Source: Ustulina deusta
Taxonomy: Eukaryota > Ascomycota > Sordariomycetes > Xylariales > Xylariaceae
Direction: 5' to 3'
NCBI GenBank assembly: GCA_023159155.1
Contig: JAJNNX010000009.1
Location: 806,001 to 870,000, forward strand
DNA length: 64,000 nucleotides
The notes under the pieces are model-generated. The model was not told the DNA's origin. It saw only the letters and a list, made by a program, of their open reading frames with translations, and did no database searches. The position numbers were made by a program, and so were the translations under genes. Within the stretch, counting starts at the first letter, position 1, and every line of letters starts with the position of its first letter. Shown here one piece after another: positions 1 to 64,000 of the stretch.

Positions 1-1654
1 TGGTGTTGGGCAGAATAGCCTCAACTGATATGCGAGCGTTGTAGTCCAGGGCGGCCATAAGTATCCAGGCGTTGATGCCCGTCATTTCAACCCTTTGCTG
101 GAATGGGTTGACCCACCTTTGCATATTCGTGATGGTGCCGACCTTACGAAACTTCATGCCCGAGGTAAACCAATCTATGACTATAGCACTTCGCGTTAGC
201 CATTTCTCGGCGTTTCTCATGAGATATCGGGACAATTCGAAGGGCGTTACCGCCCGGAATATGAGAATTGGTCTTGAGCAACAGATCCTTGCCCCTGGAA
301 GAGGGCACACGAGAACAAAAGCAACTTTGAAAATTACTCACTCTGGTTAACGAGGGCCTTGACAACGGCAAAACAACGTTCTCCAGATGTCGCCTCATTG
401 AACGGCATGGGGCTGCAGAGAATCTCCTCGTACTCAGCTTCTGTTGTGTCAAAGCCTGCTTTACTCCAAAATTCGAGGAGACGGGTTCGGATTCGTTCCA
501 TTCGGCCCCTGATCAGCTTGTGTCGATTGTTGTTACCGAGCTCCCGGGAACGGCAAGGATCGATGATGGAGTAGAATACTAGTCGGTTGTAAAGCGCTTG
601 TGTTTCGGGTGTATTTTCGGAGTACCATATGACCGTAACAAAACCACTACCCCATTGGTCTTCTACCCAGAGGGGCCAAATAATCCACGGCCGCCTCTTC
701 AAGTCAACGAAGAGTTTGTACTCTTTCCTGCTGGGGTCTTCAAGCACGGGGACATGATACTGGCGGTCATCCATCCCCTTATACATGGCCGCTACGGCTT
801 CCTTGTCGTCACCCCAAAGCGCCGAGCCATTCGGTGGGACAAGGTGCAGATATCTGCGGGCTTGTGCCGGCATACACTTCCATATGTGAGAGATTGCGAT
901 GTCCAAGGCGCACATAGAGACAGGAGCATCACGAGAAAGCTGGAGATTCGAAAGACCTGACCTCGAGCGGAACGTATGTTGGACGAAACTTGGGTACGGC
1001 ACGTCTCGTTTCCGCCTCTTATCCTGGGGGACAGGATCAAATGTTCCGTCGTATACAGTCCATCCGTGAGACATGCGGAGGCTGTACTCAGCCGACCTCT
1101 TACGCGCCCTTTTTGATGAGTCCACTAGAGGAGGTATCATATCCTGAAGAGGCGCATCCTCCATCTCCTCCTCCTTCTTTGGAGAAATTGAGAGATCCGT
1201 GTCTGCAGACTGAGGAAGAGCAGTGATCATATGTTGGTGAGGCGCTGGATGAGTCTGGCCTGGAAGAGTGAAAAGCTGTGGTTTTGGATCTTTGAGTACA
1301 CCTTGGAATGAGGATGGCGGTAGCGTCGTGAAGACTACGTTGGGGTCGTGGTTCGAATTGTAACCCTCGGAGGCATCTTGGCCAGCATAGTCGAAAATAA
1401 GCTGTGAGCCACCGGGGTGCTTGTTAAGCCAATCTGGTTTAGATCAGCCATTCGTCTTGATATGAGATTGGCGAAACACGGTGTTTACCGGTGACATCGT
1501 AGATATACTTGTTTATTATCACCCAGCAGTCTTTTTTGTTGTTGTGTTTGGCAACCTCGGCGGCAGTGAATTGTGTAGGAGCCATAGGCCATTTCTGATC
1601 GATATCCGACCACTTACCACTCCCTGGACCGTTCGGATTTCCACCGCCCGACAT
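1..1654 (-). CDS. Cytochrome b5-domain protein fused to a possible C48-like region (3' part beyond the window)
   Basis: Three exons read leftward: 1654-1489, 1433-342 and 294-1; the frame is still open at the window edge, so the C-terminus is missing. Start chosen at the ATG at 1654 (CGCCATG context). Residues about 29-90 form a cytochrome b5 heme-binding domain, with YDVT-DWLNKHPGG across the first intron; H61 (HPGG) and H84 (NHDP) are the probable axial heme ligands. The intron at 1434-1488 joins YDVT exactly to DWLNKHPGG. The second intron (295-341) is inferred from a GTGAGT donor and a CTTCCAG acceptor and restores about 98 open codons. After a Lys/Glu-rich linker, the region around WVEDQWGSGFVTVIWYS, YSIIDPCR and MPFNEATSGERCF recalls the core of Ulp1-like (C48) cysteine peptidases, but a catalytic triad is not clear. 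A soluble heme protein is expected; its partner is unknown. Confidence 0.7.
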
Positions 1655-3150
1655 GGCGTTGTTCGCTGAGAAGACAACAAGAAACCGGCTAAATGAGAGA
1701 TAGACTATCAATGAAAGGTCTGAGGATAGTCAAATGGGCGGAAGTGCAGCACTCGATTACTATAGTAGGTTTCAAAGGATTCCTCGATCAAATAGTTCAC
1801 ATAAGTGTGGAAGGTGTAGAACAATGGGAATAATTGGGAGCGAGACAAGCATTCCTGAAGATGCGCCGACTAGCTGTCTTACAACACTGGTTTCGGACAG
1901 GCGGTCGCTCGGTCTTTGTCAGGGTCGGGATGCGCAGGCTTTGTTCTTTGTCGAGGGCTAACGTTTGCGAGCGAGAGGGGCAGGGAATGGGTATTCCAAG
2001 CGCTCGATATTATATTTTGCCTCTGCAGACAAGCAGGAAGCCACCAAACCCGAATGCATCGTGTGTTTCGCTTGTTGTCACATCTTGCCATGTCTGTCGG
2101 TTGTCCCGCCAATTGATGATGCCTATCTCGATCAATCTCCTACGACGAGAGCGCACCCCCGACACGAATACCCGTCTATGATTCTCTCAGCACCTAGATG
2201 GGTGTCTCGGTGGGTTTACCACACAGCTGGCGCAGTATAAGTGCTCGGCTAGATCCTAACACGATGGGTGTCTGAATACAGTCAAGCAACGTTGTTGGTC
2301 TCCTGCTGCTCCGACTGGGCTTACTGACATTCCGACCATAACTTTGGACAAACAATTGAGGACGTATAATTTCACTCAGGAGTTGTGATCATTGTATCTC
2401 AAACCTAGGTACCGACCGACAAGATAGGTAGAACTTGATGGGCCAGAACGAGGATCGACGCACAGGCTATGTGGACTACCTAAATACGCGATAGACGAAT
2501 GGATTCGCATATGTAGATATACCCACATCAGATACTAACTTATCGCGTAATTATTTATTATCGAGCGGACCTTAGCATGTCGAGTGCCCATCAATGGACC
2601 GACTCAATAGAAGTCAGCGGATCCACAGCCCCCGCATGCATCGCTTTAGGTAAGCACATACGGTGCACTATCAATTAAATCAACAGGCGCGTCCCATTCA
2701 TTACGTCGCGCCTGAGGTGCAAGGGAGACCGCGTTTTGTAGATCCTTGTACCCTCTCCTTCTCACTTAAACCTCCTAATCCGCTAATTACCTGGGAGATC
2801 GTGTTCTGTCTTCTTCTCCATGTCGTCCTCAGCAACTTGATAAAAAGCCTAGATTGTCGTCGATTCCGTCCCTTGTACCGTACTTTTTTATTATTAATAA
2901 TCAGCCCAACTTCGCTCGCTGTGTCTCCATTCCTGGCATCTGCAGCAGTGGACGTCTAGCTTGGAGTTGGATGTGTGGATTGCATCTTTTGCTGGTGCTA
3001 GCTATTCGATAAAATATACGCCGAATTGCTGAATCGTTGCAATTTCGACTACCTGGCACACAGGTATAAAGGTAGACTGGCGTTGATTAGACACGAATCG
3101 TTGCTTGCTAGCTGCCACAGCTGTTGCTAGGGCAGCACGCACTGGTCAAG
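1655..3150. other. Intergenic region between the cytochrome b5 fusion gene and msh6
   Basis: Shared divergent upstream region of the leftward cytochrome b5 fusion gene and the rightward msh6. Short ORFs occur in both strands but show no protein-family resemblance and no splice-supported continuation. It contains a CCTAGGTACC palindrome near 2404, one of the AGGTA/TACCT-type motifs that recur in this window. No RNA gene or repeat family recognised. Confidence 0.6.
3065..3070 (+). promoter_or_regulatory. Possible TATA box of msh6
   Basis: TATAAA lies 81 bases before the msh6 ATG, a plausible core-promoter position if the 5' leader is short. Many fungal promoters lack TATA boxes, so this is only positional evidence. 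Confidence 0.3.
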
Positions 3151-6100
3151 ATGGGCGAGACACGCACTCCAGCGAAGACGCCCTTGTCGAAGAAGCCGAG
3201 CTCTGCCTTGGCTTCGTCCTCGACAGCAACACGCAAACAGCAGAGCATTATAGGCTTCTTCGTCAAATCCTCCCCGACCGCTCCCTCTAGATCCCCCACC
3301 ACCACCACTCCTACCGCCGCCACCCCGGCCCGCGCCTCGTGCCTCCGGGAAACAACAACAAAGTCCAATTCGCTCCAGCTCAGCAGGACCAAGAAGCCTT
3401 CCAACGTCACGCCCGTTCCCAGTAGCGACGCCATTGAACCCTCCAGCTCCCAAGAGAATCACGAGTCTGCTACAGTGACCCCCGGCAACAAGGTACCTTG
3501 CCTAACCCCTATTTGCTCTCATCCATTTCGCTTGCTAAGATAGGCCCTCATGAAGAAGCGGGCTGCTCCCGCCAAACTCGTCATGGGTAGTAGTCCTTCG
3601 CGTAAGGTATGGCAGTCCGGATTGCAAAGCATACCGCAGTCATGCGTCCCCCCTGCACCAATCCGCTTACATCATCGAGCCCTTCCACTGACCTCAAACT
3701 GGTATACTAGGCCAAGAAGACGGTCAGGTACGCTGAATCGTCCGATGACGATGACGATCAGGACATTTTTGCTGTTATGGAAGCATCCCGCCCCCGACAT
3801 CGCGGTCGCCAACGAGCCAAAGCGGTCCTCGAAGAGGATGAGGATGACTACCAAGAGGCAGGCGATGGCGCTGCTTATGAAGAGGAAGACGGTATGTCCT
3901 CAACCAGAACTCTGGGCCCCTCGGCACGGCACCTCCTAACATTGATGGTGGCAAGATGAAATGGCAGACTTTGTAGTCTCGGACGACTCTGACGCTCCGT
4001 CCAAGAAAAGAAAACGCCCAGCCAAGGCCGCAACGGCACGAAAACGATCGCATGCCTCGCCACCTACCCGAAAGATGGAAGATAGCGACGGTGAACAAGG
4101 CGAGTCGGAGCTTTTGGAAGATATACCCTCAACTTCGACCGCCCAGCAATGGGCCTATGACCCAAACAGCATCAATCCGGTCAAGTCGAGGGTGATGCCC
4201 ACAACTAAGCAGGGAGCACATAAGGTTAAAGCACACACGCGCGAACCCGAAGAGCGATACACTTGGCTTGCTAAGATCGCAGACATCAATCGCCACCCGC
4301 CGGATCACCCCGACTACGATCCCTCTACTGTGTATGTGCCACCTTCGGCATGGGCTCAGTTCTCAGCCTTTGAGAAGCAGTATTGGGAGATAAAGCAGAA
4401 ACTCTGGACCACAGTGGTTTTCTTCAAAAAGGGTAAATTCTATGAGCTATATGAGAATGATGCGACTATAGGTCACCAACTCTTCGACCTGAAACTCACC
4501 GATCGTGTCAACATGCGCATGGTTGGTGTCCCCGAGAGTTCGCTAGAGATGTGGCAGAATCAGTTTATCGCCAAGGGGTACAAGGTCGCTCGGGTTGACC
4601 AGATGGAGACGGCTCTCGGTAAAGAGATGCGCGAGAGGGGTGGTGGCAAGGCGAAGAAGCCGGACAAGATCATACGTCGTGAGCTTGCGTGTATCCTCAC
4701 AGGCGGGACTCTGGTCGATGGCAGCATGTTGCAGGACGATACAGCGACGTACTGCGTTGCCATCAAGGAGTCTGTTGTCGACGATCACCCAGCCTTTGGT
4801 GTCGCCTTTGTGGATGCCGCCACTGGCCAGTTCTTCGTGTCCGAATTTGAGGATGATGTCGACCTAACTAAGTTCGAGACGCTGGTTGCTCAAACGAGCC
4901 CACGAGAGCTCCTACTAGAAAAGTCGCGGATATCGACCAAGGCACTTCGCATTTTGAAGAATAGCACCTCTCCTACTACTATTTGGAATTACTTCAAATC
5001 AGGGACAGAATTCTGGGAGGCCGAGTTAACCCGTCGCGAACTTGGCTGTAACGGGTATTTCGCTTCAGATGACAACGAAGAGGAGGTGTGGCCAGAGATT
5101 CTGTCCAAGGCTAAAGACAAAGACTTGCTTATGTCTGCGCTCGGCGCTCTTGTTCAATACTTGCGCGTACTAAAGATTGAGCGCAATCTGCTATCTCAGC
5201 GCCACTTCACTTGGTACAACCCTATCCACAAGAATGGTACCCTCATTTTGGACGGCCAAACCTTGATCAACCTCGAAGTCTTCGCCAACTCCGTTAATGG
5301 CGGTGCCGAAGGCACTCTATTTTCCCTCCTCAACCGCTGCATCACCCCATTTGGCAAGCGCCTGTTCCGTCAATGGGTGTGTCACCCCCTCTGCAACATT
5401 CAGAAAATCAATGAGCGGCTAGACGCCGTGGATATACTCAATGCAGATGTTAGTGTACGCGAACAATTCTCGTCTCAACTCACCAAGATGCCCGACCTGG
5501 AGCGTCTTCTGTCACGAATACACGCGGGTGCTTGCCGGCCCGAGGACTTTGTCAAGGTTCTCGAGGGGTTCGAGCAGATCGAGTATACCACGAGTCTTCT
5601 CGGTGCCTTTGGGGGCGGGAACGGTCTTATCGACCGCCTCATATCTTCCATGCCAGATCTCAACGAACCTTTGTCATACTGGAAGTCAGCTTTCGATCGT
5701 AAAAAGGCCCGAGACGACAAGATTCTCATACCAGAGCGTGGCATTGAAGAGGATTTTGATTGCAGCTACGACACCATCGCCGATATCAAGGACCACTTGC
5801 AGTCCTTGCTCAGCCAGAAGAAGGCCGAATTAAAAACCAAGTCTATCAAGTTTACTGACGTCGGCAAAGAGGTCTACCAAATGGAAGTGCCCAAAGCTGT
5901 CAAAGTTCCCAAGGATTGGCAGCAGATGTCTGCGACAGCCAGTGTCAAGCGCTACTACTTCAAGGAACTGACCGCTCTCGTACGAAAGTTACAGGAGGCC
6001 GAGGAAACGCATTCGCAGTTACTTCGCGAAGTATCACTTCGCTTCTTTAAGCGGTTTGATGTTGACTACGAGATCTGGTTGCAAGCCATTCGCATCGTGT

Positions 6101-7076
6101 CCCAGCTTGATTGCCTTGTCAGTCTTGCCAAAGCGTCATCATCGCTTGGTGAACCCAGCTGTCGTCCTTCTTTTGTCGACGAGGAGCGAAGCGTCGTCGA
6201 GTTTACCGAGCTTCGACACCCATGTATGCTCAACACAGTGGATGATTTTATCCCCAATGATATCGTCCTTGGGGGTGATTCTGCCAAGATCAATCTTCTG
6301 ACAGGTGCTAATGCTGCTGGTAAATCCACGATTCTCCGAATGGTAAGTCCGCAACGTGCTTCATCTCATCATTTCAGCATACTAACACTGAAAAGTCATG
6401 TACCGCCGTCATTATGGCTCAGATTGGCTGCTATGTGCCAGCTTCTGCAGCACGTCTCACGCCCTGCGACCGTATTATGTCCCGGCTCGGCGCTAATGAC
6501 AACATTTTCGCTGCACAGTCAACATTTTTTGTCGAGCTGTCAGAAACCAAGAAGATCCTCTCGGAGGCGACACCCCGCTCTCTCGTCATTCTGGACGAGC
6601 TAGGTCGTGGCACCTCGAGCTACGACGGAGTCGCGGTGGCACAGGCCGTTTTGCACCATGTCGCTACACATATCGGATGTGTTGGCTTTTTTGCGACTCA
6701 CTATCACTCCCTTGCCACGGAGTTCGAGAATCATCCAGAGATCCGAGCGAAACGGATGCAGATTCACGTGGACGACAAAAACAGGCGCGTCACTTTCTTG
6801 TACAAACTTGAGGATGGCGTAGCTGAGGGAAGCTTTGGCATGCATTGTGCGGCCATGTGTGGCATTGCTAACCGAGTGATCGAGCGCGCCGAGGTTGCTG
6901 CTAGAGAATGGGAACACACGAGTAGACTCAAGGAGAGCCTCGAACGTGCTAAAGAGGGATGTTACATACCATTGGGCGTATTGAGCGACGTGGCCGCGCT
7001 TCTCGACGAGGGGAAAAGCGCAGATATTGCTGCGAGGAGCTTAGATGTGCTCGCACGAGCGATTGAAGCCCTATAA
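3151..7076 (+). CDS. msh6: DNA mismatch repair ATPase MSH6
   Basis: MutS-family protein that pairs with Msh2 (MutS-alpha) to recognise base mismatches and 1-2 nt loops in nuclear DNA. Five exons: 3151-3492, 3544-3606, 3711-3891, 3956-6342, 6396-7076; spliced product 1,217 residues, normal for fungal Msh6. An N-terminal PCNA-binding PIP box is visible (Q30-x-x-I33-x-x-F36-F37), followed by an acidic/basic disordered region. The mismatch-wedging motif F357-Y-E359 sits in GKFYELYE. The ATPase has Walker A GANAAGKST (about 979-987, just before the last intron), the signature STFFVELSE, Walker B ILDE (D1058-E1059) and the FFATHYH switch. The intron before exon 4 has a CCTAAC branch site, and splicing restores EEEDDEMADF. 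A short C-terminal helical tail follows the ATPase. The four introns are short and the three 5' ones split the disordered N-terminus. The gene appears intact. Confidence 0.95.
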
Positions 7077-7850
7077 AAGGGGTGTATTATAGTGGTTTTG
7101 CTCTTTGTGTCGGGAACACCCCTGAAAATTCGGGTTTGTCGGATGTAAAAATGTACGTCGGGTTGCTGGAGGGATATGTGTAAGGCGTTGGGGTTAGATG
7201 TGAAACTGGAGGCAGGAAGATCCTCTCACCCACTTGTGCATAGTATATTGCTAATACGGAAATAAGAACTGGTCATTTCTCTACAGTCTTTGTTAGGGTC
7301 TTCCGAAGTCCAGTCGTCCCGCGGCGTAACAAGTATTTGTTTGCGTGTATTGTTGAACCTAATGATGCATGCTTTGAAGCCTAACGAAAATAGCAACCTA
7401 TGGCAGTCGGCTAGGCATACCTACATGGAGGGGATTTGGCAAAGTTGTGACTTATACTTCTTTCAAATAGTTCGCATCGACTACATGACTATGATGGCTT
7501 GGGAATCACTTACGTGTTTCCTTGTTTCGGGTTATTTATTATTCTGGCTTGTTGCACACGCACATGCGTTATATACTCAAGGAATAGGAAGGAGTAGGTG
7601 GGGTATTCGACCGTAAATACCGTCTCAAAACACCCTTACGTTTCTCTGGCTCACGCACGTGCTACCTAGGTACTTATGTGGACATAGAGGGACAGTTCAA
7701 GGTGCAACACTTTGGGATTTATTGGCTGGTTGGTTGGTTGGTTGGTTGGTTACAAGCAAGGTACGAGTCGGCATTGCAGTAATGGCAACTTCGTCTTTTG
7801 TATTTTAGACACGGTGCTGGCAGTGGCAGCCGACGATACACGAGATTCCG
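7077..7850. other. Convergent intergenic region, msh6 to NCS1 permease
   Basis: Convergent 3' ends; probable terminators and polyadenylation regions of both genes. A 108-codon open frame (7290-7616) has no recognisable family features. Contains TACCTAGGTA near 7663 and a GGTT tetranucleotide run. No RNA gene recognised. Confidence 0.55.
7728..7751. repeat. (GGTT)6 microsatellite
   Basis: Six perfect GGTT units, about 100 bases downstream of the NCS1 permease stop codon. Probably a slippage-prone simple repeat. Confidence 0.9.
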
Positions 7851-10051
7851 TCACTCGTAGCTCTTGCTATCCGCATCGCCGACTTTATGCGAGAGTTTGC
7901 CGTCGGAGGATACCTCGAGATCGCTCTCGCGCGGGTACGCCTCGATGGCGATCTGATCCAGGTCCCAGATCGTCTCCTTGACCAGCGACTCCTTGGCCGG
8001 GACCAGATAGCTCAACGACACGTAGAGGAATATAGAGGTGACGAAGCCGAACATCCAGTTGAAGGTGTACAGGTTCGTCAAGCCCGCGTCGATGTGCACT
8101 GCCTCGGGCCCGCTGATGCTGAGGCCGAGGCCGGGGAGCAGCGGCGCTACCGGCACGATGAAGGCCACCGCCGCGCGCCAGTTACATCCCGCGACGTACT
8201 GGTAACGGCCGTGCGGGTCGTACAGGGCGGGGATGTCGATGCGCTGCTTCTTCACGAGCCAGAAATCGGCTGCGATGATACCTGCCAGAGGACCCAGGAA
8301 CACGGCGTACCCGCCCAGGAACGCGAGGAGCGTCTCGGCTGAGCTGAGGATCTTCCAGGGCACGAGCGCCCAGCCGGAGATCACCGCCGCGATGAAACAG
8401 CCACGCCTGATGTTGATCCAGCGCGGGAAGAGCTGCCGGTGTTAGTTGATTAGAAATTAAACCGCTGAGGGATCGGGAAGGGGGGAGAGAATGCATACTA
8501 CTGTGAGGTCGTTGGCGGCTGAGATGCTGTTCGCTGTGATGTTGGTGCCGACTTGCGCGATATACCACTGCAACGCGACGCTCTGGGTTAGTTCGGTACT
8601 TGGCATGGGGAGTGTAAATCTGCGAGCTATTTCGGAGACTGTGGAGGAGGGGCCTCCAAGCTTGATATTCTAAGGTAGAGCCTCCAAACAGGGAACAAGA
8701 AAAAGGAATCAAATGCTTACGGCCAGGGCGGCGAAGAAGGCGGCAGCACGTCCGCCGGAGCCATATTCGAGCCATAGCGTGATGATGTCAAGAGGGTTCC
8801 AGAGGTATTCGCCCGTGAACACCCTGGCGGCGGACGTGGTCACGATCCCGATTGTGCCGCAGATGGTGAAGATGATGGGCATCGCGGGAAGCTGGACGAA
8901 TTGCCCGTTGGCCGACCTCGCGTACCGCGTGAAATCGGGCATGTTCACGCTCAGCGTCGACCAGGTGCCCGTCACACTAGACATGCTAGAAAGCCAGAGG
9001 TAGGCGTATTCTATTTCGGGTTTCGTTAGCAGTTGCTGTTCTTGATATGTCTCCGGACCCGTGTGGTGTACAAAGCCTTCAATAGTCTCGAAAACGCGGA
9101 AATGTGGTAATAGGAAAGAGCAAACACTCACGCGAACCGCTCACCGTAGCCCGCTGCGCGAAGATCTCGCCCCCGCCCCCGGCTTTCCGGACTGACCAGC
9201 CTAGGAGCGCCAGCGCGGAGGCCGGGGCCGCCACCAACTTGATCCAGAAGAGCGGCTTTAGCTTCGTTGGGTGGATGAGGAGGAGGGGCAGCTGGATGAT
9301 CCAGAACAGAAAGAAAGAAATGAACCCTTGCGTGGTGAGACCGGCTGATTCGGGCAGCTGGTTCGGAATGTCGTTATACGAGGGTGCCCAGGCCCGGAGC
9401 ATGATGGTTATGCATTGCGCGCCGTTCACACTCTGGTTATCCGGACGCGGGGGGTGTTAGCGATATCCAATACTACGGATATCGAATGATATCGAGATCT
9501 TGTCAAGGGTTTGTGGGGTTGTGCTTACCTGAATACCGAGCCAGAACATGGCTAGGACGGCACGGCTGACGATGGCAAAATACCGCAAGTAATAACCGAA
9601 GCTACTAGTGGCGATGACGGAGAACGGGATGTGTAGCTTAGATCCGATGGCGCCGTTGAGCACGATCGGTATAGCTACGGCAAGGTTGCCGAGGAACATG
9701 ATGGGGATCGCCTCCCGCCACGATAGTCCGACAGCGAGGATCGCGGATGCGGTTTGCCATGTTGTCAGGTTCAGCACGTCGGTGGCCCAGTACGCAATTA
9801 TGCTCCAGCTGCTCCAATTTTGGTGCTCCAAGGGCGTCGGATCTATTACGGTCTACGCGTAAGTAAACAGGCAGGCTGAAACCACCGGGCCGCAACAAAA
9901 CGCGGCGCGCAGGAGTGGGAGGTCGTCGTCGTACCCATGTCCTTATTTGTCCAAACGTGAGCTGGAGCCAAGGCTCCGGTCTGCTTAGGGATCTCCCATG
10001 AGTGCAGAGATGTACATCTCCGCTTGATTTCGGAGGCGGACGGCCTCTTCA
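7851..10051 (-). CDS. NCS1-family nucleobase permease (uracil/allantoin type)
   Basis: Plasma-membrane proton symporter of the nucleobase:cation symporter-1 family; exact substrate (uracil, allantoin, cytosine or similar) cannot be told. Exons read leftward: about 10051-9935, 9842-9529, 9432-9132, 9010-8721, 8567-8499, 8432-7851. Splicing yields family landmarks: WEIPKQ then WTNKDMDPTP across intron 1, a GIQ-SVNGAQC joint, NMPDFTRYAR, VGTNITANSISAANDLT, and LFPRWINIRRG. About 12 hydrophobic segments; roughly 557 residues, the usual size. The true start is unresolved: the first exon shown begins right after a CTATAG acceptor-like site, an in-frame TAA lies just upstream and no in-frame ATG exists, so a short 5' exon with the ATG should lie upstream (10060-10300). 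Introns are 64-153 nt; at least one has a GCTAAC branch site. No disabling change seen. Confidence 0.85.
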
Positions 10052-10052
10052 C

Positions 10053-11171
10053 TATAGAGATCGGGAGTTAGAATTGGCGATTTCCAGTATAATCCGACCC
10101 TCATCTCCAAGCAACTTTGGGGGCTTATGGCAAGCATAAATAAAATACTCGGAAATACGTACTGTTGAATACCAATAATCGGAAATGGATATACAAAGAG
10201 ACCCGAGGGGGAGGGACGATTTTCACGAGTGAGTACGTATTACAATGGAGTGTCTTTGACAATCACCCGCCTAGCTCTCTCGTCGTAGAATTCCTCACGT
10301 AGACGAGGCGGGTTTTCAAGGTATCCTGAACATTTATACGCTCTTATCTCATCCCCCGGTCTGGACCTCACCGATCTCCTCCGCTGCTCGACAGACCCAT
10401 GTCAGGCGATATTGGCGCAACACACCCAGCACATCTCTGCACTAGTCTCGCTGCTCCGCTGCTGCAATTGACCGCGCGCGGCGGTGGTGGCGTTCTGGGC
10501 GACTTGCGAGTCTTCCATCCTCGGCATGCCAGGACCTAGATGTTGGATTCAGTAAGCCAATGGCACGAGGCGCTCTTATCTGAATTTCTCTGACCCCCGT
10601 CTCCCGAGTGGATAAGCAACGCACGATCTTCATCCTGCATGACGGAGCACAAATGAGCTTCTTGAGCGAGAAAGACAAAGTAAGACATCGTGACAGGACA
10701 TCTCCTTCTGTGCCCTCTCTGATGTAGAGGGCATCAACGTTTCGATACAAGTCATTTGTATGTATAAGTCCCTATGCGTGTTGTCTTGAGATGGGATGCT
10801 TAGGTATACTACCTATGTGCAGGTAGTTCCAACTGCCCAAAGAGGCATCATGTGAAATGAAGGCTATGTTGGGTCAACCAGGTACCTCACTTCTACGGTA
10901 TTTCGCACATGCATATACCGGGAATCCTTTAAACCGTGCAGAACCCAGCTTTCTGAACTCGATAAGTACATATATTCTATTATCAAGTACACCTGAACAT
11001 CAGTAGCATGATGGTGGATTGAATGACGCCAATTGAGATTTCTGCATCAGAGCCTCTCGATTGGTTCATCCACAGTACGCGGGTGGACAAACAACTCTCT
11101 CCGGAGACATGCCGTCTGCCTGGTCGAATTGAGCGAACAGTACTCATTGGCGGCATGCGCCTGCGGTCATT
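10053..11171. other. Intergenic, upstream of the NCS1 permease and cox10
   Basis: Divergent upstream region of the NCS1 permease and cox10. It probably holds the missing first exon of the permease. A CAGGTACCT element occurs near 10880 and TAGGTATACTACCTA near 10801. The small leftward open frames at 10442-10750 and 10983-11324 lack family similarity and I treat them as chance. Confidence 0.5.
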
Positions 11172-12647
11172 ATGGGCGTTCGGCCGGCCGGAAATATATT
11201 CCGCTCCCATGCTCTCCACAACATATGCTGGCGGTGCAGCCGGCAAATGACGCCAGCATCGACGGCGACATCGATCTCCAATCTCTCGACTAGATCCTTC
11301 TCTCGTGCCGTCTCCCTCCGGCAAGGCCTCAGATCTACCCCAGTCCGCCTAAAAGCGGGCTATTTCATCTCCAATGAAGCATCGATACGAGCGTCTGGGG
11401 GCACCAGTCATGACGTGAAACCAGCAGACCCCAATCATATTCTACCGCACCGAAGACGGCAGCAGCAGAAGAAGCAACAACAAAATGCGGCCGCTCCGTC
11501 TCGGTCTGGAGGGGGCGCTAAGGACGGAGAGGGAGCGGGAACGGGGGCGGCGGCGACCGAAGACATCCTCCCGGACAACGCCTCCTCCATCCTGACCACG
11601 CAGTCGACGAAACATCCCGCGAGCTCCTTTCGTCGCCAGCTCTCTCTCTATCTCTCCCTCTCGAAGCCCCGCCTCACCGTGCTAGTCGTTCTCACGGCCA
11701 TGGCACCGTACGCGCTGTACCCAGTGCCCGACTTCATCTCGCCCTCCCTCGGTCTCGACACTCCCTCCCTGTCCCCCCTAACGCTCGCTTTTCTCACCAC
11801 CGGCACCGCCCTCTGCTCCGCCAGCGCCAACGCCCTCAACATGCTCTACGAGCCCGCCTGGGACGCCCTCATGAGCCGCACCCGGAACCGGCCGCTCGTG
11901 CGGGGCCTGCTGTCCCCGCGGAAGGCCCTCGCCTTCGCCGTCGTCGCCGCGCTGGCCGGCGTCGGCGGCCTCTACTTCGGCGTCAACCCCACCGTCGCCT
12001 TCCTCGGCGCCGCCAACATCGCCCTCTACGCCGGCGTCTACACCCCGCTGAAGCGCGTCTCCTGGCTCAACACGTGGGCCGGCGCTGTCGTCGGCGGCAT
12101 CCCGCCGCTGATGGGCTGGGCCGCCGCCGCCGGCGAGTACGCCACGGGCGACGGCGCCTTCCGCGAACTCCTCCTCACCCGCGACGCCGTCGGCGGCTGG
12201 CTGCTCGCCGCCCTGCTCTTCGCCTGGCAGTTCCCCCACTTCATGGCCCTGTCCTGGGGCATCCGCGCCGAGTACAAGGCCGCGGGCCACCAGATGCTGT
12301 GCTGGATCAACCCGGCGCGCAACGCGCGCGTCGCGCTGCGGTACAGCCTCGCCTTCTTCCCCATCTGCCTCGGCCTGTGCGCCGCCGGCGTCACCGAGTG
12401 GAGCTTCGCCGCGACCAGCATCCCCGTCAACGCGTGGCTGGTGCGCCAGGCCGTGCTGTTCCGGCGGCACGAGGGCTTCCAGGGGACCGCGCGGGGGCTG
12501 TTCTGGGCGAGCGTCTGGCATCTGCCCGCCGTCATGGTCCTGGCGCTGGCGCAGAAGAAAGACATGTGGAGTCGCGTGTGGAGGAGCGTCGTCGGGGATC
12601 CGACTTGGGACGACGAGGATGAATTCGACGAGGACGGAGACGAGTAG
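11172..12647 (+). CDS. cox10: Protoheme IX farnesyltransferase, mitochondrial (heme O synthase)
   Basis: Transfers farnesyl from farnesyl diphosphate to heme b to make heme O, the first step towards heme A of cytochrome c oxidase; sits in the inner mitochondrial membrane. One uninterrupted exon of 491 codons. Residues 1-150 are Arg/Ser-rich with few acids and contain a Lys/Gln-rich low-complexity patch, as expected for a mitochondrial presequence plus spacer. The UbiA-type catalytic loop spans about 220-241 (NALNMLYEPAWDALM, then RTRNRPLVRG). The second conserved loop reads YTPLKR with WAGAVVGGIPPLMGW, followed by WQFPHFMALSW. About seven to nine membrane helices follow, and the tail ends in an acidic DDEDEFDEDGDE stretch. 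Third-position GC is very high in the catalytic half, producing long spurious open frames on both strands. Start is the first ATG in the frame. Confidence 0.93.
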   Translation: MGVRPAGNIFRSHALHNICWRCSRQMTPASTATSISNLSTRSFSRAVSLRQGLRSTPVRLKAGYFISNEASIRASGGTSHDVKPADPNHILPHRRRQQQKKQQQNAAAPSRSGGGAKDGEGAGTGAAATEDILPDNASSILTTQSTKHPASSFRRQLSLYLSLSKPRLTVLVVLTAMAPYALYPVPDFISPSLGLDTPSLSPLTLAFLTTGTALCSASANALNMLYEPAWDALMSRTRNRPLVRGLLSPRKALAFAVVAALAGVGGLYFGVNPTVAFLGAANIALYAGVYTPLKRVSWLNTWAGAVVGGIPPLMGWAAAAGEYATGDGAFRELLLTRDAVGGWLLAALLFAWQFPHFMALSWGIRAEYKAAGHQMLCWINPARNARVALRYSLAFFPICLGLCAAGVTEWSFAATSIPVNAWLVRQAVLFRRHEGFQGTARGLFWASVWHLPAVMVLALAQKKDMWSRVWRSVVGDPTWDDEDEFDEDGDE

Positions 12648-13689
12648 TGCGGAAATGATGCAGGGTCTATAATATAATATCCCGTGTCCCGCTCGATACG
12701 ACTGCTCCGCGTATTGAAATCTAAGAAACTTCGGGGGGGGGGTATAACACAGCACATAAGTTCATTCGAACTTGTAACATACTTGTCTATCAAATGTACA
12801 AAGATATTCTTTGGGGATAGAGATGGGGCAATATGGTACGTTCACTCGTCCGGGGTCGCAGTGGGCTCTTAGAATGTATTAAAGATGCTCTGTTCATTCA
12901 TTCCCGACAAGTTCTAGCCTATCTTTTGCTTTTCCAGACCCCCTTCTCTCGTTATCCGATTACCAGCGATGATCCCCATCCTCTGGATTCATCTGCTGCT
13001 CCTCCCAACCGCCCAGCAACTATGTGGTATCTATTTTGATGACTAAAGGTAATAGTATAGGTACAGTATATCGCCTCGCTTGTGGCCCTTGGTTCCGAGT
13101 GAAAAGGACGGGGGAAAAATGCTGCATTAATAAAAATAAACCAGCGATGCTGGGTGTGCTCCGATTCTTGTGCGCTTGTTGTCGCTGTTTGCTTTCCCTC
13201 TCTAGGTATGCCTGTGACTGAAAGAGAAAAGAAGAGGAACGCAGCCTAAGGCCTAGATGCCAAAAAAATAAAACAACCCCCGAGAGACCGTTCAAACCCC
13301 GTTGTTTCCGTCTTTCCACACGCGGTATTTCGTCATCTCATCGTGTCCCCAAGAGGATTAGAAAAGGTATCAAGAGACTCTGAAGAACAAGTTGAAGAGT
13401 CAAAAAAAGAGAAGAAAAAGAAGAAGAAAAGAAGAAACCAAATTCAGGATCGCCCTTTCTTAATGCGCCTCCCAAAGAGGGGAAAAATCAAAATTAAATC
13501 CAAATGTCCAATGGCATATCGACGCCTTGAACACCCGTGTCCTCGTCAAACGCCGGTGAGCAACCGAAAATGCATAAGCCCACATTGATCGAATAATATC
13601 AAAAGAAGAGGGTAGCAGCGCACTCGATGGAGGGGGGGGACGAGAGTCATACATGCAAGAAAAGAGAGAGAAATGTCGTCATATATCAT
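12648..13689. other. Convergent intergenic region, cox10 to the Myb-like gene
   Basis: Holds the 3' ends of cox10 and of the leftward Myb-like gene. Contains a run of ten G at 12733-12742 and a purine-rich A/G tract at about 13375-13440. Short open frames show no family features. Nothing else recognised. Confidence 0.55.
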
Positions 13690-14719
13690 TCAGATACTAG
13701 GGGCCGTGCCGTTGTGGCCGTGGCCAGGTCGGTTGATGATGGCCTCGATGCCCATATCGACGCTAGGCAGGCGCTGGCCGTTGCCCATGTAGGGTGAGCT
13801 GTCTTGCGAGTGGTGGTGTGGGTGGCCGTGCATGGCATACCCGTGGGGTGCCGACGAGACGGACGAGCCGTAGCTCGACGAGTAGCCGGCGGCAGAGCCG
13901 TAGGGGATCCCCATGGGGTGGTGCATGCCGTAGCCGCCGCTGCCGCCAGAGTGCTGCGAGTGTGCGCTCGAAGCCGTCGTCTCGGGGCTACTATACGACG
14001 CGTCGAGGTCATCTACTGGAGTCAGACCGATGCCGGAAATGCCGCTGTCGTCGTCATACCCATTGATCGAATGACCCTGTTCCAGCCGCTCGCGACGGGC
14101 CGCCGATCGCGACGCCGATTGGAGATTCTTGAGGCCATTGTGCATGCACTACAGTTCTCGGGTCAGTATTTTGCATTTCGCGTTTTATGAGGGGCGAGAC
14201 TAGAAGAAAACATACCTTTGCCTCAACAACGGTCCACTTATCTCCGGTCCGTGCCGCCAAGCCTTGCCAGATCTCCTTCCGCATGCTCATGTACTCCTTA
14301 GCGAGACGTTCCAGTTTCCTGGCGTCCCAGTCATCTGCACCCCTGCGCTCCAACAACCGCTCATGGCGCTTGCGGCAGGCGTTTGGTGACTTGTTAGGGA
14401 AGTACGTGCTCTGGATCTGAGCCCAGTTGAGGCCCTGTTGCCGGGCCGTGAGCAAGTTATGATCATCCTGCTGCGACCATGCGCCGGAAGAAGGCCGGTG
14501 AGGCATAGGAGGTGGCTGAGTGGGGACGGGGTACGGGTCGTAGGCCTGTGCCATGGGAACCGGGGCCGCGGCCGAAGGCGGAACGGCATTATAATAGTTT
14601 GTGTTCAAAGGTAGGGCAGTCGGGCGCGTGCTGTAAGTGATGGGAATGGCCGATGGCGCCAGAGTCGGATTCGAGTACCGGTTCTGGTTCGAACTCGACG
14701 AACGTGAATGCTTCGGCAT
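13690..14719 (-). CDS. Myb/SANT-like DNA-binding protein
   Basis: Two exons read leftward, 14719-14216 and 14148-13690, joined in phase 0 (VVEAK to CMHNGLKNL); product 320 residues. Residues about 80-131 form a Myb-like tri-helix: WSQQDDHNLLTARQ, then LNWAQIQSTYFPNKS, then ACRKRHERLLERR. A second, weaker SANT-like helix set (ARKLERLAKEYM to TGDKWTVVEAK) follows. The N-terminus is Pro/Ser/Tyr-rich, and the C-terminal half is Ser/Gly/His-rich and probably disordered (HPHHHSQDSS). This layout matches fungal single-Myb regulators that act in the nucleus; the target genes are unknown. The intron has a GTATGT donor and is 67 nt. The very long empty region upstream would suit a developmental regulator with a large promoter or leader, which is inference. 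Confidence 0.82.
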
Positions 14720-17700
14720 TTTTACGAGAGAAAATGCGAAGCAATCGAAGAATAGTAGTATAAACGAAAGCGTATAAGCTAGAATGAGAATAGAGTAGTG
14801 GATACACGTGAGCGCATCCGCTTCGAGACAGAAGCAATTATGATTAGCGACAGGTAGATAATCTGCTTTTGCTATGCGAGTAGAAGCTAAGAAGAAGCTA
14901 AGAAGCTAAGGTAGAACAAGGGTGTAGAAGTTCCTCGTTTTCGCCTGGAGAACTTGGTATGTTTCGAAGTATGAAGCGGTTGAAAGCGTTGGAAAAAGTG
15001 GCTTTTGGCGCAAAGATCTCTGACTCGTATCAAACGAATGATGATGGTGAAACGAATGGGGAAAGACTAGGAAAAGGAAACCAGGCCTGAACGTTAGGAA
15101 AACGAAGACAATAGGAAACGGGCGGCTTGATGGTGTAGCAGGAGGGTCCGGGACAGGAAATTAAACAAGTAGACCAGGTCGCGATATGGGCGCCTCTTCT
15201 TATAAAACAACCATCTGGGCGGCCATCGTCGAGGACGGCCATGGTCCCACGTGAGAAAAAAACGTGTTGGTTCCGACGGGCGTCGAGAGGAGCTTCCAAG
15301 ACTCCGACTCTGAAACATAGCCCTCATGGACCCTCGTCTCTACAGTAGTGCGGGTGAAAGAAGCCTAGAGCGACTGACAGCGTGGGGAAGGATGCAAGTA
15401 GACGAGATGAAACTTGAGGTGTGTGTCTGAAAGAGCGAAGAGACGCTTGACGGGCCGCTGATATTGGCTGGAGCGTGTGGGAAGAGGCGTCTGTCTGGGA
15501 GCTGGGCGGCTAGAAAAAAGGGTCTGGGGTGGTCGAGGGCGGCTAAGCGTGGGTATGGCACTTATCTCGAAAGAGGAAAGAAAACATTTGGGGGCGCAAA
15601 TCACTTGGGTACTGCTAAGGTGTCGAAGAAGAAAGCATGTCGGCGGGAAAGGGAAAGGTAAGCGGGCGGGTCAGGCAAACGGGTCAAAAATAGAAGAAGA
15701 AGAACTTGACGAAGTGCGTGCATGCATGCATGCATGTATGGGTATCATTAGCCGCCAGCCCTGAAAACGTAGATTTGTCTGTATACACTACGACGCAGAG
15801 CGCAGGTATAGGTATTTGCGATGCGCGCGATAATGTGAACAACCGCGGAAGCGGAACTTGGCAAACACCAAAGAAGAAGGCAGGGAAATCGTTTATAATG
15901 GTGACGTTACCTAGACTTTCTGTCGTGGCACTGTCTGGACGAACATGTTGGATCATCGATCTGCCTGTTAGCTCGTCCCTCAACTGTGAAGATGCCCACT
16001 TTGACGGGTACGCGCTTAGGTCTCTGTGTGGGTGTACATGGTGTGGTGTGCGCAATACACCCTTGCACAAGCCAAGCCAGGCATACAGCGGGCGATGAAC
16101 CGCAACCCGTCAAATCATCGAACTCGCGGTCGCACGCACCATGAAAGCGAAGACCGAAAAGAAGAAAAAGAGTGCATGATCATAACACATTCCACGAATG
16201 CAATGGGTACGTCCTGATGAGCATGCTCGTCCCGCTGTCGGCAGATGCGCGAAGACTAAAAAAAGCTGGAGCGGAGATAGAAAGACATGCAGCGCACGAC
16301 TCAGAGCAAGCTTAGACGACGGTACCTTGCAGAAAAGGGTGCCATACATGACGCGCTAGATACCGGAGCCAATTAGACACCATACCATTGCAGCTGCACG
16401 GGGTCTTGCCCCTGACAAGAATCGCTGACGAGAACCGCGCATAGTGGCCCAACAACATGGCGCTCGAGACGTGCGACTTTCAGAATATGTGTGTGTACCG
16501 TCCTTCTGCGGTTTGGGTAGAGGTACGACTGCAGTGCAGACAAAAGAGGATATAACGGCGCTTGTTTTGGGGGAACCAAGACACCAACCCACCTGGTCGC
16601 ATTTGTTTCGACCTGGCTTTTGCAATAGGTTCGGTAATCAGCGTCATCGTCACCACCGTCGTCATTGTCACTCCACCCGAGGATAGACAACAAGACGGAC
16701 TTCGCATGGGAAAGGCACAAACGACTCGGTTAGGACATTCCGAGATAAACCTATGTGGGGTCGTGACAGTTCCCGAAACGAAGAAGCGAAGCCGCAGGAG
16801 GGAGAACAGGAAACTTGATAGAGATAGATGCCTACGGAAGGATGAGAGACGACATGGAAGAGGACGAGGTGGAGAGAGCGGGAGTAGGTGCCGCAGTGCA
16901 GGATCAAGGTGAAGGACGAAAACAGACAAGGTGGGAAACATGTGTAGACTGAATCTGGTCTGCCTGTCTGTCTGTAGGTAGCACTAGTACCTACTACACC
17001 GCAGAGGCGCGCGTCTACGAGAATACCTCCCATACCTTGTCAATACGCTAACGAGACGGACGCTAAGACGGTATCGTCAACGACTATTCCCAGAACGGCT
17101 AAATACGCAGGGGACTGCCTGGCATTTAAACGCTGAAAGTCCTCGCTTTGACAGCCGAGTGGTCTTTCTAGGGACACGGCAGCGATTGGATTGCGTTGCC
17201 AAGAAATGCCAAGCAACAAAAGTGGAGAATAATGCTCAACCTCCCACCTAGGTGCTCGTATGCCTACCCCACGGATCAGGTCTACAGCACGTCGCTTCTG
17301 CTGTCGCCGAAGCTCGCTGAGCATCACGTGTATTGCCCTGTCGAGTGGGTGTTTCCTGTTTCCTCTGTTTCCTGAGCCTTCTTCTCATTCGTCCCACACG
17401 TCTTCCGTCTTCCCTCCCTGTACTCTGCACTTTATGCGTTTCCTTCTTCATCGCTGTTGTTGACAAAGGTAGCATCATGGCGGCATCGTACCGCATCCAC
17501 TACCTATGCTACGTACTCTGTACACAGCTGACATTGCCAGAGCTCGATCCCTGGCCCTTGGCTGATCCTCCAGTCGAGCTCGGTAATCGAGGAAATGGTA
17601 CGGCAAAGACCGGAGCCGATGTGACATGACATGATATTCGCGCCGGCAAGTCATGCCTTGACAGAGAAATGGTTCTGAATTTAGAATCGTCTATCTCAAG

Positions 17701-20066
17701 GGTGCCGAATGATGTGGACATGTCTTGAAAGCGCTTGCTCGCTTAGAATCAACGACACTCTTACCACCACACCTGCGAGCGCCTGTGCGCGTATCGACGG
17801 CTTGCGGAGACTTGCGGTGAGAAACTGTCGTTGGTCGATAATTGGGACGAGTTGTGTGAACATGTTGCTGTTTCAAAATGTCTCTTGTAGGGTAATAGCG
17901 AACAACAGAAACACACCCGAACGGGCGATGAATTGGTTCAGCACGTGTTCGCCCCCATCGAGACTACTGCAGTGTCCGTTGGGGGCCGTAGAAATCTGAC
18001 CTTCTTCTTTGCTATCTCTCTGTATTTCGTCAACTCGTTGCCTGCGGCCTGTCCCTCAGCCGATCACCCGTGCATCGGCAACTAGTATCCATTTGGGGGC
18101 TGAAAATGTGTATGATCCCGTTGGTTTCAGAACACTCATATGGTCCTCTCTTAGCCCTATGTCGTCCGGAGGGTCCCGTGTTTCATAGGCTGCCGCGATG
18201 GCCACCCGTTTTCTCGGCCTTTGATCCCACGTCGTTGGGATACTAGAACATCGTCATTCGTCTGCCTTGTCACCGTGGCATGGTGCGCCATTGAAAAACG
18301 ATGATGTTGGTACATTCATTGGGCGCTCGTTGCTCGTATGTGCAACGCCGGCATCCTTCCCGCTAGAATAAGCTTTCGAGAACTGCGGCGTCTGTTTATC
18401 AATGTGTATCTCGAAACCCTGCGTTTGAAGCCTAGTTCTTCGTGCTCCCGCTGATTGGCAGCAAACACTATCAAGAGAAATAACGCCTAAGAACGAACGT
18501 TTTCACCGTTGCAGGGCTGCACGAGTTCCTTGATCCTAGGCTAAATGTAAACGAGGGTTAAGCGGCATGACTTCCTTGTCTCTCATTCCTCCGGATCTTC
18601 AACCGTGCTGAGATGGAATTAGACGGACGTTATCACCTACTCGAGATATCATAGTCTTGTATCCTCCTCGCGATTGGAGGGGTGCCCGATCTGCCCCGAA
18701 TGGTTCATTTTTTATGCTTGCGTGGGGATACAGCTTGCTCGTGCCCCACAACGTACCTAGTTCTGCTATGTAAGTTGTGAGGGCGTGGCGTATCTGGTCC
18801 TTCACGCGCGAATCAACAACAAATGCTACAATTTTTATTCCTTAAGCACACTCGCCTAGGATTAATAATCACTTTTCCTAGCAACAATTTCCTTCTATTT
18901 CCCAGCTAGCCTCGGCCACTTATACGTTCATTTTCTAATGTCCCGACGAGGGAAGGTATTTCTGTATAACATGGTCAAGATCAGTGCTCGCATTTTGAGT
19001 AGTGCTTCAATATTCAATCGTGCGTAATCTCTAACAGTTAGAAAGCAGCCACTTGAGGTTTGTCGATCGTTGATAAATTCCCGTCTCAGCATTACACGCC
19101 TCGATTATCAACTTGTCAATGCATGATCATCTCTACGGGGCATCGCTTGTTGAGTGCATATACTATTATACCATTAGCATGGCCGTCTCTACTCTAACGT
19201 GCTTGACATATCACCAGACTAACACTCGTCTCTAAATACTACAAAAAGCCATGCAAAACTCGGCCCAGATCACCGCCCAAGAATGGGAGATAGAAGGTTT
19301 CAGGCTAAATGCACATAGTACTACCCTCCCCTCCAAATAGCAATTACCTAGTACTAACTACGACTAGATATCTAATCGACACGAAGTTATATCCCTATGT
19401 CTTGTACAGGACATACATGATAGGCTTAATGCTAGACGACCAATGTAGATGCTACGCTATTGCGCTTCCCACGTCAAATTACGATTGATAATTCAAGACT
19501 TTAACAAAGCATGATAGCTATGGATTATAATCGCTGTCTCACTTACTATTGGTATATTTTATATCGTTTACAAATCACCCTAGATGACTCTGCTGCGTGC
19601 GGGATGCTAATTGAGCAATCCCTTCCCGCATTCCGTTTTATCCCATCCCCTTGTCTCCTTGAGCAGGTCTCGATGCTATTCGTTGACATGATTCGCTCAG
19701 AGACAATCGCGCACAGGATCTTCCGCTATCACCACGGCACTAGACATGCGTCTAGACTACACTCCGCTTGACCGTTGTGGTTATATTAGATAGCGAGAAT
19801 CTGGCCCCCCGCAGTACAGTGGCCCTAGATACAAGTATGAGATCGATTTTAGTACATGTCATCTCGCTAGATGGTAACAACGGACTCTCAGCTTCTTCAA
19901 GTCATCTCGGACGGCCAGTTGTGTGAGTTCCTACTCGGCGTTCGACTCAATATTTCTCACTGCACACCCTAAGCTAAGCGTATCCCAGAGGAAACCATTG
20001 TCGTGGTTCGAAGGTGCTTTGTAACACTAGGGCAACTCGATACCTTCGCGCAACTTTTAGCATATT
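14720..20066. other. 5.3 kb region without a recognisable gene
   Basis: Longest gene-free stretch in the window. The part next to the Myb-like gene (14720-17500) is purine-rich on the plus strand and probably contains that gene's promoter and long 5' leader. The part from about 18000 to 20000 is more AT-rich. Open frames are short, compositionally skewed and carry no domain signature; no paired terminal repeats or transposase motifs were seen. GTAGGTA...TACCTAC elements occur near 16976-17000. A long noncoding RNA or an old decayed element cannot be excluded by eye. Confidence 0.5.
15719..15734. repeat. (TGCA)4 self-complementary microsatellite
   Basis: Four perfect TGCA units flanked by GTGCG and TGTATG. 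Each unit is a palindrome, so the whole tract is self-complementary. Confidence 0.85.
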
Positions 20067-22402
20067 ATGGGTGCGAGCGCTGATAACACGGCTGTTTATG
20101 ATGCCGCCCTGAAGCGTCGACAAAGTATGATGGGCGCCTCGGGCCCCAAGGCTCTGCTCAAGAATTTCAAGGTGTTCCGAATTGCACTCTTTGCCTGTAT
20201 TGGCGGTGTCCTGTACGGCTATAATCAGGGAATGTTCTCTGGTCTATTAGCAATGCCAGCTTTCAAATATCGTTAGTCTTCACCTTCCTCCCCAACTCTC
20301 CTCCGTCACGGCGAGTTTGCTGATAAGTGCAAGATATGGGCGAATATGACCCGTTCGATCCCACGGCCAATCAGACGAAGAAGGGCTGGCTGACGGCTAT
20401 CCTCGAATTGGGAGCTTGGATCGGAACACTCATGTCGGGCTTCATTGCTGAGACCATATCCCGCAAATACGGCGTGCTGGTCGCCGTCTCGGTGTTCGTG
20501 CTGGGTGTCATAGTTCAGGCCACTGCCCAGAGTACCGGGTATAATGGGATACTGGCAGGCCGATTTGTTACGGGAATGGGTGTGGGCTCGCTCGCCGCCA
20601 TTGTCCCTATTTATAATTCTGAAGTAGCGCCCCCCGAAGTCCGCGGCGCTCTTGTAGCCCTACAACAACTCGCCATCACGTTTGGCATTCTGGTCAGCTT
20701 CTGGATCGACTATGGCACCAACTATATTGGTGGTACGACGCTTGGAGAACAGCAAGATGTCGCATGGCTCGTGCCAATCTGCCTGCAGCTGTTCCCCGCT
20801 GCCATTCTGTTTTTCGGGATGCTTTTCAGTGCGTATCCTGGTGAACTCTGTCGAATGTTGTCAATCCTATACACCATGGCTTTCAACTTTACACTTTGTT
20901 AATTGGCGCCTATATTCAATTGTAATTAATGAGAGCCCAGTACACTAACATGAGGACTTCAAGTGCCATTCTCCCCACGTTGGCTAGTTCACCACGACCG
21001 CGAAACAGAAGCACGGAACGTCCTGGCCAATCTTCGAGGACTTAATGTTGATCATAACCTAGTTGAGCTCGAAATCCTCGAAATAAAGGCACAGTCTCAG
21101 TTTGAGAAGCGAACCGGTAAACTCACTTTCATCGTCTCATTTTTTTGTAGTTGGAATCGAAGGTGCATAACCCATCTAGATAGGGCAGCTAACGTGGTGT
21201 TTTAGTTGCTGAACATTTCCCTCATCTCCGTGAACCGACAGCCTGGAACACATTCAAGCTACAATTTGTCGCTATCAAGTCACTTTTCCAGACAAAGGCA
21301 ATGATCAAGCGTGTCGTCGTCGCAACAGTGACCATGTTCTTCCAGCAATGGACCGGCATAAACGCGGTGTTATACTACGTAAGTGGCCATCTTCAAATCC
21401 CGCTAGCAGTGAGACGCGCACATCGTATTACTCCTCCATTTCATCAATTTTTAATTGTCTACAACAATTACCAACGCCATAAATCGGATCCATAGGCACC
21501 TAGCATTTTCCAGTCGCTCGGGTTAAATGACAACACAAACAGCTTGTTAGCTACAGGCGTTGTAGGGATCCTCCTGTTTCTTTCTACAATCCCAGCAGTC
21601 CTCTACATTGACCGTGTCGGTCGAAAACCAGTCCTCACCGTTGGGGCGATCGGAATGGCGACTTGCCACATCATCATCGCGGTCATCATAGCCAAGAATG
21701 CAGATCAATGGGCGTCGCAGGCTGCCGCGGGTTGGGCCGCCGTCGTCTTTGTCTGGATCTTCGTCATCCATTTCGGATATTCGTGGGGTCCCTGCGCGTG
21801 GATCATCGTTGCTGAGATTTGGCCGCTGAGCTCACGACCTTACGGTGTCACACTCGGCGCATCTTCTAATTGGGCGAACAACTTTAGTAAGTTGCTAACC
21901 CTATCCCCAACCCTAATCTCTCTTACGTGAAGACAGTCGTTGGACAAGTTACCCCCGAGCTACTAAATAAAATCGGTTATGGCACTTATATCCTGTTCGG
22001 TCTACTGACTTTCCTGGGTGCCGGGTTTATCTGGTTCTTTGTGAGTGTTGCCCTTCTATTCTCTATACATAACCTACGGGGGCAGAAGACTAACCTACTA
22101 ACTACCACAGGTCCCGGAAACTAAGAGGCTCACGCTAGAAGAAATGGTATGCCAAACATCCAAGATCATACTCGTTGGCTCGCGGTTCGCGCTAATATCA
22201 CCCCCTTCATTAGGACGTCATCTTTGGTTCCGAAGGCACAGCTCAGGCTGACTTCGAGCGCATGGCAGAGATCAACCGCGAGATCGGGCTCACGGCAATG
22301 CTTCAGGAGCTCGGACGGAGTGACGGTAAACACGATGGCGCTTTTGAAAAGAAGCCGAAGGAAGAAGAAGTGGGTATCATCCAAAAGGGCGAAGAATACT
22401 GA
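20067..22402 (+). CDS. MFS sugar transporter (hexose transporter type)
   Basis: Plasma-membrane sugar:proton symporter or facilitator of the major facilitator superfamily. Eight exons: 20067-20271, 20334-20828, 20964-21116, 21206-21378, 21496-21886, 21937-22040, 22111-22146, 22214-22402; spliced length 581 residues. Family marks include YGYNQGMFSG in the first helix, GRFVTGMGVGS, IYNSEVAPPEVRGALVALQQ, PFSPRWLVHHDRETEA after helix 6, FFQQWTGINAVLYYAPSIF, IDRVGRKP and the PETKRLTLEEMD motif ending helix 12. All splice joints keep frame, for example M rebuilt at the exon 2/3 joint in LFMPFSPRW. The cytosolic C-terminal tail is Lys/Glu-rich and ends QKGEEY. Substrate not deducible. The gene looks intact, with introns every 35-495 nt of coding sequence, in contrast to the intronless 12 kb gene nearby. 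Confidence 0.9.
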
Positions 22403-23049
22403 AGCATTCAAGAAATCCCTGGCATTTAATTACTGGCTTGTTTAAAATTGCTGTAGCCATAGTTTTATGAATGTTCTGGGGACCAAGTTTTTGCGCTTTT
22501 TATAGGAACAGTGAACGATCAGCAGAGGTACTCCCCTAATCTGGTAACAACGTTGTGATAGCTAACAAGGCGTATTCGCGCACCATAAGATATTATAAAA
22601 AACACAATGGTGGGCCCTGCTCAACATAAAATAGGGAAAATATGAAAGGGGACATATCTTATTAACCTAAGGCAATAAGACCACCTATCTCGAGATACTA
22701 GGAGGACAAGCCACAAGTGGCTGGTACCGTTAAAGGTCACGTGATAGATATCCGAAGGATAACAGGATAGGGGAACTATCCGCCTGGGCATATATCCTAG
22801 AATTGTATGAAGGAAACACTATATAGTCACGAACATTTCCTATGTAGGTATCTAGCCTTTCCTCTTCACTATTCAATCTAAGCATCCAGTTCTTAGAATT
22901 GTATAAGAGTGATCCCTCAACAACTTAGTGACGACTTGCTCAGTATACTTACTAGTTTAAACCTACCTTTGGAACATAAACCCACTACTCTCCGTATGAT
23001 ACTCAGTGTGTTATGGCGAGGTCGTTACACGTAGATATATCCTTCTGAG
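22403..23049. other. AT-rich spacer, sugar transporter to P450 relic
   Basis: AT-rich sequence with no open frame of interest; probably the transporter 3' region and decayed sequence bordering the P450 relic. No terminal repeats recognised. Confidence 0.5.
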
Positions 23050-23560
23050 CCGCTTTTTGGACATAATTGCTAGATATACGAGCTCTCAGACTATCGGGCC
23101 TGCGAATCTGACGGCAATTCTTTCGACAAAATGCAACGGTGAGAGAAGGGACAACATATAATGAAGATCTTCGTTAACTAGGTTGGGCATGTAGACTTCG
23201 GCTTCGGTCGGCGTCGCAAGATCACATATCCCATGTTCGGCGATGGCATCTTCACTCAGGAAGGTGAGCCATGGAAGCGCTCACGGGAATCCTTGAGACC
23301 ACAATTCGCACACAAACGGTATGCAGACGTCGAAATATTTAGAGAGGCCACCAGCAACCTCATAACTGCAATTGATGCTGAGACAAAAGATAATGCAATC
23401 GACCTTCAACCTTCTGCCTGGAAGTATGCACCCGACTGATGGTGTGGTACCCCATCCTAATCGGTTGCTAGTAGATTTCGCTATAACCGAAGCTGCATAT
23501 ATTACCGTGGTGCGGCTGTTCCAAAGATATCCGGGGCAGGATGTATTGGCCTGACGGGAA
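23050..23560 (+). pseudogene. Cytochrome P450 relic (CYP52-like)
   Basis: Degraded piece of a membrane-bound P450 of the alkane/fatty-acid hydroxylase type. A first piece reads GPANLTAILSTKCN; after an apparent old intron (about 23131-23191, GTGAGA donor, TGTAG acceptor) the frame continues DFGFGRRRKITYPMFGDGIF, TQEGEPWKRSRESLRPQFA and EATSNLITAID, ending at a stop after QPSAWKYAPD. A separate piece near 23475-23552 reads DFAITEAAYITVVRLFQRYPG, which in P450s lies just after the heme-binding loop. The I-helix, ExxR helix and heme cysteine loop between them are missing or unrecognisable, so about 300 residues have been deleted. The N-terminal anchor is also absent. Not expected to make an enzyme. 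Confidence 0.7.
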
Positions 23561-23765
23561 GCTCTTTGAAATGGGACCCCCTTTTCAAGCGTTAGATGTA
23601 ATCGGACACAGTGTTTCGACCAGAGGCAGAAGCACCTTTCTCCGCCAGTGTTAGTCTTCAGATGTGATTGAACAGACCTAACTGGACTCCTGATGTTGGC
23701 TAGACGGAGTACATATACTGCAGATTGAAGCAGTTAAGTCCATATTCCCGGATTCGCTGAATAAA

Positions 23766-26700
23766 TTATTTCGCGTACGGCAGAGACCAGATCTGTTTAT
23801 CATTCTCAAGGATCACCACATCCCCATTATCCTGTAGCACAAACTCCCTCTTCGCAGTATTCCCGCCCGCGCTCGTGCCTGAAGCCCAAGGAACAGGTGG
23901 CCAGTCGTCAACGTATAGCACGACATTGCCGTCTCCTTGCACCACGAGTTTCTTCGGCTTTTTCCCGTACGATCCACTCGCCCACATGGCCCGCGTGTCT
24001 GGACTCATGCGGTACAGGACTAAGTTGCCGTCGCCCTGGTTGATGAGCTCGTAGTTTCCAGTCGGCGATCTGAGTTTTTGGTTGGCATACATGCTCTCGC
24101 CTGTGCTGATGCGATCTCCGAGCGTCTTGGGCAGTGTCCACACCACATCCGGATCTGTATCCTTCTCATTAGTGGACTGCGTGAGGAACAATAGACCCTG
24201 ATCATTTAGCACAAGCCTCTTCGCTGCCGAATTCCCCTCGCGCCAGATCGTTGGCCCAGTCACGGTACTGCGAAGCTCGAGGTAGCCGTCTGGCCCAAGG
24301 AGCAAGAACCGCGCAGGCTGGTTTGAGTTGGCATTCTGCGCCATTCGGGCGATGGTGCTGATGCTGCGGCCCGAATCCCGGGTGATTTTGAAGTCGCCAG
24401 CTTCGGTGATGGTGAACGTGTATTCGCCTGACTTAGAGGTGAGGCTGTGATTCGCGGCGAGGATTTGACCGGCGCGGAGGGAGCGGCCTGCTTCGGTGTA
24501 TGGTTTGCCTTCTTCGATACATGGGAACTGTTTGAGGTCAGCGCGAACACGTTAACAAAAGCGGGTGACTTACGCTAGTATTTGATGACCACTTTCTCTT
24601 CCCAAGATCCTCATAGTTGTTTGGATCAGCTCCCGTGGCTAAGATACTCAAGTTGCCATCGTTGTTGAGATGTAGCATTGAGTCCGAGTCCGCGATGAAA
24701 GGACCCCAGAGAGGCTTGCCTGCCGTGTCAAACATGGCAATGTCGAACTTGATCCCACCAAAGCACACCCTTGATACCGAATTTGATGTCTTGCCGTTGC
24801 TCCAGATGACCGCACTCGATGATTCGCGGCGTATGATCAGTTGTCCATCGGTAAGGATAAGGAGCTTGAACATGCCGTTTGCCGACGTCAGCGTCGAACT
24901 TCTCTCTAACGACTCCCCTGCACGTAACCTGTCCGATGGTTGTTTGACAGGAGTGAGCTACAGAAGGTTAATGTATTTAGGAATCCATGGTTTTGGTGCT
25001 TCACTTACGTCCAGCGGCTCATATAGTTGGATAAGTTTCTTTTCATTCGACCAAAGGATGATACCATCCGACTTGAAGACCAAGTTGCCGTCATTCTGCA
25101 ACTCAAGGAAGTCTCTCCCTCCAGTCTTTCGTCTTCGAGTATCGGTGTTCCATCTACAACTACCACCCTTCAGGAACCAATTCAGATTGTCGTCATCGCC
25201 AACTATCATCCGATCGCCTTCTCTATCGCCTCTCCAGTTTCTCCATGCAGTATTTGAAGACCACTTGACTCCACCCGGGCCGTACGTGACCAGGTTGTTG
25301 TCTTTCTGAGGACAGAATCTGTACTTTTCATCTGGCGACCACAAGTTTTGGTCTGCCTCTAATTGTCCCCCGTACTTCAACTTGTTCTTCTCCGAGATAG
25401 GCTGCAGCTGCATGGTATTTGTCTGCCAGGCAATAGTACCGTCGGGTCGAAGGATGACTGCATTGCCATCTTCGCGCAGAACAAGCGATGACCCTGCGTT
25501 TTCATTGCTGGCTGTGTGCGACTCCCATTTGGTATGCCAAATGGACGATTGAACGATCAGATTGCCATCCTTCTGCATGGTGACATGGTCATTGCTGAAT
25601 CGGTCATCCGGCCCTTCAGCCCATAGAGCTCGGACGTCGGCGCTCTTTTCGTCGATTTTGTCAAGCCGAAACTGCCACCGCTCATCTAGCTTGAAGCGGA
25701 ACGAGATGTTGGTCGTGCCAGGAACGGTCGACTTCACGATCAGGTACTCGTCCACACCTAAACGATCTCCCGGACCAAGTTTGTTGCTAATTGGGCGTCT
25801 CTTCCCTTCAGCACCCACCCATACTCCTTCGCATCGTTTAGTGCCGCGCTCGTAGTCGATCACTGGTCGGACATGGAACCATACGTTTGACCAGCGCACG
25901 AACTTGGTGTCTATCTGCTCATGGGACATTTCATCCTGTTTCTTTGTCCCTCGCCACGCATCGCCGTGGTTTGGATCGCTGGTCGGGCTGATGGAAACAT
26001 CCCACTTGAGTTGTTTGTGTCGCATAAATTCTTGCATCTCAGGCTCGAGATTCTTGGAGACCTTGCCGTACCAGTCACCGTTGACAAAAGGACCGTTGAT
26101 ACTCACTGTCGGCTTCGCATCGATGAAGGGGATCTTTGTGAAGCGCGCAGCGAACTTGGCATCCAGCACGAACAGCGTTACGGGCGTCCACTTCTCAGAC
26201 GCGATATGGTTGTCATTTTCTTTATAGTTCGCCCGAATCCACGCATAGCAGTTCCCATTCTTCCACTGATCGTAGTAATTGTAGTCCGACGTCGCCAAAC
26301 CAATCATTCTACTCATGATATTGCCCTCTTGTGGATTCCACTCAAGTGAAGCGCGAGAATCATCACTGGGATACACATTCTGCGGGCGGATAGTCTCTTC
26401 CCAGACTACGTGCGAGGTGTCCCGATCAGCCCAGGTGTTTTCGTCGTGGAGAAACGTTCCTGGCTTTGGTCGGCCCCACCAAATCTCGACTCGTCCGGTG
26501 TTGGGTAGGTAGACGCCGATGATGGGGCTAGCTTGGTTGAGGCGGTGGCGAAGGTAAGCGAGTAGCTCGGCTACGCGGGAAGTTCCTGTTTGGGCTGCTT
26601 TGGTCAGATCTGCCTGCGTGGTGCGGTACTTTGCAAGCTGTGATGCAGTGTCCGCTTTAGGATTTGCTTCCAGATCTTTGATCATGTCTTCCAGAACCAT

Positions 26701-27159
26701 CTTGCGGGCGGATACGATCGTGTTGAAGGCGGTCACGTTCCTGCTGACCTTGCAGTAGATTGGATGTGCTTTCTGCATGACAGGCGCAGCTTTCACGTCT
26801 GCGGTGTCTTTGTCTAAATCTGCCATCCATTTCATGATGTTATCGTCTGGCACAGGAAGTCGGCGACTAGCTTCTAGAACGTTTGGGGGCATGATCTTCC
26901 GGCTCAATAGCGTGGTGACAATCTCATCAGACCACTTCGAGGCATCCATGCCGCCAAACAAGGCAGACGAGAACTCCACTGAACCTAGGATTGCCTTTCC
27001 CAGTCTTGGCTCGATAAGACTCCTCATCTCCTGTGCTTTACCAACTTCATTCGCGATGCCATCAACCTTCAATCTCGACTTGTTCATCCAATTATCGTTG
27101 TCAAGTTTGTAGACAATCTCCAGACTGACCGTCTTGTCTCCAACAGCAAAAAGGAACAT
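23766..27159 (-). CDS. B-lectin (bulb-type lectin) repeat protein, main part
   Basis: Three exons read leftward: 27159-25009, 24957-24574, 24527-23766; both introns (51 and 46 nt) have GTAAGT donors and keep phase 0, giving 1,098 residues from the ATG at 27159. The first ~440 residues are of unknown fold and include a Lys/Asp/Glu helical stretch and a Trp-rich part (VEIWWGRPKPG). From about residue 445 onward come bulb-lectin-like modules, with starts such as LGPGDRLGVDEYLIV, DRLRAGESLERSS, AGRSLRAGQILAAN and LGDRISTGESMYANQ. Two perfect mannose-binding motifs QxDxNxVxY are present (QGDGNLVLY, QGDGNVVLY) and several decayed ones (MQKDGNLIVQ, LREDGNAVIL, LQNDGNLVFK). No signal peptide or membrane helix seen. 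The frame is open upstream to a TAA only 12 bases before the ATG, so this may be the C-terminal part of a larger gene shared with the next entry. Divergent from the giant gene at 29230. Confidence 0.8.
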
Positions 27160-27171
27160 CCTGGCGTACAG

Positions 27172-28395
27172 TTATACTCTCATGATAGCATTGAATGGAT
27201 CTTGAGACCCTTCCAAGCTCTGGATGACTACAAACGTCCGACCACGGGCAGTCACTTTCTTGTCGAATGTCAGACCTGGTAGTTGGCCCAAGTCAGGCTG
27301 TAATGTCTTAGTCCCATCGCTGATGATGCTGGCGTAATCGATGTCAGTCAGATCCTTTTCGTAGAAACCACTGGTAAAGGCAAAGCCATTCTCGTCTAAG
27401 GAAAGCGGGATGGATTTGTCGCCATGCTTCATCGTCGCAACACCCTCGACCGACAAACTTGGAGCGTCGATACGATTGCGTTTGTAGTCGAAGTTGATGG
27501 CCTGAATCTCGATTTGACCCTCTTTCAGTGGAACCCGGTCTATCCTATCGACGGGTTTTGGTACGATGCGTAAGGTCCATGTTTGAACCTGGGCTGTAGC
27601 ATCGTCAGACTGCCCCTTTTGGGTATATGCGAAGTTTGTCACGACCAGCTGTTTTGTATCTAGCTTCTCTGTGACGAGAGGTCCGGTGGCAAGTTCATTC
27701 GGCAGGCGGAGTTTGAGGGTGTTGGCGACACTGTCTTCGGACTGCTGCGTCAATATTGCGAGCGTCTTGATGATCGTAAGTGAAGAAAGGTCCAGCTTGA
27801 TAGGAGGATTGCTTCGCGGTGCTAGGAAGGCAAGCGCTTTGGCAAGACCTTGTTCTTTTCCGGGTCCAAGTCCAGTGTCGAGTTCTACCGTACGTTTAAC
27901 ACCGAACGTCAAGAAAGACACACCCTCCTTCAGCGTCAGTGACAAGTTGACGTTTGCTTTATTCTCGTTCTGGACAACAACACTGATAGATCCACTATGT
28001 AGCTCGAGGGCGTTTCCTTCAATGGCTGCCTTGGGAGGAGTTACGCCGGCCGAGAACTCAAGGTCAATTCCTTCAACAAGGGACTCGGTGTTGTTTTCAT
28101 TCGTTGTGATTGTGCTATCTTTGTCTTTGATGATAGTGTTGTTGAGCGCTGATGCCATCCATGTTGGGAGATTCAGATCCTGAATGAATGTATTCTTCAG
28201 ATCGCCAGAGTTAGATGGAAATATTTCGTTTAGGACTGATGGAACACTTTCGCCCCCTGCATATTGGCCATCAAGAGCCTTATCCAACGTTTCCTTCACA
28301 TCTCTAGAGGAAGCATGAGGCATATTGATGGTAAGACGCTGACCTGTCTCTTGGATCCAGTCAGCCAAGCTCTGGGAGTGACTGTCGTATTTCAC
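27172..28395 (-). CDS. Upstream segment of the B-lectin repeat gene (ends at an in-frame TAA)
   Basis: Open frame of about 407 codons in the same frame as the B-lectin gene and separated from its ATG by only TAA plus four sense codons. The protein is beta-rich and hydrophilic, with patches such as SISVVVQNENKANVNLSLTL, VSFLTFGVKRTVELDTGLG and LTFDKKVTARGRTFVVIQSL; I do not recognise a named family, although the style resembles the beta modules of the giant neighbour. The first codon of the open frame is GTG and an in-frame TGA precedes it, so translation starts either at the ATG at 28323 or in a short upstream exon (an ATG at about 28514 starts a plausible one). Either one protein is made with the next segment, through a 48 nt intron (27161-27208, weak GTCTCA donor) or stop readthrough, or the TAA is a real nonsense mutation. 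Confidence 0.6.
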   Translation of the reverse strand: MKYDSHSQSLADWIQETGQRLTINMPHASSRDVKETLDKALDGQYAGGESVPSVLNEIFPSNSGDLKNTFIQDLNLPTWMASALNNTIIKDKDSTITTNENNTESLVEGIDLEFSAGVTPPKAAIEGNALELHSGSISVVVQNENKANVNLSLTLKEGVSFLTFGVKRTVELDTGLGPGKEQGLAKALAFLAPRSNPPIKLDLSSLTIIKTLAILTQQSEDSVANTLKLRLPNELATGPLVTEKLDTKQLVVTNFAYTQKGQSDDATAQVQTWTLRIVPKPVDRIDRVPLKEGQIEIQAINFDYKRNRIDAPSLSVEGVATMKHGDKSIPLSLDENGFAFTSGFYEKDLTDIDYASIISDGTKTLQPDLGQLPGLTFDKKVTARGRTFVVIQSLEGSQDPFNAIMRV

Positions 28396-29229
28396 AATTC
28401 AGGACTACAAGAAGTGGCAAGTGCATCACCTGGACTCGTGGAGCAGATCATCAAAGGCACAGAGTACATTTTCAGCTCAACGGTTGAATGGTTCGGCGGG
28501 TATCGCATCGACAAGTAAATTTGCCACCGCCACCTGAGCTCACCACCCATCCCGCCATCGCGCCGCTCCTTTTTTCAGCATCAAAGTACGAAAACGGCCC
28601 CCTGCAAGCGACAGCGTTATCGAAAATGGCGCATCACTAGCGCCCATCAGTCTCAGTAAGGCGCGGCGCACGAACCTCTTGCATAGTGCTTGTCCCATTT
28701 AGGCCCACCACTTTGGCCCAGAACTCCCAAAAGCGGAACATCCAACCCTTTTGGTCTGCAGTCTTCCCAAGCTGAACACCAAGGCTTTTTGGTTGCATGT
28801 TTTGGGTAGAGAAGGGCCATGCACGACCCGTCCCCGCGACCTGGTCTGGAAGCGATATGCGGCCCTATGCAGGGGAATGCTGAGCTTTCAGGCGACATCG
28901 ACCCTGATGTTCAGCTCCACACCCTTTGGGATACGAGATGGGAGCGAGACGGCGCGTCCTGTGCTCAAGTAAGGAGACGATGGAGGTCTATACCAGCGCT
29001 CATTGCGTCGATGAGATATCTTTGGCGAAAATAGTGAACACTTTCCTTTTGTTCAAGCTGAACGTCGATCCACCTTGATTCGATTCTAGCAAGTAGGATT
29101 GAGCAATCCTTTCAGCTTTCCTGTGTCAGACGATCCAACTTGTTCCTCATACGCACTCACAACCCGCTCATCGACATGCTCTTTCATCTTTAGAGTTTCC
29201 AGCGTTTGTAATTACAATCAAACTTCAGC
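28396..29229. other. Divergent promoter region between the two lectin-type genes
   Basis: About 830 bases separate the leftward B-lectin gene from the rightward giant gene, so the two probably share regulatory DNA. A short first exon of the leftward gene may lie within 28400-28515. No open frame of note and no clear TATA box near either start; the giant gene's ATG has a good context (CAGCATGG). Confidence 0.5.
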
Positions 29230-32200
29230 ATGGCGCTGGCAGTGGTCAAGCTCCACGTCGTCTTTGCTGGACGTGGAGATGGCCTCATTCTAGAGGTTGA
29301 AGACAATAATGTTAATCGGAATCGTCGACTTGTTGTCGTTGATGGAGGGCCAACAAGTCATCGGCACGCTGCCAATGGCGGAACAGCCGGTGCACCATAC
29401 TCTCGCTATCTCATGGCAGCAATGCGACGTATCTGGGGAGGAACTGGACCGATACAGGTGGCATCCATTTTTAATTCACATCCAGACGACGATCACTACA
29501 AGGGATTACTTGACCTGGTAGCGAACAATATTCGTCGCGCGGATTTCGCACTTCAGAACAGTTTCTTTGTCCCAGATTGGCCAGGAGATGATTCATACAG
29601 GGAAATTCAGGCACTACTACTCGGTCTTGGGTTTCGCGCCAAACATGACACGGCAGCGGCTATCACGTCCACACCCTTTATCCAAATCAAATATCCGGAA
29701 GGTCTCTCCTTACGTGGAATCATCAATTTCACTCGCGTGGTGCCCCCAAATCCCACCGTTCAACCTCAATTGGACGTTGATTTAACGCTGAAAAAACTTG
29801 ACAAGGTCAAAGACAAGAATGATAGCAGTATTCTCATGGAGGTTGTGCAAGACCCAAACTCGCAACTACGAGCCATCATGTTCACCGGTGATGGCGAAGC
29901 CAAAAGAATCAAGCAGTATGTCAAATATAAAGCGCTCAACAATCTAAATCAAATGGCCGAGTTCAATCGACATTACAGCATCTACAAGCTCCAGCACCAC
30001 GGATCGCAGGAGAACCAAGACAAGAGTTGGGACACAGTGAATATAGGCATCCCACAGGCCGTTTTGAATGAGTTTGTCATCTACTACTTGGCATTTCAAG
30101 GGCCAAACAGCCTGTTACCACTCTGGGATGACGGGAACACGCACGTCACTGTGATAGACAAGTTGCGGGAATATGTTCTTGGTGACCTGGTCTCACAAGG
30201 TCCGGGTCTAGCGCACTGGCAGACGGTGTTGCGGAATCGACATAGAGAATACATTCGTCAACTCATCGATTCGACAAGCAACGAGCCCACTCTGACTTAC
30301 ATCAATGATGCGAACCCAAACGATCCCAATTTCAACAACCCGATTCACCTAGCACAGCCCTGCATTACCAAATTTATAGCGCAGTACTTGGAAGATATGT
30401 CCGCCATCCAGAACCACGATGATCTGACTCCCACTCAACGAATGATAGATTACGAAATCGCCTATGACGACCTTGAGGAAACCGTATTCACAAGTGGTCG
30501 CTGGATCAAAGAAGAGCAAGACTGGTACTGGAACTACTTCTGCGGGACCACACATCTGATGTTCAGCTGGGCGAATCGGTACGCAAAAATCGCCCAGTTC
30601 TATCGTCGCTTCACAGCCGATTCCTACGTCGTTAGTGGCTCGGCTTCCGTTCACGGCCATCCTACTGTTGCAGTCGTCACAGGTTTGGCTTTGGCACTCG
30701 CAACCGACAACCGTGGAGCGAATCTGTACATGACGGACCCAGGTATGATGTTCGCTCGCGGTCTCTGGAGGGATGGTCGTGGAGCAAATTGGCCCGATCT
30801 ACCGACTGCTGTGCAGATCATTGGAAGGGACCTCAATGACCTGTTTACGGGAAACAACTTGAACGTTCGGTTCCTCAGTCACGACTACTACATGACCTTG
30901 AACGCAGACATTGGTCTCATTGGTCAGCGAGATCGAGAGTTCGTCAATGATGTCAAGTCGACACAGCTCATTCAATTTGGCAACTCGGATGCCCAGCGAG
31001 AAATCTACGAGCATTTGAAGAAGAACGCAAATGTCCTGCCCCATGCCAACGCAGGTCGTCTTGACCGCAAAACGTGGCAGGTTGTGTGCGACCTGCGACT
31101 GAACAACGCCATCCAGAGACATTACCTCTGCTTCCAATTTCTCCAAGGTGGTGGGGTTGGACCGCATTGTGCACAGGTTCTGACAAACCTACATGTGCAA
31201 GAATTCTTGGGTGCTTTTCCCATTGGTCAAAACCCCTTGGGCGAGGGCTTTAGAATTCGCGTCAGCGACAACAATCAATTCAATCCTCACCTCGACTACT
31301 ATCTGCATAAATTGGAGGAGAACAGGATCACCTATTGGCGGATCCAATGGCTGGACAACCAGAACAACGTTTGGAGTTTCTATCTCCGAAATGGTGGCGT
31401 GGTTCCATTAGCGGAACAAGATGTTCTAGCAACTGACTTGATACTCAACTTTACGGTTCTTCAGACGCCTGCCACGATCAATGCTCAGATTGCTGCCAAC
31501 ACCATCCCTCTGCCTGTCCAAACTGCTACAATGGTTCCAGTGAATGGACAGAGAGCAGCACGAAGTGTGGCGGATAATGCGCTCTTTGACGCCAGAGAGG
31601 AACCCAACGAGGCTGCCATTGAAGAGGATGAAGCCGTGATCTCTCTGCCATCTGATGTCGAGCCGTCAGCAAACGTTACCGATGATATTGCGCCCTCACA
31701 AGACGTAGATGGCTCCGTAGTAGGCGACGCTCAAGTTCCGGAGCGAGATGGAGAGGAGGGCCAAACATTCACTCTAGCTGTCTCGCCAAGCGATGAACTA
31801 GCGATACCACAAATAGCACGACAAGAAGTCTCGTCGAGTGTATTAGGTCCACTTACTGAGAGCATGATGCTCAGTCATTACCTCGAGCTTCGCTCATTCG
31901 ACCCTTCAAAAGTGCTCACCCGAGCTAATGCATTGGAGGCGTTATTGGGCAAGTCGAATGCTCGTTTGGAACTAGTCACCCGGCTGGAGGTGTACGAGAA
32001 AATCTTGGCTGCCCCTCTGGACGTAGAGAAATCGACAGTGGCGTATCTCACGAAAGAAGAGACTGGGTTTGACTTTACTGAAGCCTCGCTTCCTGAAAAG
32101 GGCTCAAGTGCGACCAAGGTCCGCATCGTAGATAAGGAATATGAGGTGAGAAGCTTAGTGTTGACCAGAAAGGATCTGTTGCTTGGTTTGCAGAGCGATC

Positions 32201-35200
32201 TGAAATCAGCTGATGGGAGTGAAATGACAATCTCGACTGCGGCAAAATTGGTCAAACGCCTCCCATCAATGCGCGACTTTCTCTTGACTGCCGGAGCAGA
32301 GATGGAGAAGATGTCAGAGGTATCGGTGTCCACGCTCTTCTCCTTCATCTTCAAGAGTGAGAACAAGGCAGCAGAGCTTCTTTGCAGTGCCATTCCGAAG
32401 ACACTAGCCAAAGAATCTTTGGGGCTGCTGAAACCCGACCTGGACAATGCAGAAGTCGCTTGGGATCAAACACCCTTTGGCGATGTTCATCTTACGTATG
32501 CCCAAATACCTTGCACCATCACTAGAATATCAGCCCTCCCACAACTTGATCTGTCCGTTGTAAAGATCGAGATGACCCAACTCGGATTCCAACTCACCAA
32601 TCTGGACAATCGAGATGAGAAGATTGCTCTCGCTGCTACTGTGAAGATTCAAGCCAGCGGTGCAGACTCGGGTGCTGGACTCGAACTCAAGTTGCGGTTG
32701 GAGATGACGGATCATCTCGCCGAACTTCAGTTCGTGGCCCAGAATGTCAAGTCCTTGGTCGACATTGCCAAAGCTATTTCAGTTGACTCAACCGAACTCG
32801 AAAAGATGCCGGTCCCACTCACAAAGCAGTCCAGTGCGAATAACACTGACACTAAATCATTTTCCTCTTTGGGATCTCTGAGATCAAAGTCAACATCGAT
32901 CGGCTTCTCGTTACGAGAGACTGGCAAGGGGAGCGGGACTTTCTCTCTGTCTAGCATCTTCATTGCGATAGACTTCAATGACTGGACGGAGTATTTGCCA
33001 AAAGAACTCAAAATTGACTCAATCGAGCATCCAAAGACGGCAATCACGATACTAGACCCCACCGACGCAAAGTTGAGACGCATCAAGGTGGATGCCGGGT
33101 TCCAATATCTATTCGATACAGTCAAGACTACGGTACCCGGTCACGATCTTGTCGTCGAGACGAAACGATACATTGGATTCAATGTTACTGCCATTCCCAT
33201 CGCCGGCTTGCCAGACTACGACTTCCAGCTTGACATGTTTTGTGAAACCGGTCTCAGCGTTCAAGACGTCCTGCGGGTTGTAGGCTTGGATCTACGTACG
33301 GATCTAAAGAGCTCGTTCCCGCCCCTTGACAGTCTCTTGAGCGATGTCAAAATGAAGCGACTTTCGATCGGAACGGAACTTGCGACGGGTAAACTTCAAA
33401 TCACCGATTGGACGATTGAACTCTTCGTCAAAGAGATGAAGATTGTCCCAGAGGAGTTCGTGCTCAGCAATCTAGAGCTCACTATTACAAAGTCGTCTGC
33501 CGGGCTGTACGTGTGTGATGGATCCTCTGTTTTCCACATCAAGAAGAATCAATTCGACAAGTACTTCAAGGTTTCGTGCAGACTGCCTCAGCCTACCCTC
33601 GCTGGCTTCTTCGAGGTGCAAGCTCCACTCGGACTCGAGCTCATGGATCTTTTCAAATGTTTCGACGTCGATCTTGCAAGTGTTCCTGTTATCAACGACC
33701 TTTTTACCATACAGCTCAGGCAGTTTCGCATCGACATGGGATACAAGAGTGAAAAGGGGTCTAAGCTCTCCGTTATGGGCGTATCTGCAAAGCTAGAGAA
33801 GGAAGAACTTGCCATTGAGGTGGCTGACAAGAGCTTAAAATTCACTGACCTCTCATTGTCCTTCGCCTGGTTCAGTGCAGATTCCTCTTCTACAGATAGT
33901 GAAGCCATTAAGACATTCACGGCCAAGGCGACACTTCCTGGAGGCTCGTACTCAGTCGCAATCGGTTACACCTCCGTAGAGTCCGCTTTGCTGATCGAAC
34001 TCCTTCCGATGGATAACAGCAACTTGGGTGATCTACTGCGCAACGTCCTCTCCACAGAGATGGCAGATGTGGTCCTCCCCGTTCTTGGCGATTTGGCGCT
34101 GCAGGAGGGCTCTCTGCTCATCAACACCAAGGACAAATGTGTAGATCAACTTGACATCGTGTTTGGGCAGCACCATTCCGTTAATCTGGATAAGGCATCT
34201 GGTGCTCCGGTGTCAATTGCTGCGTTGGAGTTGCACTACAGTCGAAGAAAAGCGCCCAGCTCCAAAGCAATCACTGACGGGTCAACAGCCGCGAATGGCA
34301 CAGTCACAGCGACCAATGATGGCAAGCCTGAGGCTACAGACACCAAGGACAAAGATCAAAACACGCAGACCTCGCTCAATATAGCCGGAGTTGTCGCACT
34401 GAATGATCTTCGTGCCAAAGTCGAGTTCAAATACCTCCCTGCACCGAAAACAGCTCCTACTAAAGATTCCAAAGATGCTCAATATTCAAAAACGGGGTTT
34501 GGACCACCAAGTGGCAAGACAGATACCAAGCCTGATGACTCCAAGGAAGACAAACCCAAGACTGACAAAGACGGCCATGGTCAGATGTCCATTACTGTCT
34601 CCGCCGTGGACGAAAAGGCACTGACGCTTCGAAACTTTGCCGCTCTGTTCGGTCTAGGCGACGTGAAGATAGACTCACCTGATCAGAAGAGGTCTTTCTT
34701 GGACTTGACACTGAAGAAAGCAGAAGGAGTGGTCGATATCCTACCGTCTGCTTTGCAAGAGGATAAGACGAATGGCTCAAATTGGGGCAAATATGGTAAG
34801 CCAACGAAACCAGCGGAACCAGCGAAGAAGGGAAAATTCCGCTTCTCATTTTTCGAAGTAGTGGTGGAATCGTTAGAGGCCTTCACTTTGATCGAATCCA
34901 GCCCGCCGATCCAACTGGACAAACTATTTTTGAAGTTCACGTACAAGAAGGTAGAAGATAGCAGCAAGAAGCCCGTTGAGGGTAAACTCGTGGATTCGAA
35001 AGACGTGTCAAAGGACAAGAAGCCGCAAGATACTTCAGCATCATCAACGTCTGGTTTCGAGGCACTGGTCTATGGCTCCTTCATGATCTCCACGCAGCAC
35101 ATTGAAGTCGCCTACAGCAAGACCAAGAGACATGGTTCTGCTTTCATCGGCCGCTGGTCTCCTAAAGACGCTACTGACAAAGAGAAGAAGGATCTCGACA

Positions 35201-38200
35201 TCGGTGACTTTGCGGACAAGTTCCTGGGCAAGGCGGCTACCAGTACCGACAAGCCGAAGTTCAATTTCCCTACGGACCTCAACTTACCGACGAAGAAGAC
35301 CGTTGCCAATGCTAGCTTCGTCTTCGTGCCACGCAAATACCTCGAGTTAGCGTTCACGGGAGAGAGCTTGTGGGAGGGCCGCTTCGGTGATGACTTGAAC
35401 TTCAAAGTTGATCGTCTTGGAGCGTACTTTAAAGTCAGCAAGTCTGCCATCGAGCTCGGGGTTCCGGCTGGCAAGCCCGAAGAGAAGAAGAGCCGGAAAG
35501 AGGGTGAGAAGAAAGAGAACACTGAGACCAACGATAAGAGCACCGCCAAACAAGAGGACAAGAAAGAAAAGGACGGTAAGTACAAGTTCGAGATCCACCT
35601 TCTTGGCCAACTCACTATCAGCGATTTCACGAGCGCGCAAGCCCGCCTCGACATCTCACCAGACAAGAGCAAGACATTCATTGCCACGATTGCGAAGAAA
35701 CCCCAACCAAGCGTTGGCCCCGACGACGCGTCCGGCCTTGCTGGCGACATCGTCAAGTCCGATACAACAAACAACTGGGACACACTCGTCAAGTCTACTG
35801 GTACGAAGCCATTCGTGTTCGAAGGCAGTGTTCTTCTCTTCATCGACTTCACTGCTGCTCGTCTCGTTGCTACGGGTACATTGAAAGATTTGGGACAGTG
35901 CGTCATTCTGGGGAAGAAGATGCCTGGTGAAAAGAAGGACAAAAAGAGCAATTACGGCTTCTATCTCTCGCTCGTTGCTCAGAACGTGGAACAGATTTGG
36001 ACTGGGCAGAAAGACGACGTCGCTGATGTGTTCAAGATCAAAAAGCTGGCGGGCCAGTTCGTGTCGTATGACACCACCGTTGAAGGTCTTATGGATGATC
36101 TCAAAATTGCCAAGATCGATGACGGTGAGAACAAGGAAGACTTGCCAACCGACGTCATCGCCCTTGCGGATCAAGAGGAGAAGCCGGACGAGAAGAAACC
36201 AGAGCCGAAGCCAAACACTGGAAACGAAGAAGAGACAAAGTCACTTGTCACCAAGATCAATGATGATACCAAGGCAATCACACCAGGTGCATGGTTCTTC
36301 GCAGATTTAGCCTTCCCAACCTCGTCAAGCTCCAGTAGTTATTCACTCTCATCCAGCTTAGCGCTCGCCACTGTCGACAAAGACGCACCGAATGCTCCTA
36401 CTCAGCCCCAACCGGGTAGACCCGCGCCGACGCTCCTCCTGTATGCCTGTATCATGAAAGATAAAACTCAAAGTATCTATGGCATTCGCATTGACAACGT
36501 CGTCCTCCTCGGTGGCAAGATCCGCCTCAGCGGTGGTGGTAGTTATCATCCGGGGGACAAAAACGTCAAGGGCTCACGAAGGGTGGACATTGAAAAGGCA
36601 AGATTGGAAATCGAGTTCAGCGAAAAACAGAAACTGGACTTGAACGTCGACTTCCATTTTGATGAGACAAGAACGTGGTTCACTGCCCGAGCTGGCGGCT
36701 GGACGTTGCGTGAACCTTTCGAAGGGATGTTCAACGTCGAACTTGTCAATATCGGTGCGGATGGCTCCTTTAGCAAGACGGAACAGACGGTCACGATCTC
36801 AGGCAAAGTCAAGTTCGGTAACGGAGCCGAGGAGAAGCATATCACAGCCATGGTGTTGTTTCAGAAGTGCCGACCGCGTGGCGTCTATCTCAAATACGAC
36901 AACACACCTGAAGCAGAGTTGCCTGTAGGCGACTTGTGTTCCGAAGTTCTATCAAGCCCATCGGATCCAGCGGACAAGAGAGTCACCTGGCCGGACACGC
37001 ACCCCAACTTTGCATTCCAGTCGGCTACGATCTACTACATTGCTGCTGGTCCAGTCGGCATGAAGTTGGACAACAAGGATCTGGTCGTCGGCTACCATCT
37101 TGAGGCTTCAGTATATCTTTTCGACAAGCCCTTCGATCTCCGCCTCGACATCGGTGCCTCCAAAGGCAAGGGTGTCACATTTACGGCAGTGTACAAGGAG
37201 ACTCTGGATCTCGAAATTGTCAAACTCAGCGGATACAAAGACTTGGTAGCGAAGACCGAAGAGAAAGGACCGGCCATCTCTGTTAGTACCACCCCAGCGA
37301 CGGGAAGCAACAAGTCCAATAACGTCACTCTCGAGGTCAAAGCCGGAGTCAGTATATTTGATTGCGACTCGATTCCAACCGAAATGTCGTACGAGACGGG
37401 CACCAAGAGCTTCTTCGTCAGTTTGACACTGCCAGCGAACTTCCTCGGCGGTACGGAAGCGCACCCTGTTGGGTTCAGATATAAGAACGGACGATGGTCG
37501 TTTACCGGCATGAAGGTCGACGACGAGTTCTCCGGTATCATCAAAGACGTCGAAGAGCTCATGAAGGAAGGATCGAAGCGAAAGAACCCGGGCTGTGGCG
37601 CATTGGTCAAGTTCGTCTGGAAGTCACTCATCAAGGGCAAGTGGAACTTTGGGCTTTCGCTGCCTGAAAAGGATGATAAGCCCGAAACCGACACTGACAA
37701 GAACTCAAAGAGGGACATTATTGGCGGAAAACACAAATCCCTTCTTAATAAAGATGGTAAGACTGAACTCGCGGTCAAGATTGCCTACAACGTGGTGACC
37801 CGAGTCGGCGAGTTGCCCGTCATGAGTGTCATCTTCAATGACTTCCCTCTCCTCGTCGAACCGAAGGTCAAGAAAGGCGAAATCTGGGACTACCTTTCCA
37901 AATTCGTGACCGAAAACGCTGAAAACCTCGCTGACAAGCTCGCCACTGATGGCGAAAATCTGACAAAACTGCTTGGTGTGTTGTTGGTGGATCAGCTCGG
38001 TCCCGAAATCACTGCCGCATTGATCTGTCGAGGCGCCAAGTCAAACCAGCTGGGTAACCGGGGAACGCAGAACATGAACAATGGATCGCAGGCAGCCAAA
38101 AAAGCGGCCGAAGAGGCCTTCAAACAGGCAGCGAGAGCCGCTGCTGCGGCCGCGGCCGACGCAGCTGTCGCTGGTGGTGCAGCTGTGGCAGGCGAAGCGA

Positions 38201-41200
38201 TCTTGACGGGTCTTGCAATCCTGGCTGCAGCGATACTTGCCTTGGTCATCATCATGAAATTGAAAGAGGCGATTGACAAGCATGGTACTCCCGAGGAAAA
38301 GAAAGCGGCTCAGGATGCGGCTGATGAGGCGGACAAGAAGATCAAGGAGGCCCAGGCGCAGCTGGAGGAGGCTAAGAAGAAGCTGAAGTTGGCCATGAGC
38401 ATCATCTCGGAGATTCCAGTCTTCCAGGTCAGCCTTGATGATTTCAAGAAGACGGTTCTGGAAGTTGACTGGAAGACGGTTGTTCCGAAGTGCTTGGAGC
38501 CACATCCGGATAAGGGGAAGCCAGATGTGACGTGGATTGTCGAGGTTGCCAACAACGACAAGTTCGAGAAGTCGGTCACCAAAAGAATCAAAGATGCCAC
38601 GTCATACATCTTCGAACAAGCAAATAGCGAGTGGCAATCTAGTTCACACTTCTTCGTCCGAATCAAAGCATTGTTATACGCGAAAGCGACCGCCGATGGA
38701 CAGACTAAGGAGGAGACGATGGAAGCGACGAACTGGAGTTCTGTGAAGACTATAGATCATTTGCCCTTCCTCAAAACACCGACAAGCGTGTTCTTGGCCC
38801 CTGGGAATGAGAGCGATGCGGCTGTCACTGTGGAAAAGACTGTGGAAAAGGTGGAAGTGGTTGTTGCCGACAAAGAGCCTGTCCAAGGAGCATTGTCGCT
38901 CTATTCCGCGGTCCTCACACCCGACGCGAAGGATGCCGCAAATTTCAAAGTACCAAGCGTCCACCTCGTGGCTCCAGAAAACTATCCGAACATCGCAGTG
39001 GTTGGTAGTGTAAGAGCGTTTGTGAGAAGCGTGCCAGCGGATACGTCTAAGGCTCGACCCTCGGAGTGGGTTAGCTCCCTTCCCCTGCCCATCACCAATC
39101 ATGCCACCAAAGTCGTAGCCAATTTGGACGGCGGAATGGTCAAAGCAACATGGGACGCTATATCTCACGCCACTGCCAACCCGTTGGTATACTTCATCAA
39201 GTCAGACACTTGGACACCCGCATTTCAAATCAAGGTTGAAGCGGCTGGTACTGGCCGTGCAGCTCGGTTCTTTGCTCCAAAAGAACAGGTCAAGCAAGGA
39301 GACAACTTCACTATTGCAGTGTGCGACAGTGACATTCGCCCCGGAGCTTTGGCTGTCTTCTCGAAGACTTCCACGTCGTTGACAGCGGACTTTCTGCCGA
39401 TTCACACAGTTAACGAAGCCGATACTTACCTGGATCTGGAGAGGAATGTTCTACTGGTATATTACACAATGCCTTATACCACTAGGCTTTCGCTCGACCG
39501 TTATGTTAAGGCGAGCTATGCGAATGGCAAGCAAAAAGATTGGAAACGTGAGGGCGGTTCCGACGGTGATCTAACGCTACGCGGCTCTCTCGAATTTATA
39601 GATATCAAAGCCCCCATCAATGCCACGTTACAGATTGTCGCCAAAGACGAAGACACCAAGATCGAGAAGGTTGGCCCGGCTTGGAAGTTGGTAATTCCGT
39701 ACAGTAAGTTGCCAGTGCCGAGTCTGTCCGTATACTCTATCACTTCGCCATCGCCCTCAATCAACATTTCCTGGATGCCATTGCGACATGCTCCGAGTGT
39801 GAAAGTATCCATGATTGCCAAGACAAGCGCCGGTGGAGAGATGCCTATCGAGAAAGACGTGCCAGCAGGACAGTCCTCGATCACCCTGAGCCCTGCTTCT
39901 GGTCAAACGTGGGACTTCAAGGTCGGGACGACGTTCACGGTGCAGGCATCAGCTCGAGGAAAGAACGCGCTTGGAAAGGCAGTGGAGTTGCACTATGTCG
40001 TACCAGATGCCTCAAAGGATGCCATCGCCCAGGATGACAAGCCACTACTCGAAGATTTAGCGGCAGACTCCGGCGTCCATGTCTCAGGCCTTCAACCCAC
40101 AACATCGAATTCCCTGGACCAACAAGTCTTCTGGACTCACAGCACAAAGGACGGCCTCATCGGCATCCAAGGCCAGACCGCTGCGACACGCAAACGCGTC
40201 GTCATTGCACCCTCTTTACTTGCTACACCGCCACATAAGCCAGAAGACTTGATTCACAAAGGCGCCGGATTTGCTTCCGCAACCCTCAAGAACGGCCAGG
40301 AATACATCTTCTGGGTCGACACCAAAGGCGCTATCCAGGCCCGGCGCTGCATCCCCACCGCCACCGCAACAGACGCTCGCCAATACAAACCCCTGTCCGA
40401 TTTTCCCTTCGAGGCCGCCGGCACCACCTCCCTCACCGCAAGTGGTATCCTCGCCGCCACTGCCGAGGTCACTGCTTCCACCGACAGAGCCCAGCGCGTG
40501 CATCTCTGGTGGCTAAACAGCTCCAATGAGCTAGTTAAGGCGGTGTACACTCCCAGCCAAACCCCTGAAAATGAAGATGGCGAGTGGACTGACCAAGACT
40601 CATTCGTCTCTGGAGTAATGGCTCCTGCGCCTACATCTTATCTCGCTGCGCAATCCGTCATCGCCGAGTCGGTCGACATCTTCTGGATCACGACGGCTGG
40701 TCGTCTGTACGGCATGAACAATGGAAACATGTACTCCGTCGTGGATCCGGACCGCGGCATCGACAGGGTGGACAACGCCAGTCCAGCCAGCCGCATTGCC
40801 ACGGTGGCGACGGGCCAGGGCGGGTTGATGCTCTGGTGGGTAACAAAAGAGGGCGCCGTACAGATGGCGACACGATCCGTCACCGCCGGCGTCACGGGCT
40901 GGAACATGTCGCTCGTCGCCGGGCCCGGCAGCGCCGCGCCCGACTCCAACGTAGCTGCAGCAATGATCAAGCGAGCGAATCCGCCTAGTCCGGCTCTGGT
41001 GGGACCTGAGCCGAGGGTGTGGTGGTTTGGGCCGCACGCGGAGCTGTTGTGTGCGAGGTCGGAGAGAGATAAGGCGGACACGGCGTACTGGACAAGGTAT
41101 GTCCAGGTAGAGGCTGTGGCGGGACGGAAGAGGAAGACGGTTGTGGTGAGAGGGGACGAGAAGGGCACCGGGGCGGATGTTTGGTATAGCAAGACGGATC

Positions 41201-41232
41201 AGATTGTCGGGGTTTTCAATTTTTCCCAATAG
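29230..41232 (+). CDS. Giant (4,000 residue) protein: ComEC-like metallo-beta-lactamase fold, beta-rich modules, lectin-like beta-propeller
   Basis: One uninterrupted exon of 4,000 codons. Residues ~1-330: metallo-beta-lactamase fold with H84-P-D86-D-D88-H89, F218-TGD and H256-HGS, the motif set of ComEC/Rec2-type metallohydrolases. Residues ~430-760: unrecognised alpha/beta region, then an acidic linker (~790-875). Residues ~1070-2890: long beta-rich modules separated by Lys/Glu/Asp linkers (~1675-1790, ~2080-2120, ~2315-2340); they could belong to a large DUF such as DUF6603, unchecked. Residues ~2950-2977 are Ala-rich, ~2978-3010 form a membrane-length hydrophobic helix, and ~3023-3061 a coiled coil. 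Residues ~3090-3590 look Fn3-like. From ~3616 a beta-propeller has seven repeats with an aromatic pair before a [G/N]-x-[I/L/V] turn (near 3632, 3691, 3757, 3816, 3865, 3929, 3982), as in fucose/PLL-type lectins. No signal peptide. An intact frame of this length implies selection. Function unknown. Confidence 0.9.
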   Translation: MALAVVKLHVVFAGRGDGLILEVEDNNVNRNRRLVVVDGGPTSHRHAANGGTAGAPYSRYLMAAMRRIWGGTGPIQVASIFNSHPDDDHYKGLLDLVANNIRRADFALQNSFFVPDWPGDDSYREIQALLLGLGFRAKHDTAAAITSTPFIQIKYPEGLSLRGIINFTRVVPPNPTVQPQLDVDLTLKKLDKVKDKNDSSILMEVVQDPNSQLRAIMFTGDGEAKRIKQYVKYKALNNLNQMAEFNRHYSIYKLQHHGSQENQDKSWDTVNIGIPQAVLNEFVIYYLAFQGPNSLLPLWDDGNTHVTVIDKLREYVLGDLVSQGPGLAHWQTVLRNRHREYIRQLIDSTSNEPTLTYINDANPNDPNFNNPIHLAQPCITKFIAQYLEDMSAIQNHDDLTPTQRMIDYEIAYDDLEETVFTSGRWIKEEQDWYWNYFCGTTHLMFSWANRYAKIAQFYRRFTADSYVVSGSASVHGHPTVAVVTGLALALATDNRGANLYMTDPGMMFARGLWRDGRGANWPDLPTAVQIIGRDLNDLFTGNNLNVRFLSHDYYMTLNADIGLIGQRDREFVNDVKSTQLIQFGNSDAQREIYEHLKKNANVLPHANAGRLDRKTWQVVCDLRLNNAIQRHYLCFQFLQGGGVGPHCAQVLTNLHVQEFLGAFPIGQNPLGEGFRIRVSDNNQFNPHLDYYLHKLEENRITYWRIQWLDNQNNVWSFYLRNGGVVPLAEQDVLATDLILNFTVLQTPATINAQIAANTIPLPVQTATMVPVNGQRAARSVADNALFDAREEPNEAAIEEDEAVISLPSDVEPSANVTDDIAPSQDVDGSVVGDAQVPERDGEEGQTFTLAVSPSDELAIPQIARQEVSSSVLGPLTESMMLSHYLELRSFDPSKVLTRANALEALLGKSNARLELVTRLEVYEKILAAPLDVEKSTVAYLTKEETGFDFTEASLPEKGSSATKVRIVDKEYEVRSLVLTRKDLLLGLQSDLKSADGSEMTISTAAKLVKRLPSMRDFLLTAGAEMEKMSEVSVSTLFSFIFKSENKAAELLCSAIPKTLAKESLGLLKPDLDNAEVAWDQTPFGDVHLTYAQIPCTITRISALPQLDLSVVKIEMTQLGFQLTNLDNRDEKIALAATVKIQASGADSGAGLELKLRLEMTDHLAELQFVAQNVKSLVDIAKAISVDSTELEKMPVPLTKQSSANNTDTKSFSSLGSLRSKSTSIGFSLRETGKGSGTFSLSSIFIAIDFNDWTEYLPKELKIDSIEHPKTAITILDPTDAKLRRIKVDAGFQYLFDTVKTTVPGHDLVVETKRYIGFNVTAIPIAGLPDYDFQLDMFCETGLSVQDVLRVVGLDLRTDLKSSFPPLDSLLSDVKMKRLSIGTELATGKLQITDWTIELFVKEMKIVPEEFVLSNLELTITKSSAGLYVCDGSSVFHIKKNQFDKYFKVSCRLPQPTLAGFFEVQAPLGLELMDLFKCFDVDLASVPVINDLFTIQLRQFRIDMGYKSEKGSKLSVMGVSAKLEKEELAIEVADKSLKFTDLSLSFAWFSADSSSTDSEAIKTFTAKATLPGGSYSVAIGYTSVESALLIELLPMDNSNLGDLLRNVLSTEMADVVLPVLGDLALQEGSLLINTKDKCVDQLDIVFGQHHSVNLDKASGAPVSIAALELHYSRRKAPSSKAITDGSTAANGTVTATNDGKPEATDTKDKDQNTQTSLNIAGVVALNDLRAKVEFKYLPAPKTAPTKDSKDAQYSKTGFGPPSGKTDTKPDDSKEDKPKTDKDGHGQMSITVSAVDEKALTLRNFAALFGLGDVKIDSPDQKRSFLDLTLKKAEGVVDILPSALQEDKTNGSNWGKYGKPTKPAEPAKKGKFRFSFFEVVVESLEAFTLIESSPPIQLDKLFLKFTYKKVEDSSKKPVEGKLVDSKDVSKDKKPQDTSASSTSGFEALVYGSFMISTQHIEVAYSKTKRHGSAFIGRWSPKDATDKEKKDLDIGDFADKFLGKAATSTDKPKFNFPTDLNLPTKKTVANASFVFVPRKYLELAFTGESLWEGRFGDDLNFKVDRLGAYFKVSKSAIELGVPAGKPEEKKSRKEGEKKENTETNDKSTAKQEDKKEKDGKYKFEIHLLGQLTISDFTSAQARLDISPDKSKTFIATIAKKPQPSVGPDDASGLAGDIVKSDTTNNWDTLVKSTGTKPFVFEGSVLLFIDFTAARLVATGTLKDLGQCVILGKKMPGEKKDKKSNYGFYLSLVAQNVEQIWTGQKDDVADVFKIKKLAGQFVSYDTTVEGLMDDLKIAKIDDGENKEDLPTDVIALADQEEKPDEKKPEPKPNTGNEEETKSLVTKINDDTKAITPGAWFFADLAFPTSSSSSSYSLSSSLALATVDKDAPNAPTQPQPGRPAPTLLLYACIMKDKTQSIYGIRIDNVVLLGGKIRLSGGGSYHPGDKNVKGSRRVDIEKARLEIEFSEKQKLDLNVDFHFDETRTWFTARAGGWTLREPFEGMFNVELVNIGADGSFSKTEQTVTISGKVKFGNGAEEKHITAMVLFQKCRPRGVYLKYDNTPEAELPVGDLCSEVLSSPSDPADKRVTWPDTHPNFAFQSATIYYIAAGPVGMKLDNKDLVVGYHLEASVYLFDKPFDLRLDIGASKGKGVTFTAVYKETLDLEIVKLSGYKDLVAKTEEKGPAISVSTTPATGSNKSNNVTLEVKAGVSIFDCDSIPTEMSYETGTKSFFVSLTLPANFLGGTEAHPVGFRYKNGRWSFTGMKVDDEFSGIIKDVEELMKEGSKRKNPGCGALVKFVWKSLIKGKWNFGLSLPEKDDKPETDTDKNSKRDIIGGKHKSLLNKDGKTELAVKIAYNVVTRVGELPVMSVIFNDFPLLVEPKVKKGEIWDYLSKFVTENAENLADKLATDGENLTKLLGVLLVDQLGPEITAALICRGAKSNQLGNRGTQNMNNGSQAAKKAAEEAFKQAARAAAAAAADAAVAGGAAVAGEAILTGLAILAAAILALVIIMKLKEAIDKHGTPEEKKAAQDAADEADKKIKEAQAQLEEAKKKLKLAMSIISEIPVFQVSLDDFKKTVLEVDWKTVVPKCLEPHPDKGKPDVTWIVEVANNDKFEKSVTKRIKDATSYIFEQANSEWQSSSHFFVRIKALLYAKATADGQTKEETMEATNWSSVKTIDHLPFLKTPTSVFLAPGNESDAAVTVEKTVEKVEVVVADKEPVQGALSLYSAVLTPDAKDAANFKVPSVHLVAPENYPNIAVVGSVRAFVRSVPADTSKARPSEWVSSLPLPITNHATKVVANLDGGMVKATWDAISHATANPLVYFIKSDTWTPAFQIKVEAAGTGRAARFFAPKEQVKQGDNFTIAVCDSDIRPGALAVFSKTSTSLTADFLPIHTVNEADTYLDLERNVLLVYYTMPYTTRLSLDRYVKASYANGKQKDWKREGGSDGDLTLRGSLEFIDIKAPINATLQIVAKDEDTKIEKVGPAWKLVIPYSKLPVPSLSVYSITSPSPSINISWMPLRHAPSVKVSMIAKTSAGGEMPIEKDVPAGQSSITLSPASGQTWDFKVGTTFTVQASARGKNALGKAVELHYVVPDASKDAIAQDDKPLLEDLAADSGVHVSGLQPTTSNSLDQQVFWTHSTKDGLIGIQGQTAATRKRVVIAPSLLATPPHKPEDLIHKGAGFASATLKNGQEYIFWVDTKGAIQARRCIPTATATDARQYKPLSDFPFEAAGTTSLTASGILAATAEVTASTDRAQRVHLWWLNSSNELVKAVYTPSQTPENEDGEWTDQDSFVSGVMAPAPTSYLAAQSVIAESVDIFWITTAGRLYGMNNGNMYSVVDPDRGIDRVDNASPASRIATVATGQGGLMLWWVTKEGAVQMATRSVTAGVTGWNMSLVAGPGSAAPDSNVAAAMIKRANPPSPALVGPEPRVWWFGPHAELLCARSERDKADTAYWTRYVQVEAVAGRKRKTVVVRGDEKGTGADVWYSKTDQIVGVFNFSQ

Positions 41233-41650
41233 TTCAATGTGCGGCGCATCGGCATCTGATTCTATATGATGTTTGGTACGTGTCTAGTATGTATAAGTGC
41301 TAATAATCCAATCGTCGAGCTCGTACAATTCTTTTCCTGTAGAAGTCTTTTCGTGGGCTTAATGTTATAACCATTCTCCTCATCACTTTTCGCAGCTAGA
41401 CCGCTGTCGTGAAGAGTCACTGTGAGTTTCACCATCCTTCACTACAAGGGTATGAATTCGAATTGGAAATTGAGGGTATACGCGCATCTCGATAGTATGA
41501 CCATAGTCGGCAATACACTGTTACCTACCTACTATTTCCCACTCACTGCATATTGGAGAAACAATCTTGCAATGTCAAATCCGACATTGGATGACATAAT
41601 CTTCTGACGAAGCTACATGGTGAGCTGTTCGGATCCTAATGGCCATGCCT
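41233..41650. other. Convergent spacer, giant gene to HET relic
   Basis: Short convergent intergenic stretch; nothing beyond probable 3' ends recognised. Confidence 0.55.
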
Positions 41651-43923
41651 TTAGATTAAGCATACAGTCTTGTTATCGCAGCCCTCAAAGATACGCAAAC
41701 CAGCCTGGCCTTTTGGGTTCGAGAAGAAAATACCTGTACGGTAATATGTCCTCGCGCAAGCAGGCACATCTTCGTCACGAGCAGCAGGGCAGATGATGAG
41801 CCCCCATGCATATCTTTGATCTTTTCCGAATGGGCCGTCTTCACGTTTCTTAATAGCGCTACCAAGTAGCAATAGGTCTAACTCGCGGTCCGAATCGTCA
41901 TTCTCCTCATCCCAGTCGAGATTGCAATCGGCCAAGTAGCCCCCCTCTAAGTCTTTGATCTGCCAACAAGGAGTAGTGAATACGCCGTCATGAAAGCGCT
42001 CTGGCAACAACGGTATTCTCCTGATCCGAGACGTTATTGTCAGTGATGCTTTTCGATCTGGCCGTAAAGATTCGCGCCAGTACCACTTTGATCGATACAT
42101 GGCTCAACACTAACATATTCGGACCGGTAGTCTCTGTAGGCTCCCATTCATATGAAAGTAGCGGTGGCCATTTTCGAAGCCGAGATCTTGATTTGCCCAG
42201 CTCCAGGACGGCGCTATGAATTGCTGGCTAGAACGCTGAGGTCCAAATAATTCATCAAACATTTGACGCTCCTTATTATTCATTGTCCAGAACAACTGCC
42301 GATGCAGATCTTTTTGCCAGAGACCTGCGAGTATTGGTCATCTACGTCGAGCAGACCTTTGAAGTAACCCGCAAGACCTGCCAGGGCTGGGAACTTATCC
42401 GTTGGATAAGTGAGTTGCCTGCTAGAATATTCCGAAGCCCATTCCATCCAATGATTATAAGCAAGTTCGAGGTTCAGATGCCCTCCAATTGCGATGCCCG
42501 TCTCGAGGAAAGAAACGGCAGGCACATCACAAGGCTGGTACTTCGTCTCACCTTCGCTCATGATGCCCTTGGCGCTTATGGTATGAATTTTCTTCTTTCT
42601 AAAACAAAGTAAGACTCGAGATAGGTGGTATTCCTGAAAAGTCCACGCCCTAGTTGCCCAGACACCTTCACCCAAGTCTTCCAAATACAGATATCCTGTA
42701 ACGAGAGGGTCGGTGAGGCCTGGTACGCTGTACCGAATCGTGTTGTGACCCTCAATATCTGGACTTACGCGGGACCTGAAGGGGATATCGATTCTACGAC
42801 TCCGTTTCTCGAGGAACCCCTGTGAATGAGAACTTGATGACACCGAGCATATCGTCACAGTAGAGTTCCGATACACATTAGACATTTGTGCAGCTTCTTG
42901 TTCCCAATCTACCTTGTCATCTTAGATTATGCACACTGCGTCGACCCATAGATACCTAATACCAAGAGCTTTGCAGACGTCTACGGTGTCTTTGGTGACA
43001 GAGGTGGCCCCGGCTATATCAATTTGAGCTAGCCGTTGCTGTAAAGTCTCCCGCGTAGTCTGATACTGAGAAGCTGCTTCGACTTGTGAACCCCAGCAAT
43101 AACTCAACGCAGCGTATTCTGGTCGAGCTTCCATACTTCGTAAGTCAGTAGCAAGCACAAGTCGCGGAAGTCGACCCTGACCACCGACTCCTACATCTAT
43201 TAAGCGAGTAGGCAAGTATCGATCATCTCGCTTGACTCCGAGGGACACAGCTTCTTGCTCAGACTCATTCAGAAGCCTCTTGATCCATGCAACGTTTTTT
43301 GAGTTCATTGCATCGCATTCGGATGATGTCTCTAGCCGCAACCACCTGACGCAAGGCGCTAAGATTATCTTTAGCCATGATAGCGTCCCTTCGGTCCTTG
43401 GAAAACAATAACAATCACGGTAACGCAAGGCGAACATACCAGAGCTCGAATCAATGCCAAACGAAATGGTTGGGCAAGGCAGAGGTTTTTGACCAGTTAC
43501 GGACATGAAGTTGACTTGCAACAATAGAGCTACGAGGCCTCTATCTGGGAACATTGAGGAAACTTCCGGATATAGGTAATCCGCGAATAGACTCCCCCAT
43601 AGATAAGAGATCTTGAGGGTGACTCTGGCGGCACCATCAGGCGGCTCTAGCTTAGCCGTCAATATGGATTCCCTAATGTAAGCGCAGCAGATGCAGCCGG
43701 TCAGCGCTGACTCGGCGAGGGATGGTAGGTCAGGATACAAGTCTTCAAAACAATATTCAGTCTCGAAATGACGTCGAGTAATTTTTTCGTCAAATGCAAG
43801 AAATCTACTTTCTCCAGGCCGGTCGGACCTATAGCCCCCCCAAGCCTTGTCGTCAATGAGGAGAAGCCTGCAATGGCGACAAAACTGGCTGACTTCTGAG
43901 TCATTATAGAGCTGGCGAGACAT
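41651..43923 (-). pseudogene. HET-domain (heterokaryon incompatibility) gene, broken
   Basis: In other fungi HET-domain proteins trigger programmed death on recognition of non-self. Reading leftward from the ATG at 43923, a 333-codon first part holds HET motif 1 (YAALSYCWG) and motif 2 (GIRYLWVDAVCII). The family continues CIIQDD, but here the codon after CII is TAA (42924-42922) and the next residues are DDK, so a Gln codon CAA has probably become TAA. The frame then continues with MSNVYRNSTVTI and motif 3 (ATRAWTFQEYHLSRVLLCF). A one-base loss near 42331 shifts the frame so that AGLWQKDLHRQLFW and PSWSWAN are read in another frame, and two further frame changes are needed near 42115 and 42055 to follow the C-terminal part (EYVSVEPCIDQSG, then ASLTITSR). 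At least four lesions, so a pseudogene unless there are sequencing errors. Confidence 0.82.
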
Positions 43924-44894
43924 GACTTCGCAAATTTTGAGGCCTCGATGGTCAACAGAATCACCTTGTTGTCATTTCTAAATAAATAATTGCTCATGAT
44001 CCGAGGTAATTATTGCGGTAGAAAAAGGCGGGGAAATCACCTGGCCTGTCAGCCTCCTATGCATAGTCCTGTGCATTGCAGATGGTATGGTGGGCTCCAT
44101 TCTTGGACTCCAAAACCTCCAGTCCGGCTTCTATGCCAACTCCTCCACATTTGCATGCGCACTTATACATCAGCTTGGGTACATGTGCCATAACAATGCT
44201 ACGCCTTGAATAATCTAGTGCAGTTACTGTCCGATTATTGAAAAGGAAGAAAAGTATCGCGATCACACTTCGCTTGGGATTTTTGTTTACATTGGTTTTT
44301 AAGTCCCCCCTTTTTTGGGAGGGAGCGGAGGGAGGGCTTGCAAATTACCAATGACGGATTGCATGTGAGCATTATTAGGGGCCCTGAATGCAGAGATTAC
44401 ATTCCAGGTAACAGTCACCATAAGCAGCGCGTTTCTTACCTTATTTTAGCGTTTTCTAGCAGAACTGCTAGCACCAAACATGGGCATAAAGTGTCTCAAA
44501 CTTGTCGTTCACCGTGGAGCAGCGTTTAGCCTATAGGAATTATCTCTTGATGTCCGAAAACAACCATGAGCTTTGTTCGTGACGGAAGTAGCTTGAAGCT
44601 TGGAAAAAAACGACATCCCATGGGAACTAATGCGACGAGCTCAAAGGAAAGGAATGCAATCGTTCTGGGACAATTTATCGATAAGTAGAAATGCTTTCGT
44701 AGTCTAGAAGTGACTTCCATTGTCCCTATTCTTTGTCCAAGTAGCTTCGTTATCTCTCTTCTTACTTCGTTTCCCCCTTGTTTCCCATGCCTCACGGTCT
44801 CGGCTTTCTTAGAGGTGCCTTGATGGACTAAGTTCCTACTCTCACAAGTCTGTCGCAAGAGAGCTGCGCTTCACATGGAGAGTGCCTTAGAGGT
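43924..44894. other. Divergent spacer, HET relic to zinc-finger gene
   Basis: Upstream of the leftward HET relic and the rightward zinc-finger gene. Contains a C6T6G3 homopolymer cluster near 44305-44320. Short open frames on both strands show no family features. Confidence 0.5.
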
Positions 44895-47800
44895 ATGATC
44901 ATGCCGCTTGTTGCTTTGAAAAGGAGAGCAAAATCACGTCACATTCCCTACGGCCTACCTCTATCGGAGAAGCAGAAGCCATTGAAGGGACAGCAATCAA
45001 CTACCAGGACTGCAAAATCAGCCTTACCTTCAACACCAGCCACGGAGAACACAACCAACATCCCAGCAAAGATGGCGTTTGCAGGAGAGATGGAAGTCGA
45101 CGAGCTGATGGCGGACGATGAGTTGGTCACTGACAGCGACAGAATGAGTTTCGGGTTCAGCGAAAAAGAAGATGAAGACGAGGACATCATGACCCTCCAG
45201 CCCAAAATACCTTTCAAAGAAAGAGCCGATCCCTTCATCAGTGTGAAAGACAAGAAATTCCTGAGAATCGAAAATTATTTCTTCTCGCTACTGCGCACCC
45301 CTGGGTTGTCAATCGACGGTATCCTTGAGGGTACCTTCGATGCCCATGAGATCGCTCTCATCACGCCTCAGCTAGGGCCCCCAGACATCGTTAGGTGGCA
45401 GATGAGAAATGCGCGGCGCTTCCATGAGAACCTTGAAACACGATTTAAGGGACACACTAATACGGTAGCATTCAAGATGGCTTGCCTCTATTTTGGGTTA
45501 CCTGTTGAACCACTACGTATGGAAATGATGTCTTTTCTCTCGCCGCCAGACCCGGACCCGCTCGAGAAGGAAGTTGTGCCAAATCCCAATCCACTGGGGT
45601 TTCTTGACGTGTACAGCAAGGAAGATGAATGTAAGTCATTCCCTGGCATTTTACTCCGCGGACCCTACCCTCACATATTCTAACTTTAAGTCTAATCATT
45701 GTATTTTAGCCATTCATAGTGAGAACATTCTGAGTCTACGTGGCGGCGGTGATTATACTGTAAACGAAAAGGACAATACTGTTACTTGGATTCCCTCACC
45801 TCGGAACAAGAAGGCGGTAATTCCGCCAGCCGTGAAGGTAGAACAGGCCATCCAAGAGATCTCACCTGAGGATCATCAAATGGATGGTGTTTTCTGGTCC
45901 ACCGCGCCGCAGCCTCCTCCCAACACGAAGAAGGAGGACGATTCGTCGGCCCCACAGATACGCCTTTATGGCTGGCAGGGTGCAGTCGATACAGCCCTCA
46001 AGTACCGCGAGTTTGTTTCCAAGGTCGATAAGCTCGTTAGCAATTGGGATGGAACAGATCTATCCATCTACGTTGACATTTTCCGCGTGTCTCCTCTCAA
46101 ATTCGTAGAAACCGTGCAGGGATCTATCAATCATGGCGAATTTGGAGGGGCTCCTGCTGGTGATACAGTCTGGGAGGTGTTGCAGAAATACTTTGGGAAC
46201 GGAGATACTAAGAAGCACGCTTGCTTTATCCGTCTATCTTCAGACGGTAAAGAGAATCACCCTGATGGGTATCAACCATCGAGCAAGGACAAACATGTGA
46301 TTCGAATTGAGAACGCAGATAACCAGGATTTGGCGTATATGAAAGTACCAAGCAATCTTCATGCAGACCACAAACCCCATCAATTCAGCGTGGAGTATAT
46401 GCATGCCATGCAATTCTTCTTGCTCCCTTACCCACCACATGCTTCGGTTATCTATCAAGACGGCCTCACTGGTGATGCCTATCAGTACCTTGATCCCCCA
46501 AGGGAGCTATGGGAGGGGGTTATTGATGCAAATGGAGGGGGCTCACCGATGAAAATGTCCTTCAAGCTGAAAGCGATGAATGAGCATGAGACTCCAATCA
46601 TAATCCCGGGGGCGTCAGGGCTAGACAATGGTGTGAATCGGCTAGATCTCCGAAAGGGGAAAACCGAGACCCCCATGGTCAGCAAAAGTCTAGGTGACGT
46701 GTATGAGGTGATGAAATTATCCTTATGGCATGTTAATTTGAGGCGCGAATGCAACGGCTTCGAAATCTGGCGCCAAGGCACCGACTTCAAAAATCTCCGT
46801 GAACCGCCCGCACGTATTGCGTTCTCCGGCAACATCAGAAGCCCAAGATCCTTGGGGAACTGGCAGGACTTTTTAAACGTCCTTCCGGACGGCGGACCAC
46901 TCGGCTTTGTTGTTCGCCCAGTCTACAAGGCTTATCGGCTAGAAGGTGACAGGGAACCGGTCAGCGTGCAACTCAACGAACTTGACCTTCAAAGCTTCAA
47001 GGCTCTCGTGCGCAACCGCATATACGAGTTCTACAACCCCGAAGACCCGTCACAAGTTCTTGGCTTGCACCCCAGCAGCGAGGGGTCATTCCAAGCCGAG
47101 CTAACCATTCGACACAACACGACTGAAGATGAGTGGCAGTGGATTCGCAGGAACATTGTCGAGCCGGAACTTCTCGTGTCAGTTGATGACCTAGGTAATG
47201 ACTGGAGTAAGTATTCTAAACAGCTCTGCTTCCAGCTGTGAACGACGATCTAACGAGAAGGTAGTAATTCAAGAGGGGTTGTCAGTATGGGGCCCGCGAT
47301 ATATTTCCCAGAGCTATGCCGACAATCGACGAATTCCCACAGCAACAGCCGGAGCTTCTTTCCCTTTGCCAGTAGGGGCCCTTATTAACAAGACTGCTCC
47401 CATATCCGAAAGCGGCTCCAGTCGGCTGTCTTTGTCCCCCGTCCCCAGGTCTGCAAACATATTTACTGAGCATCCTCCCCCTCGCGTTCCCAGTGGCTTT
47501 AGAAGCACACATACTGGGAACCCTTCTCCCTTTGCACAAAGGGGTCCAAATACAGTCAACCAGATCAACAGAGGCACTGAGACGGACACGAACCAGGGAC
47601 CACTTGACTTCCTGTTCAGGAACTCGAAGAATACGAAGGCTGAAGCTGAAAGGATGCGAGCACTACGTAGTCGCGCCTTCACAGAAGTAAGCTCGATATT
47701 CACCAACCCTCTGAAGCCGGTGATGCCGCTGTACGGACCACCGCTGGAAACGATCATCAAGACGGGTCCTAGCATGCCTGGCGTTTCGATTGCGATGATG

Positions 47801-49477
47801 ACGCCAACGGAGATGCTCCGACTCCAAAAAGAGGCCCATTCTCTGCGCTTCCAGTTATTGGACCGCACCCGGGTGTGCCCCTACGCAGACTGCGATCGCT
47901 ATTTCACGTTCGCTGACGGAGCAGGCCTTGATCGGCACGTAAGAGAGGATCACAACATTCTGCGCTGTTTCCTCTGCGATAAGAACGAGCACCTCCTACC
48001 CTACTACAACACCGACAAAATCAAAGAGCACTTCGTCACGGAGCACCTCGACGAGATTCTAAGAAGCTACGGAAAACAAGTTAGCCCCCGAGCAGAGCCC
48101 AAACCGGCGAGGTCAAAGCTGCACATGACCCCGGATGGAGAGGTAAAGGAAGAGGCCTCGGAGGGATATCCAGAAGATGCGTTCGAGGACGATGGTTCCG
48201 AGGACGAGGAGAGAGAAAAGCCGCAGAAGAACTACCACTACATCACGAGCTCGAGTGAATCGAGTGGCAGCCGCGGAAGTTCTCCCACGCCGAAAAAGCG
48301 CCATGCCTTCAGCGAGCCTTACAACGGGAAGAACGTCTGGAATCATCTCGCCGATCTCGTCAAGAGAGGCGAGAACCCGTGGAACAAGCTCATGGCGGCT
48401 AAACAAGCGCCCGCCGACGCACGCCCGCCGCACGCGGAGCCGAGCTTTGCGATCCCGGGCAGGCCGGTGGCGTCGGACCTCGGGCAGAAGCTGTACCAGG
48501 CGAAACTCGAAGCGGCGCGGGCAGCGAGACCGGCGTCCTCGACAGCGGCGGTAGGGGAGCCTTCGCCGATGGACCCGGACACAGACAAAGACGACGACGG
48601 CGACAGGGTGGTGGCCGCGACGGAGCCGGCGCGGCCAACGGCGACGAAGACGGCAGACGGCAGGGCGGAGATCTTCACGCTCGTGAACCCGAGCCCGGGC
48701 ACGTGGGAGGAGAACGGGGCGTGGATCAAGGGCGTGCTGGAGCGGTACGTGGCGGCGGGCGGGAAGACCTTCTTCGGCCTCAACGCCGACACGCCGCGGT
48801 ACAAGCTGTTCACGGCCGTCAACCCGCGCCCGGGCACGTCCGAGGAGAACGACGAGTTCATCCGCGCCCAGCTGGAGGAGTACGTCCGCGAGGGCGGCAA
48901 GCTGTCCTCGCTGGCGTGGAAGAAGAATAAGAAGGAGGGGGAGGCCGAGGCCGAGGAGGAAGCGGACGAGGAGAAGGCGGAGGAGGAAGAAGAAGAAAAG
49001 CCCGCGGCATCACCGAAGGTGTCGGCGCAAGCCGTCGAAGACGGGAACAAGGAAATGAAGAATGAGGAGGAGAAGAATGAGAAGAACGAGGAGAAGAAGA
49101 ACGAGGAGAAGAAGAACGAGGAGAAGAAGAACGAGGAGAAGAAGAACGAGGAGAAGAAGAACGAGGAGAAGGGGAAGAAGAAGAATAAGGGGAAGCGCAA
49201 GAGGCCGGCGGATCTCGACGCCGTGTTCGACACCTCGGCCTCGGGGTCCGACGTCTACGAGTACTCGGAGCGCAGCGCCGTCTCGGACCCGCCGACGAAT
49301 CTGGCGCCCGACGCCCCGCCTTCGCCGTCGCCGTCGCCTAAGAGGCTGCGCAAGACGAAGCCCCAGCCGCCTCCGCCCACGCCCGTCACGCCCGCGCGCA
49401 GCGCACGCTCTGTCCAGGCTGCGGCGGCTGTCGTCGTCACTGCGTTGAGCTCGCCGGCGACGTCGGATAGCGAGTGA
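44895..49477 (+). CDS. Large C2H2 zinc-finger protein of unknown function
   Basis: Three exons, 44895-45630, 45710-47206 and 47265-49477, joined in frame (DE-SIHSEN; DW-IIQEGLSVW, with a TCTAAC branch site); 1,481 residues from the first ATG, or 1,422 from the ATG at 45072, whose GCAAAGATGG context is stronger. The N-terminal ~750 residues are mostly globular, with no named domain recognised. Residues ~949-975 hold a C2H2-like finger (CPYADC...RHVREDH) directly followed by a second Cys/His cluster (CFLC...HFVTEH). Downstream are two copies of a ~45 residue element beginning FTLVNPSPGTWEENGAW and FTAVNPRPGTSEENDEF, then an acidic/basic tract with six exact 15-nt repeats, a Lys/Arg cluster (KKNKGKRKRP) that could be a nuclear signal, and a Pro/Ala-rich end. 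A nuclear, nucleic-acid-binding role is inferred. GC rises sharply in the last third. Confidence 0.78.
49081..49170 (+). repeat. Six tandem 15-nt coding repeats (Lys/Asn/Glu)
   Basis: Six identical units GAAGAACGAGGAGAA encode consecutive EKKNE pentapeptides inside the zinc-finger gene. Perfect identity at the DNA level suggests recent slippage expansion; the length is a multiple of three, so the frame is kept. Confidence 0.92.
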
Positions 49478-50103
49478 TAAGGGGGGGAGGGGGAGAGGGG
49501 ACGAGGGCTCAGGGACGGGTGGAAGGAAGGAAGAAAGAAAGAAAGAAAGGGCGGACGGAGGAACGTCTGATATGTTGATGAAACTTGAACGGGCGAGAGG
49601 GGCTCGTCGTTATTACTAGAACGAGATGGCAGTGCGGAGAGCGGAAAGACGGGGAAGAGGGGGGAAAAGAAAGATAGAGGGCTGTTTCTTTTGCTTCGTC
49701 GTTGGTTGTTGCGTGTATCTCGCATTGCAGATGGCTTGTTGTTTCTATCCCGGGATAGATGCCGCATGGGAGGATGGAGGATGGGCGAGGTGAGGAATTG
49801 TTGTTGAGGGGCGCGGAGACTGCTGAGCACACGGACGATGTAATCGATCCTCGATAGCCGAATTCCATTTGTTCTTTGTAATATGCTGTTTTTCTTGCTA
49901 TCGCCAAGTTGGCAGTGCCCGCAGGGAGAGGAAGTTAAGGGGGTTGGCGTGACGAAGGCGAATGAAGAAGTATTGTTGTGTAGACTTGTATTCTTCGTGG
50001 TCTATGGCCTACCTATCTGTGTATTAGACTACTTAGGTAAATCCACTTTCTAGCATCGTGTCTTTTCTTGTAGTTATCAGTATTGAGATCTCATCTGTGC
50101 TGT

Positions 50104-50143
<40 letters not shown>

Positions 50144-51075
50144 GGATGAATGATCCGATGATCCTTTTGACCTCGTTGCTAACTAGTTGTATATCTAAAG
50201 CATCTCAGCTGATCCAGCTCTTACGAAGTCTCCAAGCGACAGGTCCCACGATGAAGATAGTCAAGGGGTCTGTGAGCCATAAGTGCATATATGTATATAT
50301 ATTCCGAAATCTGAACATGAGCTATAGAGATATTACATGAGTGATCCTGTCATTGCATCTCACTATTCGATTGCTCGTCATGGAGGAACGAGAAAGGGTT
50401 GTTTCCCGTTTTCATCCTCATTCGCTGGCGATACGAATCCCAGCGATGAAACGCAAATCCAAGACCTACCTGCCCATATCCTCCGATTCACGCGATACCT
50501 CACGATTTCGAATAGCTAATATGTCTAAAAAGCATGTTGCTCAATGGGATCAGTTGGCGGTCATAATCATAGGCCTAGCTGGATAAGGATAGGAGAGCCC
50601 CCAAGAAGATATATTCCATTTATTATGATTACACATCAAGCAGAAATGACTTGGTCGAGCCTAGTCATCTCTCCCAGAAGACTTTGTCTCGCAAAGGGAG
50701 TCAATCTTACCACCTTACACTGCGTCTGGAAGCACAAGTACAGATCACATCACGAACTATGAGGTTAATCCAATGCTCAGATGTTATGAATGCTCGTCCA
50801 TGCCCTATTCTCTAATTTCTAGGATGGACCACAGAATGCATTGATTCTTCGCCTTAGTTGATGCGAGGTGGAAACTCAGCCGTGGTATCTCAAACACAAA
50901 CGAAGCGTCTTCTCCCTTTTCAAACCCGTTGTAGGTCTCCCGTCCGCCAGGGTTCGTGTGCGTGTACTGGTGATGTCGAGTTCTATAACCTAGTCCAAAA
51001 AACGACCATGGATTAATGAGGGAGAGCCCAAAATGCAGGCATTCTGCGTGCTACCAGTGCAACGAAGATAAGCTA
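49478..51075. other. Convergent intergenic region, zinc-finger gene to cet1
   Basis: Directly after the zinc-finger gene is a purine-rich stretch (GGGGGAGG..., GAAGGAAGAAAGAAAG) that produces spurious leftward open frames. A (CT)14 run follows at 50109. No recognisable gene or RNA. Confidence 0.55.
50109..50136. repeat. (CT)14 microsatellite
   Basis: Fourteen CT units, followed by TTCTCTC. Simple slippage-prone repeat. Confidence 0.92.
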
Positions 51076-53791
51076 TCACATGGTCGGCTGGGGACACCGC
51101 CTCGCCAACACACGTATGTTATCGATCAACCCGTCGACTAAATCCGAATATCTGTTTGGTTCACCCTTCATGAGTAGGTGGCCGTGTTCGTACAACACGC
51201 GTGATTCCAACTCAATCTCCAGCTCATGCTCCTTGGAGGGCGCACCCGGCTGCCCCTGTGGGCCCTGAGTTTCTCGGGTGACTTGAGTCAAGTCAATCTG
51301 GTAAAACCCGTGAGTGTAGCTTAGCCTGTCTTTATTACGATCTGGTTGCCGATCTTTGTTCGGGATCTGGTTCTGTTCGATTTCTTGGACAGGACCGTCC
51401 CAGTCCCATTCGATGTTGACACTAATTCGGCAATCTAAGGGCATATGGGACATGTGGATATGGAGGTCGGCAACTCGTGCTTTCACGATCTTAGCAAGCA
51501 CGCTACCCGTCTTTTGATCGTACGTGATTCGAGCTTTGACCGGCCCGTTCTGCTGGAGCAGGTTGGAGATCGAGGGGGGTATTCTCTGGCGCAAATGAGC
51601 CGGCAGATCGAAGAATCGGTCCGTTTGGCGGCGGTGGACGTATTGTATTTGGACTCGGGGTTCGGCCGTAGAATTGCGAGGGAACAATGAGGCCTTCACC
51701 TGTTCGTTTAGATACTCATTGAGCACTCGGTGTTGATTCTGCGATCAACGCTAATCAGTACGACGGTTGAAGGCAATGAGTAGTGCATATAGTAGAGTTG
51801 AACATCGGAACGGGTTGGGTACGAACCTCAGTCATAGAACTTCGGAAGGCTATCCTAGCCCCTTCCCCTATGACGCACTCGCCCGCCTGAATCCTCAATT
51901 CGACACGGTCATTTGTGCTCTTGTCAATGATAGTACCAAGCTTTGCCTCGATCTCAAATTGCGCGCCACGTGAACGTAGCTCAACAGGGTTAGGGCCCTG
52001 CAACACGTTGTAAACGAAAAAATCGGCAATGGAGCGAGATATGACGTCGATAGGCCTTGAGGCCTCGATAGTAGGCTCCCAAGGGAATGGCTGTCCTCCA
52101 AATGTCAAGGAGCCTTTAGCTGCGACCTGACTGGGTTCCTCCCTGGAGAGTGTGGTCGATCGTGCGGTTTCTGGCGAGGTGTGGCGGGATGCGTGCTCTA
52201 CCCTCATAATCGGAGCGGGCTCAGAATGCGTACCGTTGACGGAGGCGATCGAGCTGGGGACACCTGCTCCTTGTTGTTTGATGGAAAAGTTGCGGCTTGC
52301 AGCGAGTGTCCGCTTACGGCCGGATTGGGCCCAAATGGGAGTACCGCTGTGTGTAATACGCTTTTTTCGGGGCATGGTGGGCGAAGTGGACGAGCGTTGC
52401 GAAGGAAGGGCGTGGTGACCGTTCAACTTGGGAGGAGGAGGTGGCTGGCGTTGATTCTCCACCTCGTCTGGTCGCAAATCTCGGTCATCTAATTTTCGCT
52501 TGGCAGGGGTCATGTCGCGCTGCGATTCCATGTTTGCTACAGAACCCGGGGGAGGGTGAGGTTGCAAGCGTTGTTGAGTGTGGAATGGGTCTTGCTCGTT
52601 AGAGGCCGACTGGCCGGTGCTACTAGGTAAGCTAGGCACACGTGTCTTTGGTGAGACACTTATACTTCTCTCACGTTCGCTTCGGGATTGCTGGGACTGA
52701 GATCTTTGAGATTCACTGACCGCGTCATACGCACTGTGCCCGCCGCTCGGCATTCGGGGTATGGAAGCCGGTGGTGGGGGTGGAGGTGATGTCTTCATTT
52801 GTTGATACGGTACTGAGGCCGATGGCATGCGCTGCTGATATGGGCTGAGTGGCTGCTGGTAGTTTGTCGCTGGCGATTGCCGGGGAGGAGCGGTCATGGG
52901 TGGCCCTAGCGGAGTGGCGGGTTGCGGCGACTGATGTCGGTGGTGTTGTTGATCGAGATGTGTGGGAGGAGGATGGTGCATTGCAATAGGACTGCTTTGG
53001 CCATACGGGGGATAAGACGGATGTTGGCTGTGCGCAGATGTCGGTGTCGGTGTCGAGTGGATGGAGAGCGATCGCTGGTGTAAGTATTGGTGACTTCCGC
53101 CGGGGGTGCCAATAGGCGGCGTTTGTGGTATTGGTTGCGGTGGGTGCTGCTGTGACGGTTGTTGTTGTTGGCCGTGGGGATAAGAGACAGACACATGGGA
53201 GCCAACGGCGGGTTGGGAAGAATAGCTATCGCGTGAATAGTTCGAGGGGCCGTACTGATGGCGCTGCCCGGGACTTGCGGGCGGCTGCTGGGCAGGCGGA
53301 AACGGATAGCCGGCGGTGCTGCCAGCACTTACAGAGGATGTAGGGGTTTGACGGTACGGCGAAGGCCCGGACAACGATGCACTACTGGGTGATCGTAGAT
53401 CGTGGGGAGCCAGTGGCTGGAGTGGGGGAACCGATGGCCGCGCCGGGTAAGGGCCGCCGGGTGAAGGATGGTGATAGCTCGTAGGCGAAGCGTACGGCGC
53501 TGGTCCAGGGCCTGCGGAGGGTGGATTGTGATTCGGATGGCCAGGCGGCGGGTATTCGCGTGGCTGGGAGACGGGAGACGCATGGGTCGAGTGACTGTAG
53601 TCACGGAACGAATGCGGCGGCGGCGGCGGCGGGGCCGTGTGACCAGGTGTTCCAGGTGTAGCCGGGACTGGAACAACAGTGGACGTTGATATCGAATGAG
53701 CTGCCGGCGGAGGAGGAGGCGGATGAGCAGCCTTTGCCCTATCACCAGCAGCACCTCCCCCATCCGTGTTCAACACTGCGCGTAAATCCAT
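51076..53791 (-). CDS. cet1: mRNA-capping enzyme subunit beta, polynucleotide 5'-triphosphatase (Cet1 family)
   Basis: Removes the gamma phosphate from nascent RNA polymerase II transcripts, the first step of cap formation in the nucleus; partner of the guanylyltransferase. Two exons read leftward, 53791-51827 and 51738-51076, phase 0 (MTE to NQHRVLNEYL; donor GTTCGT); 875 residues. Residues 1 to ~560 are low-complexity Pro/Gln/Ser/His, far longer than the catalytic part and probably disordered. The tunnel-fold phosphatase occupies roughly 565-875. E613-I-E615 in FEIEAKLG is the first metal-binding glutamate pair, and EHELEIELES near the C-terminus is the second. Between them RISVNIEWDWDG, RITYDQKTGSVLAKIVK and HGFYQIDLTQVTRE match the family. 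The upstream Pro-rich repeats cause long spurious frames. The gene looks intact. Confidence 0.9.
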
Positions 53792-54675
53792 TCTCGAGGG
53801 TTATATTCCTTCGCGCGCGCATAAAGCCACCGCAATGGCGCAGCACTGGTTTGCGCGCGCGCACGACGTATAAACGGTACAAACGACCGAGGGAAAAGCA
53901 GGCCGGCCGACTCTGCTTTCTCGCTTGCTCCTTTGGTCTTGCTTTCTTTATCAAACCCTGCCTGTTCTCGCATCAATGTCCAAGCCCGCTTCCAATCTCA
54001 CGATCTTATCTTGCTCGTCTCGTCTCGTCTTGTCTCGTTCAACTCGGCCTAGCTATCGGTGTTCGGTGTCATAGACACATCTACATGGGGCGCTGTTCAT
54101 GGCCCGTATCCAAGAGTATGGTAGCCCCGTAACGGAGACAAAGCAACGCCGGAGGACAATACCTCCTACGGGCCTAGGCAGACTGGTTGGCACGTATAGA
54201 ATCGTAGAATCGAGAAAGTGGTGCGCGTATACGGCGAGGACGACGGGGAAGCCGATGGGTTGAAGTTTCACTCCCGGTGTGGTTTGCAAACAGGCGAGGA
54301 AGACGAGAGTTGGATAGATGCGTCCAGTTGAATGGTCTTATTTCTGTCCAGCCAAAGCCACCACCATTGATACGGCAATACAGGTAGTCCGATCTTGTTT
54401 CCCGAGTGCGATTAATTCAATTGATCGGGCACGGCATGACACAAGTAAGAGAGACGGAGTGACAGCGGACTTGATGGCAGAACGGTGCGCGCCCGAGCAG
54501 GTATCGATGAGCAATCGGGGAAATGATGAAAGGCACAGATGTAGCGTATGGGAGACAGCCTTCCGGCACGGATGTTGTTCGCTGGGTCGCCTGAAGCGGT
54601 CGCCAGAGACGAGACCGATGGAGATGGGAATACTTCGGCAAGGCGATGTCGATGCGACGGGGAATTTGGTGCGGT

Positions 54676-54743
54676 TGGTGGCGGCGGCGGCGGCGGTGGT
54701 GGAGGAGGAGGTGGTGGTGAGGCGAGGTGAGGTGAGGTGAGGT
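54676..54743. repeat. GGN triplet run followed by (GAGGT)4
   Basis: GGT/GGC/GGA triplets up to about 54720 run into four GAGGT units (54724-54743). Low-complexity, strand-asymmetric G-rich DNA that could form a G-quadruplex. Confidence 0.8.
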
Positions 54744-55523
54744 GAGGGTGTCTGTGGTTGGCGGTTGGCGACGCTATGAAAAATCGCAGAAGCAATGGAA
54801 GCAACAATCGCACAGGTCGCACTACTGGTGCCAATACATGTATGTAGGTATACTAGGTCGAGCCTATAGGTAAGGTACCTAGGCAGGTACTTAAGGTATC
54901 TACCTACAGGAGTCAGGCGACAACAGGCGCAGTGTAGGTAGATACCTGAGCACAGATATGTAGAGAGAGGCAGTGTAGATAGAGTTGCATGTAACAGGCA
55001 TGTGTGGTCTAGAACAACAGCAGTGTATAAAAATTTGAGGGTTACCTAAGTACGTGTATGGATCTTAAGTATGCGAGATACCTATCTGGGTAGTCTGGAT
55101 GGGTAGTCGAGATGAGGCGCGCAACATGGGGGACATGGGGCTCGAACTCAAGGCCGCAACATTGGGTCGGGAACCACCTGTCCGCGGCGTCGCCCAGGCA
55201 GACCCAGCATGGCCTCATCTGCCGAAACGAGACGCCATGTGATCTGCCTCTAACAGTTGACCGTCCAGGCAACGCGGGAGAGTGTTAGTGCTTGTCGGCG
55301 CTAATTGACTTGGCTACCTAACCCGTTGATCTTCGCTTCTTTTGCTGTCACTAGATACCTCTCAGATACCTACCCAGGCAACATCCTCCAGTGTGCCTGA
55401 GTGGTCCTCTTGCCCCTATTCCTAATATATGCTTATTCATACTGCTGACGGTGGTCTCTATTGCATCATTCTAGTCGACATAAATCAGATCCCGATCCCG
55501 ATAGTACCTGGTGCACCGTGTCC

Positions 55524-55535
55524 GTAGGTACCTAC
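55524..55535. promoter_or_regulatory. Perfect 12-bp palindrome GTAGGTACCTAC
   Basis: Exact self-complementary dodecamer in the cet1-rpn2 intergenic region; shorter versions of the same motif recur at many other noncoding sites in the window. Could be a protein-binding site or a remnant of a small repeat family; no direct evidence for either. Confidence 0.35.
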
Positions 55536-56442
55536 AGGACGGTTTTGTCTTCTTGAAAGCTCCATTAGTACCGAGGGTGAGTAAGGAACAACGTTGAGGC
55601 AATCAACTAAGGTACATATGCTATAGAAGTACTTACTTTGAATGATGAGCAACTCCTTACATGTGCATGTCTCTACGTGTACACTAGGCGGCTGGATGTA
55701 CCCCAGATAGGCAGTCTAGGCGACGATGAAATACCTAGTATTGGGCAGTTGGTACCAATACCTGCCATGTGCTTCGAAAGCGAGCTCCATGTTTTACAAA
55801 TATATGACACAGAGCTTTGAGACGGGCTCACATACCCTAGACCTCGACTGGGTAGGAAAACGTTGGGCAGGATGGATAACAAGGACAAGGCTGGTGATGT
55901 TGAGGCACGATTGATGAAGCCATCAAGCAAGGTTCGTTTATTGGCCACCGTAGTCAAGATTAGGCGAGGTAGGTAGGGTAGATAAGCGCCCGATAAGGAA
56001 ATGTAGGCCAGACACGAGCTGTAGGCAGAGCTCCGCCTGACGTGGACATGTGTGGATCTGCAACCTACCTCCCGATCTATACTACCTTAGTAATAGGTCA
56101 CTGTCCAGGCCATGAATGCCCTGATTACAGCACACTGGCTGCTGTAATTCTACCCAAGGTGCCACCTCAATAAGGCTACGAAGAATAGGTTGGACAGAAT
56201 CAGCTCTCTCTACCTCGCTCTGCCAATTCCATCCTCCGACATAACCCTCACCCTCAGTGTCTGCATCGACGCATACACTCCCATCATCCGCTGTCCCCAG
56301 CGCATTCCTCCGTCCCACCTGGTATTGGATTGCCCATTACCTGGCGATTCCCATATCAGCTCCATTGTCCTCGTCATCCTTCGGCAGAGCCGCAGATCCA
56401 CGGGCACACACCTCACATACATCCGCACGCGCATCTCTCGAC

Positions 56443-59400
56443 ATGGCTGAGCTTGTGACCGCCACCGGCGTGCTGGCCTTGCTCGCCGATGAGGAGGTTG
56501 AGCTCAAGGTTTTTGCCCTGCAGACCCTCAACGAAGATATCGACACTGTCTGGTTCGAGGTTGCCCCGGCCGTGACGGATATGTATGTTGTCGCACGCTA
56601 TCCCCTCCTATCTGACCTCCATTTCGAGTTCAAGCTCGAGTGCAAGTCCACGTTCAAGTCTGGGTACGCATACAATACCACCTGGCTAACTCCATTGCCT
56701 TCTCTCCCTCCCTAGCGAGGCACTCTTCGAAGACGAATCCTTCCCCGAACGCAAGTTGGCCGCCCTCGTGCTCTCCAAGGTCTACTTCCACCTCCAGGCC
56801 TACGACGAGAGCATGTTCTTCGCATTGGCCGCCGGCGACCTCTTCAAGCTCGATACCCCCGGCGAATTCGAGGAGACCATCATCTCCAAGTGTGTCGACC
56901 ACTACATCGCCACCAAGCACAAGAGCGAATCCTACACCGTGTCTGACGAGGAGGATGGCGTCTCCTCTCCGCCCTCTCTGGCCACTGCTTTCGCCAGCGG
57001 TACCACCGACGGCAACGCATCCGTCCTCATATCGCCCACCACGCCCTTCTCCCAGTCCACGCTTCCGTCCAAGTCTCTCCTCTCTCGCGCCTCGACCGAC
57101 AATACCATCCTAGAGCCCTCGTTTGAACCGCGAAAGAAACAGCATCGGTCTTCCTCCATCGCCTTGACTTCTCACGAGCTCCAGACCAGCCGTGCTGTCG
57201 ATAAAGTCATCGACCGTCTATTTCAGAGCTGTATGAAGGAGGGCAAGTATCAGCAGGTCGTGGGTATCGCTGTTGAAGCAAAGCGTCTGGAGTGGGTGAA
57301 GCACGTCATCTGGCGCGCTGACGACGAGTACAAGAGGAATAAAGGCAAGGCTGCACAGGACGATGCCGTGAGCCCTGCAGAAGAACTTTTGGACTATTGT
57401 GTTAGTATCTGCATGGACGTCGTCCAGGAACGGCATTTCCGGAACGAGATGCTGGTGCTGGTGTTGAGTATCTTGACGAGCGCCAAATTCGCCAGTGGGA
57501 GAGTCAAAGACCCGGATTATTTCTCCATCGCCAAGTGTATAGTCCATCTGGATCAGGACACAAAGGCGTGTGACGTGATCCGGCACCTTGTTGACACCGA
57601 GTCTATCGAGGCCACTGCCATCGCCTACCAATTCGCCTTCGACCTCTACGACAATGCCACCCAGAATTTCCTGGGCAAGGTCATATCTGGTCTTCCCAAG
57701 GGCGAAGTCCCCACCGAAAATAAAGAGAACGAAGGTAACACCGGATCCGAAACTGCCCCGCTGATGAGCGACGTGGATCAAAGCGACGCCAGCCCCGATG
57801 AGGTGGATGAGAAGCATGCCGACATCTACAAAAATATCCGCTCCATCCTCGACGGCACCAAGACTATTAAGCTCAACCTCGAGTTCCTCTATCGCAACAA
57901 CCACACCGATCTCGGCATATTGAACAAGGTGCGCGATAGCCTCGAGGGGCGGAACTCTATCTTCCACACCGCTGTCACCTTCTGCAACGCATTTATGAAC
58001 CAAGGTACTACGAATGACAAGTTCTTCCGCGAGAACTTGGAATGGTTAGGAAAGGCTGTCAACTGGTCCAAGTTTACGGCGACCGCGGCCCTGGGAGTTA
58101 TACACCGCGGAAACCTCTCCCAGTCCAAGAATTTACTGCATCCATATCTCCCCCGCGGCGCCGGCGGCATCGGTGGCGGCTCCCCCTACTCCCAAGGTGG
58201 TGCTTTATACGCCTACGGTTTGATCCATGCGAACCACGGTGCCGACGCTCTCGATTATCTCAAAACTCGGTTCACGGAAGCCGAGGAAGAGGTCATTCAG
58301 CATGGTGGTGCACTGGGCCTCGGCTTGGCGGGTATGGCAAGCGGCAATGACGAAATCTTTGAGAACCTGAAGGCGGTGCTCTATGCGGACTCTGCCCTGA
58401 ACGGTGAGGCTGTTGGTTTGTCCATGGGTCTCATCATGCTCGGTACCGGTAATGTCAAGGCGCTGGAAGATATGGTGGCCTATGCTCACGAGACGTCACA
58501 CGAAAAGAGTGTGAGGGGTCTGGCTCTAGGTATGGCTTTGATCATGTACGGGCGACAAGAGCTTGCAGATGTCATGATTGAAGGCCTCCTGAACGACCCC
58601 GATGCTACGTTGCGTTACGGAGGTATAATGACCGTTGCTATGGCGTATTGTGGCACTGGAAGCAACAAGGCTGTTCGCAAGCTTCTCCACGTCGCCGTCA
58701 GCGACGTCAACGACGATGTTCGACGCATTGCTGTTATGAGTTTGGGCTTCATTCTTTTCCGTAAACCTGGAAGTGTTCCCCGCATGGTTGAGCTCCTTTC
58801 CGAATCGTATAACCCACATGTGCGATACGGATCAGCTATGGCCCTCGGTATCTCCTGTGCAGGGACTGGCCTCGATGAAGCAATCGACCTGCTTGAGCCC
58901 ATGATGAAGGACCCGACAGATTTCGTCCGCCAAGGTGCCCTGATTGCCCTAGCCATGATTATGATCCAGCAAAACGAGGCCATGAACCCCAAGGTTGCGT
59001 CAATCCGGAAGACTCTTAAGAAGGTTGTCGGTGATCGACACGAAGATGCTATGACCAAATTCGGAGCCGCTCTTGCTCTTGGTATCATCGATGCTGGTGG
59101 ACGGAACTGCACCATTGGTCTTCAAACGCAGACGGGTAGCCTCAACATGGCCGGTGTTGTCGGTATGGCCGTCTTCACGCAATACTGGTACTGGTTCCCC
59201 TTTACCCACTTCCTATCTCTAGCTTTTAGTCCAACCTCCATCATCGCCCTGGATCACGACCTAGACATCTTGGATGTCAAGTTCCACTGTGCTACAAAGC
59301 CCAGTCTCTTTGACTATCCCCCCGAACAGGAGGTCAAGACTGAGGAAGGCCCGGCAATGATTGCTACTGCCATTTTGTCGACCACCGCTCAGGCTAAACG

Positions 59401-60128
59401 TCGTGCACAAAAGAAGGAGAAAGCTGATAAAGCACAACACCAAAAAGGCATGGACGTGGACCCTACAGTAACACCAACGATTTCCAATGCTGCCGGAGGT
59501 GATAAGATGGACATTGACGATAGCACCAAGTCGAGCGACGAGAGCAAGGGTAAGAAAGAGGAACACACTCCGGCGCAGAGCGAAAAGGAGACCTCAGCAC
59601 CTCCGGATGCTAAGAAGAAACTGGAGAAAGAGAAACCAGGTTATGAGATTGAAAACATGAGCCGTGTCCTACCTGGACAGCTTAAATTCATTAGCCTCAC
59701 CAAGGGACGATACTGGCCAGTCAAGCTTGTAAGACCAGGTCCATTGGTAAGTCAGCCCCAATCGAAATCGTCTTCTCCTAAACAGAGTACTGACCCACTT
59801 CTAGCCTACCGGTGGCCCTCTACTTCTCCACGACGCGCAACCCGAGAAAGAGAAGTCTTTAATTGAAGAGAAGTTGAAGAAGGTAGCAACCGAGAGAGCA
59901 CCTGTTGCTGGGGCCGGTGACGCCCAGGGCAGAAATCCTCGAAGCGTAGAAGAGGCTCTCCTAAGTCGGTTAGCAGGTAATCCTCCCGTCACACCTAGCC
60001 GGAACCAGAGTGGTGCAGCCGCGGCCGCAGGTGTACTCACCGCGATTGACGAAGACGGTGAAGGAGACCAAGAGGCCTCGATGCCTCGCGACTTTGAGTA
60101 TTACACCGACGGTGAAGGCGATGATTAA
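56443..60128 (+). CDS. rpn2: 26S proteasome regulatory subunit RPN2
   Basis: Large non-ATPase scaffold of the 19S base, holding the ubiquitin receptor Rpn13 and the deubiquitinase lid. Exons 56443-56582, 56716-59728, 59805-60128; 1,158 residues. The start MAELVTATGVLALLADEEVELK is typical. The N-terminal rod contains a Ser/Thr-rich acidic insert (~95-160). The centre has proteasome/cyclosome (PC) repeats with alternating Gly/Ala helices, for example GALYAYGLIHANHG, GGALGLGLAGMASG, RGLALGMALIMYG, LRYGGIMTVAMAYCGTG and VRYGSAMALGISCAGTG. After the toroid come a Lys/Glu-rich linker and the C-terminal beta domain (LPGQLKFISL, GRYWPVK, PTGGPLLLHD), ending in an acidic tail (DFEYYTDGEGDD) of the kind that binds Rpn13. 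Two in-frame donors 18 nt apart (59729 GTAAGA, 59747 GTAAGT) could add six residues; the first gives the conserved VK-PTGG joint. Intact. Confidence 0.94.
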
Positions 60129-60835
60129 GTAATTTCACCTATAGCAGAAGGGTGATAACCAAAACACAGCTGGGGAGGTAGTTTACCATACCTGAAAGTG
60201 AGAAATAGGCAATAGACGTTGCATAAGGGATCGCCGTCCTATACATTGTAACACTAGTTGTAGAATAGACGCTGGCTTGCAGTGGAGGATTGTTCACCGC
60301 GTAGAACCATCTACGGGCTACCAACATACTTATACTTTCAAACGTCTTCCAGGACAATAACATAACGCATTATCCTGAGGGGACATTCAAACTAAGCTGA
60401 TTGTGACGATGAAGTAGATAGCGAATTATTCAATACCATGAGATGCCAGTACCTGACTTAGGCTATAAAATGTTTTATTTACCCGCGTCTTGATTACTGT
60501 CCAAACCGTGGGCTTTTTCAGCTTTTGGCCACAGGTTCTCACGATGCGCCTCCTTTGGCCTCGATTACTAGATCGCGCCTTTATCTGGTGGATATTCTAG
60601 AGTTCTCAAGGCCGTGTCTTGCTTCAACGAGCAAATTCCTAGTTCATGGTCATATTAATTCAACATTGTCTATTTGATTAGCCAATTAGGTGTAACACGT
60701 TTACATGGTGTGAAGTATCGTTGTCCGAAGTGAATATATTAGAGCCTTATTAACTTTTCATCATATATCCAAGACAGCTAGCATATATCCAAGACACGTA
60801 TAGTTCATATACCATGATGACCCTTTCTAGAGCTC
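60129..60835. other. Convergent intergenic region, rpn2 to NCS2 permease
   Basis: AT-rich region with the 3' ends of both genes. The 14-base sequence CATATATCCAAGAC occurs twice, 20 bases apart (about 60763-60796). No gene recognised. Confidence 0.55.
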
Positions 60836-63120
60836 TCATGCCATTTTATCACTATCCATGCTATGATGATTCAAGGGGCCGTCCTCCTTATGAACCACAG
60901 GGGTACTATCAGGAGCGACCACCTCTTCCTCCGTCTCTTCAACCTCTTCAGGTAGGGTAAGGTTGAGGACGATAGTGACAAGGGCCGTGACAGCAAAGCC
61001 AGTCTCCAAGAAAATCTCGATGGCGTCAAGGAACCCGCGAAGATTCCTATTGCCGCCCTCGTAGGTGAAGACCTTGTCGAAATACGTCGGCACGAGGGTA
61101 GCCCCGTAACCAATGGCCAGCCCGGCGGTCAGAATAAAGCGGTTACGCCGCGTAAAGGACGTCCCACGGCAGATAATGGCAATTCCGGACACGGCGACAG
61201 AGGTGAAGAGGAACGTGGTCATGCCGCCGAGGACGGCGGACGGGATCGCGACGAGCGCCGCCGCAAACTTGGCGAAGATGCCCCCGAGAATCAGGAAGAA
61301 GCTTTGAATGCCCATCAGTCCACGATACTTAAAATGTAGAAAGCTAATGGGAGCTTTATGGAGGGACGAAACTCACCAACAGCAATACCCGGCGGTGCGG
61401 TTGGCACAGCGCGTCAGGGCAATGACGCCGTTGTTCTGCGCGAACGTGGTCATGGGGGTCATGGTGGCGAGGGCGGCGAGAATGCCGTTGATGCCATCGG
61501 CTAAGACGCCGCCCTGGATGCGGGTCTCGTAGATGGGGCCGTCGACCTCGATGCGGGAGACGTCGCACGACGCGGTGATGTCGCCGATGGCCTCGCAGGC
61601 GCACAGGATGAACACGGCGATCATGGGCAGGACGAGCGGGCCGTAGACGGTGAGCTTGAACGTGTGCACCCAGATGAACGAGGCGACGGGCGCCGCGTCG
61701 ATCCCGCTGCGCGAGAAGTATCCCGTGGCCGCGGCGATGATGATCCCCGTCAGCAGGCCGATGATGACGCTCGTCGACTTCATGATCGGCGACCCGAAGC
61801 GCTCGCAGAGGATGATGGTGGTGAAGACGGAGAATCCCAGCCCTGTTCGGCGTTAGCTGGCTGGCCTCTTATGCATAACGTGCCGTCGCGGTTTGCGTAC
61901 CTAGGTACTCGGCTGAGCCCCAGGGGAGCGCATGGGGGGCCGTGATGTTAGGACATTTGTCGAAGAAGGCGGTATGAGTGGCGTCCGAGCAAGGCCCGCT
62001 TCCGCCCAGCCAGTCCTTGAAACCAGACTGGATCAAGCTGATGCCGATGAGCTTGAAGATGTCAGTCACTTAACCCACTTACACAGACACAGGACAGGTG
62101 CGGGAGGCGTTTACGAACCACTGCAACACCCGGGGGTCAGTCATTGTTATTTTGAGAGTGATGTGGAGGGGGTCAAAACTGTCGGGAGTTTCCAAAACAC
62201 GAACGTGGCCTGAAAAGAGGCATTTATACTTTCAAAGTGGCCAGAACAGGGAAAGAATATGACTCCGAGAACTACTTACTGACGGTAGGGCCGGTGACCA
62301 GAGGAGGGAAAATCTTCAGTATGATCCTGGGCGGGATGAAGGCGATGAGGAGTTCGATCAGCGCCGCGACGGCGGCGGTACCAATCAGGGCACCGTAGGC
62401 GTCGGGACAAGGCAGCCTCGAGCCATCGTCGGCCACGGGACAGAACCCGTTCGCGTACATCTGCGTGAAGGCGCCCTCGGCGACTGGGATCACGGTGAAC
62501 GAAACACCAACGACCGAGATCAGGCCGGTTCCGACGAAGTACCTGGCGCGACTTGTAAGCCGCCATTGCATCATACTACCTGCTTCATATCATATCATAT
62601 GACGACATATCCCCGGCGTCACGAACGACGTCTCGGTGGCGTTTTGCCAGCATTGCATGTATTGCGAGCGGGATTCGAAGAATACGAGAAGAGCCAATCC
62701 AACTTACGGTGTTCCGCGGATATGGAACCTGGTGATCTGGATCATGGACAGGATGCCCGAGACGATCAGCGCGGTCGACACGAGGTACTGCTGTAGCGCG
62801 GTTTCGAGGTTGACGCCGGCCGCGCCGGACAGGATGATGGGGGGCGTGATGATGCCCGCGAGCATGGCCAGCGCGTGCTGGAAGCCGAGCAAGACGGCCA
62901 GGAACACGGGCAGCCTGTCGTTGAGCCCGAAGAAGGGCGACACCTGGCGCTTCTTGCGCAGGAACGGGATGTTCGGGCGGAACAGAAACGCGTAGTCGTA
63001 CTCGCCCAGCAGCCCGTCTCGCGTCAGGAACGTCTTCTTCACGCCCTGCAGCCGGTCCCCTATGCTCCGCCGCGCGGCCGCCCGCGGCACGATCTGCGAG
63101 GGACCTTGGTCCTCGTCCAT
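60836..63120 (-). CDS. Uric acid/xanthine permease (NCS2/NAT family, UapA/UapC type)
   Basis: Plasma-membrane proton symporter for purines of the nucleobase-ascorbate transporter family. Exons read leftward: 63120-62708, 62542-62280, (probable 2-nt microexon 62120-62119), 62051-61901, 61842-61377, 61301-60836; 586 residues, close to UapA. Landmarks: the QHALAML motif of helix 1, PPLVTGPTV, GFKDWLGGSGPCSD, LCERFGSPIMKS, FILCACEAIGDITASCDVSR and the NAT signature Q412-NNGVIALT followed by RTAGYCCC. The Q/N/G/T pattern matches UapA-type xanthine/uric acid transporters rather than ascorbate carriers. Around 62120 the family reads PTV-M-LIG; only a TG microexon, or a 17-nt 5' extension of the next exon that inserts TDIFK, keeps the frame. 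All other joints are clean, for example YLG-LGF and CCC-FFLILGGIFAKF. A short acidic tail follows helix 14. Confidence 0.9.
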
Positions 63121-64000
63121 GACGGGGCTGTTGTGGGCGATGACTAATGTATATTTATATATGTGTATATATATATATATATATAGGTGACAAGTTAGTA
63201 TGAAGGAAGTCCTTCTCCGTGGGTTAATGCTTGATTGGGTAGCGTTTCGATATTAAAGTTTTGTGCTAAATTGCAAGTTTGTTGGAGCTCAAAGCAGGGG
63301 TGGATAAAGGTCCCAAGAGAGTTCAATTCGTTGTTGATTTGTAGAGCCGACAACCTTCAAAGCTGTCAAGTAAATTTAAGAAATGGCTCAGCAGCCTCAA
63401 GCTATAACATATACTTCTATGTAATATCTCTACGGAGACGTTTAGTGTGACAGGGCTGGACCGGCCATGTCCAACCAACCCAAGCAGACATATCAGCTCC
63501 TGCAAGGACACGGAATACGGGACTAGCCGATGAGGCATGTCGCCCGGTGCCGGGGAGCTGGATTTTATCATTCTGTCGCATTATAGATTGGGGACTGGAT
63601 GTTCCGCAGACGATACTCTTGAACTTAGATGTAATTGACGCTCTACACTCTACACTCACAATGCCCGTTAGCCGTTCGCAATTGTAATGCCAAAACAAAC
63701 AACCCGAGATGGTGAAAGCCATTATCGTACTATCAGGCCATTTCGATAATAAAAGAATGATAATAAACGAGATAGGTAAGCTAACATCTAACAGAAGGGC
63801 ATTTCAATCGAACTCACCCTTCCCATCTCGAAAATGGCACGGGATCCCTTCGGCTAGGAGATCCGTGCCACGAATAGAACAAGCCATAAAAGTCGCTTGA
63901 GACATCGCTGGCAGCTCTGGATGGCTAGAGATAAGAAAGAGTTTTTCCGGCTTTGGTGGGGGATGTCATCCCACTGTATGGCGCGCTAGATAGATAATGT
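63121..64000. other. Upstream region of the NCS2 permease to the right edge
   Basis: Promoter and leader of the leftward NCS2 permease. Contains an AT repeat at 63166. Short open frames on both strands have no recognised features. Confidence 0.5.
63166..63185. repeat. (TA)10 microsatellite
   Basis: Ten TA units, within a longer TATA/TGTA-rich tract, about 45 bases upstream of the NCS2 permease ATG; it could lie in the promoter or 5' leader. Confidence 0.92.

Follow-up and report, generated by a model that had tools for sequence, protein, structure and literature searches.

A ComEC-like metallo-beta-lactamase head and a lectin-like propeller at opposite ends of one 4,000-codon frame in Ustulina deusta

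We describe a giant open frame in the fungus Ustulina deusta that carries the motifs of a ComEC-like metallo-beta-lactamase (MBL) at one end and those of a lectin-like propeller at the other, the joint architecture that the original prediction had claimed. The window (the whole 64,000-nt stretch of DNA that was analysed) belongs to a genome of 56 Mb in 123 contigs. The recognisable parts of the protein have known relatives; none was found for their combination, for an insert within the active site beyond three heads or for the middle of the protein beyond two fungi. No characterised fungal protein with this architecture had been named before, and we found no description of it in the open-licence literature of PubMed Central; the available part of PMC12419801 contains none with an MBL-propeller architecture. 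As to function, we propose, with a probability of about one in three, a single-chain conflict or self/non-self effector that would be triggered through its lectin and whose MBL nuclease would be held shut by the insert.

The features of the locus are listed below; P0001 denotes the giant protein, and P0002, P0003 and P0004 its relatives. The active-site insert, the orphan middle, the hydrophobic helix and the lectin-type and HET neighbours go beyond the earlier description.

23766..28398, minus strand: divergent neighbour, upstream, in open pieces 27172-28398, 24958-27171, 24538-24957 and 23766-24551
29230..41232, plus strand: giant open frame (P0001), 4,000 aa, ATG to TAG; residues 1-3275 99.5% identical to P0002
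29230..30015, plus strand: MBL core, first part, residues 1-262; HxDxDH at 29479-29496, Asp221 (of TGD) at 29890-29892, HH at 29995-30000
30022..30609, plus strand: helical insert, proposed active-site lid, about residues 265-460, between HHG and HP; helices in a low-confidence model
30610..30954, plus strand: MBL core, last part, residues 461-575; VVSGSASVHGHP, HP at 30658-30663
30955..31599, plus strand: probable beta domain at the end of the head module, residues 576-790; strands in a low-confidence model
31600..31929, plus strand: acidic, weakly conserved linker, about residues 791-900
31930..38034, plus strand: orphan middle, about residues 901-2935 (∼2,000 residues), its hydrophobic periodicity mostly of beta type
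38062..38409, plus strand: long Ala/Lys-rich helix-like region, holding the 21-residue hydropathy maximum of the protein
38410..40014, plus strand: beta-rich region, residues 3061-3595, with fibronectin-III-type repeats by eye; similar to P0003 up to residue 3487
40102..41229, plus strand: seven-motif lectin-like beta-propeller, residues 3625-4000
42283..43923, minus strand: convergent HET-domain neighbour, downstream, with HET over two open pieces (8e-12 and 6e-9, over cut-off)

The open frame and its relatives

The uninterrupted frame of 4,000 codons claimed for this locus coincides exactly with positions 29230-41232 of the plus strand, from ATG to TAG, within a stop-free stretch of 4,006 codons. 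The remaining five frames contain 100-251 stops each over the same positions, and the probability of 4,000 open codons, calculated from base composition, is ∼2e-81. The DNA allows a single exon for the whole protein. The transporter placed at 20067 is real as well, in the form of Sugar_tr pieces detected with Pfam at 20327-20899 and 21496-21927.

A full-length search of ∼5.8 billion proteins yielded two matches among 1,835 scored candidates. P0002, recorded as Ustulina deusta, has 17 differences in 3,275 positions when compared with residues 1-3275 of P0001. P0003 (3,500 aa) belongs to a MAG of Sclerophora amabilis, of the class Coniocybomycetes; its identity is 40% across residues 6-3487. With the head as a two-sequence profile, 7,993 candidates were scored and a single protein matched: P0004, which has 682 aa, lies on a JGI contig of 3,822 bases and is 26% identical. 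Its alignment to the head extends to about residue 635. A query made of the last 1,819 residues gave no match among 7,982 candidates; the length range of this search excluded P0002 and P0003, and its words were taken from the first 500 residues of the query, so that it is uninformative on separate propeller proteins. All these protein searches rely on shared short words and score the best candidates, and distant or differently modelled relatives may escape them. The full-length relatives found are fungal only; among the relatives found, the long form occurs in two distant fungi, which fits a conflict gene.

Both full-length relatives end before the propeller, the P0002 record at the equivalent of residue 3275 and P0003 at about residue 3487; contig or gene-model ends and true ends cannot be told apart here. 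Since the similarity between P0001 and P0003 stays in frame through residues 3276-3487, past the end of P0002, the point where P0002 stops looks like the limit of a gene model or contig, or like a difference between strains. Residues 3488-4000 are conserved in neither relative as recorded; the evidence for them consists of the open frame, a coding-like composition (G+C of 0.59/0.52/0.68 across the three codon positions in the last tile) and likeness to lectins.

The MBL head, its insert and its origin

The HxDxDH, TGD and HHGS motifs attributed to the head are all present, as H84-P-D-D-D-H89, T219-G-D221 and H256-H-G-S259, and there is a further motif, H477-P478. HxDxDH, TGD, HHG and HP follow one another in the order of ComEC-like MBLs, so that by its motifs the head belongs to this superfamily. 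P0001, P0003 and P0004 agree at H84, D86, D88, H89, D221, H256, H257, H477 and P478; P85, D87 and S259 are not conserved in P0004. Identity of the ligand positions in three divergent heads indicates that catalysis is probably kept. A structure model of the head, made from three sequences, has a mean pLDDT of 39.9 and at that quality gave no match with E <= 0.001 in the PDB. The head module is followed by the acidic linker (D+E make up 18% of residues 801-1000), whose identity to P0003 is 22-26% per 50-residue bin.

Profile searches with residues 1-857 gave matches to LmuA (8e-13), RTasMBL (6e-9), 6A-MBL (2e-5) and Avs1a (3e-5); with the whole protein as a query the values were 1e-10, 2e-7 and 6e-4 for the first three, and Avs1a was not matched. 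No Pfam MBL family matched the head, either in the whole protein or in pieces. We rejected membership in the Avs1a, LmuA or 6A-MBL families on three grounds. First, the profiles are unspecific: those of LmuA and Avs1a each match nine of 14 control genomes, Bacillus subtilis included, and the Avs1a profile matches 370 of the 398 genomes of one bacterial phylum, exceeding its cut-off in one of the 398. Second, the head scores fall far below the curated NCBIfam cut-offs for Avs1a (22.9 vs 420 bits) and 6A-MBL (23.7 vs 220 bits). Third, a phylogenetic tree separates the heads from the Avs1a-type sequences.

In this tree of 22 sequences (L024, L025, L026, L029 and L034 were omitted because they are near copies), one clade consists of the three heads (support 100/100, branch length 2.59) and another, which excludes the heads, of six Avs1a-type bacterial sequences (99/99); one of the six (L016) exceeds the Avs1a cut-off and the other five were grouped with it by score. 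The placement of the head clade relative to the bacterial ComEC-like and Avs1a-type MBLs is poorly supported (56/15). Comparison of profiles in both directions favours neither side clearly. The head profile scored highest against the ComEC-like L011-L015 (19.3-30.5 bits), all five of which had been fetched for their likeness to the head, followed by the Avs1a-type sequences (10.5-17.4 bits) and the other ComEC-like ones (3.0-11.3 bits). In the reverse direction, the heads scored 20.6-32.8 bits with the Avs1a-type profile, 23.3-38.0 bits with that of a mixed group including L011, L013 and L015, and 12.1-21.6 bits with that of ComEC. A ComEC/Rec2 competence protein, in which the MBL would follow a membrane channel on its C-terminal side, was considered and rejected as well: the MBL begins at residue 1 and no Competence family matches. 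On its motifs and its long branch, the head is a ComEC-like MBL on a deep branch of its own.

The head is peculiar in its insert of 175-190 residues. The distance from the first H of HHG to HP is 221, 206 and 215 residues in the three heads and 30-32 in all of 24 bacterial MBLs, which places the insert between two active-site motifs. The bacterial distance was taken to the first match (21 sequences read HP there and three LP or RP), and the 24 sequences amount to fewer than 24 independent witnesses because several are near copies and all come from one phylum sample. P0004 carries the insert too, which makes it a mark of these heads and not necessarily of fungi. Measured against the 18 ComEC-like sequences, the heads are extended in both intervals (206-221 vs 31-32 residues from HHG to HP and 158-172 vs 110-133 from HxDxDH to HHG). 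The six Avs1a-type sequences carry their extra residues in the other interval, from HxDxDH to HHG (197-255).

The head thus has likenesses to, and differences from, two groups of known MBLs. With the ComEC/Rec2-like MBLs and small ComEC-like proteins it has in common the series HxDxDH or HxHxDH, HHG and SxG...HP in the same order; unlike them, it has no competence-channel region and forms a separate clade. With Avs1a, 6A-MBL, LmuA, the RT-associated MBL and HamM it has in common the HxDxDH form, extra sequence around the active site and, by profile, matches of 3e-5 to 8e-13; unlike these defence MBLs, it is fused to some 3,200 further residues, has its main insert in a different interval and lies outside the Avs1a-type clade.

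We propose, by analogy with HamM, that the insert may act as a lid over the active site. As described in the available part of PMC12799240 (2025), HamM has two insertions relative to the ComEC nuclease that are predicted to block its active site; when they are cut by a partner protease, DNA cleavage is switched on. MBL pro-nucleases gated by insertions are presented there as common parts of bacterial antiviral systems, and its main text, searched by word, does not mention fungi. HamM works with its partner protease, whereas no trypsin- or caspase-type protease was found among the 18 other open pieces of the window scanned with Pfam.

The acquisition from bacteria suggested in the original prediction found no support: the heads form a clade of their own, the full-length relatives found are all fungal and the G+C content of the frame resembles that of its surroundings. 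The intronless structure alone does not show transfer. A scan of prokaryotes with two short peptide patterns (one genome each for 84,980 species) gave a single partial match to the head among 42 candidate stretches: a ComEC-like protein of 308 aa, 29% identical over residues 6-132, whose flanking genes look housekeeping-like by eye. None of 77 candidate stretches in viral contigs matched, plasmids gave no match, and neither did phages with P0004 as the query. Within one bacterial phylum, marginal matches occurred in five of 398 genomes, four of them in ComEC-size frames. The patchy presence in two Pezizomycotina classes fits either loss or transfer among fungi.

The middle, the C-terminus and the neighbouring genes

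The orphan middle has no Pfam family over the cut-off, no NCBIfam match and no PDB chain detectable by sequence, and the protein searches gave no relative for it besides P0002 and P0003. Its identity to P0003 is 34-66% per 50 residues, except in three bins at 20-28%. Internal repeats were not detected within residues 850-3490 (best hhalign probability 1.1%). DUF6603 proteins, like P0001, are large, beta-rich-looking and fungal, and we considered them as a source of the middle. This origin was rejected: PF20248 matches neither the pieces of P0001 nor the locus, and the hhalign probability is <1%. DUF6603 itself is present at two other places in the same genome.

Residues 2991-3011 (38200-38262) are the hydropathy maximum of P0001, with a mean of 2.64; the hydrophobic stretch is common to the Sclerophora protein, whose own maximum of 2.36 lies at its residues 2990-3010. 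The beta-rich region that follows (residues 3061-3595) looks like fibronectin-III repeats when inspected by eye; Pfam gave no fibronectin-III match there.

The aromatic propeller repeats claimed for the C-terminus could be confirmed as seven blade motifs, at residues 3633, 3693, 3759, 3817, 3868, 3930 and 3984, with spacings of 51-66 residues. A blade pattern composed after viewing the sequence had eight matches, one motif being counted twice, vs a mean of 0.1 in shuffled sequences; none of 2,000 shuffles reached eight. The CV39L lectin family gave E-values of 8e-4 for the propeller piece (18.5 bits, failing the cut-off of 350) and 0.049 for the whole protein. A model of the propeller from the single sequence has a pLDDT of 40.8. 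With this model, all 15 Foldseek matches with E <= 1e-3 were Photorhabdus PLL/PHL or fungal AAL/AFL/AofleA fucose lectins, followed by glycosidase and nucleoporin propellers; as the lectin matches have a TM of ∼0.2 and an rmsd of 15-22, they support kinship of the pattern and not a proven fold. Taken with the caution due to such a model, the C-terminus resembles PLL/AAL-type lectins. It has in common with PLL/CV39L and AAL/AFL lectins an aromatic blade motif, present here seven times, together with weak profile and Foldseek matches; unlike PLL/CV39L lectins, it stays far from the family cut-off and is part of a giant chain. Used as a query, the propeller matched only itself; against plasmids it had one marginal match, to a tyrosinase-family gene of Streptomyces (E 0.07, 29.9% identity, 31% of the query covered).

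Between the open pieces of the divergent neighbour lie in-frame stops or a frame change. B_lectin matches in the last three (31.7, 20.3 and 29.3 bits) are all below the Pfam cut-off of 32.4, and the pieces have no detectable relation to the giant protein. A genome-wide six-frame search for B_lectin found the divergent neighbour alone, at 26.2 bits; because it missed two of the three local pieces, it cannot exclude further genes. The adjacency of two lectin-type genes, one of them in pieces, was noticed after the fact and suggests that they may share a role. As for the convergent gene, HET matches number at least 151 genome-wide, and a HET neighbour is by itself a weak indication.

Proposed function and alternatives

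The proposed effector would work as follows. The C-terminal propeller would bind a glycan ligand; PLL and AAL lectins suggest, by analogy, a fucosylated or O-methylated sugar. The beta-rich middle would serve as an extended scaffold, and the hydrophobic helix at about residue 3000 might anchor in, or insert into, a membrane. The N-terminal ComEC-like MBL would be a metal-dependent nuclease that the 175-190-residue insert holds inactive. On binding of the ligand, or on cleavage of the insert by a cellular protease, the MBL would open and DNA would be degraded. The coupling of sugar binding to a nuclease, as read from the protein's two ends, is plausible, and a recognition-coupled hydrolase is a fair hypothesis.

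The seven blade motifs, the weak CV39L match and the 15 lectin matches of Foldseek count for a lectin trigger, and the second lectin-type gene and the HET gene nearby count for a conflict effector. Against it stand the poor models (mean pLDDT of 40 and 41), the failure of any Pfam MBL family to match the head, two relatives recorded without residues 3488-4000, an insert interval unlike that of Avs1a-type sequences and the lack of a match to a trigger domain: the Pfam scan of P0001 detected neither NACHT/NB-ARC nor any other known one. ComEC-like MBLs need not be nucleases. Fungal NLRs have an effector-type N-terminus and a repeat-type C-terminus. P0001 is comparable with the fungal NLR/HET cell-death proteins in this layout, in being fungal and patchily distributed and in having a HET gene beside it; unlike them, it has no Pfam match over the cut-off, and so no nucleotide-binding or HET domain.

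Among the alternatives, the one that survives best, which we consider doubtful, is a phosphodiesterase or another kind of hydrolase, either cytosolic or bound to a membrane, that carries a long structural scaffold; the propeller would then be a platform for protein interaction, and neither a lectin nor a conflict would be involved. MBL folds perform many chemistries, the LmuA and Avs1a profiles are generic, as their matches to control genomes indicate, and propellers often bind proteins, with non-lectin propellers coming after the lectins in the Foldseek ranking. That the 15 best matches are lectins argues against this alternative, and the rarity of the protein in the searches made is unlike that of a housekeeping gene.

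An outward-acting protein with a toxin-like layout seems unlikely. Here the propeller would bind a receptor, the helix would insert into a membrane and the MBL would be the hydrolase delivered to competitors or grazers, after release by lysis or non-classical export. The order of enzyme, scaffold, hydrophobic helix, FN3-like region and lectin propeller agrees with such a layout, as do the adjoining second lectin-type gene and the derivation of PLL-type lectins from an insect-pathogenic bacterium (according to the available part of the source). The N-terminus speaks against it by aligning with the opening strand of the MBL. P0003 lacks a hydrophobic start, its first 40 windows reaching 0.45 at most; P0001 begins with 21 fairly hydrophobic residues (1.44). 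The helix might just as well serve as a simple anchor or belong to a coiled coil.

A recent fusion or a decaying gene, with the propeller joined in this lineage only to an older MBL-middle protein and perhaps with no joint function, would account for both recorded relatives stopping before the propeller and for the stops in the divergent neighbour, and is quite improbable given 4,000 codons still open, in-frame similarity to P0003 beyond the end of P0002 up to residue 3487 and the coding-like last tile.

The lectin-triggered effector can also be put in a stricter form, of which we are sceptical: a eukaryotic gated pro-nuclease in one chain, composed of a lid-split MBL, an orphan scaffold, a membrane helix and a lectin propeller, in which glycan sensing would release DNA cleavage with no need for a protease or NTPase of its own as a separate component. 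If true, the protein would act in fungal immunity or incompatibility as a receptor that belongs to neither the NLR nor the HET class.

The head, of about 790 residues, is small enough for direct testing. Even if the function turns out to be different, the middle breaks new ground: its 2,000 residues are common to two distant classes of fungi, and no further relative of them was found. If the fungal head, with an active-site insert of its own, is gated by the lectin, the principle of gated MBL pro-nucleases would extend to eukaryotes, and the protein would be a candidate receptor of a new layout for self/non-self recognition in fungi.

Genes flanking the giant ORF

The giant ORF lies between a divergent and a convergent gene, and four ordinary genes of the window were recognized by Pfam matches.

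3961-6603 (+), MutS
11172-12647 (+), UbiA prenyltransferase
23766-28398 (-), lectin-type gene in four open pieces, divergent from the giant ORF
42283-43923 (-), HET-domain gene, convergent with the giant ORF
51755-53791 (-), mRNA triphosphatase
56756-59866 (+), proteasome RPN2

B_lectin matches, all sub-threshold, were found in three of the four pieces of the lectin-type gene, which carries an in-frame stop at 27172-27174; a second stop closes the piece 24958-27171, and a frame change follows. These breaks could be either introns or decay. The HET match is spread over two open pieces, presumably because of an intron.

Two protein families elsewhere

Nearly full-length DUF6603 matches were observed at two other places in the Ustulina deusta genome, in open frames of 1,180 and 1,113 codons; the family had matches in none of the 14 control genomes.

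The six top matches to the Avs1a MBL model among 398 genomes of one bacterial phylum scored 103 to 458 bits. Just one of the six exceeds the cut-off of 420 bits, a result that hints at sister families of Avs1a-type MBLs.
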